A stretch of DNA of 32,359 bases from Candidatus Kaiserbacteria bacterium GW2011_GWA2_52_12. GTDB taxonomy: Bacteria; Patescibacteriota; Minisyncoccia; Phycocordibacterales; UBA2100. The DNA is taken from assembly GCA_001004345.1 (NCBI GenBank), contig LCQW01000010.1:1-32359 (forward strand), read 5' to 3'. This document shows, one piece after another, positions 1 through 32,359 of the stretch; the stretch's first letter is position 1; each line of letters opens with the position of its first letter. The notes under the pieces were generated by a model. That model was not told where the DNA came from and ran no database searches. It was given only the letters and a program-made list of their open reading frames with translations. The position numbers and the translations under genes were made by a program.

Positions 1-2
1 CG

Positions 3-707
3 GGGAGAATGGCGGTCTTGGAGGGTGCAAAATATCTGGAGAATCGGTACGGTGGTCGGGGTGTCCTTTTGCCAGGCGTACCCGGCGTAGCTCCGGCAAA
101 AGTCGTGATACTGGGCGGGGGCGTCGTCGGTTTGAACGCCGCGAAGATGGCTGCGGGACTGAAGGCGGACGTTACCATTCTTGATACGTCCAACGAGCGT
201 CTCCGTTATCTCGACGACATCATGCCGAACGTGAAGACCGTCGCCTCGAACCGCCAGCACATTCTTGAGCAGATCAGGAATGCCGATCTGGTGATCGGCG
301 CGGTGCTCATTCACGGCGCCAAGGCTCCCAAACTCATTCGTCGGGAAGATCTGAAGGCAATGATGCCCGGCGCTGTTATCGTGGACGTTGCAGTGGACCA
401 AGGCGGATGCGTGGAGACCATTCATCCGACGACGCACGAAGATCCCATATATATTGTCGATGGCATCGTGCACTACGGCGTCGCGAACATGCCCGGACAG
501 TTTCCGCGCACTTCGACCCTCGCGCTCACGAATGCAACCTTCCCGTACGTTCTTGCGCTTGCGAACAAGGGATGGAAGCATGCGCTCGCAGATGACCCTG
601 CTTTGCGGAAGGGTATTAACATGACCGAAGGAAGTGTGACGTATCGCGGTGTTGCCGGTGCCTTTGAAATGACCTGTTTTGATCCAGAACAATTTTTGAG
701 GACATAA
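3..707 (+). CDS. ald: alanine dehydrogenase, 5'-truncated by window edge
   Basis: This is the C-terminal two thirds of an NAD-dependent alanine dehydrogenase, which interconverts L-alanine with pyruvate plus ammonia in the cytoplasm. The reading frame is open to the left edge (Gly-Arg before the first Met), so the true start lies upstream and the Met at 9 is internal. Visible signatures are the [17 protein letters not shown] lead into the nucleotide-binding fold, the dinucleotide loop [15 protein letters not shown], and the family block [13 protein letters not shown] followed by [16 protein letters not shown], which carries active-site and NAD-contacting residues. The end LALANKGW and the short tail match the family C-terminus. 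A terminator follows at once, so ald ends its transcription unit. Ald and the dehydrogenase at 8005 could both handle amino-acid nitrogen. Confidence 0.95.
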
Positions 708-716
708 ACCTCAAAC

Positions 717-753
717 GTCCCGATCCGCCGACTGGTGGACCGGGACATTTTTT
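717..753 (+). terminator. rho-independent terminator of ald
   Basis: Ten bases after the ald stop, GTCCCG (717-722) pairs with CGGGAC (741-746). The inner CCGCC/GGTGG stem is continuous apart from one A/C mismatch, and the loop is GACT. A six-T run follows at 748-753. Confidence 0.9.
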
Positions 754-765
754 GGGTTTCGAAAA

Positions 766-774
766 TGATACAGT
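766..774 (+). promoter_or_regulatory. extended -10 promoter of glmS, probable leaderless start
   Basis: The sequence TGaTACAGT is an extended -10 element ending six bases before the glmS ATG at 781. Transcription would start about at the A of the ATG, giving a leaderless mRNA. There is no Shine-Dalgarno sequence and no clear -35; an extended -10 can compensate for a missing -35. The same arrangement recurs at several genes in this window. Confidence 0.6.
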
Positions 775-780
775 GGCTAT

Positions 781-2649
781 ATGTGCGGCATCTTTGCGTA
801 TACCGGTAATAAGGGCAAAAATGCCTCGACTGTCCTTTTGGACGGTCTCTTATCGCTTGAATATCGCGGCTATGATTCCGCGGGCATGTACCTGCCCGAA
901 TCGGGGAGCGTACGATCGACGGGTGCCGTGAGTATGTTGCGCAAGAAAGTGCCGAAGAATTTTAAGGGGCACAGCGGCATCGCGCATTTGCGGTGGGCGA
1001 CGCACGGCGAGCCGACGGAGAAAAACGCGCATCCGCATCAGGATTGCTCCGGCAATGTCTGGGTCGTTCACAACGGCATCATCGAAAATTTCAAAGAACT
1101 GAAAGTGGGACTCGAAGCGAATGGACATACATTCCGGTCCGATTCTGATACGGAGGTCATTGCACATCTGGTGGAGGAACATTTAAAGAAGACGAAGGAT
1201 TTTGAAAAAGCAGCACTGAAAGCGCTGCGGGAAATTCGCGGTACATACGGTATCGCATTACAGTACAAAAAAGAACCCGAGATGGTAATCGGTGCCCGGA
1301 TGGGTTCGCCGGTCGTTCTTGGATTAGGCGAAGGAGAACATTTCATCGCGTCCGATCCGTCGCCGATCCTTCCGCATACGCGCACGGTGGTATTTCTCGA
1401 AGACGGCGAAGTGGCGGTAATAACACCAAAGAAGCACACTATCCACAAACTCGCGGGCGATCCAGTGAAGCGCAAAGCGACAAGGATAGACTGGAGTGCC
1501 GAAGAATCGCAAAAGGGCGGCTACGAGCATTTCATGCTCAAGGAGATAATGGAAGGACCGGAGGTGCTTCAAAATACGGTACGCGGAAGGCTCTTGCCCG
1601 ATAAGGGCCTTGCAAAACTGGGCGGGCTCGAGAGCGTCACGAAGCAATTGGCGCGCATCAACCGCATCATCATCGTCGGCTGCGGTACCGCATATTACGC
1701 GGGGCTGGTGGGTGAGTACATGCTCGAAGAACACGTCGGTATTCCGGTCGAAGTGGAGCTCGGAAGCGAATTCCGGTATCGGAAACCAGTCATTAACGAC
1801 CGCACTATCGTGCTCGCGATATCGCAATCGGGCGAGACTGCCGATACGCTCGAAGCTATCCGCGAAGCGAAGCGTCGCGGCGCGCTCGCGCTCGGCATCG
1901 TCAATACCGTTAGTTCGACCATCGCGCGGACTACGGATGCCGGTGTATACAATCATGCGGGCCCCGAGATAGGCGTCGCGTCCACCAAAGCTTTCATCTC
2001 ACAAATGACCGCGCTCGCGCTCCTCACGCTCTTTCTCGGTCGCCAACGGGCCTCCGCCACGCCGGAGCAGGCTTCGGCCTCGCGAAGGCGGGAGATGTCG
2101 GTAGTCGAAGGGCGCGACATCGCTCACGCATTGCAGGAGTTGCCGCAAAAAATGCAAACAATTCTCGATAACCGGAAGGCGATAGAAAAACTTGCAATAA
2201 AATACGCAAAAAGTCGCGATTTTCTGTACATTGGTCGCAAATACAATTATCCGATCGCGTTTGAGGGTGCGCTCAAGCTCAAAGAAATTTCATATATTCA
2301 CGCCGAAGGATGCGGAGCGGGGGAGATGAAGCACGGCTCGCTCGCGATGATCGACGAGCATTTTCCCACCATGGCAATAGTGCCTGCCGATAGTGTGTAC
2401 GACAAGATGCTTTCAAATATCCAACAGATCAAAGCGCGCAAAGGGCCCGTCATCGCGCTTGCGAGCGAAGGGGATACCGAAGTCGGAAAAATAGCCGACG
2501 ATGTCATCTATGTGCCGCACACGATAGAAATGTTGATGCCGATTCTCAACATCATCCCGCTTCAGCTTTTTGCCTACTACTTCGCGCGGGAAAAAGGTCT
2601 CAACGTCGACCGTCCGCGCAATCTCGCGAAATCAGTGACGGTGGAATAA
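781..2649 (+). CDS. glmS: glutamine-fructose-6-phosphate aminotransferase (isomerizing)
   Basis: GlmS makes glucosamine-6-phosphate from fructose-6-phosphate and glutamine, the first step to UDP-GlcNAc for peptidoglycan. The protein has 622 residues (E. coli 609). It begins MCGIFAYTG, so Cys2 becomes the N-terminal nucleophile of the class II glutaminase domain (about residues 2-220); RWATHGEPT and the HNGIIEN block are also present. Two SIS sugar-phosphate domains follow, with SQSGETADTLEAIREAK in the first and EGALKLKEISYIHAEG in the second. The C-terminus DRPRNLAKSVTVE is the standard GlmS tail. The ATG is fixed by the catalytic Cys. A stretch of about 15 extra residues in the linker between the SIS domains is encoded by a palindromic repeat (2051-2095). 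A decayed duplicate of the 3' end follows the stop. Confidence 0.98.
   Translation: MCGIFAYTGNKGKNASTVLLDGLLSLEYRGYDSAGMYLPESGSVRSTGAVSMLRKKVPKNFKGHSGIAHLRWATHGEPTEKNAHPHQDCSGNVWVVHNGIIENFKELKVGLEANGHTFRSDSDTEVIAHLVEEHLKKTKDFEKAALKALREIRGTYGIALQYKKEPEMVIGARMGSPVVLGLGEGEHFIASDPSPILPHTRTVVFLEDGEVAVITPKKHTIHKLAGDPVKRKATRIDWSAEESQKGGYEHFMLKEIMEGPEVLQNTVRGRLLPDKGLAKLGGLESVTKQLARINRIIIVGCGTAYYAGLVGEYMLEEHVGIPVEVELGSEFRYRKPVINDRTIVLAISQSGETADTLEAIREAKRRGALALGIVNTVSSTIARTTDAGVYNHAGPEIGVASTKAFISQMTALALLTLFLGRQRASATPEQASASRRREMSVVEGRDIAHALQELPQKMQTILDNRKAIEKLAIKYAKSRDFLYIGRKYNYPIAFEGALKLKEISYIHAEGCGAGEMKHGSLAMIDEHFPTMAIVPADSVYDKMLSNIQQIKARKGPVIALASEGDTEVGKIADDVIYVPHTIEMLMPILNIIPLQLFAYYFAREKGLNVDRPRNLAKSVTVE
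2051..2095 (+). repeat. palindromic element inserted in frame in glmS
   Basis: A GC-rich element has outer arms CCTCCGCC and GGCGGGAG and inner inverted arms GCCGgagcaggcttCGGC. It encodes about 15 residues (ASATPEQASASRRRE) between the two SIS domains, where E. coli GlmS has only a short linker. It resembles the element at 13448 in containing a GCTTCGGC core. Confidence 0.6.
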
Positions 2650-2659
2650 TTACGGCCAA

Positions 2660-2698
2660 AGCCCGCGCAATTTGGCACAATCCGTCACTGTTGAATAG
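2660..2698 (+). pseudogene. remnant of a second glmS 3' end
   Basis: Ten bases after the glmS stop, one frame reads SPRNLAQSVTVE and then TAG. This matches the real C-terminus PRNLAKSVTVE with one change, Lys to Gln. The two DNA copies differ mostly at synonymous third positions, so this is not a recent tandem slip. It could be the surviving tail of another glmS allele left by recombination or gene replacement. No start codon or upstream coding sequence survives. Confidence 0.7.
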
Positions 2699-2704
2699 AT
2701 TTTA

Positions 2705-2746
2705 ATTTCCCCCTATCCTTCACGGCCGTGAAGGATAGGGGGAAAT
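2705..2746. repeat. perfect 42-bp palindrome, CACGGCCGTG core (copy A)
   Basis: Two 21-base arms are exact reverse complements around the centre at 2725/2726. The core is CACGGCCGTG, flanked by TATCCTT and AAGGATA and then runs of C and G. It sits between the convergent genes glmS and the small membrane gene. It could terminate glmS as a hairpin, but no T-run follows on either strand. Its arms share the CCCTAT..CCTTCACG pattern with the palindrome at 16508. Confidence 0.85.
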
Positions 2747-2761
2747 CGGTGATGGCAGAGT

Positions 2762-2796
2762 AAATAAAAGTCCTCATCTGAAATTCGACGAGGACT
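2762..2796 (-). terminator. terminator of the small membrane gene
   Basis: Read on the minus strand, AGTCCTCGTC pairs with GATGAGGACT over 10 base pairs (one G-U) around an eight-base loop. TTTTATTT follows. It lies 14 bases after the stop of the gene at 2811-3068. Confidence 0.85.
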
Positions 2797-2810
2797 CGAT
2801 CGTTCAAGAA

Positions 2811-3068
2811 CTACGAGAAGTATGGAGCATATATCGAGTATGCGACACATGTCCACAGACAGAGACCCATTGGCCATAATCGCCCCTCCTGTCGTGCAGG
2901 AGCATTGGTATCTTGTATGAGAAATTTCGGTGCTTTTTCGAAGCAAGCGACAAAAACTGCGAAACCCACGAATCTCATAAATACACTACCCGTCGGTAAA
3001 GCTGAGACGAGGGCCAAAATGCCAATAATCAGCGCAATGTTTGAGAGTGACCTATTGTTGAGAACCAT
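2811..3068 (-). CDS. small membrane protein of unknown function
   Basis: I do not recognise this 85-residue protein. It begins MVLNNRSLSN and has a long hydrophobic stretch (about residues 8-37, two short helices or one long one). A more polar middle follows (about 38-60), then a second hydrophobic segment around WPMGLCLWTCVAYSIYAPYF at the C-terminus. The start is chosen because GGGAG lies seven bases upstream, and because a promoter (TTGTAG, 16 bases, TAGAGT) and a strong terminator bracket exactly this frame. A longer frame running through the metK 3' end has no such support. It is transcribed in the same direction as metK but appears to have its own promoter. Confidence 0.65.
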   Translation of the reverse strand: MVLNNRSLSNIALIIGILALVSALPTGSVFMRFVGFAVFVACFEKAPKFLIQDTNAPARQEGRLWPMGLCLWTCVAYSIYAPYFS

Positions 3069-3093
3069 CACTGATCTCCCGGAGCTAATGCGC

Positions 3094-3121
3094 ACTCTAC
3101 AATGAATGCGTATTTCTACAA
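3094..3121 (-). promoter_or_regulatory. promoter of the small membrane gene
   Basis: On the minus strand TTGTAG (3121-3116) is followed after 16 bases by TAGAGT (3099-3094). A Shine-Dalgarno GGGAG at 3080-3076 and the ATG at 3068 lie downstream at normal distances. Confidence 0.6.
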
Positions 3122-3246
3122 AGTGTGTTATCTCCCCATCCCGAAGAAATTCTCGTAGATTTGCAGCACGCGGGATTCGACATCGTTTGGAATATTGTTT
3201 CGTCAAGCGGAGAAACAAACTGGATACAGGTGATCGCAAAAAAGAC

Positions 3247-4299
3247 TTATATCTTTTCGATCTGCTCCCACGAACGGCCGGCGACGCCGAAGTGGCCGTA
3301 GGCGGCCGTTTCGCGGAAGATGGGGCGACGGAGGCCGAGGCGTTCAATAATAGCGCGCGGACGGAAATCGAAATTCTTTGTGACTATCTTCGTGAGATTT
3401 TTTCCCTTTTCGTCAAACGCTTCCACCATCACCGGCTCAACACGGCCGATTGCGTAGGCTACCGATACAAGGACCTTTTTGCCGTAACCATTGGCAACGA
3501 GATTCTTTGCGACGAAACGGCACATATACGCGGCAGAGCGGTCCACCTTGGTCGCGTCTTTGCCGGAGAACGCGCCGCCGCCGTGTGGCAAGAGGCCGCC
3601 GTAGGTATCTACCATTATCTTTCTTCCGGTCAAACCAGCGTCCGCGGTGAATCCGCCGATCTCAAATTTCCCTGTCGGATTTACCAGTATCTCAATTCCT
3701 TTGGTCGAGCCGAGGATCGGTCTAAAAAGATTTTTTACGAGGTCCTTTCGTATCTGTTCTTGTGACACTTTTTTTGCATGTTGCGTCGAGGTAAGAGCGG
3801 TGATGACCTTGCCGTCGCTGATCGTTACCTGCGTTTTTCCGTCGGGACGGAGCCAGAGGAGAGTTTTTTCGCGACGCAGTTTTTCGAGACGGCGAGCAAG
3901 TGCGTGAGAGAGCACCACGCCGAGCGGGAGCATCTCTTTTGTTTCATCGGTAGCATATCCATACATGATGCCCTGATCGCCGGCACCTCCGGTGTCTACG
4001 CCCTGTGCGATATTGCCGGATTGATGCGCGACCCTCACGAGAATGTCGAGTTTCTCCGTGTATCCGATAGAGCTGTACACGTCTGCTGCGATCTTTTTAT
4101 AATCAATTTTTGCATTTGTCGTTACTTCTCCTCCTATCATAAGCGTGCCATGGCTGCCGAATGTTTCGACGGCAACACGGCTCATGGAGTCTTGTTCGAG
4201 GCACGCATCCAATATCGCATCCGATATCTGATCGCACACTTTGTCTGGATGGCCCGACGTAACGCTTTCCGTCGTGTACCTGTTTAAAAGATGGAACAT
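3247..4299 (-). CDS. metK: S-adenosylmethionine synthetase
   Basis: MetK makes S-adenosylmethionine from methionine and ATP. The N-terminal TTESVTSGHPDKVCDQISDAILDA holds the His and Asp that contact ATP and magnesium. GAGDQGIMYGYATDET is the MetK signature, and GGGAFSGKDATKVDRSAAYMCR with VSVAYAIGRVEP closes the active site. Length is about 350 residues, somewhat shorter than E. coli MetK (384). The Met at 4299 gives an N-terminus of typical length. An in-frame TTG at 4314 lies four bases after GGGAAG and could be the real start, adding five residues. A SAM riboswitch (4346-4436) precedes the gene, which implies feedback control by its own product. Confidence 0.97.
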   Translation of the reverse strand: MFHLLNRYTTESVTSGHPDKVCDQISDAILDACLEQDSMSRVAVETFGSHGTLMIGGEVTTNAKIDYKKIAADVYSSIGYTEKLDILVRVAHQSGNIAQGVDTGGAGDQGIMYGYATDETKEMLPLGVVLSHALARRLEKLRREKTLLWLRPDGKTQVTISDGKVITALTSTQHAKKVSQEQIRKDLVKNLFRPILGSTKGIEILVNPTGKFEIGGFTADAGLTGRKIMVDTYGGLLPHGGGAFSGKDATKVDRSAAYMCRFVAKNLVANGYGKKVLVSVAYAIGRVEPVMVEAFDEKGKNLTKIVTKNFDFRPRAIIERLGLRRPIFRETAAYGHFGVAGRSWEQIEKI

Positions 4300-4312
4300 A
4301 TGTATATCAACC

Positions 4313-4338
4313 AATAATCTTCCCGACGGGAGATTATT
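4313..4338 (-). promoter_or_regulatory. metK riboswitch expression platform, probable Shine-Dalgarno sequestering hairpin
   Basis: On the minus strand AATAATCT and CCC pair with GGG, a bulged A and AGATTATT. This 11-base-pair hairpin buries GGGAAG (4324-4319). No T-run follows, which argues against termination and for control of translation. The nine bases CGGGAAGAT occur both here (4325-4317) and in the 3' strand of the aptamer (4356-4348). Either copy can pair with ATCTCCCG (4334-4327), so the two structures exclude each other. Confidence 0.65.
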
Positions 4339-4345
4339 GATAATA

Positions 4346-4436
4346 GTATCTTCCCGAAGGCCGGATGGAGCACTTTGCCTTTCGGTAAGTTGCTGGTGGT
4401 TCGCCGAGCCGGAACTCTCTCCACGCTCTTGATACG
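4346..4436 (-). ncRNA. SAM-I (S-box) riboswitch aptamer
   Basis: Read on the minus strand, the RNA begins GTATCAAGAG and closes with GAAGATAC, forming helix P1. In between are the conserved S-box blocks in order. GTGGAGAGA pairs through GTGG with the later CCAC. A GTTC/GAAC arm follows, then AGCAACTT, the P3 loop CCGAAAGG, and AAGTGCTCC leading into the P4 arm. The position in front of metK fits the known targets of this riboswitch. Covariation with Rfam was not run. Confidence 0.93.
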
Positions 4437-4454
4437 ATATTTAGTTGTGAGCTC

Positions 4455-4482
4455 ATAGTAACAGCTCCTTTTTTCTTTGCAA
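4455..4482 (-). promoter_or_regulatory. promoter of the metK riboswitch transcript
   Basis: On the minus strand TTGCAA (4482-4477) is followed after 16 bases by TACTAT (4460-4455), preceded by TGt as in an extended -10. Transcription would start near 4448, a few bases before the aptamer. Confidence 0.65.
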
Positions 4483-4490
4483 ATTTCACA

Positions 4491-4519
4491 TTGCGCACAG
4501 TCAGAAAATGATGTAAAGT
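4491..4519 (+). promoter_or_regulatory. promoter of yvcK
   Basis: TTGCGC (4491-4496) is followed by 17 bases and TAAAGT (4514-4519), eleven bases before the ATG at 4531. The expected leader is only about five bases. It runs divergently from the metK promoter. Confidence 0.6.
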
Positions 4520-4530
4520 TGGCTTATTAT

Positions 4531-5502
4531 ATGAAGAAAGTAGTCACCATCGGAGGCGGCACCGGCTCTTTTACGGTGCTTTCTGGCCTTAAAAACTACC
4601 CTGTTTCCCTTACCGCTATTGTCACTATGGCGGATGACGGCGGTTCCTCGGGGGTGCTTCGTGATGAATTCGGCGTGCTACCACCCGGCGATTTGCGGCA
4701 GTGTCTCGTCGCGCTCTCCGAAGCAGATCAGGTCATGCGTGAACTTTTCAATCATCGCTATTCGTCGAGCGATCTTCAGGGACACAATTTCGGCAATCTT
4801 TTTATTTCAGCTCTCGAGCAGATTACCGGCAGACTCGACCTTGCGCTCGATGTTGCGGCAAAGATTCTCAACGTGCGCGGCAAGGTGGTGCCGGTGACGC
4901 TCTCCAAGGTGCGCCTTGTGGCGGAATTGAAAAATGGAAAAAAACTCGAGGGCGAAAAAGAGCTCACGGCATATCAACTGGTCTCGAAATTCGGCATCGA
5001 GAAAATGTATTTGCAGCCGCGCGCCGCTGCGAATCCGCGCGCCATACAGGCGATCAAAGAGGCGAACGTCATCATCGTCGGCCCGGGCAACCTCTACTCG
5101 TCCATCATTCCGAATTTCCTCGTTGCCGAAGTGAGCAGGGCCTTTGCGGCTTCGAAAGCAAAGAAAGTGTACGTGGCCAATCTCATGAACAGGTACGGTC
5201 ATACTGATGATTTTACGGTGATGGATTATGTGCGCACGCTTGAGGGTGTCATCGGGAAGAAAAACGTGTTCGATACGGTCGTCTACAATACGAAAATGCC
5301 CCAAAAAGCGCTCGTGCGAAAGTATGCCGACGAGGGTGAACCGCTCACCGTCGGCAAGGACATGAAGAAAAACGGACGAACATTCATCGGCGCTGACTTA
5401 CTTGCGGAAGGCATTGCAAAAACATCCAAGAAAGATTTTTTGCGCCGCACCCTCATTCGTCACGACGCGGGCAAGCTCGCAAAGGTGCTGGTGAAATTAT
5501 AA
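4531..5502 (+). CDS. yvcK: YvcK/CofD-like protein (gluconeogenesis factor family)
   Basis: This 323-residue protein belongs to the YvcK family, nucleotide-sugar-binding relatives of CofD. In Bacillus it is needed for growth on gluconeogenic carbon sources and for correct cell-wall synthesis. The N-terminus KKVVTIGGGTGSFTVLSGLK is the family nucleotide-binding loop. Then come TAIVTMADDGGSSGVLRDEF, LPPGDLRQCLVALSE, HNFGNLFISALEQITG and IIVGPGNLYSSIIPN, all in family order. The ATG at 4531 is chosen because the family protein begins at this Met-Lys; an upstream TTG adds residues with no homology. The family role in cell-wall metabolism fits with glmS nearby, though the genes are not one operon. 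Confidence 0.93.
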   Translation: MKKVVTIGGGTGSFTVLSGLKNYPVSLTAIVTMADDGGSSGVLRDEFGVLPPGDLRQCLVALSEADQVMRELFNHRYSSSDLQGHNFGNLFISALEQITGRLDLALDVAAKILNVRGKVVPVTLSKVRLVAELKNGKKLEGEKELTAYQLVSKFGIEKMYLQPRAAANPRAIQAIKEANVIIVGPGNLYSSIIPNFLVAEVSRAFAASKAKKVYVANLMNRYGHTDDFTVMDYVRTLEGVIGKKNVFDTVVYNTKMPQKALVRKYADEGEPLTVGKDMKKNGRTFIGADLLAEGIAKTSKKDFLRRTLIRHDAGKLAKVLVKL

Positions 5503-5511
5503 AATACCGAA

Positions 5512-6171
5512 ATGATAGAAAATGAACGGCTGGCGCGGGCGCGGAAAATCGTCGCGTATTTGAAGAGGGTGTACCCGAGACCAAAGAGTGAACTCCACTA
5601 CGAGACGCCATTTCAATTTATGGTGGCGGTGATGCTCTCGGCGCAATGCACGGACAAAGTGGTGAATCGCGTCACGGCGACATTGTTCAAAAAATATAAA
5701 ACCGCCCGTGACTTCGCCCGTGCCAAGCCGCGAACGTTTGAGAGCGAGATCGGCCAGGTCCTATTTTTCAGAAATAAAACGAAGGCGATCATTGCGGCCG
5801 CCAAAATCGTCGCGGACGATTTTTGCGGCAAAGTCTCGCGCGATGCCGCGCATCTGCAGTCACTGCCTGGCGTCGGCTACAAGACGGCCCACGTGATTAT
5901 GGGTGAATTGTTTGGCATGTGGGAAGGTATCCCGACCGACACGCACGTGAAGCGGTTCGCGCACCGTTTCGACCTCTCGAATCATCGCGACCTCAAAAAA
6001 ATATCAAAAGATCTTGAAGCGCTGGTGCCGAAAAAAGATTGGAAATACGTGAACAACGGCCTCGTCCTCTACGGCCGCTACATCTGCCCGGCGCGCCTAC
6101 ACGACTGTGCGCATCACCCACTCACCAAGCTCTGGCCAGCCGCCGCCAAGCGCTGGCCGAAAGCGAAATAG
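5512..6171 (+). CDS. nth: endonuclease III (DNA N-glycosylase/AP lyase) with degenerate Fe-S motif
   Basis: This is a base-excision repair enzyme that removes oxidised pyrimidines and cleaves the abasic site. It has 219 residues (E. coli 211). The helix-hairpin-helix is LQSLPGVGYKTAHVIMGE, with the catalytic Lys in YKTA, and the catalytic Asp is in PTDTHVKRF. The MLSAQCTDKVVNRVT block is also typical. The Fe-S loop is changed: CPARLHDC keeps the first two cysteines at the right spacing, but the third is His in CAHH and no fourth is seen before the C-terminus. The start lies nine bases after the yvcK stop, so the two are probably cotranscribed. Confidence 0.93.
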   Translation: MIENERLARARKIVAYLKRVYPRPKSELHYETPFQFMVAVMLSAQCTDKVVNRVTATLFKKYKTARDFARAKPRTFESEIGQVLFFRNKTKAIIAAAKIVADDFCGKVSRDAAHLQSLPGVGYKTAHVIMGELFGMWEGIPTDTHVKRFAHRFDLSNHRDLKKISKDLEALVPKKDWKYVNNGLVLYGRYICPARLHDCAHHPLTKLWPAAAKRWPKAK

Positions 6172-6195
6172 TGTCGCAACTGTTGAATATTTGTG

Positions 6196-6201
6196 TACCA
6201 T
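6196..6201 (+). promoter_or_regulatory. -10 element of the HAD gene, probable leaderless start
   Basis: TACCAT ends six bases before the ATG at 6208, with no Shine-Dalgarno sequence between. The spacing matches the other putative leaderless genes here. No convincing -35 is seen, so confidence is modest. Confidence 0.4.
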
Positions 6202-6207
6202 AGTGAC

Positions 6208-6924
6208 ATGGAGAAGAAGCGGAAAGTTTACCCTGAGCAACGTCGAAGGGTGGCGGTGTTTGATGTGGACGGGACGATTTTTCGTTCGAGCCTTTTGATA
6301 GAAGTCGTCGAACAGCTGATACGCGACGGCGTTTTTCCCGAAGAGTCGCAGGCGCTCTATGCAAAGCAACACCAAAAATGGCTCGACCGCGAAGGTGACT
6401 ACGGCGCATATATTGATGCGGTCGTCGCGGCATTTAGGTTACACCTGAAGGGCGTGCACTACGGAGCGCTTGCCGAGGCGGCGAAAAAAGTCGTCGCGGC
6501 GCAATGGAAGCATACCTACAGGTATCCACGGGCGCTCATCAAGCTTCTCAAGTCGCGCGGGTTCTATCTGCTTGCCATCTCGCATTCACCGAAAACCATT
6601 TTGGATAAATTCTGTCCGCGGCTCGGTTTTGATAAAGTCTACGGAACCATCTATGAGATGGGCGAGGATGAGAAATTCACCGGAAATGTCATCGACGAAA
6701 AGCTGGCGAAGGACAAGGCGTACATCATTCGCCGCGCGATAGACAAAGAATCGCTCATGTTGACGCACTCGATAGGCGTCGGCGATACGGAAGGAGATAT
6801 TCCGTTCTTGGAGATCGTTTCAAAACCGATATGTTTCAATCCCAACAGCAGACTCTATACTCACGCGAAGCGAAAGAAGTGGAAGGTTGTCGTGGAGCGC
6901 AAAGATGTGATCTATGAGCTCTGA
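6208..6924 (+). CDS. HAD-superfamily phosphatase (SerB-like, subfamily IB)
   Basis: A probable cytoplasmic phosphomonoesterase of 238 residues. All four HAD motifs are visible: VAVFDVDGT with the two Asp of motif I, LLAISHSP with the Ser of motif II, the Lys of KDKAYIIR for motif III, and GVGDTEGDIPFLE for motif IV. The helical cap between motifs I and II fits phosphoserine-phosphatase-like enzymes, but the substrate cannot be read from sequence. The ATG at 6208 is chosen over the upstream GTG at 6193 because of the -10 box. The first 15 residues contain YPEQRRR, encoded by a palindromic repeat. The stop overlaps the start of the next gene by 11 bases. Confidence 0.88.
   Translation: MEKKRKVYPEQRRRVAVFDVDGTIFRSSLLIEVVEQLIRDGVFPEESQALYAKQHQKWLDREGDYGAYIDAVVAAFRLHLKGVHYGALAEAAKKVVAAQWKHTYRYPRALIKLLKSRGFYLLAISHSPKTILDKFCPRLGFDKVYGTIYEMGEDEKFTGNVIDEKLAKDKAYIIRRAIDKESLMLTHSIGVGDTEGDIPFLEIVSKPICFNPNSRLYTHAKRKKWKVVVERKDVIYEL
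6231..6250 (+). repeat. dispersed palindromic repeat inside the HAD gene
   Basis: CCCTGAGCAACGTCGAAGGG has inverted ends ACCCT/AGGGT and closely resembles a short element I recall from many bacterial genomes, with consensus CCCTGAGCGAAGTCGAAGGG. Here it supplies coding sequence just before HAD motif I. Confidence 0.6.
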
Positions 6925-7762
6925 CCGTATGACGCTTGCAAATGCGGCCGCGTCGGCAAGCGTCATATCGAAATTTCGACGGGAAGTGTGGGCATATTGG
7001 AAAAAGCATGGTCGTCATGATCTGCCGTGGCGGAAAACAAAAGATCCATACAAAATCATTGTCTCCGAAGTAATGCTGCAGCAGACGCAGGTGCACCGGG
7101 TAATCGGAAAATACGGAGAATTTTTGGAAAGATTCCCGAATGTCCGCGCGCTTGCGCGCGCAGAACTCTCTGATGTTTTGAAAATGTGGAGCGGGCTCGG
7201 ATACAACAGGCGCGCGAAATATCTCAAGGATGCGGCGCGACATATTGTTGATGAAAATGGCGGTCGCGTTCCGAAGGCCGTAATTCTTTTGCAAAAACTT
7301 CCCGGCGTGGGGCCATATACCGCTTCTGCGGTGCGAGTATTCGCATTCAATCTGCCGGACATTTTGATCGAGACAAATGTGCGGGCCGTGTTTATTCACG
7401 AATTTTTCAATGATAAGAAAAAAGTGAGTGATGCGCAGATCACCCCGCTTGCGCATGAGGCGGCGGAAGGGCAAGACCCGCGTCTATGGCACGCCGCCCT
7501 TATGGACTATGGCGTACATATCAAGAAATTTCATCAAAACCCAACGCGTAAAAGCGCACACCATGGCATGCAAACGCCATTCGACGGTTCGCTACGGCAG
7601 GTGCGTGGCGCTGTACTGAAGCTGCTCCACATGGGCTCGCACGGCGACCTTGCGCTCGCGAAGAAACTCTCATTCGAACAATCCTACATTCATAAAGCAC
7701 TCGAAGGTTTGAAAAAAGATGGACTTGTGACAAATGATAGAGGGGTGTGGCAGATTTCGTGA
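6914..7762 (+). CDS. MutY-like A/G-specific adenine glycosylase lacking the Fe-S cluster
   Basis: A HhH-GPD DNA glycosylase of 282 residues, probably removing adenine mispaired with 8-oxoguanine. HDLPWRKTKDPY and IIVSEVMLQQTQVHRV match MutY, including the catalytic Glu of SEVML; LPGVGPYTASAV is the helix-hairpin-helix. The second catalytic position, Asp in MutY (DGNV), reads ETNV here. After MDYG, where MutY has its four cluster cysteines, the sequence is HIKKFHQNPTRKSAHHG with no Cys at all. The C-terminal 65 residues look like a winged helix and not the NUDIX-like MutY domain. The ATG at 6914 overlaps the HAD gene by 11 bases, suggesting translational coupling. Confidence 0.85.
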   Translation: MSSDRMTLANAAASASVISKFRREVWAYWKKHGRHDLPWRKTKDPYKIIVSEVMLQQTQVHRVIGKYGEFLERFPNVRALARAELSDVLKMWSGLGYNRRAKYLKDAARHIVDENGGRVPKAVILLQKLPGVGPYTASAVRVFAFNLPDILIETNVRAVFIHEFFNDKKKVSDAQITPLAHEAAEGQDPRLWHAALMDYGVHIKKFHQNPTRKSAHHGMQTPFDGSLRQVRGAVLKLLHMGSHGDLALAKKLSFEQSYIHKALEGLKKDGLVTNDRGVWQIS

Positions 7763-7783
7763 ACCGTCCTCTCGTATGCGACG

Positions 7784-7803
7784 CCTGCTTGCCGGTAGGC
7801 AGG
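7784..7803. repeat. 20-bp palindromic repeat, intergenic
   Basis: CCTGCTTGCCGGTAGGCAGG folds into a ten-base-pair stem with two G-U pairs when transcribed. It looks like a short GC-rich palindrome family common in Patescibacteria. It lies 21 bases after the mutY-like stop. Confidence 0.55.
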
Positions 7804-7921
7804 GCCTCATCCTCTCGGAAAAAGGAAGTTGGAGGATAGTTTCGTAATATTTTTAAAGATTCGCCCTCCGTTTTTTCTTCAAGGCAATAATTCTTCCTAA
7901 TCAATGGTGTTGAAAATCGAC

Positions 7922-7949
7922 TTTACTTTACATTTTAAAAGAGTATAGA
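7922..7949 (+). promoter_or_regulatory. putative promoter in the gap before the dehydrogenase
   Basis: TTTACT is followed after 16 bases by TATAGA (7944-7949), giving a leader of about 50 bases. The leader contains two tiny hairpins, CGTGgtaaCACG and GATCtttgaGATC, and then the Shine-Dalgarno GGGAGGA at 7994-8000. The rest of the gap 7763-8004 holds the palindrome at 7784 and AT-rich sequence with T-runs. I see no gene in it. Confidence 0.4.
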
Positions 7950-8004
7950 GAATGGCAACGTGGTAACACGCTGATCTTTGAGATCCCTATTATGGGAGGA
8001 AACA

Positions 8005-9363
8005 ATGGGAAAAAGAACAGCCTTCGACAAATATCTTGCTCAACTCGAGAAAGCAGCCAAGGTTCTCGACCTTGATCCGCGAATATACGCGCGGCTTCAG
8101 GTACAGGCTCGTCTCGTCCGCGGGACTGTCCGCATTGAAATGGACGACGGGTCTTTCAAAGAATTTCCCGTGTATCGCTGCCAGCACAACCACGCGCGCG
8201 GCCCCACGCAGGGCGGCACGCGCTTCGACCTTGCGGTGTGCGAGAGCGAAATAAAGTTCCTCGCCGCAATGATGACGATGAAAAATGCCATTGACGACAT
8301 CATGCACGGCGGCGGAAAGGGCGGCATTCGCGTGGACAAGTTCGCCCTTTCTATGGGCGAACGCGAACGCTTATGCCGCGGGTACATCCGCACTATCGCG
8401 CCGTGGATCGGACCGCGCGTTGACGGCCCGGCACCCGATGTCGGGACTGGCGCACAAGAGATGGCATGGTTCCTTGATGAGTATGAGCGCATCATCGGTG
8501 GTGAGCACTGCTTCGCGGCGTTCACCGGCAAACCGGTTGTTCTCGGAGGTTCTCTGGGGCGCAGCGATGCCACAGCGCTCGGCGCCGTCTATGCCACGGA
8601 AGCGATGATGAATAAGCTCGGTCTCAAAGGTCAACAGACGGTCGCTATTCAAGGTTTCGGCAATGCCGGTGACTTTTATGCAAAGTTGATGAAAGACCGC
8701 GGGCATACAATCATTTCTGTTTCCGATCGTAGCGGCACGATCTCCGACCCCTCTGGTTTCGACCTTTACGATTTGCACAATTTCTGCCATGACGAAAGTG
8801 GCAAAAAAATCCGCAAAGTCACGGAGTATCCACGGTGGGATCGAAGTATCGATCCGTTGCGCGTTGCCTTGAGTGCGGATATTTTTGCACCGGCGGCATT
8901 TGAAGACCTCATTGACGCACACATGGCGCGCGAGCTGCAGTCAAAATTCATCGTTGAACTTGCCAATGGTCCGTGCACCGAAGAAGCCGACGAAATCCTC
9001 GCAGGGCGCGGCATTCCCGTCATTCCCGACATCTATGCCTCCGGCGGCGGAGTGCGGGTGAGCGCTGCGGAAAAGATCCAGGGATTGGAAAACCAAAAAT
9101 GGCCGGCGAATCGCGTACACACATGGCTCAAAGATCAAATGTTCAAAGCTTTCGATGACTTGAAGAAAACGAAAGAACGATATCAACTGCGATCGCTGCG
9201 TGAAGCGGCGATGGTCTTTGCGGTCGGCGCCGTCGCAGAGGCAATGGCCTGGCGCGGCGGATTCGAATATAAATACGGCGAAACAATCGACGTCCCGACT
9301 GTGACGGTCTACAAAGACCTTTCCAGCAAGGGTCCGAAATTGGTACACCGAAAAAGCGCATAA
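8005..9363 (+). CDS. gdhA: Glu/Leu/Phe/Val-type NAD(P)-dependent dehydrogenase, likely glutamate dehydrogenase
   Basis: This 452-residue enzyme oxidatively deaminates an amino acid, most likely glutamate to 2-oxoglutarate, or runs in reverse to fix ammonia. Visible signatures are GPTQGGTRFDLAVCESEIKFLA, the substrate-binding Lys in GGGKGGIRVDK, GPAPDVGTGAQEMAW with the catalytic Asp, and the dinucleotide loop AIQGFGNAGDFYA. ELANGPCTEEAD and PDIYASGGGV mark the C-terminal half. The ATG at 8005 is set by the Shine-Dalgarno GGGAGGA four bases upstream; this gene is thus clearly not leaderless. It stands alone, with a bidirectional terminator behind it. Glutamate versus leucine or valine specificity cannot be settled by eye. 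Confidence 0.92.
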   Translation: MGKRTAFDKYLAQLEKAAKVLDLDPRIYARLQVQARLVRGTVRIEMDDGSFKEFPVYRCQHNHARGPTQGGTRFDLAVCESEIKFLAAMMTMKNAIDDIMHGGGKGGIRVDKFALSMGERERLCRGYIRTIAPWIGPRVDGPAPDVGTGAQEMAWFLDEYERIIGGEHCFAAFTGKPVVLGGSLGRSDATALGAVYATEAMMNKLGLKGQQTVAIQGFGNAGDFYAKLMKDRGHTIISVSDRSGTISDPSGFDLYDLHNFCHDESGKKIRKVTEYPRWDRSIDPLRVALSADIFAPAAFEDLIDAHMARELQSKFIVELANGPCTEEADEILAGRGIPVIPDIYASGGGVRVSAAEKIQGLENQKWPANRVHTWLKDQMFKAFDDLKKTKERYQLRSLREAAMVFAVGAVAEAMAWRGGFEYKYGETIDVPTVTVYKDLSSKGPKLVHRKSA

Positions 9364-9373
9364 CAAGAACAAC

Positions 9374-9409
9374 AAAACGCCGGAAAAAAACCGGCGTTTT
9401 ATTTTGACA
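9374..9409. terminator. bidirectional terminator between the dehydrogenase and the convergent small gene
   Basis: AAAACGCCGG (9374-9383) and CCGGCGTTTT (9391-9400) form a perfect ten-base-pair stem around seven A. TTTTATTTT follows on the plus strand, and the minus strand also ends in T's. Confidence 0.92.
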
Positions 9410-9428
9410 ATAATTTATATACTTACAG

Positions 9429-9638
9429 TTACTCCCACTTTTTGTTCCAGATTCCGACGATAAACGCGATAAGACCAAGGCCGCTAAAAACATATGTGAG
9501 CATGCCCCACGTATTTGCCGCGGCAGGAGTGTATTGCAGCATCACCTCCGCTGGAATCGGCCACATAATGTTAACTATATTTCCGAGAACAGCTGCAATC
9601 ACAAACGATAGCGACGACAAGAAAAACGGCTTTTTCAT
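9429..9638 (-). CDS. small two-helix membrane protein
   Basis: I do not recognise this 69-residue protein. It starts MKKPFFLSSL and has two hydrophobic helices (about residues 5-27 and 44-64) joined by a loop with IPAEVMLQYTPAAANTW, and ends WNKKWE. The basic N-terminus suggests a signal-anchor type insertion. It shares the terminator at 9374 with the convergent dehydrogenase gene. There is no Shine-Dalgarno sequence at the usual distance; AGGA lies about 15 bases upstream. Confidence 0.55.
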   Translation of the reverse strand: MKKPFFLSSLSFVIAAVLGNIVNIMWPIPAEVMLQYTPAAANTWGMLTYVFSGLGLIAFIVGIWNKKWE

Positions 9639-9714
9639 AGCAAAATTAATTAATCCTAATGAAGTAATTATTCTCCTCGTGCGTCAAAAAACAAGGAAAG
9701 GGTGGGGATTGCAT

Positions 9715-9749
9715 AAAAAATCCGCGGCAAGGCGAGGCCTTGCCGCGGA
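9715..9749 (-). terminator. terminator of the Cys-rich small membrane gene
   Basis: On the minus strand TCCGCGGCAAGGC and GCCTTGCCGCGGA form a perfect 13-base-pair stem with a three-base loop, followed by six T. Confidence 0.92.
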
Positions 9750-9789
9750 TCTCGAGAAAGGTTTCCTTGAAAAAAGGTTCCTGACACCT

Positions 9790-9984
9790 TTATTTGCAGC
9801 CGGGGGAGTAATAACAGGCACCGCGCACGATATTCGTCCAGAGATGGTCAGGATCGAGATACCAGCTCCATACGAGACAAACGATAATTCCAACAATGCA
9901 CAGCCCCATAAGTCCCCACAGCGAGTTGATAAACCATCGGGGCGTGTCGTTACCGCAATTGCAGTTGCTGCATTTCTTATACAT
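9790..9984 (-). CDS. small membrane protein with N-terminal Cys motif
   Basis: This 64-residue protein is unknown to me. It starts MYKKCSNCNCGND, with three cysteines spaced CxxCxC that could bind a metal or be lipid-modified. One hydrophobic helix follows (about residues 20-44, ending LVWSWYL), and the C-terminal tail contains ACYYSPGC with two more cysteines. The frame is supported by GAGGAG eight bases before the ATG and by a perfect terminator 41 bases after the stop. A GTG one codon upstream is an alternative start. Confidence 0.6.
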   Translation of the reverse strand: MYKKCSNCNCGNDTPRWFINSLWGLMGLCIVGIIVCLVWSWYLDPDHLWTNIVRGACYYSPGCK

Positions 9985-10046
9985 CACGACGACTCCTCTG
10001 CCGAGAATTCAACTAGTCGCTAGTATCAGTGTATGCGCCGCCCTTG

Positions 10047-11975
10047 TCAAATGCTCACAATAACCGGAATCACTATCGGGCGTTTCATGGTGCGCTGGAG
10101 CAAGAATTGCGAGACGGAGTCGGCGAGGTCTTCACGCGCGGCGTCGAGGTCGGCGGCGCGCGGGTTGCGGAGTGAGGTTTCCACCGACTTGCGGATGATG
10201 AGGCGCGTCTGGTCCATGAGTTCTTTGTTGTCGCGGAGGTATACAAAGCCGCGCGAAATAATATCGGGTGATTTGTGAAGTTTGCCGGTGCGTCTGTCGA
10301 TGGTCGCGACGACGACACAGAATCCTTCCTGCCCGAGCGCTTTTCTATCGCGCATGAGGACGTCGGAGAGTTCGCTGACAGTCGTACCTTCGACGACGCG
10401 CAATTCCGACGGCGCCTTCATCGCGTGCTTCGATATCTTCTCGCCATTCTTTATTTCGATGATAGAGCTGTTGTCGGGAATGCAGATGTTTTCCGGTGCA
10501 ACGCCCATCTCGACGGCGACATCGGCGTGTACGCGGAGCATGTAGTGGTAGCCGTGCACGGGGATGAAGAATTTCGGCTTGATCTGCTTGTGGATCCACA
10601 CCGCCTCTTCGCGATTGCCGTGGCCGGATGCGTGCACGTCGGATGCGTGATAGGTGATGATGTGCGCTCCTTGGCGCGAGAGGTTGTCTTTGAGTTTCTG
10701 CACGGCGCGTTCGTTGCCCGGGATGACGGACGACGAGAGGACGACCGTGTCGGTTTGCTGCAGGCGGATGTATTTGTGGGTCTTGTTGCCGATGCGCGCG
10801 AGCGAAGCGAATTCATCGCCCTGTGCGCCGGTCGCAAGAATTATCATTTTCTCCGGCGGATATTGAGCCATGTTTTCGACCGCGACCACGGTGTCGTCTT
10901 TGTATTTGATGAGTCCGAGCTCGCGTGCGATCTCGATATTGGTGCGCATGGACCTGCCATCGATGACTATTTTTTTGTTGTACTCCTCGGCGAAATGCAC
11001 GACGCGGATGAGACGCTCGAGGTGCGAAGCGAACATGGCGACGATGAGGCGCCCCTTGGATTCTTTGATTATCTTTTCGAGCGTGCGATACACATTGACC
11101 TCTGGAATGGACCATCCCGGCTGCCATACATTGGTCGAATCCATGAGGAGCGCGAGGACGTTCCGATCTTTGAAGATACCAAACTCGCGCTTCTCTTCGT
11201 CGGACGGTTCACCGTCAACATGCGAGAGCTTGATGTCGCCGGTAAAGATGATGTCGCCCCACGGCGTCTCGATGATGATGCCCATCGCATCCGGCACGGT
11301 GTGCGTGACGCCGAAAAATCGGATGGTCGCTCGCCCTAATTTTATGACCTCGTCCTTTTCCACTTCACGGACCACGACAGGCGTTGTTTGCGCAAATTCT
11401 TCTTGACGCTTCGCAATCATTTTTCCGGTGAGGCGGCGCGTATAGATGGTCGGATTACCGATGCGATCGATGATGTAGGGGATGCCGCCGATATGGTCGA
11501 GGTGTCCGTGCGAAATAAGCATGCCGCGGATCATGTGGCGGCGCTCTTCGAGGTAGCCGGTGTTCGGTAAAATATAATCGATGCCTGGCGTGTCGTCTTC
11601 GCTGAATGCGAATCCGCAATCGAGAATGAAAATGTCGCCGCGGAATTCTATCGCGGTCATATTACGGCCGATCTCTTCGACGCCACCAAGCGGAATAATG
11701 CGGATGGTGTCCTCGGCGGGCGAGGGGATCGGTCCGCCATTTGGTCTGCGCAGGGTGGTCGCCTGGTGCGAGACGCGTGACTTGCCGCGGCGTGGCGGAT
11801 GCGAGAGGCGGCCACCTGTCCGGCCAGAGAAATGACGGCGAGGTCTTCCTCCGCCGCCCGGGCGGGGCGCTACGCCGGGCCTTGAGGGTGCGTGCGATGG
11901 CCGGCCCCTATCGGGGCCTGTCCTTCCCGGACCACCGGGGCTTCTGCTAGGTGGTTTGTTTGCTGATGGTTCCAT
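10047..11975 (-). CDS. rnj: ribonuclease J (metallo-beta-lactamase/beta-CASP family)
   Basis: RNase J is a 5'-3' exoribonuclease and endonuclease used in mRNA decay and rRNA maturation. The core starts at about residue 90 with RIIPLGGVEEIGRNM. The metal-binding motif is SHGHLDHIGG (about residues 155-164), TGDIKLSH supplies a further ligand, and beta-CASP blocks such as VPVHGYHYMLRVHA (FFIPVHGY) follow. In front of the core are about 89 residues rich in Gly, Pro, Arg and Ser, a disordered basic tail that may bind RNA. The ATG at 11975 is chosen because it lies eight bases after the upstream gene's stop; longer frames would overlap that gene. It is the last gene of secG, solute-binding protein, RNase J. 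Confidence 0.95.
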   Translation of the reverse strand: MEPSANKPPSRSPGGPGRTGPDRGRPSHAPSRPGVAPRPGGGGRPRRHFSGRTGGRLSHPPRRGKSRVSHQATTLRRPNGGPIPSPAEDTIRIIPLGGVEEIGRNMTAIEFRGDIFILDCGFAFSEDDTPGIDYILPNTGYLEERRHMIRGMLISHGHLDHIGGIPYIIDRIGNPTIYTRRLTGKMIAKRQEEFAQTTPVVVREVEKDEVIKLGRATIRFFGVTHTVPDAMGIIIETPWGDIIFTGDIKLSHVDGEPSDEEKREFGIFKDRNVLALLMDSTNVWQPGWSIPEVNVYRTLEKIIKESKGRLIVAMFASHLERLIRVVHFAEEYNKKIVIDGRSMRTNIEIARELGLIKYKDDTVVAVENMAQYPPEKMIILATGAQGDEFASLARIGNKTHKYIRLQQTDTVVLSSSVIPGNERAVQKLKDNLSRQGAHIITYHASDVHASGHGNREEAVWIHKQIKPKFFIPVHGYHYMLRVHADVAVEMGVAPENICIPDNSSIIEIKNGEKISKHAMKAPSELRVVEGTTVSELSDVLMRDRKALGQEGFCVVVATIDRRTGKLHKSPDIISRGFVYLRDNKELMDQTRLIIRKSVETSLRNPRAADLDAAREDLADSVSQFLLQRTMKRPIVIPVIVSI

Positions 11976-11983
11976 AGGTAATT

Positions 11984-13873
11984 TTAGTTTGTTGCAGTTA
12001 CGTCGTTCGTGAATATATTCCAGACGTGCTCGGTATCCGTGTACCATTGGTAGGTATTGAGGAAGCGTCCGGCAGGAGTCGAGAGCGTACCGATGCTGAT
12101 TCCCTGGATCGATTTCGGTACTATATAGATAAAGTTGGGAGAGAACAAGAAAATGGCGGCGTTGTCCTTTTTGACGAGTGCTGCGAATTCTGCGTACAGG
12201 CGGTCGCGCTCTTTCTTATTGGTCGTCGCGCGGGCGTTCGCGAGCAGGGAATCGGCTTTCGAATTTGCATAGAGCGCGAGGTTCAATCCCGGGTCGTTGC
12301 GCTGGCTCGAGTGCCAGAAAGCGAAGAAATCTCCTTCGCGGCCGACGACTTCGCCGAAAAGTATCGCATCGTAGGCGCGCGGACGGATGACATTGGTGTT
12401 CAACTCCGAAAGCGGATATACCTGCACATCAACGGTGATACCGGCGGCTTTCCAATCTGCCGCAATGAGGTTCGCCGCTTTCACCAGCTCCGGCTGATCG
12501 GCCGTCACAAGGGTGAATTTCAACGTCGTTATACTCTTCCCCTTGCCTTTTGTCCACACGCCACCGGCCTCATCGAATGACCACTTCCCGCGCTTGAGTA
12601 TGTTTTGTGCATTTTCAACAAGGGAGGATGAAGACGCGACTACCGTCGAGGGGGAAACACTCGCATTTTGTTCTATGACGCCGGGCGGGATAGGACCGTC
12701 GAGGACGACGCCATTGCCGGCGAGCACCTTCTCGACGAGTGCGTATTTGTCTATTGCAGTATCGAGCGCTGCGCGCACCGATGCATCGGCGAGCACAGTG
12801 GCGTGATTTTGATTAAAGAATATTCCGAACGTCCGCGGGAGAGGCATGGAAAGTATGGTGCTGTCGTCCGCGCGCGTGATCGCGGGAAGGTCGGTCGGCG
12901 TGACACCAGCCATCGCACCGATTTTTCCGGCGTTGAACGCCTTTATCATATCCGCTTCGTTGGAATAAAACTTGAAAATGATGTGCTTCAAATGCGGGGC
13001 GCCGAGAGTAAAACCCTTGAACGGTACGAGATCGTAGGTCGTGACGGAGCCGGTCGAATCCGTATCTGTCGAGGCGACGCGATACGGACCGCTGCCGACG
13101 GGGTGCGTGTTGAGCGACGTAAAGGGAAATTCTTCTGCGGTGACATTTTGCCAGAGATGTTTCGGAAGGATACCGAGCGTCGTATCGTAGATGAACGGCG
13201 CGTACGCTTTGGGCAGCTTGAAAATAACGGTGCGCTGATCGGGAGTCGATACTAGTACCCCCTCCCAGTCCGCGCGGTGCGGGCTTTTGATATCGGGATT
13301 TTGTATAGCCTGTACGGTAAACAGAACATCCGTCGACGTGACTGGTGTGCCATCTTGGAACATCGCGTTTTGTTTCAATGTGAATGTGTAAGTAGTGCCG
13401 TCATCGGAGACAGAATATGACGATGCGAGGTCGGGAACGAGCGTCCCGCCCGCCTGCGCCGAAGCTTCGGCGGGCAGGTCGGGGAGCGCGCGCATAAGGC
13501 CGGAAAAAATGAGCATGCTCAAGTCTTGGTCGGGCTGTGAAAGCGTCATTATAGGATTGATGAACCGGGCCGGTCCGACCTCGCCTTCGATCAACGTCCC
13601 TCCTGCGGTTGGAACGGTGGTTGAGACATACGAACTCACGCCCGAAAGAAGCGCAAGCGCGCTTACTGCAAGGACGACCGTAAGACCATACAAAAGCAGA
13701 CGCTCGCTCGGTGAAAATGCGATAAGTAAACTCTCAAGCCGTGAAAATACGGATACACCCCGCTCTTTCAAGAACAGCGTTTTCATGTCGGTTTTTTTAT
13801 TCTGATACGCGACATCGCCATCCTCGGGACGTTGCCTATCGGTATGAGGAGATAGATCGAGCTCACTGCTCAT
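11984..13873 (-). CDS. membrane-anchored solute-binding protein, family 5 (peptide/oligopeptide type)
   Basis: An extracytoplasmic substrate-binding protein related to DppA/OppA. Instead of a lipoprotein signal it has a cytoplasmic N-terminus, then a transmembrane anchor containing LLLYGLTVVLAVSALALL. Family 5 features follow: GGTLIEGEVGPARFINPI, YTFTLKQNAMFQDGTPVTSTDVLFT, HPVGSGPYRV, and FFNQNHATVLADASVRAALDTAIDK. No permease or ATPase gene is adjacent. The start is uncertain: ATG at 13873 is used, but ATG at 13786 (MKTLFLKERG) is also possible. PAEASAQAGG near the start of the binding domain is encoded by a palindromic repeat. The gene ends eight bases before RNase J. Confidence 0.88.
   Translation of the reverse strand: MSSELDLSPHTDRQRPEDGDVAYQNKKTDMKTLFLKERGVSVFSRLESLLIAFSPSERLLLYGLTVVLAVSALALLSGVSSYVSTTVPTAGGTLIEGEVGPARFINPIMTLSQPDQDLSMLIFSGLMRALPDLPAEASAQAGGTLVPDLASSYSVSDDGTTYTFTLKQNAMFQDGTPVTSTDVLFTVQAIQNPDIKSPHRADWEGVLVSTPDQRTVIFKLPKAYAPFIYDTTLGILPKHLWQNVTAEEFPFTSLNTHPVGSGPYRVASTDTDSTGSVTTYDLVPFKGFTLGAPHLKHIIFKFYSNEADMIKAFNAGKIGAMAGVTPTDLPAITRADDSTILSMPLPRTFGIFFNQNHATVLADASVRAALDTAIDKYALVEKVLAGNGVVLDGPIPPGVIEQNASVSPSTVVASSSSLVENAQNILKRGKWSFDEAGGVWTKGKGKSITTLKFTLVTADQPELVKAANLIAADWKAAGITVDVQVYPLSELNTNVIRPRAYDAILFGEVVGREGDFFAFWHSSQRNDPGLNLALYANSKADSLLANARATTNKKERDRLYAEFAALVKKDNAAIFLFSPNFIYIVPKSIQGISIGTLSTPAGRFLNTYQWYTDTEHVWNIFTNDVTATN
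13448..13478. repeat. palindromic element inserted in frame in the solute-binding protein gene
   Basis: The core CGCCGAAGCTTCGGCG (13457-13472) is a perfect 16-bp palindrome, with imperfect GC-rich arms GCCTG and CAGG outside it. It encodes PAEASAQAGG between ALPDL and TLVPDLA. Confidence 0.6.
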
Positions 13874-13969
13874 AATTCTTCGTAGATAATTTTTTGTGGT
13901 GAAGGCCGTCAGTAAAGAGGGACTTCGGCGCAAAAGCGCGTGCTCTATCCCGCACAGGGGAGGAGTATG

Positions 13970-14203
13970 CTAGCTAATAAACAGATTGACCAACGCCGAC
14001 AATGCAAACAGTATAGCAAGAATAATGGTGGCCCAAAAGAGGGTTTTCTCCAAACCGCGACGCGTGTGGAAACCCGACGAGAAATTGTCGGCTCCGAAGG
14101 CGCCGCCCAAGGATGCGCCCGTGCGCTGCAGGAGAATAGCTGCAATTATCAGCCCCGAAAGGATGATCTGCACGAGAGGCAAGATTGACCGAAGAAAAAC
14201 CAT
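13970..14203 (-). CDS. secG: preprotein translocase subunit SecG
   Basis: SecG is the small helper subunit of the SecYEG channel. The 77 residues form two transmembrane helices (about 5-25 and 55-75). Between them is the family loop LLQRTGASLGGAFGADNFSSGF, cut here to its known core, followed by HTRRGLEKTLFWATI. The ATG at 14203 (MVFLRSILP) is preferred over an upstream ATG because an extended -10 element sits eight bases before it. The gene starts the minus-strand run with the solute-binding protein and RNase J; the gap to the next gene is about 100 bases. It is divergent from groES. Confidence 0.92.
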   Translation of the reverse strand: MVFLRSILPLVQIILSGLIIAAILLQRTGASLGGAFGADNFSSGFHTRRGLEKTLFWATIILAILFALSALVNLFIS

Positions 14204-14211
14204 ATGAAGGC

Positions 14212-14220
14212 ACTGTAGCA
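14212..14220 (-). promoter_or_regulatory. extended -10 promoter of secG
   Basis: On the minus strand TGcTACAGT ends eight bases before the ATG at 14203. It is the same hexamer as in front of glmS and implies an almost leaderless mRNA. Confidence 0.5.
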
Positions 14221-14251
14221 TATTAAAAAGAGAAGCGCAAACACACAGGAC

Positions 14252-14281
14252 TTGACCAACCCCATCCTTCTCATCTATAGT
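14252..14281 (+). promoter_or_regulatory. sigma70-type promoter of groESL
   Basis: TTGACC (14252-14257) is followed by 18 bases and TATAGT (14276-14281), the best -35/-10 pair in the window. The leader to the ATG at 14327 is about 39 bases. No CIRCE inverted repeat is seen, so HrcA control is unlikely. Confidence 0.75.
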
Positions 14282-14326
14282 GCTTCCACAAATTGAATTA
14301 TCAGATTAGTGGTTAATTTTATAGAT

Positions 14327-14665
14327 ATGAAGAAACAACCGAAAGCAAAGGAAGGTAAAAGCCCCGAGACCAAGATCAATATTCATCCGGTAGGAGATGG
14401 CGTGCTCATACGGCCCGAAGACACCCTGAAAAAGACTGCCTCCGGCATCATTATTCCCGACGCGGCAAAACAAGAGAAATCGACAAAAGGAGTCGTTGTC
14501 GCCGTCGGTCCTGGCAAAATGAACGACGACGGGAAAGTTCTTCCCATGAGTATTAAGGTCGGTCAGAAAGTATATTTCAGTCCGGGATGGGAAAGCGAAA
14601 TCGAAATGGATGAGGAAAAATTCTATCTCATCCATGAAAGCGACGTGAAAGCCGTTATCAAATAA
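14327..14665 (+). CDS. groES: co-chaperonin GroES
   Basis: GroES forms the heptameric lid on GroEL. The 112-residue protein contains the family core IHPVGDGVLIRPEDTLKKT, the mobile loop TASGIIIPDAAKQ that contacts GroEL, GVVVAVGPGKMNDDGKVLP, VGQKVYFSPG and the terminal YLIHESDVKAVI. It is about 15 residues longer than the E. coli protein (97) because of a Lys-rich N-terminal extension (MKKQPKAKEGKSPETK). The ATG at 14327 is used; an in-frame GTG at 14309 would add six residues. It lies ten bases before groEL and shares its promoter. Confidence 0.96.
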   Translation: MKKQPKAKEGKSPETKINIHPVGDGVLIRPEDTLKKTASGIIIPDAAKQEKSTKGVVVAVGPGKMNDDGKVLPMSIKVGQKVYFSPGWESEIEMDEEKFYLIHESDVKAVIK

Positions 14666-14675
14666 ATAAAAAACT

Positions 14676-16325
14676 ATGGCAAAACAAGTACTATTCGACC
14701 AGGACGTGCGGGCAGCGCTGAAGCGTGGCGTCGACATCGTCGCTGCAGCAGTCAAAGTCACTCTGGGACCGAAGGGACGCAACGTCGCACTCTCCAAATC
14801 GTGGGGCGGTCCCACCATCACCAACGACGGTGTATCTATTGCAAAAGAGATAACGCTCGCGGACAAATTCGAGGATATGGGTGCCTCCATCGTGAAAGAA
14901 GTCGCGACGAAGACGAATGACAAGGCGGGCGATGGCACGACGACCGCCGTTGTCTTGACGCAGGCGATCGTGCACGAGGGTCTGAAGCGCACGGCGCTCG
15001 GTGCCAACGCGATGATGGTGCGCCGCGGTATTGAAGCCGCTGCCAAGGACGCTGTCGCCGAACTCAAAAAGATGGCGCGCGAAGTGAAAGGAAAGAGTGA
15101 TATTCGTCAAGTCGCGCAGATCGCCGCGGAATCGGAAGAGCTCGGGAAGACGATAGCTGACACTGTAGAAAAAGTGGGCAAAGATGGCGTCGTCACCGTC
15201 GAGGAATCACAATCGCTCGGCATCGAGTCCGATTACGTGGAAGGCATGGAATTCGACAAAGGCTACGTCTCGGCATATTTGGTGACGAATCCTGAACGCA
15301 TGGAGGCGGAACTAAAAGACGCGCCCATTCTCGTGACCGACAAAAAAATCTCGACCATCAAGGAAATTCTGCCGCTCCTCGAAAAGGTGGCGCAATCCGG
15401 CAAGAAAGAGCTCGTCATCATCGCTGATGATGTCGACGGCGAAGCGCTCGCTACGCTCATCGTCAATAAACTGCGCGGCGTCTTCAACGTGCTCGCGGTG
15501 AAGGCTCCCGGATACGGCGACCGCAAGAAAGAAATGCTCGCGGATATCGCGACGACCATCGGCGCTACCGTTATCACCGAGGATCTGGGGATTAATCTCG
15601 AGAAGGCAGAGCTTGGCCAGCTTGGCCGCGCGAACCGCATCGTCGCGACGAAAGATTCGACCGTTATCGTCGGCGGCAAGGGTAAGAAATCGGAGATCGA
15701 AGCGCGCGTCGCGCAGTTGCGCAAACAAGTGGAAAATACCGACTCAAAATTCGACCGCGAGAAACTCGAGGAACGCATCGCGAAGCTGACGGGCGGCGTC
15801 GCGGTCATTCGCGTCGGCGCTGCGACGGAAACGGAAATGAAATATCTCAAAGACAAGATCGAAGATGCCGTCAATGCGACGAAGGCTGCCATTGCCGAAG
15901 GTATCGTGCCGGGCGGCGGCGCCGCGCTCGCAAAAGTGGGCGACAAGCTTGGGAAGAAGATCGATGCCGACAAACACGATGAGTACACGGTTGGCTATCG
16001 CATTCTCGTCTCCGCGCTTTCAGCGCCGTTCCTGCAGATCGCCTACAATGCTGGTCGCGAAGATGCCGCAGTGTTACTCCGTGATGTGCTAAGGGCCGGT
16101 GGAAGCCATGGGTATAACGCATCAGCGGAATCGGAAGAAGTCGCGATTGTCGACATGTACGAAGCGGGGATACTTGATCCCGTGAAAGTAACGCGCTCGT
16201 GCGTCGAGAATGCTGCATCAGCGGCGGCCGTCCTTCTTACCACGGAAGCCGCGGTCGCCGATATTCCCGAAGAAAAGAAAGCAGCGCCCGGTGGCGCGCA
16301 AGGGATGGGCGGGGAGGACTATTAA
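14676..16325 (+). CDS. groEL: chaperonin GroEL
   Basis: GroEL is the ATP-driven protein-folding chamber. The 549 residues match the family over the full length (E. coli 548). Visible signatures include AAAVKVTLGPKGRNVALSK, TNDGVSIAKEI, the ATP-binding AGDGTTTAVVL, VEGMEFDKGYVS, LVIIADDVDGEAL, KAPGYGDRKKEML and AAIAEGIVPGGGAAL. The C-terminal tail ends GGAQGMGGEDY in place of the long GGM repeat of many bacteria. No Shine-Dalgarno sequence is present; the ten-base gap to groES is AT-rich, so translation may be coupled. Confidence 0.98.
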   Translation: MAKQVLFDQDVRAALKRGVDIVAAAVKVTLGPKGRNVALSKSWGGPTITNDGVSIAKEITLADKFEDMGASIVKEVATKTNDKAGDGTTTAVVLTQAIVHEGLKRTALGANAMMVRRGIEAAAKDAVAELKKMAREVKGKSDIRQVAQIAAESEELGKTIADTVEKVGKDGVVTVEESQSLGIESDYVEGMEFDKGYVSAYLVTNPERMEAELKDAPILVTDKKISTIKEILPLLEKVAQSGKKELVIIADDVDGEALATLIVNKLRGVFNVLAVKAPGYGDRKKEMLADIATTIGATVITEDLGINLEKAELGQLGRANRIVATKDSTVIVGGKGKKSEIEARVAQLRKQVENTDSKFDREKLEERIAKLTGGVAVIRVGAATETEMKYLKDKIEDAVNATKAAIAEGIVPGGGAALAKVGDKLGKKIDADKHDEYTVGYRILVSALSAPFLQIAYNAGREDAAVLLRDVLRAGGSHGYNASAESEEVAIVDMYEAGILDPVKVTRSCVENAASAAAVLLTTEAAVADIPEEKKAAPGGAQGMGGEDY

Positions 16326-16402
16326 AATATTTGTCGCAAGAAGAATTTTGAACCGTGATCTCCCTCCGGGCGATCGCGGCATGCACATTTAATGAAAATT
16401 AA

Positions 16403-16433
16403 CTCCCTACGGTCTCTGCCGCAGGGAGGGTTT
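16403..16433 (+). terminator. probable groEL terminator
   Basis: CTCCCT and CGG pair with CCG and AGGGAG across one mismatch, with a six-base loop, followed by GGTTT. The T-run is short, so termination may be partial. The remaining sequence of 16326-16553 holds the palindrome at 16508 and no gene. Confidence 0.55.
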
Positions 16434-16507
16434 ACACAATACTAAGTTTCCACGCAGCAATATTCGTTAGGAGAACAACAGAAAGAATATCAAAATCAAA
16501 TATTCTT

Positions 16508-16546
16508 ATATCCTTATTTTTCACGATCGTGAAGGAATAGGGATAT
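16508..16546. repeat. palindrome with CACGATCGTG core (copy B)
   Basis: ATATCC and GGATAT are the ends of a near-perfect 39-bp palindrome centred on TCACGATCGTGA (16521-16532). A smaller seven-base-pair stem-loop, AAGAATA/TATTCTT (16483-16507), abuts it on the left. It starts 46 bases and ends 8 bases away from the stop of the gene at 16554. The left arm ATCCTTATTT.TTCACGA is almost the same as one arm of the palindrome at 17136. Confidence 0.75.
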
Positions 16547-16553
16547 TGAGACA

Positions 16554-17135
16554 TTAAGGTAATTTGAAATGTTCCTTGATCCAGCGATCATTTTCGATTG
16601 AATCAACGATCATGTAGAGTACGTCCTTTCCGATTCGAAGATCCGCTTTTACAAGGGCAACGAGGTCTTCGCAATCGTATGGATAGATCCACATGCTTTT
16701 TTGTAGTTGGAGGAATCCCAAATCGCTCATGGTGTTTCGTAATCGATCGCGGATATTTCTCCGTTTTTCCGGGACGTCGAAAGCGACGACTCGATACCGA
16801 CTGTCCCATTTTCGCTTTTTTCCAGCCATATGTGAAAGGCGCGCTTGTTCCAGAATCAGTGCACTCCTTCCTTTCTCTGTTATTGCCGCATATCGCACGC
16901 CATTTCGTTCTACGAAACGTATATGTCCTTTGATAGCCAGTCTTTGCAGTGCAGTATGCGCACGGAAGGTAAGTTTGTATCTTTCCTTACCCATTACGAT
17001 AGGCAGCACTTGAAATATATTTGGCGCAACCATCGCCACACTCATTAATCCCACTGTACCAACGGCTGCGAGCACTGCTTGCTGGATGCGGCGCTTTTTT
17101 CTTCGTTTTTTCGATTCAATTTCCATTTTCCCCAT
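16554..17135 (-). CDS. membrane-anchored PaaX/Cas2-like protein
   Basis: A 193-residue protein of a kind I associate with Patescibacteria, often labelled PaaX-like regulator or Cas2. It has a Lys/Arg-rich start (SKKRRKKRR), a hydrophobic segment (about residues 20-48, VLAAVGTVGLMSVAMVAPNI), and a winged-helix-like part (ALQRLAIKGHIRFVERNG..YAAITEKG). It ends in the ferredoxin-like fold shared by Cas2 and the PaaX C-terminus: YRVVAFDVPEKRRNIRDRLR, then LGFLQLQKSMWIYPYDCE. The Asp in AFDVPE matches the Cas2 metal-site position. No CRISPR array or other cas gene is present. The start at 17135 is chosen because the -10 TATACT ends seven bases upstream. Palindromes flank the gene on both sides. 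Confidence 0.8.
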   Translation of the reverse strand: MGKMEIESKKRRKKRRIQQAVLAAVGTVGLMSVAMVAPNIFQVLPIVMGKERYKLTFRAHTALQRLAIKGHIRFVERNGVRYAAITEKGRSALILEQARLSHMAGKKRKWDSRYRVVAFDVPEKRRNIRDRLRNTMSDLGFLQLQKSMWIYPYDCEDLVALVKADLRIGKDVLYMIVDSIENDRWIKEHFKLP

Positions 17136-17171
17136 ATCCTTAAGTATACACGATCGTGAACAAATAAGGAT
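17136..17171. promoter_or_regulatory. palindrome (copy C) overlapping the promoter of the PaaX/Cas2-like gene
   Basis: ATCCTTA and TAAGGAT end a 36-bp palindrome centred on CACGATCGTG (17149-17158). On the minus strand the core lies directly upstream of the -10 TATACT (17148-17143), where a repressor would block RNA polymerase. The palindrome ends at the base before the ATG at 17135, so the mRNA would be leaderless. One arm nearly repeats copy B. Confidence 0.65.
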
Positions 17172-17187
17172 TTTTACTTCTTGAGAT

Positions 17188-17520
17188 TTACCCTTGGGAG
17201 GCCGGGATTGTTTTCTTGTCAATGCCGAGATGTTTTTCGATTGCTGCGATGCGCTCGAAGGCATGGTCGATTTCTTTTCGGTATCCCGTAATGTTTTCGA
17301 CTTTCTTTCGAATGTCCTCAAGATCGAGACGGATTTCTTTCAGCTCCTGTTCGATGCCCGCTACCTGTTCTTGCAATTTTATGATATCGCTCTTTAATTC
17401 ATTCCTTACTCCTTTAATTTCGTTCCGAAGGTCAGTTATATCGTCTTTCGTCGCCATGTGTTTGACTACATGCGCGACCATTTCGCCGATCTCATTGAGA
17501 GTAGTTTTCTTTGGGGCCAT
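17188..17520 (-). CDS. small coiled-coil protein with TKDD motif
   Basis: A 110-residue protein, soluble and almost wholly helical. After MAPKKTTLNEIGEMVAHVVKHM comes ATKDDITDLRNEIKG, then heptad-like runs of Leu/Ile with Glu and Lys to about residue 100. ATKxDI-type coiled coils occur in many small bacterial proteins, including Bdr-like and DUF1640-like ones, but no function follows from that. The ATG at 17520 lies six bases after a TATAGT box, so it is probably leaderless. It is divergent from the giant gene, and a second TKDD coiled-coil gene lies on the giant gene's other side (27424). Confidence 0.7.
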   Translation of the reverse strand: MAPKKTTLNEIGEMVAHVVKHMATKDDITDLRNEIKGVRNELKSDIIKLQEQVAGIEQELKEIRLDLEDIRKKVENITGYRKEIDHAFERIAAIEKHLGIDKKTIPASQG

Positions 17521-17526
17521 ATGCAC

Positions 17527-17532
17527 ACTATA
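17527..17532 (-). promoter_or_regulatory. -10 box of the coiled-coil gene, leaderless arrangement
   Basis: On the minus strand TATAGT is followed by GTGCAT and then the ATG at 17520. Six bases separate the hexamer from the start codon. Confidence 0.55.
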
Positions 17533-17626
17533 AACCCCGTACTATTCAAAGCAAGACAGCTCTAAACATTCTCGAAAAAGAACTCCACAGCACGGCTGCA
17601 TCAGGCGCGGCCGTGTCTGTTTTGGC

Positions 17627-17640
17627 TGGTAAAATATACA
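17627..17640 (+). promoter_or_regulatory. putative promoter of the giant gene
   Basis: TGgTAAAAT (17627-17635) is an extended -10 element, with an overlapping TATACA (17635-17640) eleven bases before the ATG at 17652. The leader would be 0-10 bases. The rest of 17533-17651 shows no other feature. Confidence 0.45.
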
Positions 17641-17651
17641 TACAACTATAT

Positions 17652-20600
17652 ATGTGCGCTTCACGCACGGCGGTTTTCTCACTCGCGATGTTCGTGCTGC
17701 TTTTTGCTGTTCCTGCAATTACGTACGCAGTCGGTAAAGATGCAAATTCCAAGTGCACTCCGTGGTACGAGGAGTGTGGATGCGGTGAAAAGCCAAATCC
17801 GGACGCGGGCGAACCGAGAGAGCCGGATTGTATTAAAGGCGTTAATACGAACAAATGTCCTCTCGGTATTTGTTACGACGACAATGGTGATGTGAAAGGC
17901 GTTTGTACCGGTCTGAATAGATGTACAGGAAGAATGTGTGGTGGGAAGCCATGCGAACTGACAAAATTACCACCGACGGATCCGAGTGCTCGTGAGGAGG
18001 CTTCCTTGATACAAGGTACCGGTGGCAACGGATCAATACTCGATCAATCAATCTTCAATCCAGAATCGATGACATGGAATCCACCAACGGGGGAGCAAAC
18101 TGCAGCAGGTTCATTCAGTGATGCTCTACGGCAAATAGGTGGTTTGTCAGGCGGTGCATCGGAAGGAGCAACACCGGTGCCGACGACGGGTGTCAGAGTA
18201 CCCGGGGGCGTTGCAGAGATCGGACCACCATCGGGCAGCTTCGGAGAAGCGCCACCGACGAGTGAGGTGAACGGACAATCATTTAACGGCGAACCGGTTC
18301 CTTACGAATATACAGGTTATACAGGATTTGAATCTCCACCGGCACCATCGTCGGAACTTCCTGCGGGGATAACTAGAGAACAGGTAGAAGCCCGTATGAT
18401 TGAAATGGGTTATTCTCCTGAGCGAAGAGCCAGCTTGACTCAAGCATCTGAAAAGATCGTGTACGATAACGCCGTACAGAGTCTCATTTTCGATAAAGGG
18501 AGACCGCTTGCGGTTACTCCGTCTCCAGTCACCCCCATTCCTTCTGCCCAAGAAAGTATCGTCGCTGCAGCAAGGTGGGTTGGGGACGCGGTGATCAGCG
18601 GATACAATTATTTGTTTGGAGGTTCAAACGTTCCACCACCTGCCACAGAACCATTGCCGCAAGGTGAGTGGAACGATGTTCCGTGGACTGAATCCTTGCC
18701 TAATGGCGAATGGTCCGATACTCCATGGGTAGAACCATTACCAAGTGGTGATTGGGCTGACGTTCCTTGGACTGAACCGCCACCTTCGGAACCAACGACT
18801 CCACCAACGCCAGAACAGACATGGAGTGAATGGATGGCACAGCAGCTCACTGATTACCTTGGGACAAATCAATTCGGCGCAGAAGGTGCACCACCCGCAC
18901 CTCCCATAGACAATTCTCAAGATACAGCTGAGGGGGCGATTACAAGCACGCACCCTGCTCAAATAAATCCCGAAGATCTTCCCGTTAATCCATCTCGAGA
19001 ATTAACACCACTTGAAAAACTTGCCGCTGAACTTTCTGTAGACCAAACGGCGGCGCAAGGGCGACTTGAAGCAGAGCAATATTGGGCGCAAAAAGCACAA
19101 ACGGATCTTCGCAATGCGGAGATAGATCTTAATGATGCGAGGGACGGCGTTGATATCGCTTCACGACCCGTCACAGCAGCGCAAGCGCAAGTAGATAAAC
19201 TAGTGGCGGAAGGAAAGGCCGTCGTTCAGATAGATGAACGGGCTGAGCTACAAAATCTTCGTGAGCGTGCAGCGAATGCCGAATTTGCACCCGGCAGTGA
19301 ACCTCCCCTGACGGCCGCGGAGCAACAGAGACTGCGGACATTGGAGGCGGCAGAATCAAACAACGCTCTGCAAAGGGTTTATCAGGCGACGAGTCGCGAT
19401 TCACTTCCTGCTTTGACACAGGCGATTAACAACCTTCAACAGGCCCAAGCAGCGGCACAGCCGAGTATAAATAACCTTAATAATGTTGTGGGGCCTCAAT
19501 ATCAACAGGTTCTCGCGGATGCACAAACGGCTTCCGCTAATTATAGACAGGCATACGACGATTACCAGAGGATCTCTTCTGAAATACAGACTACCCGGGA
19601 AAATAATGGCATCAATGTGTACAACTCACCTACCTCATATACCGCCGATCCATCGTTGGGGAAATCGAGCGGGCTTACACCAGACGGAGGTCGAGAAGTT
19701 ACCTTCTACGGCACACCACGGGAGGGGCTTCAACAAGCACAAGCATACCAACAAGCATTGGCGCAGCAGGCTCTCAATACCGCAGAAGCCCAGCGTCTCG
19801 CGGGTGTGATGGATGCTGCAAGAAATGGAGACCCTAGTGCGATGGTGGAGGTGAGGCAGTTTTCCCGCGGCTTAGAAGGGGTGCAAACAGAAATCGACCG
19901 ACTAAATGCTCAAAATGCTGAAATTGGAAAAAATATTTCAGATTTTCGAACGGGTGATAAAACTCTTGATCTCGCTGCGATTACTGACATAGCGAGACAA
20001 CCATTACCAGCGGGGCAACAGGCATTACTTGACATCGGCGAGAACACGACAAATTGGAGTGATGTGAGTAATGCGTGGAAAAATGGCGATTATGTTGGAG
20101 CAGTTGCTAATACATATGCAAATCTTGTGGGTGCGGTAGTAAGTGCCCCTGCCGATTCCTTGTCTACCATGATCGGTAATCCTCAAAATCCATATGTTGC
20201 AACATTCTGTGAATCATGCGCTCTGGCCGAACGTGTGCAGGCGACAGTCAATACTGCTATCAACGCCACGATGCTTGCCCCCGTGGTCGTCGGCGCGGTT
20301 CGGGTCGCTGACAGTCTCGTCGGTATTGCAGAAGGTGTTGGTCGCGAGGCTGGCGCTCTCATGGCTGAATCTTCTGGTTTCAGTCGCGGTATTGTCGGTG
20401 ATGTTCCTTTTTCTCAACTTGGTCGCGGCATTGAAACGGGTACTGTGTTTGAGTTTCGGGCAGGGCCATTTATTGTGGATTCAGAAACAGGTGCTATCAC
20501 GAGGGGAATTGTTGAACAGGTGCCTGTAGTTAGCTCTGTTGGTACCAACATTACTGCGGAAACAGGTGGACTGTTGAATAATAGTTGGGTTAATTCTATA

Positions 20601-23600
20601 GTAGACAGCGTTCTCGGGAGGGCAGCAGTAGGTGTAGGAGTGCTTGCCGACCCGACCGCCGTCGTTGCGATGGATGCTGCCCGGACTGTACAAACTATCG
20701 TCGAACCCGTAACCACTGCGCTACTTAACCCAACTGTTCTTTCGAGTGCACCGATAATTACAGGTGCACTAGAACCTGCTGTGGCCAGTATTATCGGCGC
20801 TGAATTCAGGGCGCTCTCCACTGCTGTTCCATTTGCCGGACTTGCTGTCCCTGTGGTTTCAAATTGGAGCGCGTTTGCACCGACAGAATTCCCTAATACA
20901 GTCGCGTCGGTCGCATACACACCCGCTTCCTATGTTTCGCCAGCATCTCCTGATTTTGCCAGTATTGCGCCTGCAGCCCCCATGGCTCCAGCAGGCATAA
21001 CAACAGTTTCTCCCGATGGCGTCGAGAGCTGGACACCGACTGCGTCGGTACCATCCGTCGTATCTACCGAAATCGCGCCGACTGCGCCGACGCTTGCCTC
21101 GGCACCTGCCGAAGTTGCGCCGACTGCGCCAGCAGCACCTTCGACGGTTGCTGTTCCCTTACCTTCTGCACCTCCCATAATTCCAATATCCGGCCCTGTT
21201 TCTTTGCCGACAATTAGAGTGGATACGGTGGAACCAGAAATCCAAAATTATTCTCCATGGATACGTAGCGTGAGTATGAATTACACTCCGTGGCTTGGTG
21301 GATACCCATATCTTGGTTCTCCGCCTGCGGCGGTACTGTTACCAACGTCGCCAGCCGTACCGGGAACCGAACCCGCTGTTTCTCCGACGAATCCTGCTCT
21401 ATCACCAGCAGCGCCTGCGACGGTCGCCCCAAGTCCCCCCGCGCCGACGGTGACTCCCTCGGTGCCGAGCGTTAACGCTCCGGGTTCGATTCCCTCACCG
21501 CAAGCCGCTCCGGTCTCCCCGAGTATCCCTGCCGTGCCATTGCCAGCCCCAGTCACTCCAGCGCCCGCTCCAACGACGGTGAGTCCGTTTATGGCATGGC
21601 TCAAATTAGTACCTGGTAATTTGACGTTCAATCCCATAACACCCGCTCCAGCGGGAATGAATCAACTCATGAATGGATGGAATTTTGGAAATCTCAATGC
21701 GGGTGTCGCGTGGGAAGGATCGGTTCCGAGCATTGGGAAGCAGGCAACGTTTGTCAGTCCGTACTTTGGAGCGCGAGCGGATTTCTTGAATATGGAGCGG
21801 CAGATGTCGAACGGTAATGACACATTGAAAAAGCTAATAACTCAACTGTCTCCTCCGTCGGAAAACAAAACGACAAAAATGATCGCGTACCTTTCTGATG
21901 CGTTGGGAGTAGAGCCGGATCAAAAGTTGGATTTCAACGATAAGCCATTGATCATCAAGTTGTTCAATGAAAAATCATTCCTCGAACACAGCATTCGACC
22001 GAGCAGCATTGTGAATCCGGAAACGATCGTGCAGGCATACGATGCCGCCGTGGCATATAGAGCGGGCGTGCCGGCGCCGCCGGCTCCTGCTCTTGCAAGT
22101 CAACTCCTGCAGACTTCTCCAGCACCGGTCTTGGCGAGCACGCCAGCGGTGCCTGCCGCTTCAAATCCAACGAAGCCAACTGTAGTGCAAACAGTTCCCG
22201 CATCTACGCCGATCACCAATCCAATACCTGCTCCAGTTACACCAGCTCCGGCACCAGTTTCGCCGCTTACGCAATGGCTTAAAGATCTTCTTCCAAAATA
22301 TGTTTTCAGCAACCCATTTGTATCACCGGGACTTGCTGCAGAACCATCAGTTGCTCCTGCTCCGAAATGGCAAACAGGTGTTTCGTCCACGTACTCCCCT
22401 GACTCTGGACCCGCCATAGAAGGAGGACCGAATGGCGCGTATTCGGAAAAAAAGATTATTGGAAGTTCACAGTTCTCGACCCTCGATCCGTCGAAAATTC
22501 CACCATTCTCTATTGTCGAGATTAGTGGTCCAAATGGCAAAAGCATCATCAGATATGCGGGTGATAAAGGCTATCATCCCCCAAGAGTTATTGATCTCAC
22601 AAAAAGTGATGCGTCACTCATTGGATGTGGGACCAATAGTACCTGTTCCGTGTCATATCGTATTCTTGCCAAGCAACCGGGCGTGAACTCTACAAGCGAT
22701 GCTACTAAGTTGGGCGTAGCAGGGAGAGCGGCAGCGACTACACGGGCAGAACAATTAGTTGCTCAATATTCTGCGCCGTCGATACAACCAGCACCCACAC
22801 TTTCGAGTGCGCCGGCGAAGCCTGTCGTACAAAATCCATCGGTGAATCCGACTGCGGTAAAAACAGTCCCCGCATCTACACCAATCACCAATCCAATACC
22901 TGCTCCGACGCGTTCGCTCGGCCAAGTGGTGGTTGATGGGTTGGGGGTCATTGCCCAAGTGGCCGCACGAGGGGCGAGTCCTGCACCAGTACCCAGCGCC
23001 GGTTCACTGTTGACAAACCCGCAGCGTACCGTCATCGCGCCGGAAACTACGGTTCCACAATCCATTACCGATGTCGAGGCGCGCGCACAAAACATTATTG
23101 CCGCCGCGCGGCAAGCGTATCCCAATATCACCAACAAGGAGCTTGCGGCGCAGGTCGTGTTTAATGGACTGCAAAATTCTCCCGCTTTCAATAATTTGCG
23201 TACCAACGCGGGAATCGATATTTTCAAAACGAGAAATCTCACCCCTGCGCAAGTGCGATCGGTCAACGGATACATAGCGCAACAGGTCGCCACACTTCAA
23301 AAACCAATTGGCTATCCTAATGTTCCTGTGGGAGCGCAGGGTCGCACACTTGTCTCGTACCCAGCGAGTGCTACGAGCCCGGGTGCCTATAATTCTGTCA
23401 ACAATTTCCTCTGGGATCAGATTTTCAATAGCCCATACGCATACGCGAGGATCGACAGCACCGGTGACTTTACGTGGAAAGATATTGCTGCTGCCCTAAA
23501 TAGCGGTCGCAGTGTGCGCGACGAGGTGCTCAATATGAATAAGGAGCTCAAGATTGCGCTCTATGGTGCTGGCAAGGCGATGATTGCCGACGGTCTAAAA

Positions 23601-26600
23601 CCTGGCGGGCTTGCATTTTATCGTGATGCAAACAATCGTCCGTCGGTTGAGCGAGGTCCCGGTATTGTCGCTGCAGCTCCAAAAAATTCTCAACACTACG
23701 CTGGCGGCGTGGGAAATGCAGCTGATATCGGCTCGGCGCGGGTGGTACCTCGGCCAAGTAATCTGACTTCCGCGCAAAGGGAAGCAAATGACGATGCGCG
23801 CGGTGCCGAGAACCAATCGGTGTGGAATTGGCTTGCCAAAAACGGATCAAAGTATAATTTGCGGGCGAATTTCATTGGCAATGATCCCGCGCACGTGCAG
23901 CCTGCCGGTAACAGCAAAATCTACGCGCAACAACAGCGACAAGTCACTGCCGATACGAAGCTTGCGGCGGCGCAAACACAACCAGCGCCGACACTTGTAA
24001 GTGCACAGGGAACTCCAGTAAAAACAGTTCCTGCGTCTATACCGACGCGTGCTCCCGTACCCGTCACTCCAACGGTTACTCCACCTATTACTACACCTGT
24101 CGTTCCAGCCGTCGCTCCGGCCACAGTTCCGGCGCCCACACCGACCGACGCGGCGGAGATGAAGACGACCGGATTCGTGAAGATCGCCAACCCGGCGATT
24201 CCCAACGGCACCGCCGCCATCGTCATTCAGAAGGGATTTAATCCCTTTGACACAACAAATCCTCCGGTAATCGTGTATCACTTCCCGGGCCAGAGGCAGG
24301 GAGCAAACAGCAACAACGAAAAAGATCTGAGTTTGGGAACCGAGCAGTTGAAGGATACGAATACTGTTTTGGTGGTAGTTGAGCTCGATCCGCGGGTCGG
24401 GGCGAGCGGCGTTAGCGCGGGGAATTTCGCAAAACCCGGAGTATTTGATGCATTCAGAAATGAAATCGCAGCAAAAGCTGCGGCACTCTATGGAAATCCG
24501 AATGCGATTAATGCCTTCAAGAACATGAAGAACGTGATGACCGTCTACAGCGGTGGTTATAGCTCGGCCGCGGCCGCTTTGCGTACCATGAGCAATCCAT
24601 CGGTGATAAAGGAAGTCGTACTCCTCGACGCCCTCTACGGAAATGTAAACGATTTCGCGCAATGGAAGAAGAATAATCCGGACAGCATTCTCACGAGCTA
24701 CGCGCTCACGACGCAGAAAAATAACGACGCGCTGAAAAAACAGATCGGGAACCTGCCGAACGTGACGTTCGTCAACCTCTCAATTGCGGTCAAGAACGCG
24801 AATCATTACACCTTCGTCGGCGACCAGAACCTCTTGCCAATCAAACAGGCGGTACTTGCTCTCAATACTCAAACATTGCCGACGGTCACTGCGCCCACAC
24901 TCGCATCCTCGCCTGTTACCGTCGTACCAACAGTCCCTGCGTCCGCACTAAGTACCGTTCCTGTCCCCGCACCGACTGTTGCCCCGACTCCAATTCCAGT
25001 GCAACCGCTTACTTTCGCGCAACTGCAAGAGTTTGGCGGATGGGGAACTCTGGTACCGCGACCAGTTGTTCCATTTCCGCGCGTGGCACCTGAAGCGATC
25101 CGGCCGTTTATCGCCGATACGCCGGAGAATACATTGTGGCTGACTCTCGGTCAGGCGCCGTACGGCGGCATGCAGTTCCTTGCACCGAATGGAGCCAGAC
25201 CGGTGGCGGTGTCGTACACGCCTACGCTTGAATCTCCTACATTGCCCGCTGCTCCGGCGCCAACAGCGGTTGCGCAGAATCAACCGCAGGAAACGTTCAC
25301 CGAGAGGATCGATCGCATCGCGAGTAATTTCGTGAACGAATTTATGGGACGCGTGAACACGCCCGCGCCCGCGGTGCTTCCGCCGGTGAATCCGCAAGCA
25401 CCTGCTCAAGTTGTCACACCAGCGACACCACCGTCAACCGTCGCTGCACCTCCTGTTGTGCAGCCCGCTCCGGCACCGACACTACCCGGTGCGCAGACTG
25501 ACACAGTCGCGTTGGAAAAACAAAAGCAGGACATCGACACGCGCATCGCCTCGATCAATAACGAATTGACGAATAATCAGAAACAGATAGATGCCGCGCT
25601 GGGTATCGAACGACAGGTCAATACAATGATAACTGCCGCGCGCGATCTCGCGCAAAATCCGCTCGTGCCGCAGGGCGATCGCGCGCGACTGTCGGCGCTT
25701 ATCCCTGAAGTCGTGAAAGCCGTGCAGGTGATCAATCCGCTGATCCCATCCGCTAATAAACCCGCAACACTCGACGGTGTCGTCGCGCTTAGCGGTCTCC
25801 AGGGTCCATTCAATAATTTAAAGACGCCGTCAGATAAGATCGTTGCGATAGTGGAATCGCTCAAAGTTCCGGATATTTCGCAGACAGCCAATAAAGTCGC
25901 AGACCTGCAAGCCGCTCGCACGCAGATCGAAACGCGATTGAACGACGCCAATACTGAAAAATTGGGCGCGCAATATGCTCTGCAACAAGTGAAGGCACGG
26001 AAAGCGACCGAGGAGGCAAATAAGAGAATTGCCGCGTTGCCTGTGATTGATCTGACAGAATTTCTTAACAGTAACGTGCCTGTTGGACAACAAGTTCAAG
26101 CAGAAACAGTTGGGCAATTGATTTTCTCTCTTGTGGATCCGCCTGTCGGCAGATTCTTGAGTCAATATATCGTTGCACCGACGCCGGCAATACCACTAGC
26201 CGAAACAACTGTCGCAGTACCCGAGACACCACCTCCCACCCTCGCGAGCGCGCCCGCATCTGTACCAGTTACGCCAGCACCAATCATTTCGCCGACTCCT
26301 GCGCCGGTCACATCGCCAGCGCCAGCTCCTCTAACACCTGCACCAGCACCTGCGCCGACACCGCTAAATCCGTTCAATCAACCTGTAATACCGACGCCGT
26401 CGTCTCGCACTGGAGGGAAGACGACCAGCCCTGCATCTCCAAAGCCAACACCCGAAGGTGAGGGGATTTCCCTCGAGCCGCAACAATTACAACTTCCACT
26501 CAATGAACCGGCCCAGCCTCCTCGTACGCCCGCGCCGGCTATCGAGCCACAGCAACTCAACTTGCCGTTTGGCGAGGGACGACAACTCGAATTGCCTTTG

Positions 26601-27389
26601 ACAGGAGGCGGTGGTAACCCGTCGGAATCCCTTACACCACCGACACCGGGAAGCAGTGGATGGTGGACGGCGGCGAAAATGGGAGGAAATGCTTTCAGGT
26701 GGGCATGTTTTGGTGGATGGAAGCGTTCTGCTCTCTGCGCAAGCTTGGGAATCTGGGGATATTTAAATCTCCCGGATATCACCAACAATCAACCGCCATC
26801 AAACAACCCACCAAATAACCCATCAACACCACCGGGCGGTGGAGGACCGCCACCAGTATCACCACCAGGCGGTGGAGGACCGCCGGGAGTACCACCAAAT
26901 GGAGGCGGATTCACGCCGCCGGGTTCACTGAAGCTGTGCGATGTGCAGAATTCCAACGCCCCATGCATCACATCGTCAGGACAGGAAGTTACGATTGTAC
27001 CCATCAAACAAAATCCAAGTCCGGATCTTCCTCTCGGAGAACTCACTCCCACACCCACGGCGTACCAAAGACCACCACTGGGCGGCACGGAACCATTCCC
27101 AATAGAACCCATTACGGGACCCAGGACGCCGCCACCGGTTACACCGCCGCCGCCAAGACCAATGCCATATCCGCGGTATAGAGTGGCATACCCGGTCATC
27201 ATCGGTTACCCGAGCGGTTACCGAAGCGGATACGGAAGCCCGTTCTACATGCTCGGACAACTCCTCGGCAGTTTATTCGCTCCAGGTAATCAAAACCAAC
27301 CAACACAGCCACCGCCGCAAGTTCCGCCTAATGTGCCGCCTCGCGTAGCGACAACAACAACAGCAACGACGAGCGTCGGGGTGCGATAG
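17652..27389 (+). CDS. giant secreted multidomain protein with several predicted envelope-hydrolase modules
   Basis: About 3,245 residues. A signal peptide (residues 1-26, cut after ITYA) fixes the start. Next is a head with about ten cysteines (33-103), three 14-residue Trp repeats (334-375), a coiled coil (about 450-650), Ala/Gln helices (to about 790) and a hydrophobic stretch (about 855-950). Long Pro/Ala/Thr linkers then separate four modules. Residues 1351-1470 (WEGSV..PPSENKT..YLSDALGV) resemble a domain of phage structural proteins. Residues 1579-1677 (PFSIVEISGPNGKSIIRYAG, RVIDLT) resemble an RlpA-type double-psi barrel. Residues 1807-2093 resemble M15 peptidases (SQHYAGGVGNAADIG with His2015 and Asp2025, DPAHVQ with His2081). 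Residues 2169-2407 resemble an alpha/beta hydrolase (Ser2300 in YSGGY, Asp2326 in LLDALYG, His2385). A coiled coil (2617-2797), a hydrophobic segment (about 3004-3042) and a Gly/Pro-rich tail follow. Domain calls are by eye; the surface location is well supported. Confidence 0.85.
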   Translation: MCASRTAVFSLAMFVLLFAVPAITYAVGKDANSKCTPWYEECGCGEKPNPDAGEPREPDCIKGVNTNKCPLGICYDDNGDVKGVCTGLNRCTGRMCGGKPCELTKLPPTDPSAREEASLIQGTGGNGSILDQSIFNPESMTWNPPTGEQTAAGSFSDALRQIGGLSGGASEGATPVPTTGVRVPGGVAEIGPPSGSFGEAPPTSEVNGQSFNGEPVPYEYTGYTGFESPPAPSSELPAGITREQVEARMIEMGYSPERRASLTQASEKIVYDNAVQSLIFDKGRPLAVTPSPVTPIPSAQESIVAAARWVGDAVISGYNYLFGGSNVPPPATEPLPQGEWNDVPWTESLPNGEWSDTPWVEPLPSGDWADVPWTEPPPSEPTTPPTPEQTWSEWMAQQLTDYLGTNQFGAEGAPPAPPIDNSQDTAEGAITSTHPAQINPEDLPVNPSRELTPLEKLAAELSVDQTAAQGRLEAEQYWAQKAQTDLRNAEIDLNDARDGVDIASRPVTAAQAQVDKLVAEGKAVVQIDERAELQNLRERAANAEFAPGSEPPLTAAEQQRLRTLEAAESNNALQRVYQATSRDSLPALTQAINNLQQAQAAAQPSINNLNNVVGPQYQQVLADAQTASANYRQAYDDYQRISSEIQTTRENNGINVYNSPTSYTADPSLGKSSGLTPDGGREVTFYGTPREGLQQAQAYQQALAQQALNTAEAQRLAGVMDAARNGDPSAMVEVRQFSRGLEGVQTEIDRLNAQNAEIGKNISDFRTGDKTLDLAAITDIARQPLPAGQQALLDIGENTTNWSDVSNAWKNGDYVGAVANTYANLVGAVVSAPADSLSTMIGNPQNPYVATFCESCALAERVQATVNTAINATMLAPVVVGAVRVADSLVGIAEGVGREAGALMAESSGFSRGIVGDVPFSQLGRGIETGTVFEFRAGPFIVDSETGAITRGIVEQVPVVSSVGTNITAETGGLLNNSWVNSIVDSVLGRAAVGVGVLADPTAVVAMDAARTVQTIVEPVTTALLNPTVLSSAPIITGALEPAVASIIGAEFRALSTAVPFAGLAVPVVSNWSAFAPTEFPNTVASVAYTPASYVSPASPDFASIAPAAPMAPAGITTVSPDGVESWTPTASVPSVVSTEIAPTAPTLASAPAEVAPTAPAAPSTVAVPLPSAPPIIPISGPVSLPTIRVDTVEPEIQNYSPWIRSVSMNYTPWLGGYPYLGSPPAAVLLPTSPAVPGTEPAVSPTNPALSPAAPATVAPSPPAPTVTPSVPSVNAPGSIPSPQAAPVSPSIPAVPLPAPVTPAPAPTTVSPFMAWLKLVPGNLTFNPITPAPAGMNQLMNGWNFGNLNAGVAWEGSVPSIGKQATFVSPYFGARADFLNMERQMSNGNDTLKKLITQLSPPSENKTTKMIAYLSDALGVEPDQKLDFNDKPLIIKLFNEKSFLEHSIRPSSIVNPETIVQAYDAAVAYRAGVPAPPAPALASQLLQTSPAPVLASTPAVPAASNPTKPTVVQTVPASTPITNPIPAPVTPAPAPVSPLTQWLKDLLPKYVFSNPFVSPGLAAEPSVAPAPKWQTGVSSTYSPDSGPAIEGGPNGAYSEKKIIGSSQFSTLDPSKIPPFSIVEISGPNGKSIIRYAGDKGYHPPRVIDLTKSDASLIGCGTNSTCSVSYRILAKQPGVNSTSDATKLGVAGRAAATTRAEQLVAQYSAPSIQPAPTLSSAPAKPVVQNPSVNPTAVKTVPASTPITNPIPAPTRSLGQVVVDGLGVIAQVAARGASPAPVPSAGSLLTNPQRTVIAPETTVPQSITDVEARAQNIIAAARQAYPNITNKELAAQVVFNGLQNSPAFNNLRTNAGIDIFKTRNLTPAQVRSVNGYIAQQVATLQKPIGYPNVPVGAQGRTLVSYPASATSPGAYNSVNNFLWDQIFNSPYAYARIDSTGDFTWKDIAAALNSGRSVRDEVLNMNKELKIALYGAGKAMIADGLKPGGLAFYRDANNRPSVERGPGIVAAAPKNSQHYAGGVGNAADIGSARVVPRPSNLTSAQREANDDARGAENQSVWNWLAKNGSKYNLRANFIGNDPAHVQPAGNSKIYAQQQRQVTADTKLAAAQTQPAPTLVSAQGTPVKTVPASIPTRAPVPVTPTVTPPITTPVVPAVAPATVPAPTPTDAAEMKTTGFVKIANPAIPNGTAAIVIQKGFNPFDTTNPPVIVYHFPGQRQGANSNNEKDLSLGTEQLKDTNTVLVVVELDPRVGASGVSAGNFAKPGVFDAFRNEIAAKAAALYGNPNAINAFKNMKNVMTVYSGGYSSAAAALRTMSNPSVIKEVVLLDALYGNVNDFAQWKKNNPDSILTSYALTTQKNNDALKKQIGNLPNVTFVNLSIAVKNANHYTFVGDQNLLPIKQAVLALNTQTLPTVTAPTLASSPVTVVPTVPASALSTVPVPAPTVAPTPIPVQPLTFAQLQEFGGWGTLVPRPVVPFPRVAPEAIRPFIADTPENTLWLTLGQAPYGGMQFLAPNGARPVAVSYTPTLESPTLPAAPAPTAVAQNQPQETFTERIDRIASNFVNEFMGRVNTPAPAVLPPVNPQAPAQVVTPATPPSTVAAPPVVQPAPAPTLPGAQTDTVALEKQKQDIDTRIASINNELTNNQKQIDAALGIERQVNTMITAARDLAQNPLVPQGDRARLSALIPEVVKAVQVINPLIPSANKPATLDGVVALSGLQGPFNNLKTPSDKIVAIVESLKVPDISQTANKVADLQAARTQIETRLNDANTEKLGAQYALQQVKARKATEEANKRIAALPVIDLTEFLNSNVPVGQQVQAETVGQLIFSLVDPPVGRFLSQYIVAPTPAIPLAETTVAVPETPPPTLASAPASVPVTPAPIISPTPAPVTSPAPAPLTPAPAPAPTPLNPFNQPVIPTPSSRTGGKTTSPASPKPTPEGEGISLEPQQLQLPLNEPAQPPRTPAPAIEPQQLNLPFGEGRQLELPLTGGGGNPSESLTPPTPGSSGWWTAAKMGGNAFRWACFGGWKRSALCASLGIWGYLNLPDITNNQPPSNNPPNNPSTPPGGGGPPPVSPPGGGGPPGVPPNGGGFTPPGSLKLCDVQNSNAPCITSSGQEVTIVPIKQNPSPDLPLGELTPTPTAYQRPPLGGTEPFPIEPITGPRTPPPVTPPPPRPMPYPRYRVAYPVIIGYPSGYRSGYGSPFYMLGQLLGSLFAPGNQNQPTQPPPQVPPNVPPRVATTTTATTSVGVR
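18651..18776 (+). repeat. three tandem 14-residue Trp repeats in the giant protein
   Basis: The units LPQGEWNDVPWTE, LPNGEWSDTPWVE and LPSGDWADVPWTE follow each other without gaps, each with two Trp. The DNA copies differ at many third positions, so selection probably acts on the protein. Confidence 0.85.
22191..22235 (+). repeat. interdomain linker repeat, copy 1
   Basis: It encodes TVPASTPITNPIPAP. Copy 2 (22863-22907) is the same at 41 of 45 bases. Shorter relatives occur near 24020 and 24928, each at a junction between folded modules. Confidence 0.8.
22863..22907 (+). repeat. interdomain linker repeat, copy 2
   Basis: It encodes the same TVPASTPITNPIPAP peptide as copy 1 and lies between the RlpA-like and M15-like modules, while copy 1 lies just before the RlpA-like module. 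The pair brackets that module exactly. Confidence 0.8.
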
Positions 27390-27408
27390 ATAATTGTCAT
27401 AGGGGATA

Positions 27409-27417
27409 TGGTATAGT
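27409..27417 (+). promoter_or_regulatory. extended -10 promoter of the coiled-coil gene and lemA
   Basis: TGgTATAGT is followed by GAGTAT and the ATG at 27424. This is the clearest leaderless arrangement in the window. Confidence 0.65.
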
Positions 27418-27423
27418 GAGTAT

Positions 27424-27705
27424 ATGGTAATTACTGATAGAGATATTCAGAAACTTAAAGAAGTCTTTCCGACGAAAGACGACGTACGTTCTATTGTCAA
27501 AATGGAAGTGCGCACTATTGTACGAGAAGAGCTCGAAGAGCTCCATACAAAAGTCGATCTCATTGATGGAAAGGTTGACCAAGTGGAGGAAACACTTGAA
27601 GAACACACTCGTGATCTCAACACCATCAAGAATGATGTTAAAACAAACCTCGAAAAAAGGATGAAATTGGAAGTTCGTGTAAATCAATTAGAAGCTAAAA
27701 TCTAA
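27424..27705 (+). CDS. small coiled-coil protein with TKDD motif
   Basis: A 93-residue, highly charged helical protein of unknown function. FPTKDDVRSIVKMEVRTIVREELEE (shown here only to identify the motif TKDDV near residue 17) leads into a heptad pattern of Val/Leu with Glu, Lys and Asp up to the end at VNQLEAKI. No membrane segment or signal peptide is seen. It resembles the protein at 17188-17520 in size, composition and TKDD motif. Its stop lies four bases before lemA, so the two are probably cotranscribed from the extended -10 at 27409. Confidence 0.75.
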   Translation: MVITDRDIQKLKEVFPTKDDVRSIVKMEVRTIVREELEELHTKVDLIDGKVDQVEETLEEHTRDLNTIKNDVKTNLEKRMKLEVRVNQLEAKI

Positions 27706-27709
27706 TGAT

Positions 27710-28270
27710 ATGAACATTACATACATTATTCTTGGAGTTGTAATCGTAGTTCTCGCATGGGCAGTTTTTCTTTATAACCGCTTCGTCACGCTTACGAATC
27801 GCGTGAGGGAGGCGTGGTCGGATATCGACGTGCAGCTCAAACGCCGATACGACCTCATTCCAAATCTTGTGGAGACGGTCAAGGGGTATGCCTCGCACGA
27901 GAGCGGCACACTTACGAAAGTGACAGAAATGCGCACGCGCGCGATGAACGCCACTTCGCCGAAAGACAAAGCGGATGCGGAAAATATGCTGACGGGCGCG
28001 CTGAAGTCGCTGTTTGCCGTCGCCGAAAATTACCCCAACCTGAAAGCGAATGAAAATTTCGTCGAGCTGCAGCGCGAGCTTTCCGATACGGAAAATAAGA
28101 TCCAAGCCGCGCGCCGCTTTTACAACGGCGTCGTGATGGAACTCAACACCGCGCTCCAATCATTCCCGTCGAATCTCATCGGCAGCACGTTTGGCTTCGC
28201 GCCGCGTGATTTCTTCGAACTCGGCACGGATGAACAGGCGGCCAAAGAGCCGGTGCAGGTGAAATTTTAG
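27710..28270 (+). CDS. lemA: LemA family membrane protein
   Basis: The 186-residue protein has one N-terminal transmembrane helix (about residues 4-24, IILGVVIVVLAWAVFLY) and a long four-helix-bundle domain. Family signatures are YNRFVTLTNRVREAWSDID, VQLKRRYDLIPNLVETVKGY, FAVAENYPNLKANENF, LQRELSDTENKIQAARRFYN and SFPSNLIGSTFGF. LemA function is not settled, but the gene is often next to htpX and is linked to envelope stress. Here a NUDIX gene separates the two. The ATG at 27710 follows the coiled-coil gene by four bases. Confidence 0.96.
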   Translation: MNITYIILGVVIVVLAWAVFLYNRFVTLTNRVREAWSDIDVQLKRRYDLIPNLVETVKGYASHESGTLTKVTEMRTRAMNATSPKDKADAENMLTGALKSLFAVAENYPNLKANENFVELQRELSDTENKIQAARRFYNGVVMELNTALQSFPSNLIGSTFGFAPRDFFELGTDEQAAKEPVQVKF

Positions 28271-28320
28271 GCTCTTGTCAGTATCGCGGTATACTTCTCA
28301 TCAGAAAAGAGGAGAAGGTG

Positions 28321-28821
28321 ATGGCATGTAAAATTCCATCTCATGAGCTGCATCGCGTGGTTGCAATGGGCCTCGTGTACGATCTCGAACGTCGATTCCT
28401 TATCGTTCAGCGCTCGCCGCGCTTGCTTGTCTTTCCAAATAAGTGGGGATCGCCCGGCGGAGGTTTTTCGCGAGAGGACTATGAGTATTTGCCGCTGACT
28501 TTGCCGGATGGTTGGAAAGATCCGCTCTATACAGCTCTTCGGCGTGAGATCCGTGAAGAGGCGGGTATTGAGGTCGGTCCATTTGAGTATGTGGATCATT
28601 TCAGTCACATTCGACCGGACGATATCGCCGTCCTCGGGTTGCGCTTCATGGCGCCCTATGTGTCAGGACAGGTCGTGCTCAACCGTGACGAGTTGATCGA
28701 TCACCGATGGGTATTCGTCGAAGAGTTGAAGAACTACGATCTGATGGGCGGGTTTGCGGAAGCGATTTTGGTAGCAAACAGGCGCCTCGTGTACAAAGTT
28801 CTCGGAGGAGCGGCTTCGTAG
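28321..28821 (+). CDS. NUDIX hydrolase
   Basis: A 166-residue cytoplasmic pyrophosphohydrolase of unknown substrate. KWGSPGGGF opens the Nudix box and RREIREEAGIEVG completes it, with the catalytic Glu residues in REIREE. The segment between them (SREDYEYLPLTLPDGWKDPL) is longer than in the consensus box, so there is an insertion of roughly a dozen residues. The ATG at 28321 has a good Shine-Dalgarno GGAG six bases upstream; a GTG one codon earlier is less likely. The gene lies between lemA and htpX and ends in its own terminator. Confidence 0.88.
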   Translation: MACKIPSHELHRVVAMGLVYDLERRFLIVQRSPRLLVFPNKWGSPGGGFSREDYEYLPLTLPDGWKDPLYTALRREIREEAGIEVGPFEYVDHFSHIRPDDIAVLGLRFMAPYVSGQVVLNRDELIDHRWVFVEELKNYDLMGGFAEAILVANRRLVYKVLGGAAS

Positions 28822-28836
28822 CCGCTTTTTCTTTTT
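28809..28836 (+). terminator. terminator of the NUDIX gene
   Basis: AGCGGCT and AGCCGCT form a seven-base-pair stem with loop TCGT, followed by TTTTTCTTTTT. The stop codon TAG (28819-28821) lies inside the hairpin. Confidence 0.9.
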
Positions 28837-28849
28837 AGCGGTCGCGTTG

Positions 28850-28855
28850 TATAGT
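28850..28855 (+). promoter_or_regulatory. -10 box of htpX, leaderless arrangement
   Basis: TATAGT is followed by seven bases and the ATG at 28863. It comes directly after the NUDIX terminator, so htpX appears to have its own promoter. Confidence 0.55.
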
Positions 28856-28862
28856 GACTGAA

Positions 28863-29759
28863 ATGGCCTCTTTGTATACACAGCAGGGGAGAAACGTATT
28901 CCGCACATGGATGCTCATGAGCGTGTTTTTCACGCTCGTTATCGCGGTCGGCTGGTTCGTCTCGTACTACTACAACGCCCCCGGCATACTTTACCTAGCG
29001 GCATTCTTCGCCATTGCGATGAACATCACCGCATACTGGTTTTCCGATAAGATCGCTATCGCGGCGGCCCGCGCGGTTCCCGCGGATGAACGCGAGTACA
29101 GAGAGTTGCACCGCATAGTGGAAAATCTCGCCATCACGGCGGGACTCCCGAAGCCGCGCGTGTACATCATTGATGACCCTGCCCCCAATGCCTTTGCGTC
29201 GGGCCGCGATGCAAAAAATGCCGTCGTCGCAGTGACGACGGGACTTCTCGGGGTACTCGACCGATCCGAGCTTGAGGGCGTCATAGCACACGAGCTCTCG
29301 CATGTGGGCAACCGCGACATTCTGGTCATGACCGTGGCGGTCGTTCTGGTCGGCATTCTTTCCGTCCTTGCGGATATATTTTTACGCATGAGTTTTTATG
29401 GCGGGAGGGATAGAGACAACGACAACCGCAATCCGCTCATCATGGTTGCCGGTATTATCGCCATCATTCTCGCGCCCATCGCGGCGCAGCTCATACAATT
29501 AGCCATTTCGAGGCGGCGCGAATTTCTCGCCGACGCTTCTGGCGCACTGCTCACCCGCTATCCCGACGCTCTCGCGTCGGCGCTCGCGAAGATAGGCTCA
29601 TATCGTGCGCCGATGCAGCATGTCTCGACGGCAACCGCCCACCTCTTTATTTCAAATCCATTCGGCGCACATGAGGCGGGGCAATATATGCAGAAATTGT
29701 TCTCCACCCATCCGCCGATAGCAGAGAGGATAGCCGCACTCAATGGATTACGGGTATAG
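28863..29759 (+). CDS. htpX: membrane zinc metalloprotease HtpX
   Basis: HtpX (M48 family) degrades damaged membrane proteins. The 298-residue protein begins MASLYTQQGRN, as in the family, then has two transmembrane helices (about residues 16-38 and 44-64). The zinc site is AHELSHVGNRD (His143, Glu144, His147), and the third ligand is the Glu in RREFLADASGALLT. A further hydrophobic segment pair lies at about 157-180 and 198-222. FISNPFGAHEA and LFSTHPPIAERIAAL close the domain. The ATG at 28863 is preferred over an in-frame GTG at 28854, which overlaps the -10 box. Confidence 0.97.
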   Translation: MASLYTQQGRNVFRTWMLMSVFFTLVIAVGWFVSYYYNAPGILYLAAFFAIAMNITAYWFSDKIAIAAARAVPADEREYRELHRIVENLAITAGLPKPRVYIIDDPAPNAFASGRDAKNAVVAVTTGLLGVLDRSELEGVIAHELSHVGNRDILVMTVAVVLVGILSVLADIFLRMSFYGGRDRDNDNRNPLIMVAGIIAIILAPIAAQLIQLAISRRREFLADASGALLTRYPDALASALAKIGSYRAPMQHVSTATAHLFISNPFGAHEAGQYMQKLFSTHPPIAERIAALNGLRV

Positions 29760-29804
29760 TGGCGGAGTATACTCAAATCGTTCTTCTCATCAGCAGCAAC
29801 TCGC

Positions 29805-30644
29805 ATGGTTATCTCATCCGAATTCGTCAGCCGCGAAGATATCCGCAACCGGAAATTCGGCGAAGTGTGGCACACGCTCATCCCGTACGTATTCAAAGAT
29901 GTGCCGGAATATTACGATGTGGGCAATGCGGTCGCATCGCTCGGCACCTATCCTCTATGGACGCGCACGTTTGCGAGAGTCGTCCATGCGCGTATGAATG
30001 ATCTGCCACGCGGCGCGAAAGTGCTCGACGTCGCCTCGGGAACGCACGACATACCGCTGCGGCTTCTTGCTATGAATCCTGGTCTCGAAGTTCATGCGGT
30101 TGACGGCTCTTCGGCAATGATCGCCGAGGGGCAGCGAATTGCGAAGGAGCGCAATTTCACCATCCATGCCCAGGTCTGCGATGCTCACTCACTACCGTTC
30201 CCCGATGCATCATTTGACGTGGTGACCATCCAATTCGCATCGCGACATCTTGAAGTCATACGAGCTTTTTCAGAGATATACCGTGTTCTCAAACCGGGCG
30301 GCTTATTTTGTCACAACGATATGCTGCGCCCGTCCTCACGCATCATTGAAGTGCCGTACCTGATATTTTTGCGTGCATCGGTGTGGTGCACCTCGCGATT
30401 ATTTGGCGCTTCCAAAGAAGCGAGGCGGTGCGTCGGCTATTTTGCCGATGCGATACATAATTTTTATACGCCCGAGGAAATGACAGCGCTGCTTTATGAA
30501 CTCGGCTTTACCAATGTTGCTAAAAGGAGCTTACTCACCGGCACCATGTGCTATCACATCGCACAAAAGTCGATGAAGGCGGATCGGTACTTGCTCGAAT
30601 TGTTCGCAGACCCTGTCCCTGAAGAACGGGCGACGATGAGGTGA
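29805..30644 (+). CDS. UbiE/COQ5-like class I SAM-dependent methyltransferase
   Basis: A 279-residue methyltransferase. The pattern DVPEYYDVGNAVASLGTYPLWTR resembles the N-terminus of UbiE/MenG. Motif I is VLDVASGTHDIPLRLL, where UbiE has SGTGD, so the second Gly is His here. VHAVDGSSAMIAEGQ, DAHSLPFPDASFDVVTIQFASRH and FSEIYRVLKPGGLF follow in order, and YFADAIHNFYTPEEM and LTGTMCYHIAQK match the C-terminal part. Quinone methylation is the family role, but I see no other quinone gene and most Patescibacteria lack that pathway, so the substrate is open. SAM is supplied by metK in this window. The start at 29805 is 45 bases after htpX. Confidence 0.82.
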   Translation: MVISSEFVSREDIRNRKFGEVWHTLIPYVFKDVPEYYDVGNAVASLGTYPLWTRTFARVVHARMNDLPRGAKVLDVASGTHDIPLRLLAMNPGLEVHAVDGSSAMIAEGQRIAKERNFTIHAQVCDAHSLPFPDASFDVVTIQFASRHLEVIRAFSEIYRVLKPGGLFCHNDMLRPSSRIIEVPYLIFLRASVWCTSRLFGASKEARRCVGYFADAIHNFYTPEEMTALLYELGFTNVAKRSLLTGTMCYHIAQKSMKADRYLLELFADPVPEERATMR

Positions 30645-30650
30645 TATCAT
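30642..30650 (+). promoter_or_regulatory. extended -10 promoter of the histidine kinase gene
   Basis: TGaTATCAT ends six bases before the ATG at 30657. Its TGa is the stop codon of the methyltransferase gene. Confidence 0.5.
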
Positions 30651-30656
30651 GACGGG

Positions 30657-32009
30657 ATGAAATTCTCTCTCCAACAAACGATACGGCGCGCACTCTCACG
30701 GATATTCGACAATCCGCAATTATTTCTCACGATAACGGTCGCACTCGCCATCGTTGTCTCCTTCGTCTATATCTCCGATCGATTCATCGGTATTGCGCGC
30801 GATGCGCAAGACCGGCTCGTCAATGTCCGCGTCGGCTCGCTGCAAGATGCGTTTACGCCGCTCGCCGCATCTTTTATCGACGATCCCGTGAAGCTGCAGG
30901 GCTTCATGCGCGGCATTGCCGAGCGGAACCCGACGATAACTGAATTCAATATCCTCGGATCGACGGGCGGTGAGTGGCGCATTGTGAACTCGCTCGATGA
31001 AAAACAAATCGGCACGACGCCGCAAGGGCAGGATTTCTTCCTCTCTCTGGCGACCGCCGATCCGACCAATTCATTTACGGTGGAAGAGGTACAAGGCACC
31101 GAGCGATTCTTTCGTACCGCACGGGCCATTACGAATGCGAGCGGGACGGTCATAGCGGTCGCGCTTACCCGCCAAACGCTCTCGGAGGCCGACCGCTCGA
31201 TTGCCGCGAGTATTCAAACGAGCGTTCTCATCCTCCTCATCATCCTCATCCTCCTATTATTTCTGTTCTTCCATCATGCTCGGATCATTGATTACACCGC
31301 CCTCTACCGGCGTCTCAAAGAAGTGGATTCTCTCAAAGACGATTTTATTTCTATGGCTTCGCATGAGCTGCGTGCGCCGCTCACGGTGATACGCGGCTAT
31401 ATCGACGAGCTAAAGCATGTACCCACTCTCAAGTCCGAAGCCGCCGATATGATAGATCGCATCGATCGCTCTGCGGATCACCTGAATCTACTTGTCGCCG
31501 ACATGCTCGACGTCGAGCGTATCGAGCAGGGGCGCATGTCATTCGACATGAAGCTCATCGATCCAAGCGCGGTCGTGCGCGAAGTGTGCGATTCTTTCCG
31601 TCCCGTGGCGGTGAAAAAAGGATTGACTATCAGCTGCGACATGCAAGAGGGGATCACCATACGCGCCGATGCAGGACGCCTACAGCAGATCATGACCAAC
31701 CTCATCGGCAATGCGGTCAAATATTCGGACAAGGGCGAAATCACCGTCACTTCGAAAGCCGAGCGTGACGATATCGTGTTCCGCGTGGGCGACAGCGGTA
31801 TCGGTATGACTGCCGAAGAGGTATCGCACCTTTTCAGCAAATTCAATCGCGCTCCCAGCGATCGCGTACGGAGTGAAGTCGGGACTGGTCTTGGCCTATG
31901 GATCACCAAGCAGTTGGTGGAGGCGATGAGCGGGAAGATATCTGTAGAATCCATCAAAGGCGTCGGTTCGCACTTCGTCGTGCAATTTCCAATTGTCCGC
32001 TCCTCGTGA
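30657..32009 (+). CDS. membrane sensor histidine kinase (orphan)
   Basis: A 450-residue two-component sensor. Transmembrane helices at about residues 21-43 and 185-207 enclose an extracytoplasmic sensor domain of about 140 residues of unrecognised type. The HisKA domain has FISMASHELRAPLTVIRGY with the phosphorylated His at residue 236. The ATPase domain has all boxes: NLIGNAVKYS (N), DSGIGM (G1), FSKF (F) and GTGLGLW (G2). No HAMP domain is evident; a short linker with YRRLKEVDSLKDD joins the second helix to HisKA. No response regulator gene is next to it in the window. The ATG at 30657 follows the methyltransferase by 12 bases. Confidence 0.95.
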   Translation: MKFSLQQTIRRALSRIFDNPQLFLTITVALAIVVSFVYISDRFIGIARDAQDRLVNVRVGSLQDAFTPLAASFIDDPVKLQGFMRGIAERNPTITEFNILGSTGGEWRIVNSLDEKQIGTTPQGQDFFLSLATADPTNSFTVEEVQGTERFFRTARAITNASGTVIAVALTRQTLSEADRSIAASIQTSVLILLIILILLLFLFFHHARIIDYTALYRRLKEVDSLKDDFISMASHELRAPLTVIRGYIDELKHVPTLKSEAADMIDRIDRSADHLNLLVADMLDVERIEQGRMSFDMKLIDPSAVVREVCDSFRPVAVKKGLTISCDMQEGITIRADAGRLQQIMTNLIGNAVKYSDKGEITVTSKAERDDIVFRVGDSGIGMTAEEVSHLFSKFNRAPSDRVRSEVGTGLGLWITKQLVEAMSGKISVESIKGVGSHFVVQFPIVRSS

Positions 32010-32075
32010 AGCCTGCAAGTGGAGATGTCTATGGACCCGTCCATACATTAGTTCCACAGTATGGCCGTGGCACAA

Positions 32076-32121
32076 GGGGCCGTAATCCCAAATAACGGGG
32101 ATGTTATTTGTGAACGGCCCC
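32076..32121. repeat. interrupted inverted repeat between convergent genes
   Basis: GGGGCCGT and ACGGCCCC form an outer eight-base-pair stem; inside it CAAATAAC and GTTATTTG form a second perfect eight-base-pair stem, with a six-base loop. It could end transcription from both sides, but no T-run follows. Its last base belongs to the stop codon of the minus-strand gene. Confidence 0.7.
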
Positions 32122-32359
32122 TATGCTGCGCCTGCGTCCTTGCGGCGCGTTCCGAGTATCGCGACGGCAATAATGGCAAACACACCAAAGCCCGTGAGTG
32201 CGATAGCAATCAGGTTGTTGCGCAACTCATCCAAAGGATCGCTTCTCGGCGTCTCGCCGATTAGCAGCGGAGTGAATTCGGCGGCCTGCGCGGTGAGCGC
32301 GAATCGTACGGACGGACTCTTGGCGATGATTTTGCCGGTCGCATCGACCGTCGCCACGT
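32121..32359 (-). CDS. C-terminal part of a membrane protein, cut by window edge
   Basis: Only the last 79 or so residues are present and the frame is open to the right edge. The visible part reads TVDATGKIIAKSPSVRFAL, then a polar stretch with PRSDPLDELRNN, one transmembrane helix (LIAIALTGFGVFAIIAVAIL) and a short cytoplasmic tail GTRRKDAGAA. A single helix near the C-terminus with a basic tail suggests an extracytoplasmic protein anchored at its end. I do not recognise the family. It is convergent with the histidine kinase gene. Confidence 0.65.
   Translation of the reverse strand, partial: VATVDATGKIIAKSPSVRFALTAQAAEFTPLLIGETPRSDPLDELRNNLIAIALTGFGVFAIIAVAILGTRRKDAGAA

Follow-up and report, generated by a model that had tools for sequence, protein, structure and literature searches.

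Large exported surface proteins have been described in Patescibacteria, for example in the Absconditicoccaceae (PMC13059738), and giant open reading frames (ORFs) are known from Omnitrophota (PMC10066038). The predicted protein that we describe here resembles them in being very long, exported, poor in recognised domains and encoded by a small-genome, presumed epibiotic bacterium; hence, the kind of protein is already known. However, those proteins have been described mainly with adhesion domains, whereas the present giant carries several predicted murein-enzyme modules and lies in a hypervariable chromosomal slot. We found no description of such a slot with exchanged hydrolase modules in the open-access literature, although absence of this kind is weak evidence.

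Other known systems resemble the giant, or the proteins of its slot, in part. The Enc34 endolysin (7q47) and the lysins associated with phage virions (internal virion endolysins, tape-measure lysins) contain domains homologous to its modules A and C, whereas the giant is a predicted Sec-exported bacterial protein encoded outside any cluster of phage genes. RlpA-type lytic transglycosylases (Pfam DPBB_1) share with module B a double-psi barrel profile and a D.G motif, from which module B departs in being highly divergent and in having no recognisable RlpA-type His. M15 D-Ala-D-Ala peptidases (VanY, VanXY) share with module C the metal-binding and catalytic pattern H...G.A.D...D..H, together with a PDB profile match, while in module C the loop that joins the first His to the Asp is variable and the domain is embedded in a giant. 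Polymorphic and contact-dependent toxins, like the slot giants, combine a conserved N-terminal part with exchangeable modules, yet in the slot giants no immunity gene and no C-terminal toxin were seen. These comparisons bear on the ways in which small epibionts attach to partner cells or breach them, and on what sets their partner range.

The giant gene

The window, by which we mean the whole 32,359-nucleotide stretch of DNA that was analysed, is an entire contig of a source genome of 925 kb (91% complete, 38 contigs), and the giant gene makes up about 1% of that assembly. The gene and its surroundings are as follows.

14676..16325, + strand: cpn60 chaperonin, left slot border (Pfam Cpn60_TCP1, 7e-67)
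17652..27389, + strand: gene for the giant, predicted secreted protein, 3,245 aa (uninterrupted ORF; slot gene between cpn60 and lemA)
27710..28270, + strand: lemA, right slot border (Pfam LemA, 1.9e-62; synteny)
28854..29759, + strand: htpX-like gene after lemA (synteny; 68-78% identity in genus loci), which we take to be HtpX from its sequence and prior knowledge

A sequence-only reading made before this analysis had proposed a single 9.7-kb gene of about 3,245 residues, and the uninterrupted frame at 17652-27389 (+) bears this out. The enclosing stop-to-stop frame has 3,294 codons; the start at ATG 17652 is supported by the alignments of relatives, which begin at their own signal peptide. 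The same reading had raised the possibility of an assembly error joining separate genes. Such an artefact is unlikely, because syntenic slots elsewhere hold giants of similar or larger size and a linker repeat (see below) is the sole notable internal DNA repeat. Third-position GC is 0.39-0.61 in the giant versus 0.66-0.67 in three neighbouring genes, as is expected for a fast-evolving or acquired gene. Pfam gave nothing above cut-off with the whole giant or with each module separately, and an NCBIfam search gave no match. A PaaX/Cas2-like regulator (PaaX_M, 3.8e-19) adjoins the giant gene on the minus strand (16554-17321).

A conserved slot with changing contents

Cpn60 is present in 47 of the 52 genomes of the genus. 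Reading up to 20 kb around cpn60 placed both slot borders on one contig in 34 genomes, with the gene order RNase J, SBP5, cpn60, slot, lemA, htpX; the same order occurs in more distant relatives, where the gap is mostly small. In 21 of the 34 spanned genomes the slot, a gap of 1.1-13.1 kb, contains one or more ORFs that are 311-4,140 aa long and run in the same direction as cpn60; in the other 13 it is empty (gaps 1-722 bp), so that the role of its product is not essential in the genus. When 33 of the 34 are placed on a Cpn60 tree, occupancy changes at least seven times; this is a quick tree with many weak forks, on which gain and loss are inseparable. At least 11 of the 21 complete occupied slots contain a recognisable hydrolase module; in 10 of the 21, local profiles detected none. 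The reading of the giant as one allele of a conserved, hypervariable and modular cpn60-lemA slot, in a Kaiserbacteria-like genus of Patescibacteria, is well supported by this gene-order comparison.

Signal peptide and Cys-rich head

The N-terminus of the giant comprises two elements.

17652..17729, + strand: signal peptide, residues 1-26 (hydrophobic peak 2.22; similar N-termini in relatives)
17730..18002, + strand: Cys-rich head domain, spanning residues 27-117 (matched by profile A4 at E 3.0e-19)

Both had been read from the sequence beforehand. The signal peptide is upheld by the hydrophobic peak and by the N-termini of relatives, and the head proves to be real and conserved across relatives in the genus. 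Residues 1-29 form the sole strong hydrophobic segment of the giant, a second at 874-893 being marginal, and 10 Cys residues fall within the first 100 positions. A head profile of 15 rows with five invariant columns, four of them Cys, found the domain in 41 of the 52 genus genomes, and when 297 genomes from the order were sampled its matches were confined to this genus, one of 165 genera. Many slot ORFs begin with the same head, and in six complete slots the ORFs have signal-like, Cys-containing N-termini that the profile does not detect. The head also occurs outside the slot on proteins of roughly 420-890 aa, three more of them in this genome. On these profile matches the head is a genus-specific domain, present also on smaller proteins predicted to be secreted.

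Predicted enzyme modules

Four modules set in Pro/Ala linkers had been proposed, three of them as peptidoglycan or envelope enzymes. The segments lie between Pro/Ala-rich linkers as listed here, and independent evidence for murein-enzyme folds was obtained for three of the four (A, B and C).

21642..22058, + strand: module A, phage lysozyme-fold domain (PHA02564 / internal-virion-endolysin type), residues 1331-1469 (PHROG, phage and PDB matches)
22368..22664, + strand: module B, divergent double-psi beta-barrel (RlpA/lytic-transglycosylase type), residues 1573-1671, with Asp1638 (hhalign)
23328..23936, + strand: module C, M15/VanY-like zinc D,D-peptidase domain, residues 1893-2095, with His2015, Asp2025, Asp2078 and His2081 (family profile, motifs)
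24156..24872, + strand: module D, probable alpha/beta-hydrolase, residues 2169-2407, with Ser2300, Asp2326 and His2385 (motifs kept in L163; low-confidence model)

Module A matches phage endolysin and tape-measure families in PHROGs (best PHROG 873, E 1.2e-10) and, by tblastn, 191 phage records (best 4e-13), several of which carry an annotation as lytic transglycosylase or as an internal virion protein that has an endolysin domain. In the PDB, a four-row profile of the module matched 9vvp_L at E 1.1e-14 and, at E 0.0085, the Enc34 endolysin 7q47. The module recurs in the slot giants of loci L038, L063 and L080/L032; a profile scan of viral contigs by short patterns returned no relative, although tblastn in phages gave matches. 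Together these matches identify module A as a predicted member of the PHA02564 / Enc34-type endolysin domain family. The Enc34 endolysin domain is muralytic in assays, and Glu131 is its inferred catalytic residue (PMC8943055). In module A, Glu1445 is invariant and falls opposite Glu131 by ungapped extension past the printed end of the alignment, which lies a few residues before Glu131, on the assumption of one extra leading residue in the 170-residue chain. Glu1445 is presumed to be the catalytic Glu of module A. The supporting aromatics of Enc34, Trp79 and Tyr95, seem to have no counterpart in the window's copy, where the Trp is absent and Met stands at the Tyr position; in the L032 relative both positions are aromatic.

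When module B was aligned by hhalign with a profile of the double-psi beta-barrels (DPBBs) of other slot giants, it scored 31.3 (P 6.9e-6, 95 columns), against at most 9.4 for other tiles of the same protein (one tile overlapping B aside) and at most 10.2 for 40 shuffles. Pfam does not detect the module alone. The Asp of the ND.G motif is kept (AGDKG, Asp1638), but the RlpA-type His (AH..LPFGT) is not recognisable at the aligned place; L059 has one. Among the top structure matches of a single-sequence AlphaFold2 model (pLDDT 53) was kiwellin (4pmk), which we take to be a double-psi barrel protein, at a non-significant E of 0.19. Among the 3,721 ORFs searched, DPBBs at E < 1e-3 were found in 14 genus proteins and no others, and 12 of these are slot ORFs; viral contigs and phages yielded no relatives of module B. 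The profile alignment and retained Asp identify module B as a putative, divergent RlpA-type double-psi barrel.

Module C belongs to a small family together with L034, L035, the same-genome L172 (with a signal-like N-terminus) and L170. A five-row family profile matches D-Ala-D-Ala carboxypeptidases in the PDB (5hnm, E 3.4e-4), and L035 and L170 fall short of the curated cut-off in their matches to Pfam VanY (8e-4 and 4.5e-4, respectively); the window's segment alone gives a weak match (E 0.14). By motif, the metal ligands are His2015, Asp2025 and His2081, with the catalytic Asp2078 three residues before the last His. Module C is, by profile and motif, a predicted member of the M15/VanY-like zinc D,D-peptidase family. 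A tblastn search with the module gave no match in phages, and a scan of viral contigs gave one relative: L170:412-4947, a 1,511-aa protein of a viral contig that has an M15-like domain and a C-terminus which, in our judgement, resembles tape-measure proteins. The succession of DPBB and M15 is found again in L035, and likewise in L034, where the DPBB match is weak.

Module D has a relative in the same genome, the secreted protein of L163, with 30% identity and the same Ser/Asp/His motifs in order. This relative (L163:1243-2184, 314 aa) has nothing above cut-off in Pfam or NCBIfam; one marginal stretch, which contains a stop, is the other relative and comes from another genus, and none was found in phages, plasmids or viral contigs. 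A single-sequence AlphaFold2 model of low confidence (pLDDT 43) shows the Ser flanked by a strand and a helix and has no significant structural match in the PDB. The conserved motifs and this model suggest that module D is probably an alpha/beta hydrolase.

Further regions of the giant are listed below.

18999..19991, + strand: coiled-coil-like region, residues 450-780 (Ala/Gln-rich; weak matches to coiled-coil families)
20052..20906, + strand: low-charge hydrophobic region, residues 801-1085 (by composition; partial relative in L022; marginal TM-like segment 874-893)
22172..22234, + strand: linker repeat copy 1 (direct repeat D1)
22844..22906, + strand: linker repeat copy 2 (direct repeat D1, 86%)
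24005..24067, + strand: linker repeat copy 3 (direct repeat D1, 60%)
25500..26036, + strand: second coiled-coil-like region, residues 2617-2795 (weak matches, coiled-coil families only)
26619..27386, + strand: C-terminal tail rich in Pro and Gly, residues 2990-3245 (searches of the genus gave no relative)

One copy of this 63-nt repeat separates each of the four modules from the next (A/B, B/C and C/D), and the copies could favour recombination. Slot giants such as those of L036, L038, L039, L056 and L072 have in common a C-terminal Ig-like domain of 75-85 aa with an LTWSS motif, which is absent from the window's giant.

Mosaic alleles

The combination of modules had seemed unfamiliar from the sequence, and a search for the same architecture found the identical module set in none of the 52 genus genomes. 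The clearest case of a cassette apparently replaced in place is provided by L038 and L039, which are sister genomes by Cpn60. Their giants are 60% identical over residues 1-268 and 73% identical in the C-terminal part; between these common flanks, residues 279-407 are module A in L038, and residues 353-467 are a double-psi barrel in L039. A segment of the L039 giant (332-682) is 63.5% identical to residues 600-940 of L073, which belongs to a different Cpn60 clade. This is one pair and not a survey; with it, the view that slot alleles are mosaics is well supported by the alignments. Beyond what had been read from the window, the comparison adds the giant's status as a slot allele, the phage-virion relatives of modules A and C, the genus-specific head and the mosaic alleles, and it documents modules that a secreted bacterial scaffold has in common with virion proteins of phages.

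Function of the giant

Of the sequence-only reading, which had suggested an attachment or host-wall-breaching machine as a possible role, the predicted secretion, the modular build and at least three predicted peptidoglycan-enzyme modules are supported. Taken together, the predicted modules and export signal lead us to favour, with some reserve, a Sec-exported, surface-retained, multi-module murein hydrolase that most likely opens the envelope of a partner or prey cell, the target being the more conjectural element. The Cys-rich head would keep the giant at the cell surface, and the coiled-coil-like, hydrophobic and Pro/Ala regions would form a long tether. Modules A and B may cut glycan strands, module C peptides and module D an ester or similar bond; acting together, they would make a local opening in murein, most likely in the envelope of the partner or prey. 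Rapid turnover of modules would then track changing partners.

The main rival to a partner envelope as target is self-directed remodelling, in which the giant would open the wall of its own cell, for instance for the passage of pili, secretion machinery or division proteins, and exposure of the surface to phages or grazers would diversify the slot. The genome has three penicillin-binding transpeptidase ORFs, which make such remodelling possible; DPBB, M15 and amidase folds are also those of housekeeping murein enzymes, and cpn60 and lemA-htpX are conserved whether the slot is filled or empty. Methanogens, to our knowledge, lack murein, which points either to bacterial partners for this genus or to an action of the enzymes on the cell's own wall. 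Methanogenic archaea are the hosts parasitised by cultured Paceibacteria relatives (PMC10936435). The 13 empty slots count against a role in the cell's own wall, as does the fact that the housekeeping hydrolases known to us are rarely so long, so modular or so variable. We regard own-wall remodelling as unlikely, although it deserves serious weight.

Somewhat less probable still is that the giant is mainly an adhesin or surface coat, with hydrolase-like modules that bind murein or glycans without cutting them. Since the Trp79 and Tyr95 positions appear not to be conserved in module A and the RlpA-type His is unrecognisable in module B, one or both of these modules may bind rather than cut. The very long linkers and coiled-coil-like regions are consistent with adhesion, and large surface proteins of other Patescibacteria have been reported with adhesion domains (PMC13059738; see also PMC10066038). 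Nevertheless, Glu1445 in module A, Asp1638 in module B and the His-Asp-(D..H) pattern in module C are all kept, which argues for cutting.

A polymorphic toxin with an immunity partner would account for the conserved N-terminal part, the variable remainder and the repeated changes in slot occupancy. We consider it very improbable: no co-varying candidate immunity gene was seen beside the slot alleles in a comparison that covered small ORFs unsystematically, the enzymes lie mid-protein and not at the C-terminus, and no toxin family was found. A prophage tape-measure or internal virion protein, suggested by the phage-virion relatives of modules A and C and by the long coiled-coil-like and hydrophobic regions, is scarcely credible given the Sec signal peptide and the syntenic housekeeping neighbours in place of virion genes.

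If the giant is a surface-held hydrolase directed at partner or prey envelopes, the slot itself invites a further, tentative idea. The genus slot may act as a partner-range system, in which a Cys-rich surface head is fused to changing strings of murein-cutting modules, some of them related to phage-virion domains, and swapped cassettes decide whose wall the epibiont opens. We hold this to be possible but doubtful. As a fixed slot with exchangeable enzyme cassettes, it offers a concrete and testable candidate for the determinant of partner range.

Other Cys-rich and neighbouring ORFs

The head profile can be used to find further proteins of this kind in the genus. In L059 (~3822-16003), one slot contains three large ORFs in a row (1093, 827 and 1991+ aa), all Cys-rich and with a signal-like N-terminus, preceded by an ORF that we take to be transposase-like. 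Downstream of cpn60 in another member of the genus lies an ORF (L052:9786-10841) that is presumably RT-like, resembling those of diversity-generating retroelements. A conserved protein of 420-530 aa, encoded at L025, L026, L028, L029, L031, L033, L164 and L169, combines a signal-like N-terminus and the same Cys-rich head with a hinge rich in Gly and a C-terminus that is Ig/PKD-like; its gene in L025 lies near those for DNA polymerase I and a T2SSE ATPase.
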